Of a DNA stretch of 64,000 bases, positions 1 to 64,000 are shown one piece after another. The translations under genes and the position numbers were made by a program. The first letter of the stretch is position 1; the number at the start of each line of letters is the position of its first letter. The notes beneath the pieces are model-generated. The model was given only the letters and a program-made list of their open reading frames with translations, was not told the origin of the DNA and ran no database searches. The DNA comes from Buttiauxella selenatireducens (GTDB lineage: Bacteria > Pseudomonadota > Gammaproteobacteria > Enterobacterales > Enterobacteriaceae), in the NCBI RefSeq assembly GCF_031432975.1, contig NZ_CP133838.1, forward strand, positions 992,001 through 1,056,000. Direction: 5' to 3'.

Positions 1-227
1 AGGCGAAAGGTTATACGCTGGGTAACGTTGATGTGACTATCATTGCGCAGGCTCCGAAAATGGCTCCGCACATCCCGCAGATGCGCGTGTTTATTGCCGA
101 AGATCTGGGCTGCCATATGGATGATGTGAACGTTAAAGCGACCACGACAGAAAAGCTTGGCTTTACGGGGCGTGGTGAAGGTATCGCTTGCGAAGCGGTC
201 GCGCTGTTACATAAGGCACGTAAATAA
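1..227 (+). CDS. ispF: 2-C-methyl-D-erythritol 2,4-cyclodiphosphate synthase, C-terminal part
   Basis: The 5' end lies outside the window; the reading frame is open from base 3. The product of the whole gene closes CDP-ME 2-phosphate to ME-cPP in the cytoplasmic MEP isoprenoid pathway. The visible 74 residues carry the family C-terminus: the [17 protein letters not shown] stretch followed by the segment around residues [15 protein letters not shown], typical of IspF trimers. The stop codon shares one base with the truD start (TAATG), so the two are translationally coupled as in E. coli. The gene is truncated only by the window edge. The assignment is secure from sequence and context. Confidence 0.95.
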
Positions 228-1273
228 TGGACATGCATAATCTGACCTGGCTGCATGGTAAGCCGCAGGGCACAGGTTTAATCAAAGCCAATCCAGAAGA
301 CTTCGTGGTCATTGAAGACCTGGGTTTTGGGCCGGATGGTGAAGGCGAACATTTGCTGTTACGCATCCTGAAAAATGGCTGCAACACCCGCTTTGTGGCC
401 GATGCACTGGCTAAGTTTTTGAAAGTACATGCCCGCGAAGTCAGCTTTGCCGGTCAGAAAGACAAGCATGCGGTGACTGAACAGTGGTTTTGCGTGCGTC
501 TTCCGGGCAAAGAAATGCCGGATATGAGTGCATTCCAACTTGAAGGTTGCCAGGTGCTGGAATACGCGCGCCATAAACGTAAATTGCGTTTAGGTGCGCT
601 GAAGGGAAACAGTTTCACGCTGGTGCTGCGCGATGTCAGCGACCGCGCTGAGATGGAACAACGGCTTAATGCCGTTCTTCATCATGGTGTGCCGAATTAC
701 TTTGGCAGCCAACGTTTCGGGTTGGGTGGCAATAACCTGCATCAGGCAGTGCGCTGGGCGCAAAGTAATGCACCTATTCGTGACCGCAATAAGCGTAGCT
801 TTTATCTTTCAGCAGCACGTAGCGCGATGTTTAACCAGGTCGTGAGCGAGCGACTGAAGAAGCCGGAGTTTAACCAGGTTATCGAGGGTGATGCATTACA
901 GTTAGCCGGGCGGGGCAGTTGGTTTGTTGCAACGCAAGAAGAGCTGCCTGTTCTGCAAAAACGTGTAGATGACGGTGAGTTATTGATTACTGCACCACTC
1001 CCCGGTGATGGCCCTTGGGGTACGCAAAATGCGGCTCTGGAGTTTGAACAGCAATGCGTTGCCGGGCAAACCGATTTGCAGTCACTGTTGGTGCGTGAGC
1101 GAGTCGAAGCGGCGCGTCGAGCCATGTTGCTGATGCCTAAAGACCTCACCTGGAACTGGTGGGATGACATCACTGTCGAGCTGACTTTCTGGCTGCCTGC
1201 AGGGAGTTTTGCGACAAGCGTGGTGCGCGAATTGATGAACGCACCGGGCAATTACGTCGATATTGCAGAGTAA
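227..1273 (+). CDS. truD: tRNA pseudouridine(13) synthase TruD
   Basis: TruD converts U13 of tRNA-Glu to pseudouridine in the cytoplasm. The 348-residue product matches the E. coli length (349) and keeps the family signature [14 protein letters not shown] near residues 73-86, with catalytic Asp at about 79. The C-terminal [15 protein letters not shown] block is also typical of the fold. The start ATG at 227 overlaps the ispF stop by one base, which fixes it. It belongs to the ispF-truD-surE-pcm-nlpD-rpoS order conserved in enterobacteria. A 118-bp gap with room for a promoter separates it from surE. Confidence 0.97.
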
Positions 1274-1391
1274 CTGCGGTCTGGACATGCTGTTGTGGTG
1301 AATGTTACAAAAACTGCAACAATTTCATGACAGCTGCACTAAAATCAGCACAATGGAATAAAACAACAAAAAGAAGCTTAGTAAATCCAAT

Positions 1392-2153
1392 ATGAGAATA
1401 CTTTTGAGTAACGATGACGGTGTCAATGCGCCAGGCATTCAGGTGCTGGCTGCTCGACTTAGGGAATTTGCTGATGTGCAGGTGGTTGCCCCTGACCGTA
1501 ATCGCAGTGGGGCATCAAACTCACTGACGCTCGAATCTTCATTGCGCACTTTCACGCTTTCGAACGGTGATATTTCCGTGCAAATGGGCACGCCAACGGA
1601 CTGTGTCTATCTTGGCGTTAACACACTGATGCGCCCAGCCCCGGATGTTGTGGTTTCAGGTATTAATGCCGGGCCGAACCTGGGCGATGATGTCATCTAT
1701 TCCGGCACCGTTGCGGCTGCGATGGAAGGGCGGCACTTAGGCATTCCGGCCCTGGCTGTTTCGTTAAACGGCTATGAGCATTACGAAACCGCGGCCGCTG
1801 TGACCCGTTCAATTTTGCGCGCTTTATTGCGTGAACCGCTGCGCACCGGCCGTATTTTAAATATTAACGTACCGGATTTGCCGCTTGATCAAATCAAGGG
1901 CATTCGTGTTACGCGCTGCGGTAGCCGCCATCCGTCAGACAAAGTTATCCCACAAGAAGATCCACGCGGGAATACGCTGTACTGGATTGGACCGCCAGGC
2001 GACAAATTTGATGCAGGCCCTGATACCGATTTTGCGGCCGTCGATGAAGGCTATGTTTCGGTAACACCATTGCATGTTGACCTTACTGCTCACAGCGCGC
2101 GTGAGGTGGTCAGTCACTGGTTGAGCAAATCAGGAGTGGATGAGCAATGGTAA
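1392..2153 (+). CDS. surE: 5'/3'-nucleotidase SurE
   Basis: SurE is a metal-dependent nucleoside monophosphate phosphatase and exopolyphosphatase linked to stationary-phase survival. The 253 residues equal the E. coli length. The N-terminus [15 protein letters not shown] holds the metal-binding Asp8-Asp9 pair, the RNRSGASNS segment contributes the next ligand, and [12 protein letters not shown] follows. The last seven bases overlap pcm, so surE and pcm are coupled in one transcript. Nothing unusual was seen. Confidence 0.97.
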
Positions 2154-2773
2154 GCAAACGCGTAGAAGCCCTTATCACACAACTGCGCGCTCAAGGCATC
2201 AAGGACGAGAAGGTTCTTGATGCGATTGCGCAGGTGCCACGGGAAAAATTTGTCGATGAGGCGTTTGAGCATAAAGCCTGGGAAAACACAGCATTGCCCA
2301 TTGGCTCTGGCCAAACTATCTCGCAACCTTATATGGTTGCAAGAATGACCGAGTTGCTTGAGTTGACGCCCGAATCTCGCGTGTTGGAAATCGGCACCGG
2401 CTCGGGTTATCAAACCGCTATCCTTGCGCATTTGGTGCATCATGTTTGTTCAGTTGAACGCATCAAAGGCCTGCAATGGCACGCAAGGCGACGTTTAAAA
2501 CAGCTCGATCTGCACAATATATCAACCCGTCATGGTGATGGTTGGCAGGGCTGGCATGCGCGCAGTCCATTTGACGCTATTATTGTTACGGCAGCACCAC
2601 CGGAGATCCCCAGCGCATTATTGTCGCAGCTGGACGAAGGTGGAATTTTAGTCCTCCCGGTTGGCGAAGATCGGCAGTATCTGAAGCGCGTTCGTCGACT
2701 GAGTGGGGAATTTGTCATTGATACGGTAGAAGCCGTTCGTTTTGTACCCTTAGTTAAGGGTGAATTGGCATAA
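2147..2773 (+). CDS. pcm: Protein-L-isoaspartate O-methyltransferase
   Basis: Pcm uses S-adenosylmethionine to methylate isoaspartyl residues and starts their repair in aged proteins. The 208-residue length is the same as in E. coli. Residues 79-90 ([12 protein letters not shown]) form the SAM-binding motif I, and [11 protein letters not shown] around 55-65 carries the conserved active-site Ser. The start overlaps the surE stop. About 130 bp follow before nlpD; in E. coli the main rpoS promoter lies inside nlpD and not here. Confidence 0.97.
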
Positions 2774-2902
2774 CCTGGAACTATCTTGTTTTTTTCTAAG
2801 AGTTTTGGCGTAACGTTACGCGCAACGAGATTTTGACATCTGGCCGTAAGCGCCAGTTCTGCCGTATTTTCATAAGCATATGATTGTTTTTTTGGGGGAT
2901 AA

Positions 2903-4012
2903 ATGAGCGCGGGAAGCCCAACTTTTACTTTACGCCGTATAGCAGCTTTGTCGTTGGTGAGCCTGTGGTTAGCGGGATGTACCAGCAATAACACCCAGGC
3001 GCCTATCAGTTCGGTGGGCGGTAACGGCAATGCCAACAGCAATTCTTCCGGTGGCATGTTGGTGACTCCACCACCGAAAATGTCCACCCAAAACCAGACT
3101 CCACAAATTCAGCCAGTGCAAACGCAGCCGCAGCCGGTCGTTTCCGAACCGGTACAGACTGAAAATGGGCGCATTGTTTATAACCGCAAATATGGCGCTA
3201 TTCCGAAAGGTAGCTATACCGGCGGTAGCACATACACCGTTAAACGTGGCGATACTCTTTTCTATATTGCGTGGATCACCGGAAATGACTTCCGTGACTT
3301 AGCCCAACGCAACAATATCCCCGAGCCGTATGGCTTGAACGTGGGCCAAACCCTACAAATTGGTAATGCATCTGGCGCGCCAATTACGGGTGGAAACGCT
3401 GTGACAGCGGCTGATGCGAGTGCTCAAGGCGTCACGCCTACCGCTGCGCAAAAAACCGCCGTAGTGGTTGCTTCTAAACCAGTAATTACGTATTCTGAGG
3501 ATTCAGGTGAACAGAGTGCTAACAAAATGTTGCCGAATAATAAAGGTACTGCGACAACCGTCACAGCACCGGTTACGGCACCTGTGGTTAGCTCTACGAC
3601 TACTGTACCCACTGCCAGCAGCACGTCCGATAGCGCGCCAATTTCGACCTGGCGCTGGCCGACTGAAGGCAAGGTTATTGAGAACTTCTCTGCTACTGAA
3701 GGTGGCAATAAAGGGATCGATATCGCAGGCAGCAAAGGCCAGGCTGTTGTTGCTACCGCCTCCGGGCGAGTGGTGTATGCCGGTAACGCGCTGCGTGGTT
3801 ACGGTAATCTAATCATCATCAAACATAATGATGATTACCTGAGTGCCTACGCCCATAACGATACAATGCTGGTCCGGGAACAAGAAGAAATCAAGGCGGG
3901 GCAGAAGATAGCTACCATGGGTAGCACCGGAACCAGTTCAACACGTTTGCATTTTGAAATTCGTTACAAGGGGAAATCCGTCAACCCGCTGCGTTACTTA
4001 CCGCAGCGATAA
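2903..4012 (+). CDS. nlpD: Murein hydrolase activator lipoprotein NlpD
   Basis: NlpD is an outer-membrane lipoprotein that activates the amidase AmiC at the division septum. The signal peptide ends in the lipobox LAGC, with Cys26 as the acylated residue. A low-complexity Gln/Pro/Thr linker follows, then a LysM domain at about 110-154 and a LytM/M23 domain at about 247-369. The LytM domain is degenerate: NKGID stands where active enzymes have H-x-G-x-D, and RLHFE replaces HLHFE, so it should not cut peptidoglycan itself. The length is 369 residues against 379 in E. coli. In E. coli the main rpoS promoter and the sRNA-pairing part of the rpoS leader lie inside this gene. Confidence 0.96.
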
Positions 4013-4191
4013 GCCGGCAAAGTACTTTCATGCACAAAGTCGTTTAAGTGGTATCAAGGCGGCAACTGAGCTAATCCCTGGGATCTTACAAAAGTAAGTG
4101 ACCTGGGTGAGCGAAGGTAGCCAACGCAGAGACCGCTTAAAAGACGAAGTGCAAGGTGCTTTGCCCAGGGATCACGGGTAGGAGCCACCTT
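4013..4191 (+). promoter_or_regulatory. rpoS mRNA leader, expanded by an ERIC insertion
   Basis: The gap between the nlpD stop and the rpoS ATG is 179 bases; from memory it is about 63 in E. coli. The bases just before rpoS (AGGGATCACGGGTAGGAGCC) are as in E. coli. Upstream, GGCAAAG at 4016-4022 can pair with CTTTGCC at 4159-4165, and TGCAC at 4031-4035 with GTGCA at 4149-4153. The ERIC element sits at the tip of that stem. ATCCCTGGG (4074-4082) can also pair with CCCAGGGAT (4164-4172) next to the ribosome-binding site. Folding is inferred by eye. Confidence 0.75.
4040..4147 (+). repeat. ERIC/IRU element in the rpoS leader
   Basis: The core GTAAGTGACCTGGGTGAGCG (near 4094-4114) and the partner CTAATCCCTGGGATCTTAC match the ERIC consensus, including the two stretches used as ERIC1R and ERIC2 primers. 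The outer arms CGTTTAAGTGGT and ACCGCTTAAAAGACG are imperfect inverted repeats. The boundaries are approximate. Confidence 0.85.
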
Positions 4192-5184
4192 ATGAGTCAG
4201 AATACGCTGAAAGTTAACGAGTTAAATGAAGACGCGGAATATGATGAGAATGGAGTTGAGGTCTTTGACGAGAAAGCCCTCGTAGAAGAGGAACCCAGTG
4301 ATAACGACATAGCCGAAGAGGAGTTGTTGTCGCAGGGGGCCACGCAGCGTGTGCTTGACGCAACTCAGCTTTATCTTGGGGAGATTGGTTACTCTCCACT
4401 ATTAACAGCCGAGGAAGAGGTGTATTTTGCCCGCCGCGCTCTGCGTGGTGATATCGCTTCCCGCCGCCGCATGATTGAAAGTAACTTGCGTCTGGTGGTA
4501 AAGATTGCCCGTCGTTATAGCAATCGTGGTCTGGCTCTGCTGGACTTGATTGAAGAGGGGAATCTTGGGCTGATTCGTGCCGTTGAGAAGTTTGACCCAG
4601 AACGTGGGTTCCGTTTTTCAACGTATGCTACATGGTGGATTCGTCAAACCATCGAACGGGCAATCATGAACCAAACCCGTACGATTCGTTTACCGATTCA
4701 TATCGTGAAAGAGCTGAACGTTTATCTGCGTACGGCGCGTGAACTCTCCCATAAGCTCGACCATGAGCCGAGTGCGGAAGAGATTGCCGAACAACTGGAT
4801 AAACCGGTTGATGATGTTAGCCGTATGCTGCGTCTCAACGAGCGCATTACCTCAGTCGACACCCCGTTGGGTGGCGATTCTGAAAAAGCGCTGCTGGATA
4901 TTCTGGCTGACGAAAAAGACAACGGCCCGGAAGACACCACACAAGACGATGATATGAAGCAAAGTATCGTTAAGTGGTTGTTTGAACTAAACGCTAAACA
5001 GCGTGAAGTGCTGGCTCGTCGTTTTGGTCTGTTAGGCTATGAAGCTGCAACACTGGAAGATGTGGGTCGTGAAATCGGCCTGACTCGTGAACGTGTTCGT
5101 CAGATTCAGGTTGAAGGTCTACGTCGTCTGCGTGAGATTTTGCAGACTCAAGGGCTGAATATCGAAGCTCTGTTCCGCGAGTAA
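4192..5184 (+). CDS. rpoS: RNA polymerase sigma factor RpoS (sigma-38)
   Basis: RpoS is the master sigma factor of stationary phase and general stress. The start at 4192 (MSQNTLKV) gives 330 residues, as in E. coli, and is preceded by GGAGCC; an upstream ATG in frame at 4156 falls in the leader and is not used. Region 1.2-2.4 spans about 55-165 (YLGEIG ... [12 protein letters not shown] ... [17 protein letters not shown]) and region 4.2 ends with the helix-turn-helix [19 protein letters not shown]. Control is expected at translation through the leader, which is altered here. A terminator follows, then mutS on the other strand. Confidence 0.98.
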
Positions 5185-5198
5185 TCGACTCATCAAGT

Positions 5199-5238
5199 AA
5201 AAAAGCGGTGACCTGGATTCAGGCCACCGCTTTTTTTT
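5199..5238 (+). terminator. rpoS terminator
   Basis: AAAAGCGGTG and CACCGCTTTT form a stem with an inner CCTG/CAGG pair, followed by eight T residues. This is a strong intrinsic terminator 15 bases after the rpoS stop. Confidence 0.9.
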
Positions 5239-5247
5239 GCAGTTTTT

Positions 5248-5282
5248 CCCTCTCCTGGGGGAGAGGGTCAGGGGGAGGGCGA
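5248..5282. repeat. GAGAGGG-type palindromic repeat, copy 1
   Basis: CCCTCTCCTGGGGGAGAGGG forms a short hairpin followed by TCAGGGGGAGGGCGA. Related sequences occur at 28221-28370 and 35858-35986, so this is an interspersed repeat. It lies between the convergent rpoS and mutS genes. Confidence 0.7.
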
Positions 5283-5295
5283 CTGATGCTGAAAT

Positions 5296-7857
5296 CTACA
5301 CCAGACTCTTCAGGCGATAAATCCACTCCAGCGCCTGACGCGGTGACAGTGAATCCGGGTCTAATGCTTCCAGCGCTTCTACCGCAGGTGAAGTTTCCTC
5401 CGCAACAGACAGCAACGACATCTGAGTACCATCGACCTGAGTGGCCGCTGTATTATTCGAAACAGTCTCAAGCTCACGCAGTTTCTGACGCGCACGCTTT
5501 ATGACCTCTTTTGGCACGCCTGCCAGCGCCGCTACGGCCAGTCCATAACTTTTGCTCGCTGCACCGTCCTGCACGCTGTGCATAAACGCGATGGTGTCAC
5601 CGTGTTCAATTGCGTCCAAATGCACGTTCGCCACACCTTCCATTTTTTCTGGAAGCGTCGTCAACTCAAAATAGTGCGTGGCGAAAAGCGTTAGCGCTTT
5701 GATGCGGTTTGCCAGGCTTTCGGCACACGCCCAGGCGAGCGACAGTCCATCGTAGGTGGAAGTCCCACGACCAATTTCATCCATCAGCACCAGGCTGTTT
5801 TCAGTGGCGTTATGCAGAATATTTGCCGTTTCGGTCATTTCCACCATGAAGGTTGAACGTCCGGAAGCCAGATCATCTGCCGCACCGACGCGGGTGAATA
5901 TACGGTCGATCGGGCCAATTTCAGCCTGCTGCGCAGGAACAAAACTGCCGATATAAGCCAGCAGTACTATCAGCGCAGACTGACGCATATAAGTACTTTT
6001 ACCGCCCATGTTCGGCCCGGTAATAATCAACATACGTCGTTGAGGTGCAAGGCTTAACGGGTTGGCGATAAAGGGTTCGCTAAGAACCTGTTCAACAACC
6101 GGATGACGACCACCAACCACCTTAATTCCCGGTTTATCCGTCAATTGTGGACAAGTGTAATTCAGGCTATAAGCGCGTTCAGCCAGGTTTACCAGCACAT
6201 CAAGTTCTGCGAGGGCGGTGGCACTTTGCTGCAATGCTTCAAGATGGGGTAACAACGCATCGAACAACTGATCGTAGAGCTGCTTTTCCAGCGCCAGCGC
6301 TTTCCCTTTTGAGGTCAGCACTTTGTCTTCGTACTCTTTCAGCTCAGGAATGATATAGCGTTCGGCGTTTTTTAACGTCTGGCGGCGAACATAATGAATC
6401 GGCGCGTGATGGCTTTGGCTGCGACTAATCTGGATGTAATAACCATGTACGCCATTGAAACCAACCTTCAGCGTATCCAGACCGAGTTTTTCACGCTCAC
6501 GGATTTCCAGCCTGTCGAGATAATCCGTTGCACCATCAGCCAGTGCTCGCCATTCGTCTAGCTCTTCGTTATAGCCTGGTGCGATAACACCGCCATCACG
6601 TACCAGCACGGGTGGCGCTTCGACCACGGCGCGTTCGAGTAGCTCACGTAACTCGGTGAACTCGCCCATGTTCTCACGCAGCGTCTGGACATATTCAGTT
6701 GGTACATCGCTCAGCAGTTCGCGCAGTTCAGGCAAGTGTTGGAAGGCATAGCGCATACGGGCTAAATCACGTGGGCGTGCAGTACGCAATGCCAGACGTG
6801 CCAGAATACGCTCCAGATCGCCCACCTGACGCAGCACCGGTTGGATTTCAGCGGTTCTGTCTTGTAGCGCGGCAATGGTCTGCTGGCGTTTTTGCAGGAC
6901 ATCGACATTTCGGATAGGCATATGCAGCCAGCGTTTCAGCATGCGGCTGCCCATCGGCGTAACCGTGCAGTCCAACACCGAAGCCAGCGTATTTTCAAAG
7001 CCGCCAGACAGGTTCTGGGTGATTTCCAGATTACGTCGCGTTGCCGCATCCATGATAATGCTGTCTTGCTGGCGGTCCATCGTGACTGAACGGATGTGCG
7101 GCAGCGAAGTGCGCTGAGTATCTTTAACGTATTGCAGCAAGCAACCGGCTGCGCACAACGCATGATGGGCGTTTTCGACACCAAAACCGGTCAGGTCACG
7201 TGTGCCAAATTGCATATTCAGCTGCTGGCGCGCGGTTGAAATTTCAAATTCCCACAACGGGCGACGACGCAAACCGCGACGACCTTCAATTAAGCGCGTT
7301 TCTGCAAAATCTTCCGCATACAGCAATTCGGCAGGATTGGTGCGTTGAAGTTCTGCCGCCATCGTTTCGACATCTTCCGGCTCTGACAGACGAAAACGAC
7401 CTGAACTAATGTCGAGTGTGGCATAGCCAAAACCCTTACCGTCCTGCCAAATAGCCGCGAGCAAATTGTCCTGGCGCTCTTGTAACAAAGCCTCATCGCT
7501 GATGGTGCCGGGGGTGACAATGCGCACCACTTTACGCTCAACCGGCCCCTTACTGGTGGCTGGATCGCCAATCTGTTCGCAGATGGCTGCCGACTCACCC
7601 AGGTTCACAAGCTTAGCTAAATAGTTTTCGACGGCGTGATGTGGCACACCTGCCATTGGAATGGGTTCCCCAGCGGATGCCCCACGCTTAGTCAGGGATA
7701 TATCGAGCAGTTGCGACGCGCGTTTCGCATCGTCATAAAAAAGCTCGTAAAAGTCACCCATACGATAGAACAGCAGGATTTCAGGATGCTGTGCTTTCAA
7801 GCGCAGGTACTGCTGCATCATCGGGGTGTGGCCGTCAAAGTTATCCGTAGTGCTCAT
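5296..7857 (-). CDS. mutS: DNA mismatch repair protein MutS
   Basis: MutS recognises mismatches and small loops and recruits MutL. The protein is 853 residues, exactly the E. coli length. Phe36 and Glu38 in MGDFYELF make the mismatch-reading F-x-E motif. The Walker [15 protein letters not shown] is near 613-626 and Walker [17 protein letters not shown] near 690-705. The C-terminal tail ends [14 protein letters not shown], the tetramer-forming end. The gene converges on rpoS with about 110 bp between the stop codons. In several E. coli and Salmonella lineages this interval holds kilobases of variable DNA. Confidence 0.98.
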
Positions 7858-8107
7858 AATGTTTTTTCTATCTAATCCATTGAATTAAAAGTTATTTGTG
7901 ATTTTATTTATTGTTAGTGCTCACATTCTCTCATGAAGCTGATGTGCCGTGAAAAACTTCACTATTACACCACAGAACCATGCGATGACACATCGCCAAA
8001 GAGCAGGAAAACTTCGCGCCGACTCGCAGAGTCTGTTACTCCCGTTCTGATTTTGATTTACCATAAGGAATACTCATTCGTCGTCAGTCATATGGATATC
8101 CCAACAC

Positions 8108-9181
8108 ATGCGTTACTCCGTCGCGTTACTTCCACTTATTGTTTTACTTGCCGCGTGTAGCAGTAAACCGAAAACTGAAACTCAGCAACAGCAAACAGGC
8201 ACGCCTTCGGGTGGTTTCTTGTTGCAGCCACAGCATGATGTATTTATGCAGACGGGGGATTTTGCCAATAATCCTGAAGCTGAGAAATTCATCAATAAAA
8301 TGGTGAGTGAGCATGGTTTTGACCGTCAACAATTGCATGAGGTGCTGTCTCAAGCCAAAAGGTTGGATTATGTGCTGCGTTTAATGGACCAACAGGCACC
8401 GACTACTGCGCCGCCTCCGGGCCCGAATGGTGCATGGTTACGTTATCGTGGCAAATTTATCACGCCGGATAATGTGCAAAATGGTGTCGCGTTCTGGAAT
8501 CAATATGATGATGCGTTGAAACGGGCTTTCCAGGTTTACGGCGTTCCTCCTGAAATCATTGTTGGGATTATCGGCGTGGAAACTCGCTGGGGTCGCGTAA
8601 TGGGCAAAACACGCATCATCGATGCCCTGGCGACATTATCCTTCGCATATCCGCGCCGTGCTCAATACTTCTCTGGCGAACTGGAAACCTTCCTGCTGAT
8701 GGCACGCAAAGAAGGTGACGATCCGCTGGCGCTGAAAGGATCTTTTGCTGGGGCGATGGGTTACGGTCAGTTTATGCCTACGGCATTCAAGGAATACGCG
8801 GTTGATTTCAACGGCGACGGCCATGTGAATTTGTGGGATCCCGAAGACGCGATTGGCAGCGTGGCAAATTATTTCAAAGGCCACGGTTGGGTGAAAGGTG
8901 ATTTGGTTGCTGTTCCTGCTAACGGCCAAGTGCCGGGATTAGCAAACGGCTTTAAGACTAAGTACTCCGTTTCCGCGCTGGCGGAATCAGGCTTAAGCCC
9001 GACCGCTTCCCTGGGGAACCATCAGGAAGCCAGTTTGCTGCGCCTGGATATGGGGGATCGTTATCAGTACTGGTACGGTTTACCGAATTTTTACACCATC
9101 ACCCGTTATAACCACAGCACGCATTATGCAATGGCTGTCTGGCAGTTAGGTCAGGCGGTAGCGCTGGCCCGCGTTCAGTAA
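8108..9181 (+). CDS. mltB: Membrane-bound lytic murein transglycosylase B
   Basis: MltB cleaves the MurNAc-GlcNAc bond of peptidoglycan with 1,6-anhydro product formation. The signal peptide ends at the lipobox LAAC (Cys17), so the protein is anchored in the outer membrane. The catalytic Glu is residue 158 in GVETRWG. The EF-hand-like Ca-binding loop DFNGDGHVNLWD follows at about 235-246. The length is 357 residues against 361 in E. coli. It is divergent from mutS across 250 bp and has its own terminator downstream. Confidence 0.96.
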   Translation: MRYSVALLPLIVLLAACSSKPKTETQQQQTGTPSGGFLLQPQHDVFMQTGDFANNPEAEKFINKMVSEHGFDRQQLHEVLSQAKRLDYVLRLMDQQAPTTAPPPGPNGAWLRYRGKFITPDNVQNGVAFWNQYDDALKRAFQVYGVPPEIIVGIIGVETRWGRVMGKTRIIDALATLSFAYPRRAQYFSGELETFLLMARKEGDDPLALKGSFAGAMGYGQFMPTAFKEYAVDFNGDGHVNLWDPEDAIGSVANYFKGHGWVKGDLVAVPANGQVPGLANGFKTKYSVSALAESGLSPTASLGNHQEASLLRLDMGDRYQYWYGLPNFYTITRYNHSTHYAMAVWQLGQAVALARVQ

Positions 9182-9187
9182 TCTTTT

Positions 9188-9210
9188 CCCCGCCTTGTTC
9201 TGAGGCGGGG
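9188..9210 (+). terminator. mltB terminator hairpin
   Basis: CCCCGCCT (9188-9195) pairs with AGGCGGGG (9203-9210) over a 7-base loop, seven bases after the mltB stop. The following T run is weak (TCTACTTT). Confidence 0.75.
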
Positions 9211-9242
9211 TCTACTTTCCCCAGTACTTGTCATGAAGGTTT

Positions 9243-9263
9243 TTCCTGATCGTCGATCAGGAA
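9243..9263. other. 21-bp near-perfect palindrome
   Basis: TTCCTGATCG (9243-9252) and CGATCAGGAA (9254-9263) are perfect inverted repeats around one central base. There is almost no loop, which suits a protein-binding site better than an RNA hairpin. It lies about 25 bp upstream of the Zur box; its function is unknown to me. Confidence 0.6.
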
Positions 9264-9287
9264 TTTACATCGTCTTCAATTTAATTT

Positions 9288-9304
9288 ATGTTATGTTATA
9301 ACAA
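9288..9304 (+). promoter_or_regulatory. Zur operator of the metal transporter operon
   Basis: ATGTTATGTTATAACAA matches the core of the enterobacterial Zur box (ATGTTATANTATAACAT) at 14 of 16 defined positions and has the inverted repeat TGTTAT-N3-ATAACA. It ends 26 bp before the first ORF of the operon, a good place for zinc-dependent repression. Confidence 0.8.
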
Positions 9305-9329
9305 ATCAAATTGAAGGGTTTACCCCGCA

Positions 9330-9443
9330 ATGCTCCCTTTACGGACATTTTTAACTGTGGCTGCGCCAGTTCGGTTTTGCGCCGTCTTAATCCTGCTCGC
9401 CGGTTTATGGCTGGCCATTCATTGGGCGATTGCACTGGCATGA
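9330..9443 (+). CDS. Putative 37-residue hydrophobic protein heading the zinc operon
   Basis: The frame runs from ATG 9330 to TGA 9441-9443 and encodes 37 residues, beginning MLPLRTFLTVAA with a hydrophobic stretch (VLILLAGLWLAIHWAIALA) long enough for one membrane helix. Its stop overlaps the ATP-binding subunit start in an ATGA, the same coupling used between the other genes of this operon. A GAAGGG lies about 12 bases upstream, a rather long spacing. It is the first ORF after the Zur box. I do not recognise a family. It may be a small membrane protein of the transporter or only a leader ORF that sets the translation level. Confidence 0.55.
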   Translation: MLPLRTFLTVAAPVRFCAVLILLAGLWLAIHWAIALA

Positions 9444-10135
9444 TCACGCTAAATCAATTGGTGCTGGGATATCAGGGAAGGGCGGTGACACCGGCACTAA
9501 CGGGTCAGATTACAAAAGGGAGTATGACCGCCGTTATTGGTGCGAACGGCACAGGGAAATCGACGTTACTCAAAACGCTGCTGAAATTACAGGTACCGGT
9601 GTCGGGGCAACTGCGGTTTACCGACGGTAACGTCCCGCGTATTGCCTGGTTGCCACAACTTGCTGAAATGGAAAGACAGTTTCCTGCCACTGTTTACGAT
9701 GTGGTGTGTATGGGGGCGTGGCCGGTCCGCAATCTGTTTTCAGCCTTGAATCGCCAAAACCGCCTGCGGATAGCTGATGCCATCGAGCGAGTGGGTTTGA
9801 GCGCCTACAGCAAACAGCCTATTGAAATGCTTTCTGGTGGCCAGTTTCAGAGAATGCTGTTCGCACGTTTACTGGTGCAAAACGCGCCGTTGGTTCTGCT
9901 TGATGAGCCGTTTACCGGAGTCGACTCGCAAACCAGCGATTTCCTGATGTCGCTAATTTGCCAAATGCATCAGACAGGCCAAACGGTCCTGGCTGTGCTG
10001 CATGATAACGAACGCGTCAGCAGGTACTTCCCACAGGTATTATTGCTCGCACAAGATCATTTCCATTGGGGAAAGACTGCTGAAGTGTTACCTCGCTATT
10101 CGCAATTTGGTACTCATCTGGTGTTATCAGCATGA
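9440..10135 (+). CDS. Zinc/manganese-type ABC transporter, ATP-binding protein
   Basis: This is the cytoplasmic ATPase of a cluster 9 (ZnuC/MntB/SitB-like) metal importer. The start at 9440 (MITLNQLVLGYQGR) is chosen because it overlaps the upstream small ORF and begins at the normal ABC domain start; a longer frame from 9311 would add 43 unrelated residues. Walker A is GANGTGKSTLLK near 36-47, the signature LSGGQFQR near 132-139, Walker B LVLLDEPF near 152-159, and a switch His lies in LAVLHDN. Its stop overlaps the permease start (ATGA). The operon occupies the position of the srl genes of E. coli. Confidence 0.9.
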   Translation: MITLNQLVLGYQGRAVTPALTGQITKGSMTAVIGANGTGKSTLLKTLLKLQVPVSGQLRFTDGNVPRIAWLPQLAEMERQFPATVYDVVCMGAWPVRNLFSALNRQNRLRIADAIERVGLSAYSKQPIEMLSGGQFQRMLFARLLVQNAPLVLLDEPFTGVDSQTSDFLMSLICQMHQTGQTVLAVLHDNERVSRYFPQVLLLAQDHFHWGKTAEVLPRYSQFGTHLVLSA

Positions 10136-11016
10136 TTTATCACTTCTTCTTTGAGCCGTTTATCCATTACGGTTTTATGCGTCGTGCGCTTGTCGCATGC
10201 CTGGCACTCTCACTGAGTACCGCTCCGCTGGGGATCTTTTTGCTGCTAAGACGTATGAGTCTGGTTGGCGATGCGCTTTCCCACGCCATCCTACCTGGCG
10301 TGGCAGTGGGCTATTTATTGGCGGGAATGTCACTGGTTGCGATGGGTATCGGCGGCTTTGTCGCGGGCGTGCTGGTTGCATTAATTTCCGGCCTGGTGAG
10401 CTCTCGGACCCAACTTAAAGAAGATGCCAGTTTCGCGGGATTTTATCTTGGCTCGCTGGCGTTAGGCGTCACGCTCATTTCGCTTCGTGGTTCCAGTGTT
10501 GACCTGCTGCACCTTTTATTTGGCTCAATCCTGGCTGTTGATAGCCAGGCAACGATCTTTGTCGGCGTGATTGCCAGCGTGACGTTACTCATTCTGGCGG
10601 CTTTTTATCGCGGACTGGTGATGGAAACCTTCGACCGCAGCTTTTTACAGGTCAATAACCGCTTCGCTCCACATCTTATTCACGGCGTGTTTCTCGCGCT
10701 GCTGGTGCTTAACCTTGTCGCTGGATTTCAAATTCTCGGCACGTTGATGTCTGTCGGGCTGATGATGTTACCGGCGGTGTCAGCGCGCTGCTGGGCGAAA
10801 ACGCTGCCCGGCGCGATATTCATCGCGGTTGCCTGTGGTTTGTTGTCGGCATGGGTTGGGCTGGCATGGTCCTTTGCAGCCGCGCTACCCGCAGGGCCTG
10901 CGATTGTTCTGACGGCGAGCGTTGGCTTCTTTATCTCAATCATTTTCGGTTCGCGCAGCGGGCTGGCTCGAAGCCTGTGTCGAGGCTGGATAACAACAAG
11001 CAAGGGGATTAAATGA
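10132..11016 (+). CDS. Zinc/manganese-type ABC transporter, permease
   Basis: A 294-residue inner-membrane permease of the ABC-3 family (ZnuB/MntC/SitCD-like), with about eight hydrophobic segments. The family cytoplasmic-loop motif appears as LRRMSLVGDALSHAILPGVAVGY at about residues 40-62, and the later GTLMSVGLMMLPAVSAR block is also typical. It overlaps both neighbours by ATGA, so the three transporter genes are tightly coupled. From the Zur box I infer zinc as the main substrate; manganese or iron cannot be excluded from the permease. Confidence 0.9.
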   Translation: MIYHFFFEPFIHYGFMRRALVACLALSLSTAPLGIFLLLRRMSLVGDALSHAILPGVAVGYLLAGMSLVAMGIGGFVAGVLVALISGLVSSRTQLKEDASFAGFYLGSLALGVTLISLRGSSVDLLHLLFGSILAVDSQATIFVGVIASVTLLILAAFYRGLVMETFDRSFLQVNNRFAPHLIHGVFLALLVLNLVAGFQILGTLMSVGLMMLPAVSARCWAKTLPGAIFIAVACGLLSAWVGLAWSFAAALPAGPAIVLTASVGFFISIIFGSRSGLARSLCRGWITTSKGIK

Positions 11017-11891
11017 AACGTTTTGGGATGATGATGTCATTGGTGCTGGCTTGTTCCAGCCAGGCGGCATTAGCGAAGAACCTCAATGTGGTGACAAGTT
11101 TCACGGTGCTCGCTGATATGGCTAAACAAGTCGGCGGTGAGCATGTCACGGTAAAAAGCCTGGTGGGGCCAAACGGCGATCCACACAGCTTCGAGCCATC
11201 ACCGCAAGACAGCGTGGCTTTAAGCCAGGCTGATGTGGTTATCGTAAGCGGGTTGGGAATGGAAGGGTGGATGGACCGCCTGGTAAGTGCTTCAGGCTAT
11301 AAAGGCAAAATTATTGTTGCCTCTGATGGTATCTCCACGCGCAGCATGATCGATGATGGTAAACAAATTACTGACCCGCATGCCTGGAATAGTGCTGAAA
11401 ATGGGGCAGTCTACGCACAAAATATTATGAAGGCTCTGATGGCGGCGGACTCTCAAGATGCCACTGCAATAAAGGACAGCGGCACCGAGTACGCCACGCG
11501 CCTGAAATTATTAGATAGCTGGGCAAAAACACGCTTTGAATCTATTCCCAAATCGCATCGTAAAGTGCTTACCAGCCACGATGCATTCGGTTATTTTGGC
11601 CAGCAATATGGTGTGACTTTCCTGGCGCCCGTGGGCTTCTCGACCGAAGCTGAAGCGAATGCCAGTGATGTTGCAGGGCTCATTAAACTGCTCAAAAGTC
11701 AGCACATCAAAACTTACTTTATTGAGAATCAGACAGACCCTCGTCTGGTAAAACAAATCGCAGCAGCAAGTGGCGCACAACCGGGTGGAGAGTTGTACCC
11801 TGAGGCACTTTCCGACGTGAGCGGCCCCGCGAGCACTTACGAGATGGCTTTCAAGCATAACGTGGAAGCTATTGCCAACAGCATGAAATGA
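11013..11891 (+). CDS. Zinc/manganese-type ABC transporter, periplasmic binding protein
   Basis: A cluster A-I metal-binding protein of 292 residues. A Sec signal peptide ends near SQAALA (about residue 21). Likely metal ligands are the His residues in GDPHSFEP, DPHAWN and TSHDAFGYFG plus the Asp in LSDVSGPASTY. Unlike ZnuA it has no His-rich loop between the first two ligands. Together with the ATPase and permease it forms a complete importer, similar in make-up to the second zinc importer described in Klebsiella (ZniABC). That match is from memory and unchecked. A terminator follows. Confidence 0.88.
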   Translation: MKRFGMMMSLVLACSSQAALAKNLNVVTSFTVLADMAKQVGGEHVTVKSLVGPNGDPHSFEPSPQDSVALSQADVVIVSGLGMEGWMDRLVSASGYKGKIIVASDGISTRSMIDDGKQITDPHAWNSAENGAVYAQNIMKALMAADSQDATAIKDSGTEYATRLKLLDSWAKTRFESIPKSHRKVLTSHDAFGYFGQQYGVTFLAPVGFSTEAEANASDVAGLIKLLKSQHIKTYFIENQTDPRLVKQIAAASGAQPGGELYPEALSDVSGPASTYEMAFKHNVEAIANSMK

Positions 11892-11897
11892 TATCGC

Positions 11898-11924
11898 CGG
11901 CCAGCATTCGCTGGCCGTTTTATT
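11898..11924 (+). terminator. Terminator of the metal transporter operon
   Basis: CGGCCAGC (11898-11905) pairs with GCTGGCCG (11910-11917) over an ATTC loop, followed by TTTTATT. It sits just after the binding-protein stop. Confidence 0.9.
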
Positions 11925-12019
11925 CTCTGGAACCGCCTCGCGTTATTTAATGTAATCCTCTGAAAGTGTCGTTAAGTGCTATCGTGTCACCCTGCGATAT
12001 GTCTACAATCGGAGCCAAT

Positions 12020-12529
12020 ATGACAGAGAAAACATTGCGTCAATTAAGTCACCAGTTGGGCGAGGCGCTTGGGCAACTTGGAGCCACCGTCACGACGGTG
12101 GAATCTTGCACCGGCGGCTGGATTGCGAAGGTGATTACTGATGTTTCAGGTAGCTCCGCCTGGTTTGAACGCGGCTTTGTTACCTACAGTAATGAGGCTA
12201 AGCACCAAATGATTGGTGTTGATAATGGCACGCTAGAAACCCACGGCGCGGTGAGCGAAGCTGTGGTGCGTGAAATGGCGCAGGGGGCGTTATTTGCGGC
12301 TTCTGCAGATTACGCGATTGCCGTCAGTGGTATCGCGGGGCCAAATGGTGGCAGCGAAGAAAAACCTGTTGGCACCGTGTGGTTTGGTTTCAGTTCAAAG
12401 CTTGATGGCACTGTCGCTCGCCATCAACTTTTTGACGGTGACCGTGATGCCGTTCGCCGTCAGGCCACTGAATATGCACTGCAAACCCTGTGGGAAGAAT
12501 TTCTCAAAAATAAGCTTGATACTGTATGA
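12020..12529 (+). CDS. pncC: Nicotinamide-nucleotide amidase (CinA C-terminal family)
   Basis: PncC deamidates NMN to nicotinate mononucleotide in the NAD salvage cycle. The start at 12020 (MTEKTLRQ) has GGAG five bases upstream and aligns with E. coli; the frame stays open to 11966 but without support. The 169 residues include the family blocks TVESCTGGWIAKVITDVSGSS (about 27-47) with the nucleophilic Ser, and SGIAGPNGGSEEKPVGTVW (about 102-120). The stop codon lies inside the LexA box of recA. Confidence 0.95.
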   Translation: MTEKTLRQLSHQLGEALGQLGATVTTVESCTGGWIAKVITDVSGSSAWFERGFVTYSNEAKHQMIGVDNGTLETHGAVSEAVVREMAQGALFAASADYAIAVSGIAGPNGGSEEKPVGTVWFGFSSKLDGTVARHQLFDGDRDAVRRQATEYALQTLWEEFLKNKLDTV

Positions 12530-12543
12530 CCATACAGTATAAT
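12516..12543 (+). promoter_or_regulatory. recA promoter with LexA (SOS) box
   Basis: The -35 TTGATA (12516-12521) and -10 TATAAT (12538-12543) are 16 bp apart. Between them CTGTATGACCATACAG (12522-12537) is a textbook LexA box, CTGT-N8-ACAG. This is the same arrangement as in E. coli. The box contains the pncC stop codon. Confidence 0.97.
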
Positions 12544-12567
12544 TGGCACAACAAAACAGCATAGTAA

Positions 12568-13677
<1,110 letters not shown>

Positions 13678-13684
13678 ATCCCAA

Positions 13685-13712
13685 CAAGGGCTGCCACGGC
13701 AGCCCTTGTTTG
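13685..13712 (+). terminator. recA terminator
   Basis: AAGGGCTGCC and GGCAGCCCTT form a 10-bp stem over a two-base gap, followed by GTTTGTTTC. In E. coli most recA transcripts end at such a site and some read through into recX. Confidence 0.88.
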
Positions 13713-13755
13713 TTTCAGCTTTTAATGTATTTCGCTCTTAAAATAGATTACCTGC

Positions 13756-13867
13756 TATACCCATTAGCATTCGAGTTGCAGGTAAGTCCCCTGGAGATTG
13801 CTTTTGTCAGTGACTGGGGTGAGCGACTGCAGCCACCACCCCTGCAGCTTGAAGGATGATGGGTATA
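13756..13867 (+). repeat. ERIC/IRU element between recA and recX
   Basis: A complete element: it starts TATACCCAT, ends ATGGGTATA, and holds the ERIC core GTCAGTGACTGGGGTGAGCG. The flanks TTCGAGTTGCAGG and CCTGCAGCTTGAAG are the usual sub-terminal inverted repeats. Its last base is the A of the recX start codon. Confidence 0.92.
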
Positions 13868-14370
13868 TGTTTGATTCGACTCCCCGCCGTAACACTTACT
13901 CCCGCTTGTTAGACAAAGCCACGCGTATCCTCGCGATGCGTGATCACAGCGAACAAGAACTCCGCCGTAAACTGTCTGCCCAACCCACTTTCCCAGGAAA
14001 GCCGAAATCTGAGGAAGATCCTTTCACGCCAGAAGATATCGAAAAAGTCATTGCCTGGTGTTATGAACACCACTGGCTGGACGATGCGCAGTTTGCGTCA
14101 CGCTTCATTGCTAGCCGTGCCCGTAAAGGATATGGCCCACAGCGTATCCGCCAGGAATTACAGAGCAAAGGCATTGCCCGCGATACGAGTGAAACCGCAA
14201 TGTTTAATTGTGAAATAGACTGGCAAGAGATGGCTCGAGAAATCGCCGAGCGAAAATTTGGTGAGCAACTTCCTACAGAATGGAAGGAACGAGCTAAAGT
14301 GCAGCGTTTCCTGCTGTACCGTGGGTTCTTTATGGAAGATATCCAGAGCGTTTATACCCGTCATACTTGA
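13867..14370 (+). CDS. recX: RecA regulatory protein RecX
   Basis: RecX caps and inhibits RecA filaments. The start at 13867 ([18 protein letters not shown]) matches the E. coli N-terminus; an open frame back to 13798 lies inside the ERIC element. The 167 residues keep the three-helix repeats, with [14 protein letters not shown] (about 26-39), [29 protein letters not shown] (about 75-103) and [16 protein letters not shown] near the end. The ribosome-binding site is a GAAGGA about 11 bases upstream, within the ERIC element. The last codons (VYTRHT) and the stop lie inside a second ERIC element and replace the usual C-terminal residues. Confidence 0.94.
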
Positions 14371-14540
14371 AGCGGCATCTGCGTTGGCTGCACTCACTTA
14401 CCCCAGTCACTTAAGCTCCTGGGTATTAATGAGTTTGCCACGTGACTCGTCCTGCGGCCTCGCCCGTTGGGGCCAGAGCAAGCGCTGTTCTAAAACACCT
14501 TTGACGTTTTAGTGATGCAACTCCGATTATTTTGGGTATA
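14353..14540 (-). repeat. ERIC/IRU element overlapping the recX 3' end
   Basis: It starts TATACCC within recX, carries the reverse ERIC core (CTCACTTACCCCAGTCACTTAAGCTCCTGGG, split here as two blocks), and ends TTTTGGGTATA. At 188 bp it is longer than a standard element. The middle (about 14427-14512) is not ERIC consensus and holds GGCCTCGCCCGTTGGGGCC and TAAAACACC-TTTGACGTTTTA inverted repeats. This suggests an expanded or compound copy. Confidence 0.85.
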
Positions 14541-14710
14541 TACGGAGCAACCCCTGAAATTTTACCGATTAGGCACAAGAGAAATTTTACTTCCCTGATA
14601 AGAAAACTTATCTTATTCCCACTTTTTCCAGGTAAACAGGTCAAGGCCAAAGCATTAAAATTGGCTATGTCAGGTTTGCAACTCCTCGTTAGCTTGATTT
14701 CAGGATAATT

Positions 14711-17338
14711 ATGAGCAAGAGCACCGCTGAGATCCGTCAGGCGTTTCTCGATTTTTTCCATAGTAAAGGTCACCAGGTTGTAGCGAGTAGCTCCCTGGTT
14801 CCGAATAACGATCCTACTTTGCTGTTTACCAATGCCGGGATGAACCAATTCAAGGATGTATTCCTTGGTCTCGACAAGCGTAACTATTCCCGTGCAACAA
14901 CGTCTCAACGTTGTGTTCGCGCCGGTGGTAAACACAACGATCTGGAGAACGTCGGTTACACTGCACGTCACCACACTTTCTTTGAAATGCTGGGTAACTT
15001 CAGCTTCGGTGACTATTTCAAACACGATGCCATCAACTTCGCATGGGAATTATTGACCGGCGAACAGTGGTTTAACCTGCCAAAAGATCGTTTGTGGGTC
15101 ACGGTTTACGAGACTGACGACGAAGCGTTTGAAATCTGGGAAAAAGAAGTTGGTGTCCCGCGCGAACGTATTATTCGCATCGGTGATAACAAAGGTGCAG
15201 CTTACGCATCTGATAACTTCTGGCAGATGGGTGACACTGGCCCATGCGGCCCATGCACCGAAATCTTCTTCGACCATGGCGACCATATTTGGGGCGGACC
15301 TCCGGGTAGCGCTGAAGAAGATGGCGACCGTTATATCGAAATCTGGAACATCGTATTCATGCAGTTCAACCGTCAGCAAGATGGCACCATGTTGCCATTG
15401 CCTAAGCCGTCTGTTGATACTGGTATGGGTCTGGAGCGCATTGCAGCTGTTCTGCAGCACGTTAACTCCAACTACGAAATCGATCTGTTCAGCCAACTGA
15501 TTAAGTCTGTTGCCAAAGTCACTGGCGCAACCGATCTGACCAGCAAATCGCTGCGTGTAATCGCTGACCATATTCGTTCTTGCGCATTCCTGGTTGCTGA
15601 TGGTGTTACACCGTCCAATGAAGGTCGTGGCTACGTGCTGCGCCGTATCATTCGTCGTGCGATTCGCCACGGCAATATGCTGGGTGCTAAAGAAACCTTC
15701 TTCTACAAACTGGTTGGCCCATTGGTTGAAGTGATGGGCGCGGCGGGTGAAGAACTGCAACGCCAGCAAGCGTTGGTTGAGCAAGTTCTGAAAACGGAAG
15801 AAGAACAGTTTGCTCGTACACTTGAGCGTGGTTTAGCGCTGTTGGATGAAGAACTTGCGAAACTGAAGGGCGATACGCTGGACGGCGAAACGGCTTTCCG
15901 TCTGTACGACACTTACGGTTTCCCGGTGGATCTGACTGCTGATGTTTGCCGCGAGCGTAACCTGAAAGTAGACGAGTCTGGTTTTGAAGCTGCGATGGAA
16001 GAACAACGCCGTCGTGCACGCGAGTCCAGCGGTTTTGGCGCTGACTACAACAGCATGATCCGCGTAGATTCAGCTACCGCTTTCAAAGGTTATGATCACA
16101 CTGATTTGAACGCTAAAGTCACCGCACTGTTTGTTGATGGTAAAGCCGTTGAACAAGTGACTGCGGGCCAGGACGCTGTTGTGGTGCTCAATGAAACACC
16201 ATTCTATGCAGAATCTGGTGGCCAGGTTGGTGACAAAGGCGCAATCAAAGGCAACGGTGTGGACTTTGCCGTAAGCGATACGCAGAAGTATGGCCAGGCA
16301 ATCGGTCATCTGGGCAAAGTCGTCTCGGGTGTAGTGAAAGTGGGCGACAGCGTAAAAGCTGAAGTTGATGAAGCGCGTCGTTCACGTATTCGTCTGAACC
16401 ACTCCGCAACTCACTTGCTGCACGCCGCACTGCGCCAGGTTCTGGGCACGCATGTTGCGCAGAAAGGTTCACTGGTTAACGACAAAGGCCTGCGTTTCGA
16501 CTTCTCGCATTTTGAAGGCATGAAACCGACTGAAATTCGCGCAGTTGAAGATATCGTCAACGCCCAGATTCGCCGCAACTTGCCTATCGAAACCAATGTA
16601 ATGGATTTGGAATCGGCTAAAGCTAAAGGCGCAATGGCGCTGTTTGGTGAGAAATATGATGACCACGTGCGTGTTCTGAGCATGGGTGATTTCTCTACCG
16701 AATTGTGTGGTGGTATTCACGCAAGCCGCACTGGCGATATCGGCCTGTTCCGTATCGTTGCAGAATCCGGTACAGCTGCGGGTGTGCGTCGTATTGAAGC
16801 CGTTACTGGTGAAGGTGCGCTAGCAAATCTGCATGCTCAGAGTGAACAGCTTCAGGATATTGCTCAACTGCTCAAAGGCGACAGCCAGAATCTGAATGAG
16901 AAAGTGCGTTCGGTTCTGGAACGTACTCGTCAGCTTGAAAAAGAGTTGCAGCAGTTGAAAGAACAGCAGGCAGTGCAGGAGAGTGCAAACCTTTCCAGCA
17001 AAGCTGTCGATGTGAAGGGCGTTAAACTCCTCGTGAGTGAACTCGCCAACGTTGAACCGAAGATGCTGCGTACTATGGTCGATGACCTGAAAAATCAGCT
17101 CGGTTCGGCAATTATCGTTCTGGCGACTGTATCAGAAGGTAAGGTTTCTCTGATTGCAGGTGTCTCTAAAGATGTGACCGACCGCGTGAAGGCGGGAGAA
17201 CTGATTGGTGTTATCGCTCAGCAAGTCGGTGGCAAAGGAGGCGGTCGTCCAGATATGGCCCAGGCGGGTGGTACGGATGCTGCAGCATTGCCGGGCGCAC
17301 TGGCCGGTATTGAAGCTTGGGTTTCGGCTAAGCTCTAA
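14711..17338 (+). CDS. alaS: Alanyl-tRNA synthetase
   Basis: AlaRS charges tRNA-Ala and edits mischarged Ser and Gly. The 875 residues (876 in E. coli) start at 14711 ([16 protein letters not shown]). Class II catalytic motifs fill residues 1-440, for example [13 protein letters not shown] and [13 protein letters not shown]. The editing domain has [11 protein letters not shown] near 563-573 and [13 protein letters not shown] near 665-677, whose His and Cys residues bind zinc. A coiled coil and the glycine-rich C-Ala domain ([15 protein letters not shown]) follow. The 170-bp upstream gap after the ERIC element presumably holds its promoter; no other gene was seen there. Confidence 0.98.
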
Positions 17339-17359
17339 GTAAAAAAATAAAGTGCAGAT

Positions 17360-17396
17360 AGACGCTATTTCTCATTCAGGGTATAGCGTCTTCTTA
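17360..17396 (+). terminator. alaS terminator
   Basis: AGACGCTAT (17360-17368) pairs with ATAGCGTCT (17383-17391) over a 14-base loop, followed by TCTTAAATT. The T tract is weak. Confidence 0.65.
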
Positions 17397-17542
17397 AATT
17401 TGCACACACTCAATAATGATAAAGTCAGGTTAAAGTTGCGTATATCGGCTAGACTTATTCATAACAGAATGTAATGTTGTGGTTAGTGACACTTTATGTG
17501 TTTGTAGCTACTTACTTTTTGTCGTATATGATGGAGAACGCC

Positions 17543-17588
17543 GGGATACAGAGAGACCCGACTCTTTTAATCTTTCAAGGAGCAAAGA
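17543..17588 (+). promoter_or_regulatory. csrA leader with probable CsrA-binding GGA sites
   Basis: The leader GGGATACAGAGAGACCCGAC, then a CTCTTTTAATC stretch and CAAGGAGCAAAGA, closely follows the E. coli csrA leader. In E. coli, CsrA binds GGA motifs here and represses its own translation. GGA occurs in GGGATA and in the Shine-Dalgarno AAGGAG. Autoregulation is inferred from this conservation. Confidence 0.6.
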
Positions 17589-17774
17589 ATGCTGATTCTA
17601 ACTCGTCGAGTTGGTGAGACCCTCATGATTGGGGATGAGGTGACCGTGACAGTACTTGGGGTAAAAGGTAACCAAGTTCGTATTGGTGTTAACGCCCCGA
17701 AGGAAGTTTCTGTACACCGTGAAGAGATCTACCAACGTATCCAGGCTGAAAAATCGCAACAAACGAGTTACTAA
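17589..17774 (+). CDS. csrA: Carbon storage regulator CsrA
   Basis: CsrA is a homodimeric RNA-binding protein that blocks or stabilises target mRNAs at GGA sites and controls glycogen synthesis, motility and biofilm. All 61 residues are present, with the N-terminal [16 protein letters not shown] and the RNA-contacting Arg44 in [11 protein letters not shown]. The only clear change from E. coli is in the C-terminal tail (QQTSY). A strong AAGGAG precedes the ATG. The alaS-csrA order is as in E. coli. Confidence 0.98.
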
Positions 17775-17781
17775 AGTTACT

Positions 17782-17816
17782 GCGTCTCGCTATCTACTAG
17801 CGAGACGCTTCCTTTA
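17782..17816 (+). terminator. csrA terminator
   Basis: GCGTCTCGCT (17782-17791) pairs with AGCGAGACGC (17799-17808) over a 7-base loop, followed by TTCCTTT. The remaining stretch to the tRNA cluster (about 280 bp) shows no gene and should contain the tRNA promoter. Confidence 0.8.
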
Positions 17817-18098
17817 GCGCACCATTTTCTTCGCTTTACCTCGCAATACCTCCCTTATCTTCTGTCAAAACCGTAATTGCTTATTCAGCTGTAATGCTTA
17901 CTTATCCGTATAACCCCTATCTTGTCTGTTGATAAAACACTCTTTTTGCGGTCAATTTGCCCTAATTGTGCGTGAAGTGTGCAATTGAAAATTAGTTGGG
18001 AAAAATTGTTTGACTTATAAGTGCCAGAAAGTAATATGTGCGCCACGCAGCGACGAGAAGCTCTAACGAGTAACTTGAAGCACTCGAAAGAGGCGTGT

Positions 18099-18191
18099 GG
18101 TGAGGTGGCCGAGAGGCTGAAGGCGCTCCCCTGCTAAGGGAGTATGCGGTCAAAAGCTGCATCCGGGGTTCGAATCCCCGCCTCACCGCCA
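18099..18191 (+). tRNA. serV: tRNA-Ser (anticodon GCT)
   Basis: A 93-nt class II tRNA running from GGTGAGGTGG to CCGCCA. The anticodon stem-loop CTCCCCTGCTAAGGGAG carries GCT, the long variable arm is present and GGTTCGAATCC forms the T arm. The CCA end is encoded. It heads the five-tRNA cluster, as serV does in E. coli. Confidence 0.97.
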
Positions 18192-18195
18192 TTTT

Positions 18196-18272
18196 GCATC
18201 CGTAGCTCAGCTGGATAGAGTACTCGGCTACGAACCGAGCGGTCGGAGGTTCGAATCCTCCCGGATGCACCA
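18196..18272 (+). tRNA. argV: tRNA-Arg (anticodon ACG), copy 1
   Basis: A 77-nt tRNA from GCATCCGTAG to GGATGCACCA with anticodon ACG in CTCGGCTACGAACCGAG. It begins four bases after the tRNA-Ser CCA. The encoded A34 is normally edited to inosine. Copies 1-4 are identical; individual names follow the E. coli order and are nominal. Confidence 0.97.
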
Positions 18273-18336
18273 TCTTCTTTAATGTTGCGGTCAAGTTGAG
18301 CGACATTAAATCAGTAGTAAAAGCAGTACACCCGAT

Positions 18337-18413
18337 GCATCCGTAGCTCAGCTGGATAGAGTACTCGGCTACGAACCGAGCGGTCGGAGGTTCGAATCCT
18401 CCCGGATGCACCA
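18337..18413 (+). tRNA. argY: tRNA-Arg (anticodon ACG), copy 2
   Basis: Identical in sequence to copy 1. The preceding 64-base spacer differs from the later spacers except for a short GAT immediately before the gene. It is the first unit of the 136-bp tandem repeat. Confidence 0.97.
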
Positions 18414-18472
18414 TATTTTCTCTGATTATCTTAACGATATTCACGAGAACCGCAGTAAAGCAATATCCCGAT

Positions 18473-18549
18473 GCATCCGTAGCTCAGCTGGATAGAGTAC
18501 TCGGCTACGAACCGAGCGGTCGGAGGTTCGAATCCTCCCGGATGCACCA
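18473..18549 (+). tRNA. argZ: tRNA-Arg (anticodon ACG), copy 3
   Basis: Identical to the other copies. Both flanking spacers are nearly the same, which marks it as part of a recent tandem duplication. Confidence 0.97.
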
Positions 18550-18608
18550 TATTTTCTCTGATTGTCTTAACGATATTCACGAGAACCGCAGTAAAGCAAT
18601 ATCCCGAT

Positions 18609-18685
18609 GCATCCGTAGCTCAGCTGGATAGAGTACTCGGCTACGAACCGAGCGGTCGGAGGTTCGAATCCTCCCGGATGCACCA
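18609..18685 (+). tRNA. argQ: tRNA-Arg (anticodon ACG), copy 4
   Basis: Identical to the other copies and the last in the cluster. The downstream sequence after CCATCTTCTT differs from the repeat spacer, so the tandem unit ends here. Confidence 0.97.
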
Positions 18686-18847
18686 TCTTCTTCCCCAATG
18701 CATCTTCCCTAAAGCAACACTTAAACTCTCCTGTAACACCCTACATACCAATAAATCACCTTCTTAACTATCTCGATTACAATAAGCGACAATATTATTG
18801 GTTTACGATAAAGTAACCCCTCAATAATGAGCGATGTGAGGGATGAG

Positions 18848-19414
18848 ATGTACGAACGTTACGACGGTCTGATTTTCGATATGGACGGAACCATCCTCGA
18901 TACCGAACCAACACATCGTAAGGCGTGGCGTGAGACGCTGGCGGGTTATGGCATGCAGTTCGACGAAAATGCAATGGTTGCGTTGAATGGCTCCCCAACC
19001 TGGCGGATTGCGCAGGCGATTATCGAACTCAATCATGCAGACCTGGACCCTCACCATCTGGCGAAGGAAAAGACGCTGGCCGTAAGGGCTATGCTTCTTG
19101 ATACTGTGCGTCCGCTTCCTCTCATTGACGTCGTTAAGTCCTGGCATGGGCGTCGTCCTATGGCTGTAGGTACCGGCAGTGAAAGCGATATCGCCGAAGC
19201 GCTGCTGAACCACCTGGGCTTGCGCCAGTATTTTTCAGCCGTTGTCGCGGCTGATCATGTTAAAAACCACAAACCTGCTCCCGACACATTTTTGCTGTGC
19301 GCCGAATTAATGGGCGTGGCAGCGAATAAATGTGTGGTGTTTGAAGATGCAGATTTTGGCCTGGAAGCTGCTCGCGCAGCTGGAATGGATGGTGTGGATG
19401 TGCGTTTGCTGTGA
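18848..19414 (+). CDS. yqaB: HAD-family fructose-1-phosphate/6-phosphogluconate phosphatase YqaB
   Basis: YqaB is a cytoplasmic sugar phosphatase of the haloacid dehalogenase superfamily, beta-phosphoglucomutase-like group. Motif I is DMDGTILDTEP at residues 11-21, motif II lies in AVGTGSESD, Lys of motif III in KNHKPAPDTF, and motif IV in VFEDADFG. The start at 18848 has GAGGG upstream and gives 188 residues, as in E. coli; an ATG seven codons earlier is possible but less likely. Its stop overlaps the yqaA GTG start. Confidence 0.93.
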   Translation: MYERYDGLIFDMDGTILDTEPTHRKAWRETLAGYGMQFDENAMVALNGSPTWRIAQAIIELNHADLDPHHLAKEKTLAVRAMLLDTVRPLPLIDVVKSWHGRRPMAVGTGSESDIAEALLNHLGLRQYFSAVVAADHVKNHKPAPDTFLLCAELMGVAANKCVVFEDADFGLEAARAAGMDGVDVRLL

Positions 19415-19838
19415 GTGAAGCGCTATCATTTTTATCACTGTTTACCAGTAGTTTTCTTAGCGCAACATTGCTCCCGGAAGTTCAGAAGCAGTGCTGGTCG
19501 CGCTATTAGTCGCAGGCTCTGGGCCTACCTGGTTACTCATTTTAATAGCAACAATGGGTAATAGCCTTGGTGGCTTAACTAACGTTATTCTGGGACGTTT
19601 TTTTCCACTGCGAGAACACTCGCGTTGGCAAGGAAAAGCAACTGCCTGGCTGGTTCGTTTCGGCCCGGCAACATTATTACTCAGTTGGATGCCTTTAATT
19701 GGCGATCTGCTGTGCCTGTTAGCCGGCTTATTACGCATGAGCTGGGGACCGGTAATCTTTTTTTTATGCCTTGGTAAAGCGCTACGCTATATCGTTGTCG
19801 CGGCTGCAACGGTACAAGGCATGGCGTGGTGGCACTAA
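19411..19838 (+). pseudogene. yqaA: yqaA, DedA-like inner-membrane protein, frameshifted
   Basis: Starting at GTG 19411 the frame reads VSEALSFLSLFTSSFLSATLLP, the E. coli YqaA N-terminus, then runs into a stop. The rest of YqaA (GSSEAVLVALLVAG ... VQGMAWWH) continues in another frame from about 19476. Reading through needs one extra G in CTCCCGGAAG (19471-19480); the intact gene would read CTCCCGGGAAG. So a one-base deletion has split the gene, or the assembly has an error in a G run. The downstream part is well conserved (GNSLGGLTNVILGRFFPLR), so the event is recent or artefactual. Confidence 0.85.
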
Positions 19839-19917
19839 TTGAGTAGAGTGATAATCATCACCTCTACCTAAAACAATTATGCTTAATAAAAATGAATTCG
19901 ACAGGCGGGAGGTCAAT

Positions 19918-21474
19918 TTGATCCCGAACGTATCTCAGGCGCTAGCCTGGTTGGAACAGCATCCTCAGGCAGTAAAAGGTATTCGTCGTGGTCTTGAGCG
20001 TGAAACGCTAAGAGTCACGCCAGATGGTCAGTTGGCGACAACAGGTCATCCGGAATGCCTTGGTTCAGCGCTGACACACAAATGGATAACAACTGATTTC
20101 GCTGAAGCGTTGCTTGAGTTTATCACTCCGGTTAATGGCGACATTGACCACATGCTGACATTCATGCGCGATATCCATCGCCATGTTGCCCGTAATTTGG
20201 GTGAAGAGCGCATGTGGCCTCTAAGCATGCCGTGTTATATCGACGATGGTCAGAATATTGAGTTGGCGCAGTACGGTTCATCCAACAACGGGCGTTTTAA
20301 AACGCTATACCGTGAAGGATTGAAAAATCGCTACGGCGCGTTGATGCAAACCATTTCTGGCGTGCACTACAACTTTTCGCTGCCGCTGGAGTTTTGGCAG
20401 GCGCGTCTGGGTGTAGAAGATGCACTGAGCGGTAAAGAAGCGATTTCTGCGGGTTACTTCCGTCTTATTCGTAACTATTACCGATTTGGCTGGGTTATCC
20501 CTTATTTGTTCGGTGCCTCGCCGGCTATCTGCTCCTCTTTCCTGCAAGGGAAAGAAAGCTCGCTGCCGTTCGAAAAAACCGAATGCGGTATGAATTACCT
20601 GCCATACGCAACTTCATTGCGTCTGAGTGACTTGGGTTACACCAATAAATCCCAGAGCAATCTTGGCATTACGTTTAACGATCTGGAAACTTATGTCGCC
20701 GGATTAAAACGTGCCATTAAAACGCCATCGGAAGAGTATGCGAAGATGGGTGTTGAGAAAGACGGTAAGCGTCTGCAAATCAACACCAACGTGCTGCAAA
20801 TTGAAAATGAACTCTACGCCCCGATTCGCCCTAAACGCGTCACAGCGGAAGGGGAGTCGCCTTCTGATGCCCTGATGCGCGGTGGGATTGAATATATCGA
20901 AGTGCGTTCACTCGATATCAATCCGTTCTCACCGGTCGGTGTTGATGAGCAGCAAGTCCGTTTCCTCGACCTGTTCATGATTTGGTGCGTGCTTGCTGAC
21001 GCTCCTGAAATGAGCAGTGATGAATTGCTTTGCACCCGCAAAAACTGGAATCGTGTGATTCTGGAAGGGCGTAAGCCTGGCCTGACGCTGGGTATGGGTT
21101 GTGAAACGGCGCAGTACCCGCTGGCAAAAGTGGGGAAAGATTTGTTCACTGATTTGCGTCGTGTTGCTGAAACGCTGGATGGCATTGCAGGGAATACTGA
21201 TTATCAGGATGTGTGTGACCAATTGGTCGCCAGTTTCGACAATCCGGAATTAACGTACTCAGCGCGAATTCTTCGGTCTATGATTGATAATGGCATTGGC
21301 GGTACAGGGCTTGCGTTAGCAGAGAAGTATCGTCAGATGCTGATACAAGAGCCGTTAGAGATTTTGACCGAAGATGACTTGCAGAAGGAGCATGATGCTT
21401 CGTGGCAAAGTCAGCGGGAAATCGAAGCTAAAGACACTGAGCCGTTCGATGCTTGGCTCGCAAGCCACTCTTAG
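19918..21474 (+). CDS. gshA: Glutamate-cysteine ligase (type 1)
   Basis: GshA joins glutamate and cysteine with ATP, the first step of glutathione synthesis. The TTG at 19918 ([16 protein letters not shown]) is taken as start because GGCGGGAGG lies just upstream and the E. coli gene also starts with TTG, giving 518 residues in both. An ATG at 19879 would add 13 residues without a ribosome-binding site. Conserved blocks include [19 protein letters not shown] and [13 protein letters not shown]. It is followed by micA on the opposite strand and then luxS, as in E. coli. Confidence 0.96.
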
Positions 21475-21482
21475 CACAAAAG

Positions 21483-21556
21483 AAAAAGGCCACAATCAAT
21501 GTGGCCAAAATATACATCTCTGAATCAGGGATGATGATAATAAATGCGCGTCTTTC
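21483..21556 (-). ncRNA. micA: Small regulatory RNA MicA
   Basis: On the minus strand the RNA runs from GAAAGACGCGCATTTATTAT to the terminator stem GGCCACATTGATTGTGGCC plus TTTTTC, about 74 nt. The 5' seed region and the ATCATCCCTG-ATTCAGAGATG hairpin match E. coli MicA. In E. coli MicA is an Hfq-dependent, sigma-E-driven RNA that represses ompA and other outer-membrane protein mRNAs. The loop of the terminator stem and a few bases between the hairpins differ from E. coli. Its location between gshA and luxS, opposite to both, is also the same. Confidence 0.93.
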
Positions 21557-21562
21557 ATATAC

Positions 21563-21590
21563 TCAGAGTCGCCCAGGAAAGAATGGTTCA
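21563..21590 (-). promoter_or_regulatory. Sigma-E-type promoter of micA
   Basis: Minus strand: a -35 like TGAACC (21585-21590) and a -10 TCTGA (21563-21567) are 17 bp apart, with the MicA 5' end six bases further. These resemble the sigma-E elements GAACTT and TCTGA. Confidence 0.75.
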
Positions 21591-21628
21591 TTTTATTTTT
21601 AAAAAAATCACTTATCGGAGGTGATCAG

Positions 21629-22144
21629 ATGCCGTTGTTGGATAGCTTTACCGTTGACCATACCCGCATGGGCGCGCCAGCAGTGCGTGTGGCCAAAACA
21701 ATGCATACGCCCCATGGCGATACTATCACTGTATTTGATCTGCGCTTTTGCATCCCGAACAAGGAAGTGATGCCAGAAAAAGGGATTCATACCCTTGAAC
21801 ACCTGTTTGCTGGTTTTATGCGCGATCACCTGAATGGGAATGGCGTAGAGATAATTGATATTTCACCGATGGGTTGTCGCACAGGTTTCTACATGAGCCT
21901 GATTGGCGTGCCAGAAGAGTCTCGTGTTGCTGATGCATGGAAAGCGGCGATGGAAGATGTGTTGAAGGTGAAAGAGCAAAACCAGATCCCAGAGTTGAAC
22001 GTTTACCAATGTGGGACTTACCACATGCACTCGCTGCAAGAAGCGCAGGATATCGCGCGCCACATCCTTGAGCATGGTGTTAGCGTTAACAGCAATGAAG
22101 AATTGGCGCTGCCGAAAGAGAAGCTTCAGGAACTGCACATCTAG
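21629..22144 (+). CDS. luxS: S-ribosylhomocysteine lyase LuxS
   Basis: LuxS splits S-ribosylhomocysteine into homocysteine and DPD, the AI-2 precursor, in the activated methyl cycle. The 171 residues equal E. coli. His54, His58 (HTLEH) and the Cys in [12 protein letters not shown] bind the metal, Glu57 and Cys in GCRTGFY take part in catalysis. CGGAGGTGATCAG is a strong ribosome-binding site. A terminator follows directly. Confidence 0.98.
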
Positions 22145-22170
22145 CTGTGACTATTCCGTGATTGATTTGG

Positions 22171-22197
22171 AGGGCCAATTTTGATTGGCCCTTTTTA
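22171..22197 (+). terminator. luxS terminator
   Basis: AGGGCCAAT (22171-22179) pairs with ATTGGCCCT (22184-22192), followed by TTTTATT. Confidence 0.9.
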
Positions 22198-22229
22198 TTT
22201 GATCGGATAGCTGACGGGAAACGCTAAGC

Positions 22230-22256
22230 AAAAGGGGCCAATTGGCCCCTTTTGTA
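22230..22256 (-). terminator. emrB terminator, loopless 24-bp palindrome
   Basis: Bases 22230-22253 form a perfect palindrome with arms AAAAGGGGCCAA and its complement. The ends give A and T runs on both strands. It stands just past the emrB stop and faces the luxS terminator; it reuses the GGCCAATTGGCC core of that hairpin. Confidence 0.7.
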
Positions 22257-22264
22257 TTACACAC

Positions 22265-23812
22265 TTAGTGCGCTCCACCGCCGCCGCCACCGGCACCAAA
22301 CGGTGGTTTGGCAAACCAAACCAGCCCCAGAAGCAGAATAAATATTCCCGCTGAAATCCAGAAAATCTCATTAGCTGAAATAATCAGCCCTTGATTGGTA
22401 ATCTGCTGCGCAATATAGCCAGAGGCTTGCTGCGGCGACATGCCCAGATTTTCCAGCTGCGAATACATCTGTTGTGCGTTCGGGTTAAATGGCGAAACGG
22501 ACTCCGTTAACTGCGCATGGTGCATTGCTTCGCGGTTAGTCCAAAGCGTCGTGGTGATTGACGTCCCAATCGAACCTGCAAGGGTTCGAGTGAAGTTCGA
22601 CAAACTCGACGCGGCCGCCATACGTTCAGGTGGAAGCCCGGAAAGCGTAATGGTCGTCAGTGGCATAAAGAAGCATGCCACGGCGAAGCCCTGAATAAAC
22701 TGTGGCCAGGCCGATGCGCCAAAATCCATTCCCGGTTCGAAGGTATATGCGCGCCAGTAGAAACACACCGCATACATAATAAAGCTGAACGTCACTAACC
22801 GTCGCATATCGAGCTTATGAGCAAAGCGCCCGATTATTGGCGATAACAAGACAGGAATAACCCCAACCGGTGCCGATGCCAGACCCGCCCAGGTTGCTGT
22901 ATAGCCATATACCTCCTGCAATAGCTGCGGCAGCAAAACAATTGCGCCGAAGTAGAGCATGTAGGCGAGACTGATACACAGACAGCCGATGGTAAAGTTT
23001 CGCGACTTAAACAACGACAGATCAACGATGGGGTTATCGTCGGTTAGCTCCCACACAATCAAGAAGCTAATCGCCACCACCGCGACGATGGTCAAAACGA
23101 TGACTTCCGTTGAGTTAAACCAATCCAGCTCTTTACCGCGGTCGAGCATGATCTGCAGGCTACCAATCCCAACAACCAGCAAGGCAAGGCCGATGGCGTC
23201 GATACGGCGGTTCTCGGTCTTAGTCTCACGGCCACGCAGCGTTTGCAGTGTCAGCAACACCACCACGGCACCGATTGGCACGTTGATAAAGAAGATCCAG
23301 CCCCAGTGATAGTTATCACTGATATAGCCGCCGAGAATAGGCCCACAGATTGGCGCCACAATAACTGTCATAGACCACAGCGCCAGCGCAATACTTCGCT
23401 TCGCAGGGGGATAGTTATTGAGCAGTAGACTCTGCGAGAGTGGTATCAGCGGCCCGGCAACGATCCCCTGGATTACGCGGAAGAAAATCAGCATCTCCAG
23501 ACTTTTAGAGACGCCGCAAGCCCATGAAGCCAGCACGAACAAAATCGTCGACCACATGAACAACTTCACTTCACCAAGGCGTTTTGCCAGCCACCCGGTG
23601 ATTGGAATTGAGATGGCATTTGCCACCCCAAACGACGTAATCACCCATGTCCCCTGGCTCAGCGATGAGCCAAGGTTCCCTGCGATCGTCGGTATTGCCA
23701 CGTTGGCGATGGTGGAGTCCAGCACCTGCATAAAGGTCGCCAATGACAAGGCGATGGTCATGATGACCAGTGGCGCACCTTCCAGCGGCGTCAGCGGTTT
23801 TTGCTGTTTCAT
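22265..23812 (-). CDS. emrB: Multidrug efflux MFS transporter EmrB
   Basis: EmrB is the 14-helix inner-membrane proton-drug antiporter that works with EmrA and TolC to export hydrophobic uncouplers and antibiotics. The 515 residues (512 in E. coli) contain DSTIANVAIPTIAGNLG (about 32-48), the motif-A region GWLAKRLGE and the motif-C region near GPILGGYI. The C-terminus is a glycine run, slightly longer than usual. It lies 15 bp after emrA, so the two are one transcript with emrR. Confidence 0.96.
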   Translation of the reverse strand: MKQQKPLTPLEGAPLVIMTIALSLATFMQVLDSTIANVAIPTIAGNLGSSLSQGTWVITSFGVANAISIPITGWLAKRLGEVKLFMWSTILFVLASWACGVSKSLEMLIFFRVIQGIVAGPLIPLSQSLLLNNYPPAKRSIALALWSMTVIVAPICGPILGGYISDNYHWGWIFFINVPIGAVVVLLTLQTLRGRETKTENRRIDAIGLALLVVGIGSLQIMLDRGKELDWFNSTEVIVLTIVAVVAISFLIVWELTDDNPIVDLSLFKSRNFTIGCLCISLAYMLYFGAIVLLPQLLQEVYGYTATWAGLASAPVGVIPVLLSPIIGRFAHKLDMRRLVTFSFIMYAVCFYWRAYTFEPGMDFGASAWPQFIQGFAVACFFMPLTTITLSGLPPERMAAASSLSNFTRTLAGSIGTSITTTLWTNREAMHHAQLTESVSPFNPNAQQMYSQLENLGMSPQQASGYIAQQITNQGLIISANEIFWISAGIFILLLGLVWFAKPPFGAGGGGGGAH

Positions 23813-23827
23813 ACAAGCTCCGCTTTG

Positions 23828-25000
23828 TTAACCCGCATTGGCCTGGATGATGTTATTGATAAGCGCGTTGACGGGCGCAAGATTCAGCTCGCGCGCGTTG
23901 CTTTCATACACTGGAGAGCTACGCGTTTCATTTGCCAACATACTGCCATCACGGTTACTGGTATCTACCGTCACTAACGTGGACAGCCCAATACGCAGCG
24001 GATGCTGTTCAAGCTGCTTGGCATCCAGTTCAATACGCACCGGCAAGCGCTGAACAACTTTGATCCAGTTACCCGTCGCGTTTTGTGCAGGCAGCAGTGA
24101 GAATGCGCTCCCCGTGCCCATATCGAGGCCCACAACTTTACCGGTGTATTCGACTTTGTCGCCGTAGATATCACTGACGACCGTCGCCGGTTGGCCAATA
24201 CGCATATGCGCAAGCTGCGTCTCTTTGAAGTTCGCATCAACCCACAAGCCATTTGCAGGCACAATCGCCATCAGTGGTGTTGTTGGGCTAATCTGCGCAC
24301 CCACTTGCACCACACGGCGTGAAACATAACCGGTCATTGGGCTGACAATCTTAGTCCGTTGCAGTGCCATCCAGGCGTTACGCAACTCGGCAGCCGCTTG
24401 TTTAACACTTGGCTGATCTTCGAGTTTTGTTCCGAGGATCATTGCCTGATTGGCATTAAATTGTTGAATGGCAACATCCAGTTGCGCTTGAGCCGATGCG
24501 ACGGCATCTCGGGCGTGTTGCAATTCTTCGCGGCCAATCAGGTTAGCATTACCCAACGGCACACGGCGATTAAGGTCACTTTGAGCCTGAGCAAGAGAGG
24601 TCTTTTGCAGCTCAATATTGGCCTGATATTGCTTACTGTTAATCATTAACTGACGAGTCTGGCGTACGCTTGAAGCCAGCACCGTTTGTGCTTGTTCAAA
24701 AGCTTGCTCAGCGTCAGCCTGGTCCAGAGTGACCAAAACATCGCCTTGTTTAACGAAGTCGGTATTATCTGCCCAAACTTTGGTTACGCTTCCGGAAACC
24801 TGGGCCATTATCTGCACCTGATTACCGGCCACATACGCATCATCCGTATTTTCGTAGTGACGTAACACTAGAAACCAATAAATCCCATATGCCACAGCAA
24901 TAATTACAAACAACAAGGTCAATATAAGCAAGGCACCTTTACGTTTGCCTTTTTTATTGCCCGGTTGTTGCGGGGTTTGAGTCTCCGCATGTGCGCTCAT
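23828..25000 (-). CDS. emrA: Multidrug efflux membrane fusion protein EmrA
   Basis: EmrA is the periplasmic adaptor linking EmrB to TolC. One membrane helix spans about residues 22-46, followed by the HlyD-type lipoyl/coiled-coil/beta-barrel body (NTDFVKQGDVLVTLD, then long Gln/Ala-rich helices). The start at 25000 (MSAHAETQTPQQ) gives 390 residues as in E. coli; an ATG four codons earlier overlaps its own GGAGATAAG ribosome-binding site. It is preceded by inverted repeats and then emrR. Confidence 0.95.
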   Translation of the reverse strand: MSAHAETQTPQQPGNKKGKRKGALLILTLLFVIIAVAYGIYWFLVLRHYENTDDAYVAGNQVQIMAQVSGSVTKVWADNTDFVKQGDVLVTLDQADAEQAFEQAQTVLASSVRQTRQLMINSKQYQANIELQKTSLAQAQSDLNRRVPLGNANLIGREELQHARDAVASAQAQLDVAIQQFNANQAMILGTKLEDQPSVKQAAAELRNAWMALQRTKIVSPMTGYVSRRVVQVGAQISPTTPLMAIVPANGLWVDANFKETQLAHMRIGQPATVVSDIYGDKVEYTGKVVGLDMGTGSAFSLLPAQNATGNWIKVVQRLPVRIELDAKQLEQHPLRIGLSTLVTVDTSNRDGSMLANETRSSPVYESNARELNLAPVNALINNIIQANAG

Positions 25001-25030
25001 GCTTATCTCCACACTTTTTTATTATAGTGA

Positions 25031-25083
25031 TCGGCTGAGCCGACCTGTTAGACCTAACAGGCCAGCAAGGTGAGTTGCTGGCC
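25031..25083 (-). other. Three adjacent inverted repeats between emrR and emrA
   Basis: TCGGCT-G-AGCCGA (25031-25043), CCTGTTAG/CTAACAGG (25044-25061) and GGCCAGCAA/TTGCTGGCC (25060-25083) follow one another. The last two share two bases, so they cannot both be complete. In the emrRAB transcript they would form alternative hairpins ahead of emrA; none is followed by a clear U tract. Confidence 0.65.
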
Positions 25084-25132
25084 TGTCAGTATTTTTTCTT
25101 TGGGGCACTACGATAGAACGCGTTGACAGCTC

Positions 25133-25663
25133 TTAGCGCACGGCTTCAAGTACAGTCTGGTTTTCATCCATTTCATCAAGGCGGGTGAGCAGTTTGCGGG
25201 TAATGTCTTCCAGTTGCTCTTTTTCCGAACCACTCAGCGAGGACCACAGTTCATGCAAGCAGTGGTGCTGCGGTGGTAATACCTGACGCAAGAATTCATG
25301 ACCTTTTTCGGTCAAATGCAGATGCAGGCAGCGGCGATCGTTATCGCTTTCACGACGCTCAATCCAGCCACGCTTTTCTAACTCATCGGCAATTCGGGTT
25401 GCATTGGTACGAGATGAACCTAACGCACAACTCAACTCTGAAGGCTGGATACTATGATTTTCCTGCGATTCAAGAGTGATCAACGCCATAAATAGCGTCT
25501 CGTTAATCCCTTGAGCTTTCAGCATTTTATTGCGGTTTTCCAAAAGCTTGCCTTGCATATGCATGCACAGGCGCGTCAGCAGAATTTCCTGGTATGGGAA
25601 ATCCTCGTAGCGTTTGGCGCGAAATTTTAGCATTTGTTCAATGGGCGTAAACGAACTATCCAT
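25133..25663 (-). CDS. emrR: MarR-family repressor EmrR (MprA)
   Basis: EmrR represses the emrRAB operon and lets go when it binds uncouplers, salicylate or similar compounds; it also affects microcin genes. The 176 residues equal E. coli. The winged helix-turn-helix covers about 60-130, with [25 protein letters not shown] as recognition region and [17 protein letters not shown] as wing. It is the first gene of emrRAB. The operator should lie in the 86-bp gap before ygaH; I could not define it. Confidence 0.96.
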
Positions 25664-25749
25664 TTTGGCATAACCTCATTAGTTGCGGTCGATATAGTAA
25701 CGATGGTGACAAATAAAGTAAATGTATTGTTTATACGTTTTTTTATTTG

Positions 25750-26091
25750 TCAGATTGATATCACCATCATGAGTTTCCAGGTTAATCCATAACCCAGAGC
25801 ACTTAATAGTGTCGGGATAATGATGCTACGAGTCTTATAAAAGCTCAGCCCGAGAATGATAAAGCCCATCAGCGTTGGGACCAGACGCTGCGCGTCGTGC
25901 ATGATCTCCGGCACGCTCGAAACCACCAACAACGCGCAGATTGATGCGATTCCGATACTGTCGAACAGCACGCCCGTCGCCCCTCGTTTGGCCGGACGAG
26001 TGGTATTTGCCCTGATGCGCAGAGGCAAATATCGAAACAGATAGTTGGCAAGCCCGACCAGCAGACCCAGTAAAAGCACTTGTGTACTCAT
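25750..26091 (-). CDS. ygaH: L-valine exporter small subunit YgaH (AzlD family)
   Basis: YgaH is the small partner of YgaZ in a branched-chain amino acid exporter. The 113 residues start at 26091 ([24 protein letters not shown]) with an ATGA overlap to ygaZ, which fixes the start. An upstream frame extension would lie inside ygaZ. About four hydrophobic segments are visible, and [16 protein letters not shown] is the conserved AzlD loop. Confidence 0.93.
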
Positions 26092-26828
26092 CCGGGTTCT
26101 CCTTGATAAAACGCCTGCACCAATGCTGCCAGGCATCCACAGACAATCCCCGCAAGAATGGCGACAGGAATGGACACCAGCGTAACGCCCAACAGTGCCC
26201 CCGCAAGCGATGCGGTAACGGTCCAGGATTGTTTCCGCTGGAACGACGCCAACAGAAAACTCATGAACAGAGCAGGCAACATAAACCCTAACGCCGCTTC
26301 AACGGCGGGCAGATTATCCAGCAAGCCATTCCCCGACCATGAACCCAGCGCGGTGCCTAAAACCCATGAGAACCACGAGCTGAAGGCGATACCGATCATC
26401 CAGTTTTCGCTCCAGCGGCGGTTATCGCGGACCAGTTTCGCAGTGGCGGCGGCAAAAACCTCATCGGTCAGGCCGAATGCCCAAATCGCAGTTTTGGGTT
26501 TACTCAACTGGCGAGTCATTCGTTGATGCAGGGAAGGGCCATATAAGACGTGGCGCACATCCATTGCCATAACCGTAAAGGCGGCAACCCATAAAGAGCT
26601 ACCAGCCGCCAGCAAAGCTGTAATAACAAACTGGCTGGCACCAGCATAAATAATGCAGGAGAAAAATAGACTTTCGAGCGGGGTAAATCCTAACTTGGTG
26701 GCATTAAGTCCGAACGCAAAGGCTACCGGGATATAGCTGATGACAATGGGTATACTGTCTTTAAATCCTTCAGCCAGGGTCGCATTGTTTTGATTATTTT
26801 CTAATTGAACTGTTTCAGGACTATCCAT
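26088..26828 (-). CDS. ygaZ: L-valine exporter large subunit YgaZ (AzlC family)
   Basis: YgaZ is the main membrane subunit of the YgaZH valine/methionine exporter. The 246 residues (245 in E. coli) have several helices and the AzlC blocks [17 protein letters not shown] (about 24-40), YAGASQFV and [12 protein letters not shown] (about 90-101). It overlaps ygaH by ATGA. In E. coli it is activated by Lrp; no Lrp site was defined here. Confidence 0.94.
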
Positions 26829-26952
26829 ATTAAATATTTATATATAACTGACGGTAATGTCACTCGAATGAACCAACAGGGATAACCTTAACAGACTGGT
26901 ACGACCCTTAATACCCCAAATTATTCTCAGTGACTTTATAGGATTAGTCACA

Positions 26953-28128
26953 TCACGGTTGGCGGTGATAACCACGCCACCACACTACTAAATTTAGTAG
27001 GGCTACAATGGCACCTGCTGCGCACACGCCAAACCATCCTGCGTGCTGATATGCGCTGGCTGAAATAACAGAGCCCGCAGCACCCCCAATGAAATAGCTG
27101 GTCATATAACCGGCAGTCAGACGATTTCGCGCATCCGGCATCATGCGATAGATAACCGTTTGGTTAGTGATATGCACACCCTGAACTGTTAAATCGAGTA
27201 CCAGTATCCCAATGATGAGCGCGATAACGGAATACTGCCCCATCGCCGTTGCAATCCACGACAGAAGCAACAGTACCAATCCGATGGTGGTCGTGAGATG
27301 GGCTTTACCTTTATCGGCAAATCCGCCTGCGGGACGTGCACCCAATGCTCCTGCTGCACCGGCGAGGCCAAATAAACCAATCACCCCTTCCGAGAAGTTA
27401 AACGGTGGTGATGCCAGCAGAAATGCCATCGATGTCCAAAGAATGCTGAAGTTGGCAAAAGTCAGGCAGCCGAGCAGCGCGCGGGTACGCAGCAGCGGAT
27501 TTTTGATAAACAGGCTGAATACTGAAGAGAGCAATTGCGGATAGTTTAAATGAGTCTCGGACTTCACTTTCGGCAAACCACGCCACAAAGCCAGCGCCAT
27601 CACTACCATTAACACACTCGCGACCCAATAAACGGTACGCCATCCGCCCAGGCCTGCCAGTAGCCCGGCCACAGTACGTGCCAGCAAAATTCCCAGCAGT
27701 AACCCGCTCATAATAGTGCCGACGACTTTGCCTCGTTTTTCTGGCTCAGCAAGCGTTGCGGCTAACGGGACGAGGATTTGTGCCACGACCGAGAACAAAC
27801 CGGTGAGTGCGGTGCCCAGAATCATCATCCACAGCGTCTGGCTGAGAGCCACAATCACCATGCCGCCGGCAGCCAGCAGCGTCATAAAGACAATGAGTCC
27901 GCGGCGTTCAAACATATCACCCAGCGGTACCAGGAACAGCAAACCGACGGCGTAGCCTAACTGCGCGGCGGTAACGATAAATCCGGCCTGGTTAATCGAA
28001 AGGGAAAAGGCATGAGCAATGGTGTCGAGCAGGGGTTGTGCGTAGTAGTTGCTAGCAACGGCTAAACCCGTGGCGAGAGACATCAGGACGATCAGCGCGG
28101 GGCTCAGTCCTTGAGTGGAATTTTTCAT
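26953..28128 (-). CDS. ygaY: MFS transporter YgaY, intact
   Basis: A 391-residue major facilitator protein with 12 predicted helices. The N-terminal half shows YYAQPLLDTIA and the motif-A-like GDMFERRGLIV (about 70-80); the second half has the repeat PAGGFADKGKAHL. Its position between ygaZ and proX is that of E. coli ygaY, which is degraded in K-12 but open here over its full length. Substrate unknown; drug or sugar efflux is typical for this subgroup. Confidence 0.88.
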   Translation of the reverse strand: MKNSTQGLSPALIVLMSLATGLAVASNYYAQPLLDTIAHAFSLSINQAGFIVTAAQLGYAVGLLFLVPLGDMFERRGLIVFMTLLAAGGMVIVALSQTLWMMILGTALTGLFSVVAQILVPLAATLAEPEKRGKVVGTIMSGLLLGILLARTVAGLLAGLGGWRTVYWVASVLMVVMALALWRGLPKVKSETHLNYPQLLSSVFSLFIKNPLLRTRALLGCLTFANFSILWTSMAFLLASPPFNFSEGVIGLFGLAGAAGALGARPAGGFADKGKAHLTTTIGLVLLLLSWIATAMGQYSVIALIIGILVLDLTVQGVHITNQTVIYRMMPDARNRLTAGYMTSYFIGGAAGSVISASAYQHAGWFGVCAAGAIVALLNLVVWWRGYHRQP

Positions 28129-28220
28129 TCTATTTCTTCGGTTTGTGATGATAGAACCGGAATAATAGCGAAAATTAGTGAGGCAAGGGGTCGGATTGTG
28201 CGGTTTGTTTTAGTTGGGTG

Positions 28221-28370
28221 CGCCCTCATCCCGGCCTTCTCCCCCAGGAGAAGGAGAAAACCGACTATATCCTTAAGGAGAAGGAGATAACTGACTATCC
28301 CCTCTCTCTAAGGGTGAGGGAGAAAACTGACCATGCCCTCTCCTGGGGGAGAGGGTTAGGGTGAGGGCGC
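28221..28370. repeat. GAGAGGG-type palindromic repeats, cluster 2 (three units)
   Basis: Three hairpin units (CCTTCTCCCCCAGGAGAAGG; CCTTAAGGAGAAGG; CCCTCTCCTGGGGGAGAGGG) are linked by near-identical spacers GAGAAAACCGACTAT, GAGATAACTGACTAT and GAGAAAACTGACCAT. The cluster ends in GTTAGGGTGAGGGCGC. It fills the gap between ygaY and proX. Confidence 0.75.
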
Positions 28371-28381
28371 TCTTAACGTAT

Positions 28382-29374
28382 TTACTTCGTAGCTAACGCT
28401 TCATTCACCCAGCCGTCAAACTCAGCCTGGTGCGCTTTAATCCAGCCATCAACGTGACCCTGAATATCCGCTTCTGACGCTTTACCATTGTGCATCATCG
28501 CATTCTCCGCGTTGATATCCGCCAGTGGCAGTTTCATCAAGCTAAACAGTTTCGCCGCCTGCGGGTTTTTCTCGGCCCAGGCTTTGTTGGCAACGATATG
28601 CATGGTGTTCACAGGGAAGCCATAATTGGCACCATTTGGCAGTTTGGTATCCACCTCTTTTTGTTTACCAGGCATAGAAGAGAACGGCACTTGCAGCCAC
28701 ACCACATCTTTACCCGGAACCATCACATCACTCACCCAATAAGGGGTCCAGGTGTAGTACAGGATTGGCTTGCTTTGTTTGTAGCGGGCAATCGTGTCGG
28801 CAATCAGTGCTGAATAGTTGCCCTGATTATGTTCCACGGTATTGGTCAGGCCGTAAGCACCAATCTGGTGATTGATAACCGCTTCGCAACCCCAGCCAGG
28901 CGTACACCCGGTTAAATCCGCTTTACCGTCGCCGTTGGTATCAAACAGCTTGGCGATCTTCGGATCTTTTAGCTGCGCGATATTGGTAATTTTGTATTGC
29001 TCAGCCGTTTTTTTATCAATCAGATAACCCTGCGCGGCACCCTGAACGTAGGTGCCTTCACGGTAGAATTTCTTGTCACCGCCTGCGGCTTCAAACATAT
29101 CGTCATGCAGCGGCTTCCAGTTGGTGGCGATAAACGTGGTATCGCCTGCGGCCATGGAGGTGTACGCCACGTTGTAATCCACTTCACTAGGTTTGCTAAC
29201 GGTATAACCCAGTTTCTCCAGGCCACGGCTCACCAGTAAAGTCTGGAATGATTCTTCTGAGATGGTGCTTTGTGCAGGCTGAACCGTAATACCTTTACCC
29301 GGCAAATCGGCGGCAAAAGCGCTGGTGGTTACGAGGGTGGCAAGGGCTGTAGCGATAATCGTCGTGTGTCGCAT
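28382..29374 (-). CDS. proX: Glycine betaine/proline betaine-binding protein ProX
   Basis: ProX is the periplasmic receptor of the ProU osmoprotectant importer. A Sec signal ends near [11 protein letters not shown] (about residue 21). The length is 330 residues as in E. coli. The betaine cage Trp residues lie in [24 protein letters not shown] (which also has the Cys pair) and [16 protein letters not shown]. It is the last gene of proVWX, 57 bp after proW. Confidence 0.97.
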
Positions 29375-29431
29375 CGTTATTCCTTTTTAATGGTGATGGG
29401 GCGTGCGGCGGCACGAATGCCGCCAGCATGC

Positions 29432-30511
29432 TTATTTGATGAAGGGACGGGTCAAAAGACCAATTGGGCCGGTGTTGTACCAGCGGCGATTGCCACGGCT
29501 GCGCGAATCGCGGCCAATGGACTGAGTTAAGCGGTCGAGAATAATCGCCAGGATAACGATCCCGACGCCGCCGACGGTCGCAAGACCCATATCGAGGCGG
29601 CCAATACCACGCAGTACCATCTGTCCAAGACCGCCGACGGCAATCATAGACGCGATAACAACCATTGAAAGCGCCAGCATCAACGTCTGGTTTACGCCCG
29701 CCATAATGGTTGGCATCGCCAGCGGCAACTGAACTTTAAACAGCATCTGGCGCGGGCTTGCGCCAAACGAACGTGACGCTTCAATCAAATCTTCCGGGAC
29801 CTGCTTAATCCCCAGAATCGTCAGACGCACAATCGGTGGCAGAGCAAAAATAATCGTCACGACAACACCCGGTACGTTACCGATACCGAACAGCATCACG
29901 ATCGGCACCAGATAAACAAACGCCGGAGTGGTCTGCATTGCATCTAACAGCGGACGAATGATCTTCGCGGCACGCTCGCTTCTGGCAAGCCATATACCGA
30001 GCGGCAAACCAATAATCATGCAAAACAGCAGAGCAGTCAGAACTAACGCCAGCGTCACCATCGCCTGCGACCACGCGCCAATCGCGCCAATGGCAATCAA
30101 CGAAACTAACGTCGCAATCCCCATTCCCAGGCTGGACATCTGCCATGCAATTAACGCAAACAGGATGATCGCCACAGGCGCAGGCATCCCCAGCAAAAAG
30201 TGCTGGAAGCCACTGAGGATGTAGTCCACCGGCACACGAATCCCCTGGAACACCGGGCGGAAGTGAGTCACCACCCAGTCGATACCGTGTGTCACCCAGC
30301 TATCGAGTGGGATCAGTGTCTTATGAAACGGATCCAGAATATTGAAATGCTCTGGAGCAGGTGCCGGGGCTGCATTCAGCCAATCTGCACTACTGCTTGC
30401 AGCCGGTGTGGACGCAGCCTGGCTACCCCACGCATCGGCGGTTGCTGCGGCTTGATTTGTTGTTGCGTCGGCAGTCGCACTGCCGGTATCCCACGGATTT
30501 GATGCACTCAT
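29432..30511 (-). CDS. proW: Glycine betaine/proline betaine ABC transporter permease ProW
   Basis: ProW is the inner-membrane channel of ProU. The 359 residues (354 in E. coli) begin with a long Ala/Ser/Thr-rich N-terminal region (about 1-95), a feature of enterobacterial ProW, followed by helices and the ABC permease EAA loop [26 protein letters not shown] (about 240-265). Its start overlaps the proV stop by ATGA. Confidence 0.96.
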
Positions 30512-31707
30512 TGACTTACCCCCTCACGATCTAACGCCTGCAGCAGAACCCCTTTCGAGATAATGCCCACGTACTGACTCTCTTCCCCAACAACCGGAAC
30601 CGCACACGGTGCCTGGCCTACATGGGTGAGAAGATCGCTCAGTGACGTATCAGCGGAAACGGCCGCTGGAGATTCGAGGTAAGCATTGTCCAGACCCTGG
30701 CCCGTAGCGAGTGCGGCTTTCAGTGAATCAGTCGAGACAATCCCGAGAAATTTCTGCCCACGTTCAATGACATAACCGAATTCACGGTCTTCATCTTGCA
30801 GCAGTTTGAGTGCCGAGCGTGGGCCAAAACCGGCGGTTTTGCGCAGTAGGCCAGCCGGGTTACGACGGGCAATATCTTTCGCGCTAAACACCTGGCTAAT
30901 ATCCACACCGCGGAAGAAGGTGCGCACATAATCATTCGCCGGATTATTTAAAATTTCATCCGGTGTACCGACTTGCACAACTTCACCACCTTGCATAATG
31001 GCAATACGGTCGCCAATACGCATTGCTTCATCCAAATCGTGGGAAATAAATACAATGGTACGTTGATGTTTCGCCTGCAATTTAATTAACTCATCCTGCA
31101 TCTCAGTACGAATTAATGGATCGAGGGCAGAGAAGGCTTCATCCATCAATAATATATCTGGATTAATTGCCAAAGCACGGGCCAAACCAACACGCTGACG
31201 CATACCGCCGGAAAGCTCATCGGGATAAGCGTGGGCATAATTTTCAAGCCCAACCTGACGCAATGCATCAAGCGCTTTTTCCTGACGTTCTTTTAATGCA
31301 ATTCCGGCTAATTCCATACCAAAAGCGGTATTATTTAACACCGTCATATGTGGCATCAGAGCAAAGGACTGGAATACCATGGAGATCTTATTTTTGCGTA
31401 CTTCACGGAGTTCCGCGTCTGATATTTTGGCGATGTCAACGCCATCAATCAGTACCTGTCCACGGGTTGGTTCAATCAGGCGATTGAGAAGGCGAACCAT
31501 GGTGGATTTACCAGAACCTGATAACCCCATGATGACAAAAATCTCGCCTTCTTCAATTGCCAGACTGGCGTCTTTCACGCCAAGCGACAGCCCTGTTTTC
31601 TCCAGTAATTCAGCTTTTGAAATGCCCTTTTCGATATATTTGAATGCGCGCTGTGGATGCTCACCAAATACCTTATATAAATTCTTCACTTCAAGTTTAA
31701 TTGCCAT
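30508..31707 (-). CDS. proV: Glycine betaine/proline betaine ABC transporter ATPase ProV
   Basis: ProV drives ProU. The 399 residues have Walker [10 protein letters not shown] (about 61-69), signature [15 protein letters not shown], Walker [14 protein letters not shown], and the switch His in FISHD. Two C-terminal CBS domains (about 280-395) serve as osmosensing elements in this family. It is the first gene of proVWX and is preceded by the conserved proU promoter. Confidence 0.97.
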
Positions 31708-31773
31708 GCAATAAAGTTATTCCTGTATTTATATATTTATACACAATTCCTGATGGAAATATTCACTGCATAT

Positions 31774-31801
31774 ACCCTAACATACTCAGAATCTGAGACA
31801 A
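31774..31801 (-). promoter_or_regulatory. proU P2-type sigma-70 promoter
   Basis: Minus strand: -35 TTGTCT (31796-31801) and -10 TAGGGT (31774-31779), 16 bp apart, inside TCAGATTCTGAGTATGT context as in E. coli proV P2 (TTGCCT/TAGGGT). This is the osmotically induced promoter. The downstream element used by H-NS lies within proV in E. coli. The remaining 31802-32026 stretch, between proV and the nrdF stop, holds no gene that I can support. Confidence 0.8.
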
Positions 31802-32026
31802 CCCTCCATTTCCGATATATCCAATATCCGTGACAGCGATGTGGCCGACATTTCCCATGAGTAAAGGGCTGAGAGCAATTCAGAGAAAGATGATATTTTT
31901 TGTAACGAGGAGGGTAATTAGCCTGAATGGGGTGATATTCAGGCTAAAATGTAAGGTTTTATTTTGTATTGTTGATAGGAAATATCTCAGTCAAAAATAT
32001 ACAAAATATCTCTGGCATTTTCTCGA

Positions 32027-32998
<972 letters not shown>

Positions 32999-35146
32999 TT
33001 ATAAAGCGCAGGAAACGCAGCCCTGAACTTCGGTGCCTTCCAGCGCCATCTGGCGCAAGCGAATGTAATAGAGCGTTTTAATGCCTTTCTTCCAGGCGTA
33101 AATCTGCGCTTTGTTAATATCGCGAGTCGTTGCGGTATCGCGGAAAAAGAGTGTCAGCGACAGCCCTTGATCGACATGACGTGTGGCTTGCGCGTAAGTG
33201 TCGATGATTTTTTCTGGGCCAATGTCGTAGGCGTCCTGGTAAAACTCCAGATTGTCGTTGGTCATAAACGGAGCCGGATAATAAACGCGCCCGGTTTTTC
33301 CCTCTTTGCGGATCTCAATGCGCGAGACGATAGGGTGAATACTCGACGTCGCGTGATTGATATAAGAAATCGATCCGGTCGGCGGAATGGCCTGCAAATT
33401 TTGGTTATACAGACCGAACTCCATGACATCGTCGCGCAACTGCTGCCACTGCTCGCGTGTTGGAATATCGATACCCGCACTGGCGAATAACTCGCGCACT
33501 TTTTGGGTTTTCGGCTGCCAGCTTTCTTGCAGATATTGGCGGAAGTACTCACCGTTCGCGTAACGTGATTGTTCAAAACCGGCAAAGCGCTGTTTGCGTT
33601 CCCGCGCCAGCAAATTTGATGCACGTATGGCGTGCCAGGTGACGGTGTAAAAATAGAAATTAGTGAAATCCAGCCCTTCAGCAGAGCCATAAGCAATACC
33701 TTCGCGTGCCAGATAACCGTGTAGATTCATCTGCCCGAGGCCAATGGCGTGCGAAGCGGAATTTCCGGCCTCAATAGAAGGCACTGAGCGAATATGGCTC
33801 ATATCGGAAACCGCCGTCAGCCCACGGATCGCCGTCTCTATGGTCTGGCCAAAATCAGGCGAATCCATGGTGTGGGCGATATTTAGCGAGCCGAGATTAC
33901 AGGAGATATCTTTGCCAACCTGCGCATAATCGAGGTTTTCGTCATACGTCGAAGCGCTATTCACCTGCAAAATTTCTGAGCACAGATTGCTCATATTAAT
34001 GCGCCCGGCAATCGGGTTTGCGCGGTTGACCGTATCTTCAAACATGATGTACGGATAACCGGACTCAAACTGGATTTCCGCCAGTGTCTGGAAGAAATCG
34101 CGCGCGTTAATAAAGGTCTTACGGATGCGTTCGTCTGCCAACATTTCCTGATACAAATCGCTGACTGCAATATCGCCAAACGGCTTCCCATAAATACGCT
34201 CGACATCGTAAGGCGAGAAGAGCGCCATCGGATGATTATCTTTTGCCAGCTGGAAAGTGATATCCGGGATCACCACGCCCAGCGAGAGCGACTTAATGCG
34301 GATTTTCTCGTCAGCATTTTCACGCTTGGTATCGAGAAAACGTAAAATATCGGGATGGTGCGCGTGCAGATACACGGCCCCGGCGCCCTGACGCGCACCG
34401 AGCTGGTTGGCGTAAGAAAACGCATCTTCCAGCATTTTCATCACCGGGATCACGCCGGATGACTGGTTTTCGATACGTTTAATCGGTGCACCGACTTCTC
34501 GCAAATTCGAGAGCAAGAAAGCCACGCCGCCACCGCGTTTCGAGAGCTGAAGTGCCGAGTTCACCGCGCGGCCAATCGATTCCATATTGTCTTCGATTCG
34601 CAGCAAGAAGCAGGAAACGAATTCGCCGCGCTGCATCTTTCCGCAGTTCAAAAAAGTCGGCGTTGCAGGCTGGAAACGACCACTGAGCATCTCATCCATC
34701 AGGCGATTTGCCAGATTCTCGTCACCTTGTGCAAGGGTAAGCGCCACCATGCAAACTCGGTCCGGGAAGTGTTCCAGATATTCTTTGCCGTCATAAGATT
34801 TCAGCGTGTAGCTGGTGTAATACTTCCACGCGCCGAGAAATGTCTGGAACTGGAAACCGCTGTTGTGGGCTTTTTCAAATAGCGCTGTGACAAAACGGCT
34901 TTCGTAACGTTGCAGCACGGCGTTGTCGTAATAACCTTCTGCCACCAACCACTCGAGGCGAGCCTGCTGATGGGGAAAGTGGCGCGAACGGGGCAGCACA
35001 TGCTGTTTATGGAAGTGTTCTATTGCCAGTTTGTCTTTCTCAAACTGGATCCGCCCTTCGGAATCATAGAGATTCAACATGGCGTTGAGCGCGTGAAAAT
35101 CCGCGCTTTCCGTCGCCATTACGCTGATAGCTTCTGTCGTTGCCAA
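32999..35146 (-). CDS. nrdE: Class Ib ribonucleotide reductase large subunit NrdE
   Basis: NrdE reduces ribonucleoside diphosphates to deoxyribonucleotides. The 715 residues carry the active-site region [12 protein letters not shown] and [11 protein letters not shown] (radical-transfer and substrate Cys), and end in [10 protein letters not shown], the C-terminal redox Cys pair served by NrdH. It lacks the N-terminal ATP cone of class Ia, as expected. The start overlaps nrdI by 28 bases. Confidence 0.97.
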
Positions 35147-35529
35147 AATTCTTTGACTCCCTTACGCACGTTTTCGATGTCCTGCTCGGTGCCCAATAGC
35201 TCAAAACGATAGAGATACGGCACCTGGCATTTTTGGGCTATCACGTCGCCCGCCCGGCAAAAACCTTCGCCAAAGTTACGATTTCCGCTGGCGATAACGC
35301 CCCGCAGTAATGCACGGTTGGTCGCATTATTTAAAAATCGAATCACCTGGGCGGGCACTGAACCTGCAATTCCGCCACCGCCGTAGCTCGGCACTACCAA
35401 AATGTAGGGTTCCGTAACGATCAGCCGCTGTCTTAGCTCCAGCGGGATACGCAGCGCGGGCAGTCCCAGGCGCTCAACAAAGCGCAGGGTATTTTCCGAG
35501 GTGCTCGAGAAGTAGACGAGATGACTCAT
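35119..35529 (-). CDS. nrdI: Flavodoxin-like NrdI
   Basis: NrdI supplies the superoxide/hydroperoxide oxidant needed to build the Mn(III)2-tyrosyl radical of NrdF. The 136 residues include the FMN phosphate loop YFSSTSENT (about 6-14) and the [16 protein letters not shown] segment (about 48-63) near the isoalloxazine ring. Its 5' end overlaps nrdH by ATGA and its 3' end runs 28 bases into nrdE. Confidence 0.96.
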
Positions 35530-35762
35530 GCGCTGACTCGAGCGCGCAGGCGGTTGATCATGTCCGGGCGAAACCCGCTCCAGCTTTCCTGATCGGTAAT
35601 GACGACCGGCAACTGGCGATAACCTTGAGCGCGCAAATCGTCCGCTGCTTCTGGGGTTAAATCGAGATTAACCAGCTCAAAAGTGAATCCACGACTTTCG
35701 ATTGCGCGTTTGGTGGCGTGGCATTGGACACAGTCATTTCGAGTGTATATGGTAATGCGCAT
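35526..35762 (-). CDS. nrdH: Glutaredoxin-like NrdH
   Basis: NrdH is the electron donor for NrdEF, a glutaredoxin-shaped protein reduced by thioredoxin reductase. The 78 residues show the redox motif CVQC at 11-14 and the [11 protein letters not shown] end that distinguishes NrdH. It is the first gene of nrdHIEF. In E. coli the operon is controlled by NrdR and Fur. Confidence 0.96.
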
Positions 35763-35822
35763 GATTCTTATTCTCTTTGTGGTTGAGAATATGAATACTA
35801 GATGTGGGAATGAAAATTATCA

Positions 35823-35839
35823 ACCATACAAGATATGGT
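35823..35839 (-). promoter_or_regulatory. Inverted repeat upstream of nrdH, possible NrdR box
   Basis: On the minus strand ACCATATCTTGTATGGT has ACCATA/TATGGT arms around TCTTG, about 60 bp before nrdH. It resembles an NrdR box (consensus ACACWATATWTWGTGT type) only loosely, and no second box at the typical 31-32-bp distance was found. Confidence 0.3.
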
Positions 35840-35857
35840 ATTTTGGCGAGGGGTGTT

Positions 35858-35986
35858 TTACTCCTTCTCCTGGGGGAGAAGGTTGGGATGAGGGCTAATT
35901 GTAGCGAAACAACCCTCACCCTAACCCTCTCCCAGAGGGAGAGGGAACTGTCGGTTTTCTCCTTCTCCCTCTGGGAGAGGGGGCAA
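35858..35986. repeat. GAGAGGG-type palindromic repeats, cluster 3
   Basis: Units CCTTCTCCTGGGGGAGAAGG, CCCTCACCCTAACCCTCTCC and CTCCCTCTGGGAGAGGG, with one spacer GAACTGTCGGTTTTCTC that resembles the cluster 2 spacers. It fills the space between nrdH and the AhpD-like gene, about 95 bp upstream of nrdH. Confidence 0.75.
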
Positions 35987-35996
35987 CACGACCAAA

Positions 35997-36428
35997 CTAC
36001 ATACGCATACTGATCGCCAGACGATTAAACGCGTTCATCAGGCTGGCGGTAAACGTCAAATCGCTAATTTCCTGGGCGGTAAAGAATTGCAGCAACGGTT
36101 GGTACACCGCATCTTCGGCGCCACCTTCGGTAATGAGTGTGACGGCTTCAGCCCAGGCGAGTGCTGCGCGCTCTTTGTCGCTGAAGTGATGACTCACTTT
36201 CCAGCCCGCGAGTGCATCCAGTTTGGTCTGGTCAACGCCATCTTTGCGTAAGGCTTTTGAGTGCATTTCCAGGCAATAGGCGCAGCCGTTAATTTGCGAG
36301 ACACGCAGGAAAACCAGTTCAATCATGGTTGAACCCAGTGAGCTGGATTCCAGGCCTTTCAGCGCCTGAAGCATTGGCTTAAATACTGCTGGGGAAAGGT
36401 CAAAGTAGGGCTGGCGTAATTCGATCAT
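35997..36428 (-). CDS. Carboxymuconolactone decarboxylase / AhpD-like peroxidase family protein
   Basis: The 143-residue product (start at 36428, MIELRQPYFDLSP, with GAGGAAC upstream) has the AhpD-like core: CAYCLEMHSKALRK holds a C-x-x-C-x3-H redox motif (about residues 47-54). Such proteins are alkylhydroperoxidase-like reductases or decarboxylases, and the redox motif favours the former. The gene is divergent from a MocR-type regulator 90 bp away, which probably controls it. A longer frame to 36467 is open, but its extra Met contains the ribosome-binding site. Confidence 0.82.
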   Translation of the reverse strand: MIELRQPYFDLSPAVFKPMLQALKGLESSSLGSTMIELVFLRVSQINGCAYCLEMHSKALRKDGVDQTKLDALAGWKVSHHFSDKERAALAWAEAVTLITEGGAEDAVYQPLLQFFTAQEISDLTFTASLMNAFNRLAISMRM

Positions 36429-36518
36429 GGTGTTGTTCCTCATGTTGGTGTGCGGACAATTTAGCACTATGATGGACTACTAAAGAGAGCCATAAATTAA
36501 CTTAAAAAGCAGGCCATA

Positions 36519-37892
36519 ATGGCAAAGTCGAATGAACTCGTGGTCAGTGCTCACCACGCTATCCCGCGTTATCAACAAATCGCCAGGCAACTCAAACAGG
36601 CAATCAGTGACGGTGAGCTGGTGGCCGGGAGCCGTTTGCCATCAAGCCGCACCATGGCGCTGGAACTCGGTGTGGCACGGGCGACAGTGGAAAACGCCTA
36701 TGGAGAACTGGTGGCACAAGGCTGGCTGGAAAGACGCGGCCAGGCTGGAACGTTTGTCAGTCCTTCCGTCACATCGGGGGCCAATAACGTGGCGAATGCA
36801 TTGAGCCAACCACAAGGTGCGCCGCGTCCGTTTCAAATGGGGTTGCCCGCCCTTGATGCTTTTCCGCGAGGGTTGTGGGCGCGAGTTATGGGACGGCGTC
36901 TCCGTCTGCAAACCCGCTATGACCTGGTCATGCCCGAAGCTAACGGCGAATCGACACTGCGCCAGGCCATTGCCGACTATTTACGTTTTTCGCGCAGTAT
37001 TGACTGCCAGCCGGAGCAGATATTTATCACCGCCGGTTTTCAGGCTGCGATGCGGCTGGTGGTGCATACGCTGGCAAAACCAGGGGATGGAATATGGCTG
37101 GAAGATCCCGGCTACCGCTATGTGCGTCCGGTTTTCGACGAAGCAGGAATGGCGTTGCATCCCGTCCCCGTCGATGGCGAAGGGATGCAAATTGAATACG
37201 GGATAGAGCATTTTCCTGACGCTCGTTTTGCGCTACTTACGCCCGCGCACCAAAGCCCGCTTGGCGTGGCGTTGTCGCTAACACGCCGCCATCAACTACT
37301 CGACTGGGCGGCGGCCAACCAAAGCTGGGTGATTGAAGACGATTACGACAGCGAGTTTCGCTACCACGGGAAACCCTTACCCCCGATAAAAAGCCTCGAT
37401 GGCCCGCAGCGAGTGATCTACGCCGGAACATTCAGCAAATCACTGTTTCCGGCACTGCGCGTCGCCTGGTTGGTGGTGCCGCAACAGCTGGTCGAGGCAT
37501 TCTCACGGCATACGCATTTCTTACCTTGCACCGCCCCGTTACTGATTCAGCAAACCATTGCCGATTTTCTTCGCGAGGGCCACTTTTGGCGGCATTTGAA
37601 AAAAATGCGTTTGTGCTACAGCGAGCGACGCGTATGGCTGGAACAGGCACTGCGAGAGCAAGGGTTCGATGTCGTGCCGCAAGCCGGAGGCATTCAACTG
37701 GTGATGCGTGTCCGTGGCGATGAGCGCGAATGGGTGGCTAAAGCTCGCGAAGTGGGGCTGGCGGTGCAGGCATTAAGTGACTGGCGAATGGTGTCAAAAG
37801 GGGAAGGGGGGATTTTGATGAGTTTTACTAATCTGACTTCGCCGTCACTTGCGCGACAGGCCGCAAAGCAATTGCGTGAGGCGATCAGCTGA
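36519..37892 (+). CDS. MocR/PdxR-type GntR regulator with aminotransferase domain
   Basis: The 457-residue protein has an N-terminal GntR winged helix (about 10-78; PRYQQIARQLKQAISDGEL, SRLPSSRTMALELGVARATVENAY) joined to a fold type I aminotransferase domain (about 115-455). The PLP Lys is in YAGTFSKSLFPALR and the Asp in WVIEDDYDSEFRY. Proteins of this type sense PLP or an amino compound. Its divergent arrangement with the AhpD-like gene suggests that gene as its target; the effector is unknown. Confidence 0.87.
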   Translation: MAKSNELVVSAHHAIPRYQQIARQLKQAISDGELVAGSRLPSSRTMALELGVARATVENAYGELVAQGWLERRGQAGTFVSPSVTSGANNVANALSQPQGAPRPFQMGLPALDAFPRGLWARVMGRRLRLQTRYDLVMPEANGESTLRQAIADYLRFSRSIDCQPEQIFITAGFQAAMRLVVHTLAKPGDGIWLEDPGYRYVRPVFDEAGMALHPVPVDGEGMQIEYGIEHFPDARFALLTPAHQSPLGVALSLTRRHQLLDWAAANQSWVIEDDYDSEFRYHGKPLPPIKSLDGPQRVIYAGTFSKSLFPALRVAWLVVPQQLVEAFSRHTHFLPCTAPLLIQQTIADFLREGHFWRHLKKMRLCYSERRVWLEQALREQGFDVVPQAGGIQLVMRVRGDEREWVAKAREVGLAVQALSDWRMVSKGEGGILMSFTNLTSPSLARQAAKQLREAIS

Positions 37893-37907
37893 GGACGGAA
37901 AATAAAA

Positions 37908-37929
37908 ACCCCGGAAAGGTTTCCGGGGT
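37908..37929 (-). terminator. ygaM terminator (bidirectional)
   Basis: ACCCCGGAA and TTCCGGGGT form the stem. On the minus strand it is followed by TTTTTATTTT, so it ends ygaM; on the plus strand it lies after the MocR-type gene. Confidence 0.88.
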
Positions 37930-37963
37930 CAGACGCATATTTATTATCACTACGCTTTTATGA

Positions 37964-38290
37964 CTAACGTCGGGACGCTAGTAAAGCCCCGATGAAGATA
38001 CCCACGGCGGCGCTAATACCTACGCTCTGCCAGGGTTTGTCGCGCACATAAGTATCAGCGCAACCGATCGCATCACAAGCGGCTTGTTTTACTCGGGTGC
38101 GACCCTGAAGGCGAGCACGCGTCTCTTTCAATAGAGATTCCGCTTTTTTGCGGGCGGCTTCCCCTTCTTCTTTAACATCGCTACCGAACGATTTGAGAAC
38201 CTCTTCCAGGGTGTCAGCCAGTTGGTTCACGTCACGGTTAATATCATCAACACCTTCGTCTACATCATTTCGATTTACGCGGTTAAACAT
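37964..38290 (-). CDS. ygaM: DUF883 membrane-anchored protein YgaM
   Basis: YgaM belongs to the ElaB/YqjD group, RpoS-dependent proteins tied to the inner membrane by a C-terminal helix; paralogues bind ribosomes. The 108 residues contain a charged helical body (about 10-75, DDINRDVNQLADTLEEVLKSF) and the C-terminal segment SVGISAAVGIFIGALLASRR. The E. coli length is 109. It is divergent from ygaC. Confidence 0.92.
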   Translation of the reverse strand: MFNRVNRNDVDEGVDDINRDVNQLADTLEEVLKSFGSDVKEEGEAARKKAESLLKETRARLQGRTRVKQAACDAIGCADTYVRDKPWQSVGISAAVGIFIGALLASRR

Positions 38291-38450
38291 TAGTTTCTCC
38301 CTTTTTGCGATGTACTACTCAGTGTAGACCATAATATTGAGTTATGAGGGCGTTCACTCTCTTTCGTGGTCTTTTTGGACTAATCTGAAAGCGTTGCTAA
38401 TGCTGGATATTGTAAGGTTGCGCTGCAATAAAAGATGATGAGGAAAAAAT

Positions 38451-38792
38451 ATGTATCTACGACCCGATGAGGTGGCCCGCGTCCTTGAAAAAGCCGGTTT
38501 TACCATGGATGTTGTCACACCCAAAACGTACGGATATCGCCGTGGCGAAAATTACGTGTATGTCAATCGTGAAGCGCGTATGGGACGAACTGCGCTTATC
38601 ATTCACCCGACGCTAAAAGAACGAAGCCAAACCCTGGCAGAACCAGCGACGGACGTTAAAACTTGCGATCATTACCAACAATTTCCACTCTACCTGGCAG
38701 GCGTTACTCATCAGCATTACGGTATTCCGCACGGCTTTAGTTCACGCATTGCGCTGGAGCGTTATTTGTCTGGTTTGTTTGGCGAGCATTAA
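38451..38792 (+). CDS. ygaC: DUF2002 protein YgaC
   Basis: A soluble 113-residue protein of unknown role, almost identical to E. coli YgaC (114). Visible blocks are [46 protein letters not shown] and [23 protein letters not shown]. In E. coli it is in the Fur regulon; no clear Fur box could be read here. It converges with alaE. Confidence 0.92.
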
Positions 38793-38846
38793 TCGAAACC
38801 GGCGTTGTTGCACGTCATGGCGCAACGCTAACCCCCTTGAGCGTGC

Positions 38847-39302
38847 TCAAACCCCAGCTTTTGCATTCCGGTAACCGCTGATACGGAACAGACGGCGGCA
38901 ATAATCCAGAAAATAGCCATACGCTGCACCCATAAGCATCGACACAATAATGTTCGAGCTCACCGCAGCCGCTATCTGGTTCCAGTCAGCGCCGACCGAC
39001 CACAAAATGACAACGTAAACCGGTGACTGGAAAGTCACGTAAGCCAGCACGTCTGCAAGATTTTTTGCCCAGTTAGACTGGCTGTAGCGTTTAGTGAAAC
39101 GCATAAACGCGTCGCGATAAAAACCGTAGGGCCAGGCAATCAATATATTGACGGGAATGGCAACCAGACGTGAAGAGAGTGACTGCTCAAAGCTCATTCC
39201 GGAGAGGAAAATCTCTATCATCATGTTTACAGCCGAGCAATACACCACCATTGCAAAAGTATCCGCAACTGCATGGCGCAAGCGTGACTCAGGAGAAAAC
39301 AT
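38847..39302 (-). CDS. alaE: L-alanine exporter AlaE
   Basis: AlaE exports L-alanine and alanine dipeptides. The 151 residues (149 in E. coli) have four hydrophobic segments, including [19 protein letters not shown] (about 46-64) and [26 protein letters not shown] (about 113-138). The sequence is close to E. coli AlaE. In E. coli stpA lies next to it; here the neighbouring DNA has no H-NS-like gene. The 335 bp upstream (39303-39637) are AT-rich without a gene but hold a large inverted repeat. Confidence 0.94.
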
Positions 39303-39587
39303 TATTCCGACTCCATATGAAAATTAGAGAGATGCACTACCCGCAAGCGCTAATGGCAGTGCTAACAAATGGTTTAATTTTGTTCAACTAGATTATATCG
39401 CTGCTTGTAATTGGACAATTAGTGATAAATTTTTATTTACCGCCATTTTGTCAATAAAATCCGCTAAATGGGACAGAACAGGCAGAGTTTCCTGATTTTG
39501 TCGTTTAGCTATTAATTTTCAGTTGTAAATCATATGGTTATATTTTCACCGGCTGCCGCTGTTTTTTGGGCTATCCAGCACCTGATT

Positions 39588-39617
39588 TTTCGTTATATAA
39601 TTATTTATATAACGAAA
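39588..39617. promoter_or_regulatory. Perfect 13-bp inverted repeat upstream of the yghW homologue
   Basis: TTTCGTTATATAA (39588-39600) and TTATATAACGAAA (39605-39617) are perfect inverted repeats with a TTAT spacer, 20 bp before the GTG start. It could be an operator for a dimeric repressor or an AU-rich hairpin near the ribosome-binding site. No T run follows, so it is not a terminator. Confidence 0.65.
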
Positions 39618-39637
39618 GGGCGGACGGGAGCATTCAA

Positions 39638-39925
39638 GTGGATAACCATTTTGGTAAGGGATTGATGGCAGGGCTAAAAGCCCGTGAAGCTGACAGTGTC
39701 ACCAGGGTGACTCGCTTCTGTTCGGACTATAAACGTGGTTTTGTTCTGGGGTTTAGCCATCGCATCTCGGAACAAACCGGTGACCGCCAACGTGCTGCAT
39801 GGGAAGCAGGCGTTTTGACGCGTCGCTACAACCTCGATAAAGAGTTGGTCGCCGATTTTTTCAAAGAAGTGAATGCTGACACCGCAGTGAAATGTTTTTT
39901 TGCCGGATATGAAAGAGGGTACTGA
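39638..39925 (+). CDS. DUF2623 protein, YghW homologue
   Basis: The GTG at 39638 ([16 protein letters not shown]) with GGGAG seven bases upstream gives 95 residues, the length of E. coli YghW. Conserved blocks include [35 protein letters not shown] (about 32-66) and [11 protein letters not shown] at the end. The function of the family is not known. The frame is open to a TTG at 39566, but that would put the inverted repeat in the coding region. In E. coli yghW is elsewhere, so the location is unusual. Confidence 0.82.
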
Positions 39926-39938
39926 TTGAACGTGTCAG

Positions 39939-39970
39939 TTTCAGGCGGGGAAGAGGTCGCCCGCCTGAAA
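39939..39970. terminator. Shared terminator between convergent small genes
   Basis: TTTCAGGCGGG (39939-39949) pairs with CCCGCCTGAAA (39960-39970) over a 10-base loop; A and T runs on the two sides allow use from both strands. Confidence 0.8.
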
Positions 39971-39979
39971 ATCACATCA

Positions 39980-40159
39980 TTAGCAAACGCCAAAATCGTC
40001 GTCTTCTTTATACAAAGTCACGTCTTCCGCTTTTAGCGTGACTTTTTCACCGCTCAAAATATTCCGGGGGGTACAGAAAAGTGTATCTCCCTGAACATCC
40101 AGCACTTCATATTTCGGGCCACCTTGCTTGGGTTGCACCAAATCGCCAGCTTTGAACAT
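39980..40159 (-). CDS. DUF2158 (YodC-like) small protein
   Basis: A 59-residue ORF, start ATG 40157-40159 with GAGG seven bases upstream. The protein begins MFKAGDLVQPKQGGPKYEVL, the G-D-x-V ... G-G-P pattern of the DUF2158/YodC family, a small SH3-like barrel of unknown role. A Cys in DTLFCTP matches the conserved Cys of the family. The acidic C-terminus (YKEDDDFGVC) is specific. It is too short for many gene finders but has start, ribosome-binding site, family pattern and terminator. Confidence 0.75.
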   Translation of the reverse strand: MFKAGDLVQPKQGGPKYEVLDVQGDTLFCTPRNILSGEKVTLKAEDVTLYKEDDDFGVC

Positions 40160-40232
40160 AATTAACCTCGTTTAATCGACACAATGTATACCGTTAACCA
40201 TAGTCCAAAGCGGCTGGTTTTATACTTGAGAG

Positions 40233-40757
40233 TTAGCGCTTATTCCACGGCATAATGGCCAGCAAGCGAGCCATGCCGCAAAAACCGCTGATACCTGCAA
40301 ACAACAAACCTGCCCCCACAAATCCCGACAGTAAAAAGAAACCAGGGTGAATAGCAAAACCGAGTATCACCCCTGCGAGAATCAGTGTCCCTGCGGCTAT
40401 CTGCACCTGGCGCATTAACGGCAAAGGCTGCGATTTATCCGCGAGTATTTCCTGACCATCTTTCTTCCACGCCGTTAATCCACCTTCAATCAACAAGACT
40501 TTGGCTGGAGCCACCGCATCCGCCAGCTTCTGCGCATTTTGAGCGGTGCGCATGCCGGACTGGCAATAAAAAATGACCGTATCGAAGGGATCAAACGGGC
40601 CAAGCCTGTCGCCATTTTCGATGGCAGAAAGTGACAGTAAATGTGCCTCGGCAATATTCTCGCGCGCATATTCGTCACGCTCGCGGATATCAATCAACGC
40701 AGCGCCTTTGGCGACCAGGACTTTGGCTTCGGCTGGGGAAATAGTCTGAATAGTCAT
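40233..40757 (-). CDS. ygaP: Membrane-anchored rhodanese YgaP
   Basis: YgaP is an inner-membrane sulfurtransferase. The start at 40757 ([14 protein letters not shown]) gives 174 residues, as in E. coli; the open frame upstream is not supported. The rhodanese domain covers about 1-108 with catalytic Cys65 in CQSGMRT. Two helices follow (about 120-165) with the near-invariant [14 protein letters not shown] and [28 protein letters not shown] (given here in two overlapping blocks of the family). In E. coli its operon partner ygaV, an ArsR-type regulator, precedes it; ygaV is absent here and a GntR gene lies upstream. Confidence 0.93.
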
Positions 40758-40803
40758 GCGGTTCCTTACAGATATTACTGACGTATTATTCATCGCCCAT
40801 CCA

Positions 40804-41505
40804 TCAGGACGATTGTTGGTGTCTGGACCAGGCCGCCAGTACCGTACGCTCGGATAGCTCAAGATATTCCATCATGGTGTGGGCGGCTTTTTCATTTTGG
40901 TCATCAATCAGCAGCGCCAGGATGTGGGCGTTTTTCTCAATATACGGGGCGTAGAGAATTTCTGGATCGTTAAGATGACCGAATACCAGCCGCAGTTCTG
41001 CGGAGATATTGCGGTACAGGCGTGTCAGGCGTTCACTGTCAGCCAGCTCAACAATCGCGGTATGAAACTTCATATTCGCGGTGCCGACATTACGCCAGTT
41101 GCTGAGCTTGCGATATTCGCGCGCCTCTTCAACGGCTGCGGCCATTTTTGCTACCGCCGGATGTAACGGGTAGGCATGCGTCAGCGCATCACACTCAATC
41201 AGACGCCGAATGCGGTAAATATCTAAAATCGCTGCCATATCTGGCACTGCCACGTAAACCCCACGGTTCGGTTCATAGCGCAGCAACCCTTCCTGGGTCA
41301 GCATGCGAAACACTTCACGTAGCGTATTGCGCGAAATATCCAGCTGTTCGCTGAGCGCCGTTTCAGACAGGCGTGCGCCAGGGGCGAGCTCGCCGACGAT
41401 AATTTTCTGGCGGATGGTTTCAGCGATTTTCTCGCCCAGCATTTGAGCGGACACATCTTTCTTCATGGGGTTCTGCGCGGTGGCCTCGTGAGCGGCAATC
41501 TTCAC
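40804..41505 (-). CDS. GntR-family regulator with FCD domain
   Basis: A 233-residue regulator: GntR winged helix at about 18-85 ([43 protein letters not shown]) and an all-helical FCD effector domain at about 95-225 ([34 protein letters not shown], with His ligands usual for a metal-binding FCD pocket). It is divergent from the pxp-type operon starting at 41825 and is probably its regulator. The start is uncertain: GTG 41505 is used, ATG 41466 ([10 protein letters not shown]) is an alternative, and neither has a strong ribosome-binding site. Confidence 0.87.
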
Positions 41506-41559
41506 ATATTAGCCTGGTAGCGGCAAGGCATTGAGATGATGGGATTATTTCAATTTCAT

Positions 41560-41613
41560 GCACTATAAATGCGCATGAATGCATTTTTATGCACATTAGT
41601 GGTGCAAATCTTC
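41560..41613. promoter_or_regulatory. Candidate operator region of the GntR regulator
   Basis: The gap between the divergent genes contains TGCATTTTTATGCA (41580-41593, perfect TGCAT arms), preceded by CATGCACTATAAATGCGCATG and followed by CACATTAGTGGTGCAAAT. Repeated ATGCA/TGCAT elements suit a dimeric GntR regulator. The rest of the 41506-41824 gap shows no gene. Confidence 0.45.
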
Positions 41614-41824
41614 ATTTCCGGAAAGATAGCGAGCGGCAAAAAGTGATCTGTGTTGGCTTTTTATCATCGAGTTTTCGATTCTGTTTGTCTAATTAATCAA
41701 CACTCACTAGGTTATTGTTCAACAATAATTTAATGTTTGATTAACAATTACCGATTTTACCTCAACGATGGTCCGCTTATTGCTTAACAGACAACGTCAT
41801 AATTCTAATAACGGAGTGAGTCAG

Positions 41825-43066
41825 ATGGCAGCGCAAGAAATCGAAAACAAATCCTTTGTCCAGAAGCGACGTTCGTCGCTGCTTGCGGCGATTTTCCTGA
41901 TGGCGACCTCGGCTATTGGTCCGGGCTTCATCACCCAGACGGCCACCTTCACCGCCACCATGGGCGCGGCATTCGCCTTTGGTATTCTGGCCTCGATAAT
42001 CATCGACTTTGTGGTGCAACAGAATATCTGGCGCGTGGTGACTGTGACGCGGATGCGCGCTTCTGATGTCGCTAACGAAGCGCTGCCGGGCAGTGGTTAT
42101 CTGTTGGCGGTACTGGTGATTTTCGGTGGGCTGGTGTTTAACGTCGGCAACATTGCCGGGGCCGGTCTTGGCTTAAATGCCATGTTAGGGATTTCGCCAA
42201 AATGGGGCGGATTACTCAGCGCGATGCTTGCGATTTACATCTTCTCATCGCGTCGCGCCAGTACGGCTATCGACCGTCTGATTATTATCCTGGGTTTGGT
42301 GATGATCGGTCTGACGTTATATGTGGCGATAGTTTCGTCCCCACCGGTGGGCGAAGCGCTGCGCCAGAGCGTGTTCCCGGACACCATGAACTTTGCCATG
42401 ATCACCACCATCGTAGGGGGCACGGTCGGGGGTTACATCTCCTATGCCGGTGCGCATCGCCTGTTGGATAAAGGCATGACGGGCGTTGAGAACATCGATG
42501 CGGTGTCGTCGGCAGCCACCAAAGGCATATTAGTGGTGGGATTGATGCGTTACGTGCTGTTCCTGGCGGTGCTGGGTGTTGTGGCAAGCGGCGTGACGTT
42601 AGACATTTCCAGCCAGGTTGCGAACCCGGCCTCACAAGCCTTCCAGCATGCAGTTGGCAGCTTTGGTGTGCGGATCTTTGGCTTTATCTTCTGGGCTGCG
42701 GCTCTCACCAGTGTCATTGGCGCAGCCTATACCTCGGTCAGCTTCATGACGGTATTTAATAAGAAGATGACTGAACGCCAGCGTAATATCGCGACCATCC
42801 TGTTTATTGCCGTATCGCTGGTGGTTTACCTGTTGCTGGGAACGGCACCGGCTGCATTGCTGGTCTTTGCGGGTGGATTCAACGGCCTGATCCTGCCAAT
42901 CGGCCTGACCATTTTTGTCTACGTTGGCTGGAAACGCGCTGATTTGATGTCGGGTTATGTTTACCCGCGCTGGCTGCTGTGGACGGGCGTTGTGACCTGC
43001 GCACTGACCTGGTACATGGGCGCGATTTCCGTTGGCGCTATTTTTGACTTCCTGAAAGTTGTCTGA
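41825..43066 (+). CDS. NRAMP-related transporter of the 5-oxoproline locus (YcsG-like)
   Basis: The 413-residue membrane protein (start 41825, [11 protein letters not shown], after GGAG) has about eleven helices and an NRAMP fold pattern; Bacillus subtilis YcsG in the ycsFGI-kipIA operon is the closest known counterpart. The helix 1 region reads [19 protein letters not shown]. The NRAMP metal motif DPGN, expected just after GP-x-F, is missing. This argues against divalent metal transport; uptake of 5-oxoproline or a related acid is my inference. It is the first gene of the operon, ten bases before pxpA. Confidence 0.82.
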
Positions 43067-43076
43067 GGAAAAGCAG

Positions 43077-43847
43077 ATGTTAAAAACGATTGATCTCAAT
43101 AGCGATTTGGGAGAGAGCTTCGGGCAATGGAGCATGGGCGACGACGCCGCCATCCTTAAACTGGTGAGCAGCGCCAACGTAGCGTGCGGTTTTCACGCCG
43201 GGTCGCCCGCAGGCATGCTTGAAACCCTGAAAGCCGCCAAAGCTCAGGGCGTCACGGTTGGGGCGCACGTCGCCTATCCAGACCTTGTGGGATTTGGCCG
43301 TCGTAATATGGACATCGCAAGCGATGAGCTTACCGCCGACGTGATTTACCAGATTGGCGCGTTGCAAGGGTTGGCACGTGCGGCGGGGACGGAAGTGCGC
43401 TACGTCAAACCGCACGGCGCGCTTTATAACACCATTGCTTATAACGAGCGCCAGGCATTGGCGGTCATCGACGGGATCCTGGCTGTTGACCCGAACTTGC
43501 CGCTGGTGGGGCTGGCGGGTTCCCCAGTGCTGCAATGGGCGCAGCAAAAAGGGTTGAAAACGATTTCGGAAGCGTTCGCAGACCGTGCCTACCATGCGGA
43601 CGGTACGCTGGTTTCCCGTCGGGAAGCGGGATCGGTTCTGCACGATGCGCAGCAGGTTGCAGAACGCATGCTGCAACTGATTACCGAAGGTGGCGTGTCA
43701 TCAATCGAAGGAAAATTTACCCCGATTCAGGCGGAGTCTATCTGCGTACATGGCGATAGCCCAGGCGCGATAGCCATGGCACACCAGATCCGCACCTTGC
43801 TTGAAGCGCAGGGCATCGCCATCCGTTCATTTATTTCTCAGGCGTAA
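43077..43847 (+). CDS. pxpA: 5-oxoprolinase subunit PxpA (LamB/YcsF family)
   Basis: PxpA acts with PxpB and PxpC in the ATP-dependent opening of 5-oxoproline to glutamate. The start at 43077 ([16 protein letters not shown]) has GAGG upstream and gives 256 residues; a frame open back to a TTG at 43059 overlaps the previous gene. Family blocks are DLNSDLGES (6-14), [20 protein letters not shown] and VKPHGALYN. Compared with E. coli PxpA it has an insertion after DLGESFG ([10 protein letters not shown]), the longer form seen in YcsF proteins. The gene ends 12 bases before the DUF1445 gene. Confidence 0.93.
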
Positions 43848-43859
43848 GGAGACGCGGCA

Positions 43860-44669
43860 ATGAATGCACTCATGAAAGCCAGTCAGCAGGCAATTGCCGC
43901 TGCCCGCGAGGCTCGCCTTGCGATTCGTCACGGCTTTGATAAACCGACAGCCGGAATAGCCCCCGGCATGACCCAGGCGAATATGATTTGCCTGCCGCGA
44001 GACTGGGCGTTTGATTTCCTGCTGTATGCCCAGCGCAACCCGCAAAGCTGCCCAGTGCTGGATGTCATTGAAGCGGGAGGTTATCAAACGGTGCTGGCAG
44101 AAGGTGCCGATTTACGCACCGATATTCCCCGTTATCGCGTCTGGGAGCAGGGCAAACTGGTGGATGAAATCACCGATGCGCGTGCGGTCTGGGAACAACA
44201 TCCTGATTTGGTGAGTTTTTTAATCGGCTGTAGCTTCACCTTTGAAACACCGCTGCGCGAAGCGGGCATCGACGTGCGTCATATTACTGACGGCTGTAAC
44301 GTGCCGATGTACAAAACCAACCGCCTTTGCCGCCCGGCAGGCCGTTTGCAGGGAGAACTGGTCGTTTCAATGCGCCCAATCCCGGCAGACCGCGTGGCAG
44401 ACGCCGTGATGATCAGTGGACGTTTCCCGGCCGTGCATGGTGCGCCGGTGCACATTGGCGAACCCCATCTGCTGGGCATCAGCGATCTTTCACGTCCTGA
44501 CTTTGGTGATTCGGTGCGCATTGAACCGGGTGAAATCCCGGTGTTCTGGGCCTGTGGTGTGACTCCGCAAGCGGCAGTGATGAAATCGGGCGTCCCTTTT
44601 GCCCTCAGCCACGCACCGGGCCACATGTTTATTACCGATGTTCCTGATGCCGCCTGGCAGGGAGCGTGA
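43860..44669 (+). CDS. DUF1445 / YcsI-family putative hydro-lyase
   Basis: A 269-residue soluble protein of the UPF0317/DUF1445 family, annotated elsewhere as putative hydro-lyase or related to D-glutamate cyclase. Visible blocks are [19 protein letters not shown] (about 24-42), [12 protein letters not shown] (about 117-128), [15 protein letters not shown] and [11 protein letters not shown] near the end. D-glutamate cyclase makes 5-oxo-D-proline, so a role beside 5-oxoprolinase is plausible: interconverting glutamate and oxoproline or feeding a stereoisomer. The reaction here is inferred only. It stands between pxpA and pxpBC, as ycsI does in Bacillus. Confidence 0.82.
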
Positions 44670-44670
44670 A

Positions 44671-46278
44671 GTGAGATTTTTAGCCGTAAACTTAAGCAGT
44701 TTTCTGGTCGAACTGGCATCGCTTGACGACACGCTGGCACTTTTCGAGGCGCTTAGCGCTATGCCAGAAAAGGGTATCGAAGAGATTATCCCTGCCGCGC
44801 GGACGTTGTTGATCCGTTATCAACCGCAACAAACCAGCATGGCGCAGCTCGCAGAAAAGATCGCCCGGCGTCCTTTGAATCAGCGCAGTGCGCGCAGTGG
44901 GCAGCAGGTAACTATCCCCGTGCACTACAACGGCGAAGATCTCCCCGCCGTCGCTGAGTTAATGGGGATCACGCTTCAGGACGTTGTCCGCCGTCATCAG
45001 GAATGTACCTGGAACGTGGCGTTTACCGGCTTTGCGCCCGGTTTTGCCTATCTGGTTTCAGACACGGGCGGATGGAAAACACCGCGCCGCAGTACGCCGC
45101 GCACCCGCATTCCCGCAGGTTCAGTCGCCCTGGCCGGAGAGTTCAGCGGTGTTTATCCGCAAGCAAGTCCTGGCGGCTGGCAGCTTATCGGCCAGACAGA
45201 ATTAAAAATGTGGGACCTTGCGCGCAAGCAGCCAGCTTTGCTGTTGCCAGGCAGCCAGGTTCAGTTTGTTGATGGAAGCGTTGGCTCCAGAATCATCTCT
45301 TTGCCTGCTCATGCCGAGGCACAAACCCCACCGATAACGGAAAACGCGACGATGACCGTGCTTGCCACAGGTCTGCAAACCTTGTGGCAGGATGACGGGC
45401 GTGGCGGGAAAGCCGCACTGGGTTTATCGGAATCAGGATCGATGGACAAAAATGCGCAGCACACCGCAAATCGTATTGTGGGTAACCCGACGCACTTGCC
45501 GTGTCTGGAGATAACGCAAGGCGGTTTTCGCGCCCGGGCAAACGGTGATGTGGTCGTGAGCATTACGGGGGCGGCCTGTCCGCTCACCCTGAAAACCGCT
45601 GAAGGCACGCGCTATTGCGTAGAAAGCTATCGTCCGCTGAATTTAGCCGCAGGGGATGAAATCCACCTGGGTCAGCCCGCTCGCGGTTTACGCAGCTATC
45701 TTGCGGTGCGTAGCGGGTTTGTTGTGCAGCAAATTCTTGGGAGCGGCGCGCGCGACAGCCTGGCGCAAGTCGGCCCGGACCCGATTTGTGTCGGCGACAT
45801 TTTACACACCGGCGCACATCCACATTGCAACGCTGTTTTGCTGGATGAACTCCCGGTGCCAAATCTGCCTGCCGCTGGCGAAACCGTCACTCTGGATATT
45901 GTGCTTGGCCCGCGCACTGACTGGTTTACCGCTCAGGCGTTAGAGCATTTAACGGCGCAGGACTGGAATGTGACCCCACAGTCTAACCGTATCGGATTGC
46001 GGCTGGATGGGGCGCAAAAACTGGAGCGACGCCTGCATCAGGAACTGCCGAGCGAGGGGACGTGCAGCGGATCTATCCAGGTCCCAGCCAGCGGCCAACC
46101 GGTGCTGTTCTTACATGACCACCCCTTAACGGGCGGTTATCCGGTTATCGCCGCCGTCGCTGAATATCACCTTGATTTGGCTGGGCAAATCCCGCCAGGT
46201 GCTGCCATCCGGTTCAACATTATCCAACCGTTTACCGAAATAACAGGGAGTTACACCCGTGACCACCGCGCTGCATAA
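44671..46278 (+). CDS. Fused 5-oxoprolinase subunits PxpB-PxpC (KipI-KipA)
   Basis: One 535-residue protein joins the KipI domain (about 1-207; TGFAPGFAYL at 119-128, TPRTRIPAGSVALAG at 142-156) and the KipA domain (about 227-520; GRGGKAALGLSESGSMD) by a short linker near 208-226. In E. coli these are the separate proteins PxpB and PxpC. The same two domains form the carboxyltransferase part of urea carboxylase (AHS1-AHS2). The GTG start at 44671 has GGAG six bases upstream; the earlier open frame lies in the DUF1445 gene. The 3' end overlaps the biotin carboxylase gene by 20 bases. Confidence 0.92.
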   Translation: MRFLAVNLSSFLVELASLDDTLALFEALSAMPEKGIEEIIPAARTLLIRYQPQQTSMAQLAEKIARRPLNQRSARSGQQVTIPVHYNGEDLPAVAELMGITLQDVVRRHQECTWNVAFTGFAPGFAYLVSDTGGWKTPRRSTPRTRIPAGSVALAGEFSGVYPQASPGGWQLIGQTELKMWDLARKQPALLLPGSQVQFVDGSVGSRIISLPAHAEAQTPPITENATMTVLATGLQTLWQDDGRGGKAALGLSESGSMDKNAQHTANRIVGNPTHLPCLEITQGGFRARANGDVVVSITGAACPLTLKTAEGTRYCVESYRPLNLAAGDEIHLGQPARGLRSYLAVRSGFVVQQILGSGARDSLAQVGPDPICVGDILHTGAHPHCNAVLLDELPVPNLPAAGETVTLDIVLGPRTDWFTAQALEHLTAQDWNVTPQSNRIGLRLDGAQKLERRLHQELPSEGTCSGSIQVPASGQPVLFLHDHPLTGGYPVIAAVAEYHLDLAGQIPPGAAIRFNIIQPFTEITGSYTRDHRAA

Positions 46279-47998
46279 AGTTCTGATCGCCAACCGTGGC
46301 GAGATTGCCGTTCGTATTATTCGTGCCTGCCGGGATTACGGTGCGCAGGCGGTGGCGGTGTACGCTGACCCGGATGCCAACGCGATGCACGTGCAAATGG
46401 CCGATGAAGCCTGGGCGCTGCCTGGCACAAGCTCCGCAGACACCTATTTAAACATTGAGGCGCTGGTGAATATTGCCAGACGCAGCGGTGCAACGATGGT
46501 GCACCCTGGTTATGGGTTCCTCTCTGAACGTGCTGAATTTGCTCGTGCGGTGCAGGCGGCGGGGCTCATCTGGATTGGCCCGCAACCGGAAACTATCGAA
46601 AAGCTCGGCGACAAAGTGCAGGCGCGTAAAATCGCTATGGAAGTGGGCGCGCCCCTGGTAAAAGGCACGCCTGATCCGGTGAGCAGCGGGAGAGAAGTGC
46701 TGGATTTTGCCGCCACTTATGGTTTGCCTGTGGCGATAAAAGCCGCCTTTGGCGGCGGTGGGCGCGGTCTGAAAGTGGCCTGGAAACTTGAAGAAGTGGA
46801 AGAGCTTTATCACTCTGCGACTCGCGAGGCACTGACCGCATTTGGGCGAGCTGAATGTTATGTCGAGCAGTATCTTGACCGCCCACGCCATATAGAAGCG
46901 CAGGTGATAGCCGATAAACACGGCAATGTGGTGGTGCTCGGTACGCGTGACTGCTCATTGCAACGTCGCAACCAGAAACTGGTGGAAGAAGCGCCCGCCC
47001 CGTTTATTACTGAAACCCTTCGCGAGCAAATCCACCAGGCTGCCCACGATATTTGTGCCCATGCGGGTTACATTGGCGCAGGCACCGTGGAGTTTTTACT
47101 GAGCCGCGACGGGACGTTGTCGTTCCTCGAAGTGAATACCCGCCTCCAGGTAGAACATCCGGTCACCGAAGAGACAACCGGGCTGGATATTGTGGTGGAA
47201 CAATTGCGGATTGCGGAAGGTTTACCGTTGAGTATTCAGGCAACGCCTGCACCGCGTGGCCACTCGTTTGAGTTCCGCATTAACGCCGAAGATGCCGGAA
47301 AAGGCTATTTACCTACGCCAGGCAAGATAACGGTATTCCGTGCACCCAGCGGGCCGGGGATTCGTCTGGACAGTGGCGTTGACGAAACATCAAGCGTACC
47401 AGGCTGTTATGACTCGCTGATGGCAAAACTTATCGTCACCGGTAGCACGCGCGAACAGGCCATTGCCCGCGCACGCCGCGCCCTGCGTGAGTTTGAAATC
47501 GGCGGCGTTGCATCCGTACTGCCGTTCCATCGTGCAGTGATGGACGATGCCGATTTTACCGACGGTTTCGCCGTTCATACCCGCTGGATTGAAACTGACT
47601 TTGCCGGGCGCATTGAATTTGCCCCGCGCCAGGTACCCAAACCGGATGAAGTTTTAACTCGTACCTGGATTGAACTTGATGGTCGCCGGGTTCAGCTCGG
47701 CCTGCCTGCGAACATGTTTAGCGGCGCGGTTATCTCAGAACCTGGCAATGTGCTGACGCCTGTGGCTGAACCGGTCAATGAAGACGCCATTGAAGCGCCC
47801 ATTTCTGGCGTGCTTCACAGTTGGTTGGCGCAAGAGGGCAAAGCGGTGCAGCAAGGCGAAGTGATTGCCGTCATGGAAGCCATGAAAATGGAAGTCCAGG
47901 TTGTGGCACATCGCAGCGGCACGTTGAAACATCAGGCTACGACCGGTAATACGATGGATGCCGGGAGCGTGCTTGGGGTGATTAGCCCGCTTAGCTGA
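46259..47998 (+). CDS. Biotin carboxylase with C-terminal biotin carrier domain
   Basis: The 579-residue protein carries a biotin carboxylase module at about 5-450 (KVLIANRGEIAVRIIRA, ATP-grasp with AAFGGGGRGLKV, LVEEAPAPFI, FLEVNTRLQVEHPVTEE) and a biotinyl domain with EAMKMEVQ, Lys543 being the biotin site. It makes carboxybiotin; no acetyl- or propionyl-CoA carboxyltransferase is near. The GTG start lies 20 bases inside the pxpBC gene, so both are co-translated, and the KipI-KipA protein is the likely partner. The natural substrate is unknown; 5-oxoproline or a small amide is suggested by context. Confidence 0.9.
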   Translation: MTTALHKVLIANRGEIAVRIIRACRDYGAQAVAVYADPDANAMHVQMADEAWALPGTSSADTYLNIEALVNIARRSGATMVHPGYGFLSERAEFARAVQAAGLIWIGPQPETIEKLGDKVQARKIAMEVGAPLVKGTPDPVSSGREVLDFAATYGLPVAIKAAFGGGGRGLKVAWKLEEVEELYHSATREALTAFGRAECYVEQYLDRPRHIEAQVIADKHGNVVVLGTRDCSLQRRNQKLVEEAPAPFITETLREQIHQAAHDICAHAGYIGAGTVEFLLSRDGTLSFLEVNTRLQVEHPVTEETTGLDIVVEQLRIAEGLPLSIQATPAPRGHSFEFRINAEDAGKGYLPTPGKITVFRAPSGPGIRLDSGVDETSSVPGCYDSLMAKLIVTGSTREQAIARARRALREFEIGGVASVLPFHRAVMDDADFTDGFAVHTRWIETDFAGRIEFAPRQVPKPDEVLTRTWIELDGRRVQLGLPANMFSGAVISEPGNVLTPVAEPVNEDAIEAPISGVLHSWLAQEGKAVQQGEVIAVMEAMKMEVQVVAHRSGTLKHQATTGNTMDAGSVLGVISPLS

Positions 47999-48014
47999 CG
48001 GTTCCAGGCACAAA

Positions 48015-48055
48015 AAAGCCCGCGTAACTTTCGTTATGCGGGCTTTCTTTTTCAT
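48015..48055 (+). terminator. Terminator of the pxp-carboxylase operon
   Basis: AAAGCCCGC (48015-48023) pairs with GCGGGCTTT (48038-48046), followed by CTTTTTC. An A run precedes it, so it may also end the RIO kinase gene on the other strand. Confidence 0.88.
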
Positions 48056-48060
48056 GACTC

Positions 48061-48915
48061 TTATTCTTGTTCGCGCTCTTTGAGCGCCCGCTGACGCTCG
48101 TAAAAATCATCTTCCGCGGTAATGATTTCATCCATCAGTGAATCCATATCCACGTCATGAATCTCTTCGACGAACAGACCGGTTAGCGGTGTTTCTGGGG
48201 TTAATTTTCCATCTTCATATAACGCCCAGATTTCTTTCGCGTAACGTGTGCCCAGCAACTGCGGAGCAAACTGGCCATAGTAGGCCGTGATGTTATTCAC
48301 ATCACGTTTGAACATGGATTCCGCATGGTTGTTTGCGGCGGCGTCTACCGCTTGCGGCAAGTCGATAATGACCGGCCCTTGCGCATCGAGCAGCACGTTA
48401 AACTCCGATAAATCCCCATGCACAAGACCTGCACACAACATGCGCACGATATTGCGGATCATCGTATCGAAATCAGCAATGGCGCTTTCTTCGTCCAGGG
48501 TGACATCGCTAAGACGTGGCGCAACAGCACCTTCAGCGTCCGTGACCAGTTCCATCAATAACACGCCGTCAATGCACATATAAGGCTGCGGGACGCGGAC
48601 TCCGGCGTTAGCAAGACGGAACAGCGCATCGACCTCGGCCATTTGCCAGGTTTCTTCCTGCTGCTTGCGTCCGAATTTTGAGCCTTTCTGCATGGCGCGG
48701 TTATTACGGGTATTACGGACTTTACGCCCTTCCTGATACTGCACCGCCTGCTTAAAGCTGCGTTGCATCGCTTCTTTGTACACTTTGGCGCACTGGATTT
48801 TGTCACCGCATAAAACGGTGTAAACGTCGGCTTCTTTGCCGCTCTTCAGTCGCTGGAGCACATCATCAACCAGGCCGTCATCGACCAGCGGTTGGAGTCT
48901 GTTTGGGATTTTCAT
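48061..48915 (-). CDS. RIO1-type serine protein kinase
   Basis: A 284-residue bacterial RIO kinase. The ATP-binding region includes GKEADVYTV (27-35) and Lys44 in CAKVYKE, the catalytic loop is LVHGDLSEFNVLL with His166-Asp168, and the metal-binding Asp185 is in VIIDLPQAVD. Basic stretches at about 50-90 (KVRNTRNNRAMQKGSKFGRKQ) may contact nucleic acid. Archaeal and eukaryotic relatives act in ribosome maturation; the role in enterobacteria is not established to my knowledge. The gene stands alone, with terminator-like sequence on one side and a 730-bp gap on the other. Confidence 0.88.
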   Translation of the reverse strand: MKIPNRLQPLVDDGLVDDVLQRLKSGKEADVYTVLCGDKIQCAKVYKEAMQRSFKQAVQYQEGRKVRNTRNNRAMQKGSKFGRKQQEETWQMAEVDALFRLANAGVRVPQPYMCIDGVLLMELVTDAEGAVAPRLSDVTLDEESAIADFDTMIRNIVRMLCAGLVHGDLSEFNVLLDAQGPVIIDLPQAVDAAANNHAESMFKRDVNNITAYYGQFAPQLLGTRYAKEIWALYEDGKLTPETPLTGLFVEEIHDVDMDSLMDEIITAEDDFYERQRALKEREQE

Positions 48916-49647
48916 GCGGCTCTTTATACCTTATTTCTGCCGTTTTTCGTACCAAAAACGCGGATAGCGATGCGCCCTTTGCCAAAGTGGGGATGAGGCT
49001 CACGCGAGTCCCGTGTATCTAATATATTCGATACTGCCGGGTTGTTATCACGTTTGGATTATTTCTTTCCACGACAGCTACCCTGCGTTTTTAAATTTGA
49101 GTTAAGTAACCCATTTGGTTTAATAAGTCATCAGAATAATCTGCTAACAAACTTGAACGATAATCAGCCATAAAGCAGGGAGGGCGATATACAATATTCC
49201 ACATCTTGCATATTTGAAATGTATATTCTCATAGAACGTGCCGCTCAATAATTCTCATTTCCATCCTGTAGCAAAATATTTTATTAAAAATGAGATCTCG
49301 GCCTTGCAATATACCGGAGAGTTTTCTTGCTTTTTCCTCTGAATGGAAATCCTCAAAAAAGCCCTGGGCTGATTCTTTTATTTTCGTTCAAAAATAAAAG
49401 AAAGAACACGGCATCAGAGATACTGGGCTGTTAAAATATCGAGTCGCTCTTCCGACCAGACAGCAGAATGATTTGTAAGGTATAGCGATTAGCATAGAAA
49501 AGTATATAAGCCTGGACTGAAGCAAAAGATCAATAAAGCAGCAAAGGGATGAAACCTGGCTGGCGTCAGTCCTCACGGGGCTGAGGTTTGTCACCTTGCT
49601 CTGGTTGATACTGTAACTTTTTTTGTTCACTGCAAATGGAAGGCACT
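48916..49647. other. 732-bp intergenic stretch without recognised genes
   Basis: The stretch between the RIO kinase and LysR genes is AT-rich and shows no ORF with a family pattern. It should contain the RIO kinase promoter at its left end and the LysR promoter at its right end. Small inverted repeats such as AGCCCTGGGCT near 49360 are visible. It marks the boundary of the methylaspartate island and may contain decayed sequence. Confidence 0.5.
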
Positions 49648-50553
49648 ATGAGAGGAAAAATACCGAAGACCGAATTGCTGGTGACGTTTGAAGTGGTGGC
49701 GCGTCACGAAAGCTATACTCGAGCAGCAGAAGAGTTGGCTTTAACACAGAGTGCTGTGTTCAGACAAGTCAACGCGTTGGAGGATTTTCTGCATACTGAA
49801 TTATTTGACCATGCAAAAAAACGTATTTATTTAAATGCTGCTGGTAAGCACTATCTGAGCATTGTTAAAGAAACGCTAAATAAACTTGAGCGTGATACTC
49901 ATTCGATAATGGCCTGGCAGCCTGCTGTACGGGCCATTGAGTTAGCAGTAAACCCCACATTAAGTACTCATTGGTTGATTCCCAATTTACGCGAGTTCAA
50001 TGAATTAAATCCCGATATTACCGTCAATATCCATTCCCTGGCCAATATCGGTGATTTTCTAAACAATGATTATGACGCCGCTATTATGCGAGAGGATTTT
50101 TGTACGCCATGGTCGGGTATGGAATATTTATTTGAAGAGGAAATTCTGCCGGTCTGTAGTCGAAGCCTGCTTTCCAGTCCTGGTCAAAAGTTATCCGTGG
50201 ATGAATTGCTTAATGAATTTCCTTTGTTGCACCAAAGTACGCGTACCACCGGTTGGCAAGAATGGTTTGCGCTCTCAGATGTGAGCAGCCCACTGGTAAA
50301 TAAAGGCCCACGCTTTGACTTACTCTCTATGCTAATTGCTGCGGTACGATCCAATCTGGGAACTGCATTATTACCTCGTTTTGCCATTCAGCGCGATTTG
50401 GACAGTGGTGCGATGGTTATTCCTTGTGACGTTCCTATTCGCACCGGGAACCGCTTTATTTTGACCTGGCAGGCAGAAAAAGCCGTTCCCTTGCATTTAC
50501 AAACTCTTCGCACCTGGTTAATGGAAAAATCGCTGATCTCCCAGCTCACCTGA
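49648..50553 (+). CDS. LysR-family transcriptional regulator
   Basis: A 301-residue LysR protein of the GcvA-like subgroup. The helix-turn-helix is at about 8-62 (TFEVVARHESYTRAAEELALTQSAVFRQVNALED), and the effector-binding domain spans about 90-298. The start at 49648 (MRGKIPKTELL) has GGAAGG five bases upstream; an in-frame ATG four codons earlier lies in that site. It converges with cobO and lies at the edge of the methylaspartate cluster, so it is the likely regulator of fumD-glm genes. That target is inferred. Confidence 0.87.
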   Translation: MRGKIPKTELLVTFEVVARHESYTRAAEELALTQSAVFRQVNALEDFLHTELFDHAKKRIYLNAAGKHYLSIVKETLNKLERDTHSIMAWQPAVRAIELAVNPTLSTHWLIPNLREFNELNPDITVNIHSLANIGDFLNNDYDAAIMREDFCTPWSGMEYLFEEEILPVCSRSLLSSPGQKLSVDELLNEFPLLHQSTRTTGWQEWFALSDVSSPLVNKGPRFDLLSMLIAAVRSNLGTALLPRFAIQRDLDSGAMVIPCDVPIRTGNRFILTWQAEKAVPLHLQTLRTWLMEKSLISQLT

Positions 50554-50560
50554 TTGCGAT

Positions 50561-50584
50561 GTCGCCTGGCGTTAACCAGGCGAC
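50561..50584. terminator. Bidirectional terminator between lysR and cobO
   Basis: GTCGCCTGG (50561-50569) and CCAGGCGAC (50576-50584) form a strong stem in the 36-bp gap between the convergent genes. T runs are short on both sides. Confidence 0.7.
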
Positions 50585-50589
50585 GTATC

Positions 50590-51192
50590 TTACCAGTCAA
50601 TACCAGATTGAGCCTGAATCCCGCTATCAAACGCATGTTTTACCGGCCGGATTTCACTCACGGTGTCTGCAATATCAAGCAACTGACTGTGACAACCGCG
50701 CCCGGTCACTACCACACTTTGATGAGAGGGACGATTCACTATTGATGCAATCACCTCCTGAATATCCAGATAGTGATACGCCAGCATATAAGTGAGTTCG
50801 TCGAGAACAACCAGGTCGTAGCGCGCATCCGCGAGCATGCGCTTACTTTCCTGCCAGACCGCATGAGCGGCCTGTATATCCTCTTCTCTGTTTTGCGTCT
50901 CCCAGGTAAAACCGGTGCCCATAATGTGGAATTCAACATTGTGCTGGTGCAGCGTGTTGTATTCGCCATTATCCCACTGGCCTTTAATGAATTGCGCGAC
51001 CCCGACGGTTTTGCCATGGCCGATAGCACGAGTCACGGTCCCAAAGGCTGCGGTCGATTTGCCTTTACCGTTCCCGGTAAAGACGAGCACGATACCTTTC
51101 CTTTCGGTTGCCGCCGCCACGCGACTGTCGACCCGCTCTTTTATCTTTTGCTGCCGCTGACGATGGCGCTCAGTATTGGTACGCGTTTCCAT
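50590..51192 (-). CDS. cobO: Corrinoid adenosyltransferase CobO/BtuR
   Basis: This enzyme adenosylates cob(I)alamin and so makes the coenzyme form required by glutamate mutase. The 200 residues (196 in E. coli BtuR) carry the P-loop TGNGKGKSTAAFG (39-51), the conserved TGFTWETQNRE and VVLDELTYMLAY segments, and the C-terminal RPVKHAFDSGIQAQSGIDW. Its stop faces the lysR gene, and it lies ten bases downstream of fumD, so the two are one transcript. E. coli btuR is in another location; this copy may be a second, pathway-dedicated one. Confidence 0.93.
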   Translation of the reverse strand: METRTNTERHRQRQQKIKERVDSRVAAATERKGIVLVFTGNGKGKSTAAFGTVTRAIGHGKTVGVAQFIKGQWDNGEYNTLHQHNVEFHIMGTGFTWETQNREEDIQAAHAVWQESKRMLADARYDLVVLDELTYMLAYHYLDIQEVIASIVNRPSHQSVVVTGRGCHSQLLDIADTVSEIRPVKHAFDSGIQAQSGIDW

Positions 51193-51201
51193 AAACGCTC
51201 C

Positions 51202-52854
51202 TTAATGCTTCGCAGGGCAAGATGCGCAGCTTTGCTTATTCTCAAACTGTTGGAAGAAGTTATTGCCTTTATCGTCGACCAGAACAAAAGCCGGCAAGTT
51301 TTTCACTTCCATCATCCAGACCGCTTCCATGCCCAGTTCAGGGTACTCGAGGCAGCGCAAGCTTTTCACATATTGCTGTGCCAGTAATGCCGCAGCGCCG
51401 CCGATACTCCCAAGATTAAATCCACCGTGTTTGTGGCAGGCATCGGTCACTTGCTGACTCCGATTTCCTTTTGAGAGCATGATCAAGCTGCCACCTGCTG
51501 CCTGGAACTGGTCAACATAACCGTCCATGCGTCCGCCAGTGGTTGGCCCGAGTGAACCGCACGCCTGGTTGTCAGGAGTTTTGGCCGGGCCTGCGTAATA
51601 GACGATATGGTTTTTCATGTAGTCCGGCATCGGCTCACCCTTATCGAGCCGGGCTTTGATTTCTGCATGGGCAATGTCGCGGGCGACCACGATAGGGCCA
51701 TTTAACGATACGCGTGTGCCGATAGGCAGCGCTGACAGGTCGTCCAGGATCGTCTTCAGTGGGCGATTAAGGTCGAGTTGAACCGTCTGGGCGCTATTCT
51801 CTGTACGCTGAGAATCGGGGATAAATTTACCCGGATTGTGTTCGAGTTTTTCCAGCCAGATACCCTGTTTATTAATCTTGCCTTTAATGTTGCGGTCAGC
51901 AGAGCAGGAGAGGGCCATCGCTATCGGGCACGAGCCGCCATGGCGTGGCAGGCGGATCACTCGGATATCATGGGCGAAGTATTTGCCACCAAACTGTGCG
52001 CCGATACCAAATTCGCGGCTGGCATTAAGTAACGCGGTTTCAAGTGCCGTGTCGCGGAATGCCTGGCCCAGTTCGTTACCCTCGGTTGGCAGGTTGTCAT
52101 AATATTTTGTCGACGCCAGTTTAGCGACTTTCAGCGCCTGATCGGCCGACAGTCCACCCACCACAAACGCGATATGGTAAGGAGGGCAGGCAGCAGTACC
52201 CAGCGACTTCATTTTTTCAATCAGGTAAGCGGTTAGCTTTTCAGGCTGAAGAAGCGATTTGGTTTCCTGGAACAAGGCCGCTTTGTTGGCGGAGCCGCCC
52301 CCTTTGTTGACGAACAGGAAGCGATATTCGTTGCCCGGCGTCGCGCTGATATCAATTTGTGCCGGCAGGTTGGTCTGCGTGTTCACCTCGGTGTACATGT
52401 CCAACGGCGCATTCTGCGAGTAACGGAGATTATTTTCCTGGAAAGTGGTGTAGATGCCCTTACTTAAGGCTTCGGCATCATCGCATCCCGTCCAGATGTG
52501 CTGACCTTTAGACGCCACAATGGTTGCCGTCCCGGTATCCTGGCAATTGGGCAGCACGCCTTTTGCCGACACTTCCGCGTTGCGTAACAGTTGTAGCGCA
52601 ACGTATTTGTCATTATCACTGGCCTGTGGGTCGTGCAGGATGCTGGCAACTTGTTTGAGATGCGTAGCACGCAGGAAAAACGACGCTTCATAAAAAGCAT
52701 GCTGAGCCAGTAACGTTAAGGCCTCAGGGGCAACTTTGATGACCTCTTCACCGTCCAGTTCTGTCACGGTAATGTGTTGGTCGCTGAGCAATGCGTATTC
52801 CGTACTATCTTTGCTTTGAAAAAACGGATCCTGCCAGGCAAATGGTTTAGACAT
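51202..52854 (-). CDS. fumD: Class I fumarate hydratase, probable mesaconase (FumD-like)
   Basis: A 550-residue [4Fe-4S] hydro-lyase of the FumA/FumB class. Cluster Cys residues lie in [22 protein letters not shown] and [26 protein letters not shown] forms the C-terminal active-site part. E. coli class I fumarases also hydrate mesaconate, and E. coli O157:H7 FumD belongs to a glutamate mutase/methylaspartate cluster of similar content. By context the job here is mesaconate to citramalate. FumA or FumB cannot be excluded by sequence alone. A terminator-like hairpin separates it from the glutaminase gene. Confidence 0.82.
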
Positions 52855-52883
52855 GTCGACTTCTCACTTATCATTCATTAATG

Positions 52884-52909
52884 AAAGGGCATCTGTCTGG
52901 ATGCCCTTT
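52884..52909 (-). terminator. Terminator between glutaminase and fumD
   Basis: AAAGGGCAT (52884-52892) and ATGCCCTTT (52901-52909) form a stem with C/G extension. On the minus strand it follows the glutaminase stop and ends in TTTCATTAATG. fumD therefore probably has its own promoter or depends on read-through. Confidence 0.7.
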
Positions 52910-52918
52910 TCCTGGGAC

Positions 52919-53920
52919 TTATTTTGCTAAAAAGAGATTAGACCGTGTCGCTTGCGCAACATATTCAATGGTTTGCTGGGCGCGCACGCTGTTACCTGCG
53001 GAATCCAGCGGCGGAGAGTACACGGCGATGGCATATTCCCCTGGAACCACGGCGACCATGCCGCCACCCACACCGCTTTTCGCCGGAATACCGACGGTAT
53101 AAAGCCATTTGCCGCTGCCGTCATACAGCCCGGCAATAGCCATTTCCGCCAACACTTGCGGAACATATTTTTCGTTTAACAGCTGCTTTCCGTTGTAAGG
53201 CGATTTGCCTTTATTGGCGAGGACGGCCCCCATTTTGGCGAGCTGTTCGACGGTGACATCGACGGAACACTGGCGGGTATAAATTTCAACGGCTTCGCGT
53301 GTATCGCCATAGAAACTGTTATAGGAGTCCATTAATTGCGCCAGTGCCTGGTTGTGCTGGTTGGTCTCCATTTCTGATTTGAATACCGGTTCGTTGACGG
53401 TTAACGAAGCATCCGCCCACGCGTTCAGGTTGTTGAGAATTTTGTTCCAGCGGTCGGTTTTATCTTTTGCTTCAATCAGGCTCACGGTGCTCATCGCACC
53501 CGCATTCACCAGCGGGTTCTCCGGCGCGCCTTTTGTCAGCTCCACGGCTAAACCTGAGTTGAACGGCAGCCCGGTGGCATTGGCACCGAGTTTATCCAGA
53601 ACCTCTTGTGGCCCGTGTTGTTCCATGGCGAGCGCCATCGTAAATACCTTGCTCAGGGACTCCATGGGGAAGGCTTTTTTAACATCACCGACCTGGTAAA
53701 TTTTGCCGTCCACCGTGGCGATGGTGATGGCAAAATTTTGTGGACTGTAGGTGGCAAGTGCTGGGATATAGTCAGCGACTTTTCCGTCGTTATTGTTTTT
53801 ATATTTTTGATGCGCCTGCGTGATGAGTGCGGTGTAATCTGGCGCGGATTGCGCAAGTGTTGTGGCGCTGAATAAGAAACTGATCGATAACACACTTGCT
53901 GCTAATAGTTTTATTTTCAC
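52919..53920 (-). CDS. Exported class A glutaminase
   Basis: A 333-residue glutaminase with a Sec signal peptide (KIKLLAASVLSISFLFSATTLAQSA), so it hydrolyses glutamine to glutamate and ammonia in the periplasm. The beta-lactamase-like S-x-x-K is in PMESLSKVFTMAL, and the conserved NAGAMSTVSLI, YNSFYGDTREAVEIYTRQCSV (in part) and KSGVGGGMVAVVPG blocks are present. Cytoplasmic E. coli YbaS and YneH lack a signal. The GTG at 53920 is chosen because AGGG lies eight bases upstream and the signal then has a normal length; the frame is open to 53959. It supplies the symporter gene next to it. Confidence 0.88.
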   Translation of the reverse strand: MKIKLLAASVLSISFLFSATTLAQSAPDYTALITQAHQKYKNNNDGKVADYIPALATYSPQNFAITIATVDGKIYQVGDVKKAFPMESLSKVFTMALAMEQHGPQEVLDKLGANATGLPFNSGLAVELTKGAPENPLVNAGAMSTVSLIEAKDKTDRWNKILNNLNAWADASLTVNEPVFKSEMETNQHNQALAQLMDSYNSFYGDTREAVEIYTRQCSVDVTVEQLAKMGAVLANKGKSPYNGKQLLNEKYVPQVLAEMAIAGLYDGSGKWLYTVGIPAKSGVGGGMVAVVPGEYAIAVYSPPLDSAGNSVRAQQTIEYVAQATRSNLFLAK

Positions 53921-53949
53921 GTTGTAGCCCTGTGTTGTTGTGGTAAAAA

Positions 53950-53975
53950 AGGCCGACAAACGTCGGCCTCAAATA
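53950..53975 (-). terminator. Terminator after the symporter gene
   Basis: AGGCCGAC (53950-53957) pairs with GTCGGCCT (53962-53969) over four bases; on the minus strand the stem is followed by TTTTTTACC. It ends the glmSLE-mal-symporter transcript before the glutaminase gene. Confidence 0.88.
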
Positions 53976-53978
53976 GCA

Positions 53979-55277
53979 TTAAACGGTCGCTTCAGTTACT
54001 GCCGGGCGTTCGGTGCCAGGGGTTTTGGTCGGAGCGGCACCACGGCAACCTTCACCGAAGTGTTCACCTTCCCAACGGCCAACAATGGCTGCACCCATCG
54101 CGTTACTCATCACGTTGGTTGCTGAACGGCCCATGTCGAGGAACGGATCGACACCCATCAACAGAATCAATCCTGCTTCTGGAATATTGAACTGGTTGAG
54201 CGTGGCGGCGATAACCACCATTGACGCACGGGGTACACCGGCCATGCCTTTAGAGGTCAACATCAGGATCAACAGCATGGTGATCTGCTCGCCCATGCTC
54301 AGTTCAATGTTGCAAGCCTGCGCAATGAATACCGTGGCGAAAGAGCAGTAAGCCATTGAGCCGACGAGGTTAAAGGAGTAGCCGATTGGCAGCACGAAAC
54401 TGGCAATCTTTGAGGAAACGCCAAACGTCTCCAGTTTATTCAGCGTGCCAGGGAATGCCGCTTCGGAGCTGGAGGTGGTGAAAGCCAGAAGGGCAGGTTC
54501 GAGGATCATTTTGGTCAGACGACCAATACACGGCCCGACGAGCATGGTGGAGAGGCCAATCAGAATGGCCCAGAGCATCCCCAGAGTCAGGTAGAACTCA
54601 CCCATGAAGATCCCTGCGCTGACCATCACACCCAAACCACGTTCGGCGATAAGACCAGAGATAGCAGCGAAAACGGTCAGTGGTGCAAACAGCATCACAT
54701 AGCCCGTCAGCTTCAGCATCACGTGTACCAGAGAATCGAGCACTTTCACGATAGGTTCGGCTTTTTCCCCAATTGCCGCCAGGCTGCAGCCGAGGAAAAT
54801 AGAGAACACCACAATTTGCAGAATTTCATTGCGCGCCATCGCATCGACAATACTGGTTGGCACGGCGTGTGAAATAAAGACTTTCAGCGTGAACGGTTCA
54901 GATTTAACAGCTGACAACGCGCCGACATCGTGAGGCACAAAGTTAATACCCGCACCCGGTTGGAAGATATTAACAATCACCAGACCCAGAGCAATGGACA
55001 GCAGAGAGGCGCAAATAAAGAGGAAGAACGTTTTCGAGAATATACGACCCAGGGTTTTAGCATCGCCCATTTTGGCAATACCAACAACCAGGGTAGATAT
55101 TACCAATGGCGCGATAATCATTTTCACCATACGTAAGAATATGGTGGTGAAAATGGAAATATCTCCTGCATACGATTTTGCTGTATCTGCCGATGCCATA
55201 TTATTAATGACCACACCCGTAATCATGCCTAATATCAGGCCTAGTATGATCATTTTTGTTAAACTAATTTTCTTCAT
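53979..55277 (-). CDS. Dicarboxylate/amino acid:cation symporter (DAACS), probable glutamate uptake
   Basis: A 432-residue inner-membrane carrier of the GltP/DctA family with eight helices and two re-entrant loops. HP1 reads TTSSSEAAFPGTLNKLE and the last helix MGVDPFLDMGRSATNVMSNAMGAAIVGRW. The cation-binding motif, usually NMDGT or NLDGS, reads NLVGS, so an Asp is replaced by Val. The C-terminal tail (about 400-432) is long and polar. Placed between the glutaminase and the mutase operon, it is expected to import glutamate or a product such as mesaconate. Confidence 0.88.
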   Translation of the reverse strand: MKKISLTKMIILGLILGMITGVVINNMASADTAKSYAGDISIFTTIFLRMVKMIIAPLVISTLVVGIAKMGDAKTLGRIFSKTFFLFICASLLSIALGLVIVNIFQPGAGINFVPHDVGALSAVKSEPFTLKVFISHAVPTSIVDAMARNEILQIVVFSIFLGCSLAAIGEKAEPIVKVLDSLVHVMLKLTGYVMLFAPLTVFAAISGLIAERGLGVMVSAGIFMGEFYLTLGMLWAILIGLSTMLVGPCIGRLTKMILEPALLAFTTSSSEAAFPGTLNKLETFGVSSKIASFVLPIGYSFNLVGSMAYCSFATVFIAQACNIELSMGEQITMLLILMLTSKGMAGVPRASMVVIAATLNQFNIPEAGLILLMGVDPFLDMGRSATNVMSNAMGAAIVGRWEGEHFGEGCRGAAPTKTPGTERPAVTEATV

Positions 55278-55438
55278 GTTTACTCCATCGGATAATGGTT
55301 GGGTATTAAGGTGTAGGGCGGCGTGTACCCCGCTTCACTCAAGGCACACACCTGTTTATGACCAACCGCATGAATAATGTGGCGTGCTGGGATACAGCAA
55401 TATCCCGCACACCGATTGATGTTGTTGTATTATTATTA

Positions 55439-55756
55439 CTACAGGTCTAACTCAATACTTAATAAAGGTGCATGTTGCTGAGCACCATAAACATCATTGT
55501 CACCTACGCTTCCTGAAATAATATCGCGTGGCATGACAATCTTTACCGCGTTAGCGGGATCAAACCAGACAATGCGGTGAATAATTTCAGGCTCGACGTG
55601 ATATAAACCGGCAATAAGCTGTGGTGTTAATTGCTCAGATGCTTTTACTCGCTGATAGTCTTCCCGGGTTTTAAATAAAATATCTAATACCAGTTCGTAC
55701 GGTCCGGCGTTTTTGGAACGAATGACCTGCGCCAATGAGCAAATGGACTGTTTCAT
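55439..55756 (-). CDS. DUF4387 protein
   Basis: A 105-residue soluble protein with the DUF4387 pattern: LAQVIRSKNAGPYELVLDILF at the start (about 7-27) and the FDPANAVKIVMPRDIISGSVGDNDVYGAQQHAPL block (about 65-98, in part). DUF4387 often accompanies DUF1446 proteins or is fused to them. Its start overlaps the DUF1446 stop by ATGA. Function unknown; the tight coupling suggests a small subunit of one enzyme. The 161-bp gap to the symporter contains a GGGATA/TATCCC hairpin. Confidence 0.85.
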   Translation of the reverse strand: MKQSICSLAQVIRSKNAGPYELVLDILFKTREDYQRVKASEQLTPQLIAGLYHVEPEIIHRIVWFDPANAVKIVMPRDIISGSVGDNDVYGAQQHAPLLSIELDL

Positions 55757-57123
55757 GCCTGAACTCCTTCTGGCGTCACCTGTTCAATGGAGAAATCAAA
55801 ACGTAGGTCGTCGTTTGCCTCTATCAGGTGATAGATAGAGAACTCATACACTGGCCCTGCCTGAATGTCGGATGGCGAGAACGGGAACGCGAGGTTACCG
55901 GCGGTCGCAATTCGGTTTTCATAGCCGTAGTGCAGCAGGGTTGAGCGCACCAGCGAACAGACGCTGTTGGCGATATCCTGCGTCGGAGCGACCACGTCCA
56001 ACAAGATCCCCAGTTCATGTCCGGCTGTTTGCATCGGTTCATGGATACCCATGACGCCGTTTTTGCCATACAGATGGAAAGTGATGCGGATACTGTCGTC
56101 ATTGAGCGAGAGGTTGCTCGCTACGCTGGCTTTGACCTCTTCAAGAATGGTATCAATGCCGGCGATCATGATCGGATCGCGTGTCCCGGCAATGGTCAGG
56201 CAACGGAAACCGACCTGACGCGCCCCTTCCAGTTTCAGCGCATAAGGCGTTTCTTCGTGGCGTGAACCGCTGACGTAAACCTCTCCGTCGTTAACGGCCT
56301 TGAAGCTACAGCCTTTCAGATTCAGCACGCCGCCCGGTCCTGGCAGGAAGTACGGATCGGACTTCTCATACAGCGTGTGTGCCGCAGCGGATGTTTCGGT
56401 AAATTTGCGCTTAGGATTGAATGTCTTCAGCGTAAAGCCGTGTTCATCAATGATGCCCATGGCGCAGTCCGAACCAGAACCTGGCGTCGCGGCAATGGCC
56501 GCACATTCGAGGATCTTCCCGCAGTGCAGCGCCAGCCCTTCATCAAAGCCTTTCATGATCGGCAGCGCGGCGAAACAGGCTGGATCGTAAGCACGTCCTC
56601 CTAACACCACCTGCGCACCGGCTTCCAGCGCACGCTGGAAAGGTTCGATGCCCATTTGCGCGACGATGTAAGTACTCTCTTCAATCGCTTCGTGGGTCAG
56701 TTCAGGGACAAAATCCAGTGCGGTGATCGCGCCGTTATCCAGTGCCTGATGAACCGTGGCTTTGTCGACATCTGACGGGATCAACGCCATGGAGAAACTT
56801 AAATTCTCTTCCTGCGCAATCTCGAGGATTATCTGGCGACACCATTCCAGGTGCGGTGCAGCACCTGAACCTCCGGCAGTACCAATGACGACCGGAATGT
56901 TGTTTTTAACACCCGCGGTGATCATATAGCGCAGATCGCGTTTGACGCCCGCCCGATCGGTAAAGGGTTTACCTGCCCCGAGGTAGTGGGGACCAGGATC
57001 GGAGGAACCCGCGTCAACAGCAATCAGATCCGGTGACTCTTCCATGGCTTTACGAAAACTCTCTTCCGGGAAGCCATAACCCAGGATAGCCGTCGGTGAC
57101 AAGATCTTAAATGTGCGTGCCAT
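55753..57123 (-). CDS. DUF1446 / AtuA-family protein
   Basis: A 456-residue soluble protein related to AtuA of acyclic terpene utilisation. Visible features are VDAGSSDPGPHYLGAG (about 36-51), a glycine-rich GTAGGSGAAPHLEWCRQI (about 79-96), LGGRAYDPACFAALP and TPGSGSDCAMGIIDE. No catalytic activity is firmly assigned to the family in my knowledge. It sits three bases after methylaspartate ammonia-lyase and overlaps DUF4387. It is therefore a prime candidate for a later step of the pathway, such as handling citramalate. Confidence 0.85.
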   Translation of the reverse strand: MARTFKILSPTAILGYGFPEESFRKAMEESPDLIAVDAGSSDPGPHYLGAGKPFTDRAGVKRDLRYMITAGVKNNIPVVIGTAGGSGAAPHLEWCRQIILEIAQEENLSFSMALIPSDVDKATVHQALDNGAITALDFVPELTHEAIEESTYIVAQMGIEPFQRALEAGAQVVLGGRAYDPACFAALPIMKGFDEGLALHCGKILECAAIAATPGSGSDCAMGIIDEHGFTLKTFNPKRKFTETSAAAHTLYEKSDPYFLPGPGGVLNLKGCSFKAVNDGEVYVSGSRHEETPYALKLEGARQVGFRCLTIAGTRDPIMIAGIDTILEEVKASVASNLSLNDDSIRITFHLYGKNGVMGIHEPMQTAGHELGILLDVVAPTQDIANSVCSLVRSTLLHYGYENRIATAGNLAFPFSPSDIQAGPVYEFSIYHLIEANDDLRFDFSIEQVTPEGVQA

Positions 57124-57126
57124 TTC

Positions 57127-58368
57127 TCAATCCTTTGTCTGCAGGAGCGCAATAGTGCGGTTCATTTCGTTGAACACAATATTGAGACCTTCATCAAAGC
57201 CCATACCTGGCTTTATCAACATGCGCATTGGACGCGCGGCCAGTGCCACGTGAACACAGGTGCGAGCACTGATCTCGGTTTCGTTACAGGTACCGCCTTG
57301 ATAGGCTTCCATTCCGTGTTTATTGCAATACAGCACGGCGTCAACGATGTTATGAATTCCCCCGAGATCCGGCGTTTTGATCTGCACCATGTGGCAACTG
57401 CCCGCGTCGGTGAAATCAACGATATCCTGGTAGGTATTACACCATTCGTCGGCGACGATCTTCACACCGGAACCCAGACGGGTCAGCTCGTTGGTAATGG
57501 CGGTCAGCATGAGGATCTGATCCGGTTTGTTACCGGCATCAACAGGGCCTTCAATGTACAGCGGCAGACCCTGGGCTTCTTTCTCAAGGCTGGCGATGTA
57601 CTCGGCGCAACGCACCGGATCCATATCGAAAATCAGACCGATGGTGCCGTACACGTCGATATGCAGTGTCGGCTGATAGCTCTTGCTGGTGCGCAGCTTC
57701 AGAATGCGGTCAGACAACCAGCGCACGTATTCGCGCAGTTTTTCGCCATGGAAGCCCAGCTTCTCCTCCACGTTGTTGATCAGCGCATGCGGCAAGACAT
57801 CCACACCTTTCAGGATCATTTTATCGACAGCGATATAGCGGTCATCCCCGCTCTGGCCGAATAATGGAATCGCTTCCGGGACACATGGCAACTGCCATTC
57901 GTTACAGACCACTTCCGCTTTGATACAGCCTGTAGCCAGCGCAGTGGCATCGAGCAGCGCCTGAGAAAGACCATAACGAACGGCGGTATGAAGCAGATGC
58001 CCGTCGATCATCAATGTGTCGAAAAAGCGCGCATTCGGCAGGAACGCGTCGACATCACGGCCTTCCAGCAACGGTTTGATATGGTCGTTGAGGAACGGAA
58101 TAAAGTTTTCCGCAAGGAACAGCGGATCGCGGCCGCCAGCCCCTGAATATTGCACCGCTGCACAGTCACCGACAGCAACCGCCCCATTTTCCAGAATCAG
58201 CTGTACCGAAACGCATTCCCCCGCCTGACGCACGGCTGTGAAACCCGGTGTGACGGGTTTGCCGGTATAAATGAAGCCGTCGTGACCGGCACCATCTTTA
58301 ATGGCCTGTTGATCGTCAAAATAAAATGAGGAGTAGCCTGCGGTGAAAAGCGCTTGTTTAATTTTCAT
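57127..58368 (-). CDS. mal: Methylaspartate ammonia-lyase
   Basis: The enzyme removes ammonia from (2S,3S)-3-methylaspartate to give mesaconate. The 413 residues closely resemble the Citrobacter amalonaticus enzyme (MKIKQALFTAGYSSFYFDDQ start). It has the enolase fold: metal ligands in LHIDVYGTIGLIFDMDP, YIEGPVDAGN and KIVADEWCN, and the catalytic Lys (about 331) in MVQIKTPDLGGIHN. ATG at 58368 is used; another ATG lies immediately before it at 58371. It overlaps the glmE stop. Confidence 0.96.
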   Translation of the reverse strand: MKIKQALFTAGYSSFYFDDQQAIKDGAGHDGFIYTGKPVTPGFTAVRQAGECVSVQLILENGAVAVGDCAAVQYSGAGGRDPLFLAENFIPFLNDHIKPLLEGRDVDAFLPNARFFDTLMIDGHLLHTAVRYGLSQALLDATALATGCIKAEVVCNEWQLPCVPEAIPLFGQSGDDRYIAVDKMILKGVDVLPHALINNVEEKLGFHGEKLREYVRWLSDRILKLRTSKSYQPTLHIDVYGTIGLIFDMDPVRCAEYIASLEKEAQGLPLYIEGPVDAGNKPDQILMLTAITNELTRLGSGVKIVADEWCNTYQDIVDFTDAGSCHMVQIKTPDLGGIHNIVDAVLYCNKHGMEAYQGGTCNETEISARTCVHVALAARPMRMLIKPGMGFDEGLNIVFNEMNRTIALLQTKD

Positions 58369-59813
58369 CATGGTCTTCCTATTAATTTACTGTGGGATAC
58401 AGCGTTGATGTCATCAATAACCATCTGGAATGAAGGTTTACGGCCTTCGAATTGCGCACGCTCCGCGACGTAGTCACGGTGCAGGGCCAGAATGTCATCC
58501 GGCAGCGGAACCGCTCCAGCATCAAGAATACGAATGGCGCCCGCGTTATCGCGCACCGGTAAAATTTTGCCTGCGTTACAAGAGGCTGGGGCGAAAGGTA
58601 CATCCAGCACGCCAGCTTCAAACGCCAGTACTGTTCCGCGTGCGATATCGCCATTGCCCAGCTCGAAGACCTTCTTCAGCACGGCACGCACTTCGCTCTT
58701 AATCAGGGACACTTCCTGATCGACGGCTGGGCACGCTGGGAATTTCTGGTCGCTGACCATGTTGAGCATCTGGCGTGAGGCTTTCAGACCCTGGGCGTTA
58801 GCCGCAGCCGTTGGGATACCGAAGGCTTCGTGTGGACTCTTGGTGATCACCTTAGTGGCACCGGCCATACCCGCCACTGCTGCACCCCAGGAGATAATGC
58901 CGAAGGCTTTGGATTCATCTTCCGGGAAGCCGCCCATCCACTGGTGGAATACGGTGCTCAGCTCGTAATCATCGAAGCCGTAGTTATAGAAATACTCATG
59001 GGACAGTTCGCGCAGCGACTTAATTGCAGCGATATCCTGGGTCAGGCAGCCCACCTGGCCGTAGCCAACGGTAATGGATTTCACGCCCTGTTCCAGCGCC
59101 AGCAAACCTTCAATGATCGCCACGGAATGCGACATGAAAGGCGGGATCAGCGTGCCGGTCAGCGGGCCGAACGGTTCGCGGTTAATGCGAATGCCATTTT
59201 CTTCATACAGACCCATCAAACGGTCGCAGTACTGCCAGTCACGGATGGATTTTTCCAGCGTGACGCGCTTGGCGTAAGGGATGTTGTAAGAGATGCCGCC
59301 ACCTTCGTAGCTGGTAAATCCACTGGCCATCGAGATTTCAGCCAGCAGGCGCGCATCCGGCGTTCCGTGGCGAATCTGTATGGGTTTTTCCAGCGTTTCG
59401 GTCAAACGACGGCAGGCAGCCACACCGTGGTTGACAACGGGCAGGCCGTTTAACTTGGATGTCCCGGCTTCAATGGATTTCTGAATCCCGACCGCCGCTT
59501 CTTCGTAGCGGTTAAGACGGGTATAGGCATCAATGGTGGAAGGTAGAAGGTCACACTCTTCCTGCAACGTTTTGAGCAGTTCGATGTGCTCATCCATTAA
59601 GGCCACGCCCGCACGCGGCTGGCTCAGGGTTTTACCTTCCTGATCGGCCTTCAGCAGGGCATGAGAAAAGCGTTTATTCTCCGGAATGGTTTGCTGGTAC
59701 TTCACGCCATCTTCAAAGTTCTCAACGTCTTTACCGGTATGCCAGGTCTGGAGGACCTGATGCCGTTCGGTCATGAATTCATCATGGGTTAACTTTTTAT
59801 TACGGAGTTCCAT
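58368..59813 (-). CDS. glmE: Glutamate mutase epsilon subunit GlmE
   Basis: GlmE is the catalytic TIM-barrel subunit of adenosylcobalamin-dependent glutamate mutase, which rearranges L-glutamate to 3-methylaspartate. The 481 residues match the usual 480-485. Conserved blocks include QPRAGVALMDEHIELLK (about 60-76), VNHGVAACRRL, IRHGTPDARLLAEI (Arg for substrate carboxylate) and KSITVGYGQVGCLTQDIAA. It acts with GlmS, which brings the cofactor, and is followed without gap by mal. Confidence 0.96.
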   Translation of the reverse strand: MELRNKKLTHDEFMTERHQVLQTWHTGKDVENFEDGVKYQQTIPENKRFSHALLKADQEGKTLSQPRAGVALMDEHIELLKTLQEECDLLPSTIDAYTRLNRYEEAAVGIQKSIEAGTSKLNGLPVVNHGVAACRRLTETLEKPIQIRHGTPDARLLAEISMASGFTSYEGGGISYNIPYAKRVTLEKSIRDWQYCDRLMGLYEENGIRINREPFGPLTGTLIPPFMSHSVAIIEGLLALEQGVKSITVGYGQVGCLTQDIAAIKSLRELSHEYFYNYGFDDYELSTVFHQWMGGFPEDESKAFGIISWGAAVAGMAGATKVITKSPHEAFGIPTAAANAQGLKASRQMLNMVSDQKFPACPAVDQEVSLIKSEVRAVLKKVFELGNGDIARGTVLAFEAGVLDVPFAPASCNAGKILPVRDNAGAIRILDAGAVPLPDDILALHRDYVAERAQFEGRKPSFQMVIDDINAVSHSKLIGRP

Positions 59814-59828
59814 TCGTTGCAGCCTTAT

Positions 59829-61217
59829 CTATAGGGTTAAACATTGAATGCTGGTGCGAGCGGCAAGCTGCGGATAAAGCCTGGCGACGTTTGCCAGCAG
59901 CGGAAGCAAGCCTTTTGAATCGCGGTAATATTCAAATTGGGTGGGTAACAGAATGCGTCTGCCGTCGTCGTCAAGTTCGCGGTATTTCATCCAGTTGTGG
60001 ATGTCGAACTGGCTGGCGCGGGATAGCCATCCGCCTGAGCCAATCACTCGACGAACGGTGGTCAGGTCGCGTCCCATCTGCAAATCGACGCTTCCCACGC
60101 AGGTACACACCTGTTTTTTGGTGCCTGCATGGCGTTCGCTGGCGTAACCGACACACAGTCCGGCCAGTACGGTGTCGAAATACCGCTCTTCCTCGTTACA
60201 CGGCAGGTAATCCGGTTGAGCCGCCAGATGTTGCAGATAGCGATAAAAAGCTTCCTGGCGTTGTGGTTGATGTGCGAAGACCACATTCACCAGCTCCTGG
60301 GTGCTGTCACCGACCACCATGGCAGAGACGCGCATCCCCAAATCGCCCTCAACGGTGCGTTTGACGAACGGTTCAGGCACGCCGTGCAGCACGGTGTCAG
60401 GAGAAAGGTTATTTGCGCTGGTGGAGTAGACATCGGTCGTCGCGCCGCCCATATCAATCAGCATGAACTCCTTCCACGCGCTGTCGGAATCGCTGATCGC
60501 TTTCGCCAACTCGTAGACGGTCCACGGCGTCGGCATCGGCTCCTCGCCCGTTTCCCCCACGATGACGTCCAGACCTTTTCCTTTGACGATACGGGACAAA
60601 AACAGATCGCAAATCGCCTGCCGGGCGGCATAAGGATTGGGGTGATCGAGATCGGGCAGAATGTTGTCCACCGTGGTCAGATCTTTATGCCCCAGAATCG
60701 ACTGGATATCGTCCTGAATGTCGCGGTTTCCGGCGTAGATAATGGCGCAATCCAGGTTCGATTCCGCCAGCGCATGGGCGTTGGCCAGACCGTAACTTTC
60801 TTCACCGCCGTCGGTTCCACCGGTAAACAGCAGAATGTCAGGAGGTGAGGTTTCCAGCGCCTTGATATCGTGGCGATTGAGCTTGTACGAGTAGTACTGC
60901 GCGATTTTCGCTCCCGCTGAGTGGGCGGTCACTTTCGCTGATTCCAGAGTGATTGACGGCACCAGCCCCATCGCGGCAACGGCAAGACCGCCTTTCGCTG
61001 ATGAGGAGTATTTCAGGGTCACTTCACCGCTGTTCAACAGTGGGCGAGCATCGCTAACATTTAGCACCTTATTCAGGCTGTTAAAGAATCCGTCAGCCAA
61101 ATGGTGCGTGGTGGTTGGGGTCAGGACGTGGTTCACCAACGTTAACGCATCCCCCTCCCGAGCAAAGAGGGCTGCCTTGGTCCACGTCGAGCCGATGTCG
61201 ACAGAGACGATTTGCAT
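59829..61217 (-). CDS. glmL: Glutamate mutase activator GlmL (MutL)
   Basis: GlmL is an ASKHA-fold ATPase thought to reactivate glutamate mutase by swapping damaged cobalamin. The 462 residues show the phosphate-1 motif SVDIGSTWTKAALF (4-17) and the phosphate-2 motif LIDMGGATTDVYS (about 252-264). It lies between glmS and glmE, the order known from Clostridium (mutS-mutL-mutE). The start overlaps the glmS stop by ATGA. It is not the mismatch repair protein of the same old name. Confidence 0.93.
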   Translation of the reverse strand: MQIVSVDIGSTWTKAALFAREGDALTLVNHVLTPTTTHHLADGFFNSLNKVLNVSDARPLLNSGEVTLKYSSSAKGGLAVAAMGLVPSITLESAKVTAHSAGAKIAQYYSYKLNRHDIKALETSPPDILLFTGGTDGGEESYGLANAHALAESNLDCAIIYAGNRDIQDDIQSILGHKDLTTVDNILPDLDHPNPYAARQAICDLFLSRIVKGKGLDVIVGETGEEPMPTPWTVYELAKAISDSDSAWKEFMLIDMGGATTDVYSTSANNLSPDTVLHGVPEPFVKRTVEGDLGMRVSAMVVGDSTQELVNVVFAHQPQRQEAFYRYLQHLAAQPDYLPCNEEERYFDTVLAGLCVGYASERHAGTKKQVCTCVGSVDLQMGRDLTTVRRVIGSGGWLSRASQFDIHNWMKYRELDDDGRRILLPTQFEYYRDSKGLLPLLANVARLYPQLAARTSIQCLTL

Positions 61218-61648
61218 CAGATGGCCTCTTCAAGACAACGTTCGTCAATGTCATTCGCAATCAGGCTACAAACATCTTCGAGATCGCGGCTTGGGGCGAA
61301 GACGCGGTTGAAGCCCATCTCTTTGAACTTGGCTTCAATGTCTGCAAAGTCATGTTTGCCGACGACCAGGTTGCCGCCCACATAGAGCAGAATGTCGCCA
61401 ATCCCGCGTTCAATACAACGCTCGCGCAGACCCAGGCAGTCGATGTCACCGTGACCATAAATGGATGACACCACAATGGCATCGGCACCCGTTTCGATAG
61501 CGGCATCGATGTATTCGTCCTGGCTTACCATTACCCCCAGATTGATTACGCGAAAATCATGGGCAGTAAAAACGCGATCCAAAACTTTATTGCCTACCGC
61601 ATGGCAGTCAGCACCAATGACGCCAATAACAAGTGTTGATTTTTTCAT
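61217..61648 (-). CDS. glmS: Glutamate mutase sigma subunit GlmS
   Basis: GlmS is the cobalamin-carrying subunit of glutamate mutase. The 143 residues form a Rossmann-like B12 domain with the base-off/His-on motif D14-x-H16-x2-G19 in GADCHAVGNKVL, followed by the SSIYGHG and LYVGGNLVVGK segments that hold the nucleotide tail. It is the first gene of the operon, with AGAGGA before the ATG. The name collides with glucosamine-6-phosphate synthase GlmS, which is unrelated. Confidence 0.95.
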   Translation of the reverse strand: MKKSTLVIGVIGADCHAVGNKVLDRVFTAHDFRVINLGVMVSQDEYIDAAIETGADAIVVSSIYGHGDIDCLGLRERCIERGIGDILLYVGGNLVVGKHDFADIEAKFKEMGFNRVFAPSRDLEDVCSLIANDIDERCLEEAI

Positions 61649-62332
61649 TAATAATCCTCTGTAGGGCTGATAATCAGAAAGTAAGAACTATTGCTATTAT
61701 TTATTGCGCAGGTTGATTGCGCCTTTTAACTGGGCTGGAGTTTCTTTTCCAGGCGGGATTGATGCAATTGATCTATTTTCAGAATATCTTTCGTAAAATG
61801 ATTGTTTTGTGGTCACTGTTTTAAATTTCTTTTAAAATCAGTGTGTTGAAATTGTTTTTTATAGTGTTTTTAATATTTGGATTATAATTGAGAGTGGGTT
61901 TGTTTTCATGTTTGTGATCTGAATCCTATTTTTTATTTAATTCAAATATTGTTATCGTTAATAACGAATTAAGAAGGTTATTTAAGTGAAAGTGTGAATT
62001 CCTTAACGGATTTTTAAGTATTAAGGGTGTACCTGAATGTACGGTAAATTAGGTGGTAGATTAAATTAACTTATTCAGTTAATAGAATGTTAATATTAAT
62101 GAGGTGTTTTATTACAATGAATACAAAATACATCAAATTAATAACTAATATTAATGCCCATCACTATTTTTCATTTTCTGATATTTATGTATAACCTCTT
62201 TCTGTAAAGTCAATAAATAATGAGAAGCACATCAAGTATTTTTAACGGTGACTCCTGAATAATGTGTTGGAATTTAAGCGCCAAATTATGATGTTGGAGT
62301 TTTTTTTTAAACTTATCATTTAGGAAGATTCT
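61649..62332. promoter_or_regulatory. 684-bp AT-rich divergent region between glmS and cobA
   Basis: No gene is visible. The region is markedly richer in A and T than its neighbours and must contain the promoters of the glm operon (minus strand) and of cobA (plus strand). I looked for a cobalamin riboswitch core before cobA and for a sigma-54 pair and found neither. TTGATGCAATTGAT near 61765 is a direct repeat that could bind a regulator. Confidence 0.55.
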
Positions 62333-63106
62333 ATGAATGAAGGGAAAGTCTGGCTTGTTGGTGCTGGCCCCGGTGATGTTTCTTTAATTACCGTAAAAGG
62401 GTTATATGCGATTCGTCACGCAGAAGTGATTGTTTACGACCGTTTGGTTAACCCTGAACTATTAAGACAGGCTCCCGAAGACTGTCTCATGATTAACGTT
62501 GGGAAGAACCCTAATCACCACCCGATTCCCCAGGACGAAATTAATGCCATCCTGGTGGAATATGCCCGGCAGAACAAACAGGTTGTCCGTCTAAAAGGCG
62601 GTGACCCTTATGTTTTTGGTCGTGGTGCTGAAGAAGTGGAACAATTGGCAAAAGAGGGGCTGGCATTCGAGGTTGTACCGGGTATCAGTTCCGCTATTGG
62701 TGGCCTGGTTTACGCGGGGATCCCGGTGACGCACCGCGATTACGCCTCCAGCTTCCATGTTATTACCGGACACATGTGTCAGGGTAATGACCCGCAAAAC
62801 TGGCATGCTTTTGCGCAGCTCGACGGGACGCTGGTTATCCTGATGGGCATGACCCGGCTGGTAGAAATATGCCAGCAATTAATGGCCGGCGGAAAGTCTG
62901 CGGATACGCCAGCCGCCGTGGTGATGTATGCCAGCCAGACGCGCCAGCAGGTTGCGCGAGGAACGCTTGCCACGATTCACCTCGAAGTCGAGCGCCAACA
63001 ACTTCATGCCCCCGCACTGATCGTTATTGGTGACGTTGTGAATCTGCATGATGTACTGGCATTTTCGGCTACCCAGCTAGAAATTGACCAGGAATTTGTC
63101 TGCTAA
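62333..63106 (+). CDS. cobA: Uroporphyrinogen-III C-methyltransferase CobA
   Basis: CobA (SUMT) methylates uroporphyrinogen III at C2 and C7 to precorrin-2, the branch point to cobalamin and siroheme. The 257 residues hold VGAGPGDVSLITVKGL (9-24), LVNPELL, RLKGGDPYVFGRGAEEVE (about 84-101) and VPGISSAIGGLVYAGIPVTHRDYASS. There is no CysG-type oxidase/chelatase domain, so this is a stand-alone SUMT serving B12 synthesis. cobD starts 27 bases downstream. The CobA name is also used for corrinoid adenosyltransferase in Salmonella, which is a different protein. Confidence 0.95.
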   Translation: MNEGKVWLVGAGPGDVSLITVKGLYAIRHAEVIVYDRLVNPELLRQAPEDCLMINVGKNPNHHPIPQDEINAILVEYARQNKQVVRLKGGDPYVFGRGAEEVEQLAKEGLAFEVVPGISSAIGGLVYAGIPVTHRDYASSFHVITGHMCQGNDPQNWHAFAQLDGTLVILMGMTRLVEICQQLMAGGKSADTPAAVVMYASQTRQQVARGTLATIHLEVERQQLHAPALIVIGDVVNLHDVLAFSATQLEIDQEFVC

Positions 63107-63133
63107 TGCGCGGGTTTTCTGTGAGGCAGACCC

Positions 63134-64000
63134 ATGAGTGAACATGGCGGGAACAGTGTCGAAGTCGCACAACAACTCAGTATTGCCCCAGAATCCCTGC
63201 TGGATTTCAGCGCAAATATCAATCCTCTGGGTTTATCAGAGCGCGTCAAATCGCTGATTACCTCTCATCTGGATGTTATTGAGCGCTATCCGGATATTGA
63301 ATATCGCCATCTTCATCAGGCGCTGGCAATGGCTAATCAGTGTGATGTTGAGCAGGTGATTGCTGGAAACGGCGCCACGGAGCTGATTTATGGCCTGGTG
63401 CGGGCGTTATCGCCACGTCGCGCAATGCTTCTGGTGCCCGGTTTTGCTGAATATCGCCGGGCACTGGTGCAGCATGGCTGCGAGGTGATTGAATATCGGT
63501 TAAATGAGGAGCAGGGCTTCCAGCCGGACAGACAACTCCTCGAAGCCGTTCGTCAACGAAGGCCCGACTGTCTATTTATTGCCACGCCGAATAACCCAAC
63601 AGGATTGATGCCTGAACCTCAGCTGTTAATCGAACTGGCGGAATTGTGTGAAACGCTCCAGATAGCGCTGATAGTGGATGAAGCTTTTATTGATTTTCTT
63701 CCCCATGGATCAAGCCTGGCCTTACGTTTGACGCACTCGCGTTATCTCTATCTGCTGCGTTCGCTGACCAAATTTTTTGCCATCCCAGGTCTTCGTCTGG
63801 GCTATTTGCTCAGTGGTAACAGGGCGAGAATCCGTCAGCTGAAAAATAACCGCGAGCCCTGGTCGGTCAATGCACTCTCGTCACTCGTCGGCCAGTACCT
63901 GCTCAATGATGACGATTACATTAATGTCAGCCATAAGTATATTGCCCGGCAGCGGGATTATTTATGGCAGGCCCTGAGCCAGTTTGCGTCGTTGCTGGTC
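63134..64000 (+). CDS. cobD: L-threonine-O-3-phosphate decarboxylase CobD, 5' part
   Basis: The gene runs off the window; 289 codons are visible from ATG 63134. CobD makes (R)-1-amino-2-propanol phosphate, the linker of the cobalamin nucleotide loop, with PLP. The start MSEHGGNSVEVAQQL and LLDFSANINPLGLS are typical. The PLP-phosphate and Asn regions are GNGATELIYGL and ATPNNPTGLMPE, the Asp is in IVDEAFIDF, and the PLP Lys is in LRSLTKFFAIPGLRLGY. It follows cobA, which suggests a cobalamin synthesis operon continuing beyond the window. Confidence 0.93.
   Translation, partial: MSEHGGNSVEVAQQLSIAPESLLDFSANINPLGLSERVKSLITSHLDVIERYPDIEYRHLHQALAMANQCDVEQVIAGNGATELIYGLVRALSPRRAMLLVPGFAEYRRALVQHGCEVIEYRLNEEQGFQPDRQLLEAVRQRRPDCLFIATPNNPTGLMPEPQLLIELAELCETLQIALIVDEAFIDFLPHGSSLALRLTHSRYLYLLRSLTKFFAIPGLRLGYLLSGNRARIRQLKNNREPWSVNALSSLVGQYLLNDDDYINVSHKYIARQRDYLWQALSQFASLLV

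Follow-up and report, generated by a model that had tools for sequence, protein, structure and literature searches.

A DUF1446–DUF4387 gene pair behind methylaspartate ammonia-lyase in Buttiauxella selenatireducens probably encodes the two-subunit citramalate lyase CmlAB

Organization of the Methylaspartate Gene Cluster

The DNA analyzed here (hereafter, the window) is a stretch of 64,000 nucleotides from B. selenatireducens, corresponding to positions 992,001 to 1,056,000 of contig NZ_CP133838.1. On its minus strand, a series of genes runs from position 61648 down to 50590 in the order glmS-glmL-glmE-mal-cmlA-cmlB-symporter-glutaminase-class I fumarase-cobalamin adenosyltransferase. The series starts with genes for the B12-binding subunit of glutamate (methylaspartate) mutase, GlmS (61217..61648; PRK02261, 6.8e-71), the mutase accessory protein GlmL (59829..61217; NF040745, 2e-152), mutase subunit E, GlmE (58368..59813; TIGR01503, 1.2e-252), and methylaspartate ammonia-lyase, Mal (57127..58371; TIGR01502, 3.4e-163; PDB 1kko, 5.1e-272). 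Among the matches listed, the closest Mal was that of Buttiauxella sp. A111, with 100% identity in the best segment. Beyond cmlAB lie genes for a GltP/DctA-like dicarboxylate/amino acid symporter (53979..55277; PF00375, 6.7e-102, with NCBIfam matches below the cut-offs), a glutaminase (52919..53959; PF04960, 2e-106), a fumD-type class I fumarase (51202..52854; PF05681 and PF05683), and a cobalamin adenosyltransferase of the BtuR/CobO type (50590..51192; PF02572, 3e-65). A LysR-type gene on the plus strand (49636..50553; PF00126/PF03466) possibly regulates the cluster. Promoter and terminator scans of the cluster yielded sites no more numerous than those found in shuffled sequence.

Some neighboring genes flank this series. 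A D-glutamate cyclase gene adjoins carboxyltransferase and biotin carboxylase genes at 43860-47998, near the glutamate cluster; these genes are perhaps related to 5-oxoproline. A protein with a RIO1-type kinase domain is encoded at 48061-48915, in the interval that separates the biotin carboxylase gene from the LysR gene. At the other end (62333-64000), a uroporphyrinogen-III methyltransferase gene and a CobD-like gene, the latter cut by the end of the window, adjoin the genes of the B12-dependent mutase on the opposite strand.

The pair under study consists of cmlA (55753..57123, minus strand; 456 aa) and cmlB (55439..55756, minus strand; 105 aa). Both open reading frames are present where the sequence-only reading had located them, and cmlA directly follows the ammonia-lyase gene, its start lying 3 nt past the stop of mal. 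The stop of cmlA and the start of cmlB share 4 nt (ATGA), and AAGGAG, a good ribosome site, precedes the cmlB ATG; the translational coupling proposed earlier is thus a fair reading. CmlA matched Pfam PF07287 ("AtuA", which we take to be the former DUF1446) with an E-value of 7.3e-20 and 71.6 bits, against a gathering cut-off of 22.8. Since this match covers positions 61-392 of the 437 of the profile and residues 63-389 of the protein, CmlA is not a canonical AtuA in full, which would include a C-terminal domain of its own. CmlB matched PF14330 (DUF4387; E 1.3e-39). The database records examined still name the two proteins "AtuA family" or DUF1446 and "DUF4387".

The gene order from the LysR gene to glmS is the same in the FumD cluster of Escherichia coli O157:H7, where the LysR gene and the fumarase gene also hold the same positions; the exception is the glutaminase, for which, unlike in the window, no gene is annotated in the E. 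coli record examined. A cmlAB match was obtained in 1084 E. coli genomes; it reached at least 80% coverage in 1080 of 5426 complete genomes, and fell below 80% in 4. In E. coli NZ_CP007392.1 (ST2747) the match is limited to 127 bases at the end of the DUF4387 gene, which looks like a partial loss of the cluster.

The methylaspartate pathway set in the window thus comprises GlmS, GlmE, GlmL, and Mal, together with a candidate mesaconase. The FumD-type fumarase, which the sequence-only reading did not mention, presumably fills the mesaconase step, as judged from its domains and its position in the cluster; FumD of E. coli O157 is described as a mesaconase in the available excerpts of Kronen and Berg, 2015 (PMC4682846). 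If so, the cleavage of citramalate is the step left without a gene. According to the same excerpts (PMC4682846), the fate of citramalate in these bacteria was unclear in 2015, and the gene downstream of mal encoded a DUF1446 protein of unknown function. The passages available from that study report no Mal activity in E. coli O157 under the conditions tried, and no detectable citramalate lyase in extracts of cells grown on citrate, acetate, or propionate; citrate, isocitrate, and methylisocitrate lyases were the candidates tested there (PMC4682846).

Identity of the Gene Pair

PDB entries 9erq and 9evf contain chains that the depositors named "Citramalate lyase, subunit A (cmlA)" and "subunit B (cmlB)". 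CmlA from the window is identical to chain A of 9erq at 430 of 456 residues (94%), and CmlB is identical to chain B at 95 of 104 aligned residues (91%). As in the window, the deposited CmlAB has two subunits of 456 and 105 aa, and no difference was found other than its origin, which, given this level of identity, is another enterobacterial species. Chain A of 9erq proved identical over 456 of 456 residues to CmlA of a Klebsiella michiganensis locus (L032), and chain B matched at 102 of 104 residues in the same locus, where cmlA directly follows mal as it does in the window.

On the basis of these near-identical proteins, we consider it highly probable that the methylaspartate route ends with this pair as CmlAB, a citramalate lyase of two subunits. 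It had been suggested from the sequence that the pair acts on mesaconate or citramalate, possibly as a new lyase. The citramalate lyase part of that suggestion is strengthened by the PDB names, and the presence of a FumD-type fumarase in the cluster makes the mesaconate branch less likely. The novelty does not stand: since the near-identical proteins in 9erq and 9evf carry that name, the citramalate lyase identity of the pair is already known from the PDB. No paper on CmlAB was found by title in the literature searched, which lay mostly outside subscription journals and in which short names were only partly sifted, and the word DUF4387 occurred in no paper of that literature.

Distribution of Cleavage Systems Behind mal

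Clostridia possess a citramalate lyase, CitDEF (EC 4.1.3.22), one of whose subunits is an acyl carrier protein and which works with CitC, CitX, and CitG. Its reaction and its place in the pathway are the same as those proposed for CmlAB, and its proteins are different. In order to compare loci, a scan was made with a Mal alignment, and the best 80 of 578 confirmed Mal loci, which are not a random sample, were taken. CmlA was present in 51 of these 80 loci and CitF in 18; none had both, and 11 had neither. CmlB was also found in 49 of the 51 CmlA loci, and the other two (L055 and L076) stop at a contig edge. None of CitC, CitD, CitE, CitF, CitX, or CitG was detected in the DNA stretch examined at the 51 CmlA loci. 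The 18 CitF loci contained CitE (18), CitD (15), CitC (12), CitX (8), and CitG (8). The enterobacterial clade of the Mal tree accounted for 23 of the 51 CmlA loci, and others came from phyla including Spirochaetota, Planctomycetota, Lentisphaerota, Acidobacteriota, and Bacillota.

These loci bear on the possibility that the pair itself uses mesaconate as substrate, either as a hydratase (mesaconase) or in another reaction, and that citramalate is disposed of elsewhere. That 18 of the 51 CmlA loci, among them those of Morganella and Hafnia (L047 and L043), have no fumarase homologue in the stretch examined, some of them being short contigs, would be in keeping with such a role. However, a fumarase homologue accompanies CmlA in the remaining 33 loci, the window cluster has a FumD-type fumarase of its own, and the PDB depositors named the pair a lyase, so that we regard a mesaconase as very unlikely.

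In five loci (L053, L063, L065, L071, and L072), mal is immediately followed, at about 11250-13460, by genes for a CoA-transferase III and an HpcH/HpaI lyase, as determined by a Pfam scan of two of the loci and by homology for all five; these genes possibly encode a route via mesaconyl-CoA or citramalyl-CoA. The loci belong to Marinobacter, Ruegeria, and similar Pseudomonadota, and the genes hold the position that CmlAB has in relatives. In a further locus (L086:6318-9662), succinyl-CoA-ligase-like genes and an HpcH/HpaI lyase gene follow mal, in what appears to be another means of C5-acid disposal, by ATP-dependent CoA activation. The presence of such CoA-transferase III or CoA ligase genes with HpcH/HpaI at the same place in related Mal clusters could suggest that CmlAB, too, handles CoA esters, as a citramalyl-CoA lyase or a CoA-transferase. 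Nevertheless, neither protein matched a CoA-related family in Pfam or NCBIfam, and searches of the 51 CmlA loci with two CoA-transferases as queries gave no homologue, so that nothing that would form a CoA ester is evident there. This role is, in our estimation, slightly less probable still than that of a mesaconase.

Among the other loci, a 3 kb contig (L087) contained CitD and a CitE-like fragment. None of the Cml, Cit, or CoA cleavage systems was found in 4 of the 80 loci: L088, whose sequence stops soon after mal; L107 and L084, which have CitF elsewhere in the genome, L084 having no mutase genes nearby; and L097, where Mal and a fumarase are present, no lyase was found in the locus, and DUF4387 and CitF are absent from the genome. 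One identifiable cleavage system was therefore present in 76 of the best 80 of 578 loci, and among these 80, CmlA was never found together with CitF or CoA-transferase III. By the searches made, CmlAB is unrelated to the other cleavage systems; CitE itself is a member of the HpcH/HpaI family. These observations agree with the citramalate lyase reading, in that the pair occupies the position that genes of CitDEF or of CoA-dependent lyases take in other methylaspartate clusters.

In the Mal tree, a quick one with mixed support for its deep branches, the split between Cml and Cit needs one change, so that 51 versus 18 loci do not amount to many independent observations. The mutual exclusion of Cml and Cit is close to a single event, and strict statistics on these counts were dropped for this reason. 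The CoA-transferase loci branch among the Cml rows and represent one or two separate events.

Of the 51 CmlA loci (from the best 80 of 578), 50 have an approximate gap of 5-210 nt between mal and cmlA, and such tight linkage would fit a pair that assists the mutase or the ammonia-lyase as an accessory protein or in folding. However, CmlA was not seen in 29 of the 80 Mal loci (in two cases the contig is cut), and 20 other loci examined have the pair and no Mal in the stretch, which makes this role scarcely credible.

Citrate Lyase in the Genome

The genome to which the window belongs (5.22 Mb, one contig) was searched for a dedicated citramalate lyase elsewhere. Its only CitF gene belongs to a dpiBA-citCDEFXG operon, a canonical citrate operon, which is accompanied by a DASS transporter gene. 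As far as this search goes, no dedicated citramalate lyase elsewhere speaks against the earlier suggestion. CitF, CitD, and CitE are encoded near 3.88 Mb, far from the window at 0.992-1.056 Mb; the earlier statement that no citDEF-like gene lies in the window therefore holds for CitF and CitE, and none of the CitF, CitE, and CitD subunits is present in the methylaspartate cluster. Besides CitE, one HpcH/HpaI protein scored over the cut-off in this genome.

A whole-genome check was carried out on 34 hand-picked genomes of the 80 (16 Cml, 9 Cit, and 9 with neither). DUF4387 was found in 16/16 Cml, 0/9 Cit, and 0/9 neither genomes, and CitF over the cut-off in 6/16, 9/9, and 2/9, respectively. 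The CitF present elsewhere in 6 of the 16 Cml genomes counts against the citramalate lyase assignment, as do locus L097 and the 18 CmlA loci with no fumarase homologue.

The complete citrate lyase operon of the genome might be taken to mean that citrate lyase cleaves citramalate and that the pair does something else. Against this, CitF did not exceed the cut-off in 10 of the 16 Cml genomes checked, many of which are metagenome-assembled and perhaps incomplete; in addition, citrate-grown E. coli O157 showed high citrate lyase and no detectable citramalate lyase activity, in the available excerpts of PMC4682846. Cleavage by citrate lyase thus has as slight a probability as a role of the pair as an accessory factor.

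Proposed Reaction and Conserved Residues

With CmlAB as the citramalate lyase, glutamate would be converted to 3-methylaspartate by GlmES, 3-methylaspartate to mesaconate by Mal, mesaconate to (S)-citramalate by FumD, and (S)-citramalate to acetate and pyruvate by CmlAB. The last step may proceed as a retro-aldol split of the C2-C3 bond, in which a general base would deprotonate the 2-OH and acetate would depart as the enolate. CmlAB would carry out this cleavage without the acyl carrier protein and the acetyl-thioester group that CitDEF lyases need, and a divalent metal is plausible.

Residues conserved across 11 Cml sequences, and shared by at least 19 of 21 members of the wider family, include D37, D42, R177, D180, K203, E206, C207, H249, E253, K297, E299, D316, E370, and H432 of CmlA, and R13, S14, K15, N16, D25, K72, R77, G82, and D88 of CmlB. 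Most of the active site would lie in CmlA, with CmlB completing it at the interface through its RSKN and D88 motifs.

CmlA was further compared with canonical AtuA of the acyclic terpene route, using 12 of 19 high-scoring AtuA loci, namely those with a long open frame. The two are related (profile comparison probability of 98% over 301 columns), with 19% identity over the aligned stretch. All 12 canonical AtuA sequences share R177, D180, E206, C207, Y252, E253, and K297 with CmlA; these seven, together with two glycines and an alanine, are the identical ones of 24 aligned CmlA core positions. Canonical AtuA differs at other core positions, with K203 replaced by H and H249 by Q in 12 of 12. The retro-aldol cleavage may use a core common to CmlA and canonical AtuA. 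The latter also has a C-terminal domain of its own that does not match CmlB: that CmlB might be this domain in detached form looked plausible by eye, and it was rejected because the profile comparison gave a probability of 0.3%.

In the portion available of one study, AtuA is tentatively described as an acetate-releasing lyase (PMC4847356), and a review, as far as its accessible text goes, assigns that lyase step to LiuE instead (PMC4097962). That this family would also include a citramalate lyase that releases acetate favors, short of proof, the reading of AtuA as the lyase.

AtuA-DUF4387 Pairs in Other Contexts

DUF4387 was detected in 25 of 398 genomes drawn from the phylum of the window. 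The 20 loci with no Mal in the stretch, which comprise 13 genome regions and 7 plasmid records, contained 21 AtuA-type and 21 DUF4387 matches, with one pair fused. This fusion (L119) is 716 aa long and has both Pfam domains. A second long open frame, of 697 aa, in another genome (G494) is known by its length alone. An apparent fusion in a 574 aa frame of a third locus (L007) was discarded as a read-through, a 456 aa AtuA-type open reading frame being present in another frame.

A class I fumarase gene was found beside or near the pair in 3 of these 20 loci (L123, L124, and L126), and genes for proteins of the MmgE/PrpD or isopropylmalate-dehydratase type in 4 (L116, L120, L129, and L131); the other 13 had no such hydratase neighbors. 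Hydratase neighbors were thus present in 7/20 loci versus 0/20 control regions, the controls being located in 9 genomes, the 7 plasmid loci having no matched controls, and the MmgE/PrpD and dehydratase queries having come from two of the 20 loci themselves (L129 and L131). For the 13 genome regions alone the figure was 3/13, and for FumD alone 3/20, against 0/20 controls. This hydratase neighborhood of pairs without Mal is no more than suggestive.

Three of these loci have the following arrangement. In a Neorhizobium plasmid (L126:6607-9816), the AtuA-DUF4387 genes are directly followed by a class I fumarate hydratase gene; their cluster also encodes a P450, an agmatinase, and an aldehyde dehydrogenase, and the stretch has no Mal. 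On the Klebsiella conjugative plasmid pHNLC3 (L124:931-14673), the AtuA, DUF4387, and fumarase genes belong to a catabolic cluster that also encodes several dehydrogenases; a fosA3 gene and IS26 are nearby. In the Sedimentisphaerales genome G655 (L123:5381-8593), the pair lies directly behind its own two-subunit fumarase; it is the second pair of this genome, which has CmlAB after mal at another locus (L080).

These observations may be read together as follows. AtuA-DUF4387 proteins may form a broad family of lyases that need no acyl carrier protein and that split tertiary or alpha-hydroxy acids, acetate or another free acid being released. CmlAB would be its best-defined member; elsewhere, the pairs would act on alkylmalates after a partner hydratase (a class I fumarase, or an enzyme of the MmgE/PrpD or isopropylmalate-dehydratase type), and AtuA, by the conserved core it has in common with CmlA, would be the acetate-releasing lyase of terpene breakdown. 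We put this forward tentatively, as a real possibility that falls somewhat short of an even chance. It is this family-level reading that may be the new part of the present work.

The assignment of CmlAB would close the gap left in 2015 concerning how citramalate is disposed of in enterobacteria with a methylaspartate cluster, and such a two-subunit lyase, apparently independent of an acyl carrier protein, would be easier to employ than CitDEF. If the family-level reading is true, there would be a chemistry to test for paired AtuA-DUF4387 genes of unknown role, and the role in terpene breakdown tentatively given to AtuA would be better supported.
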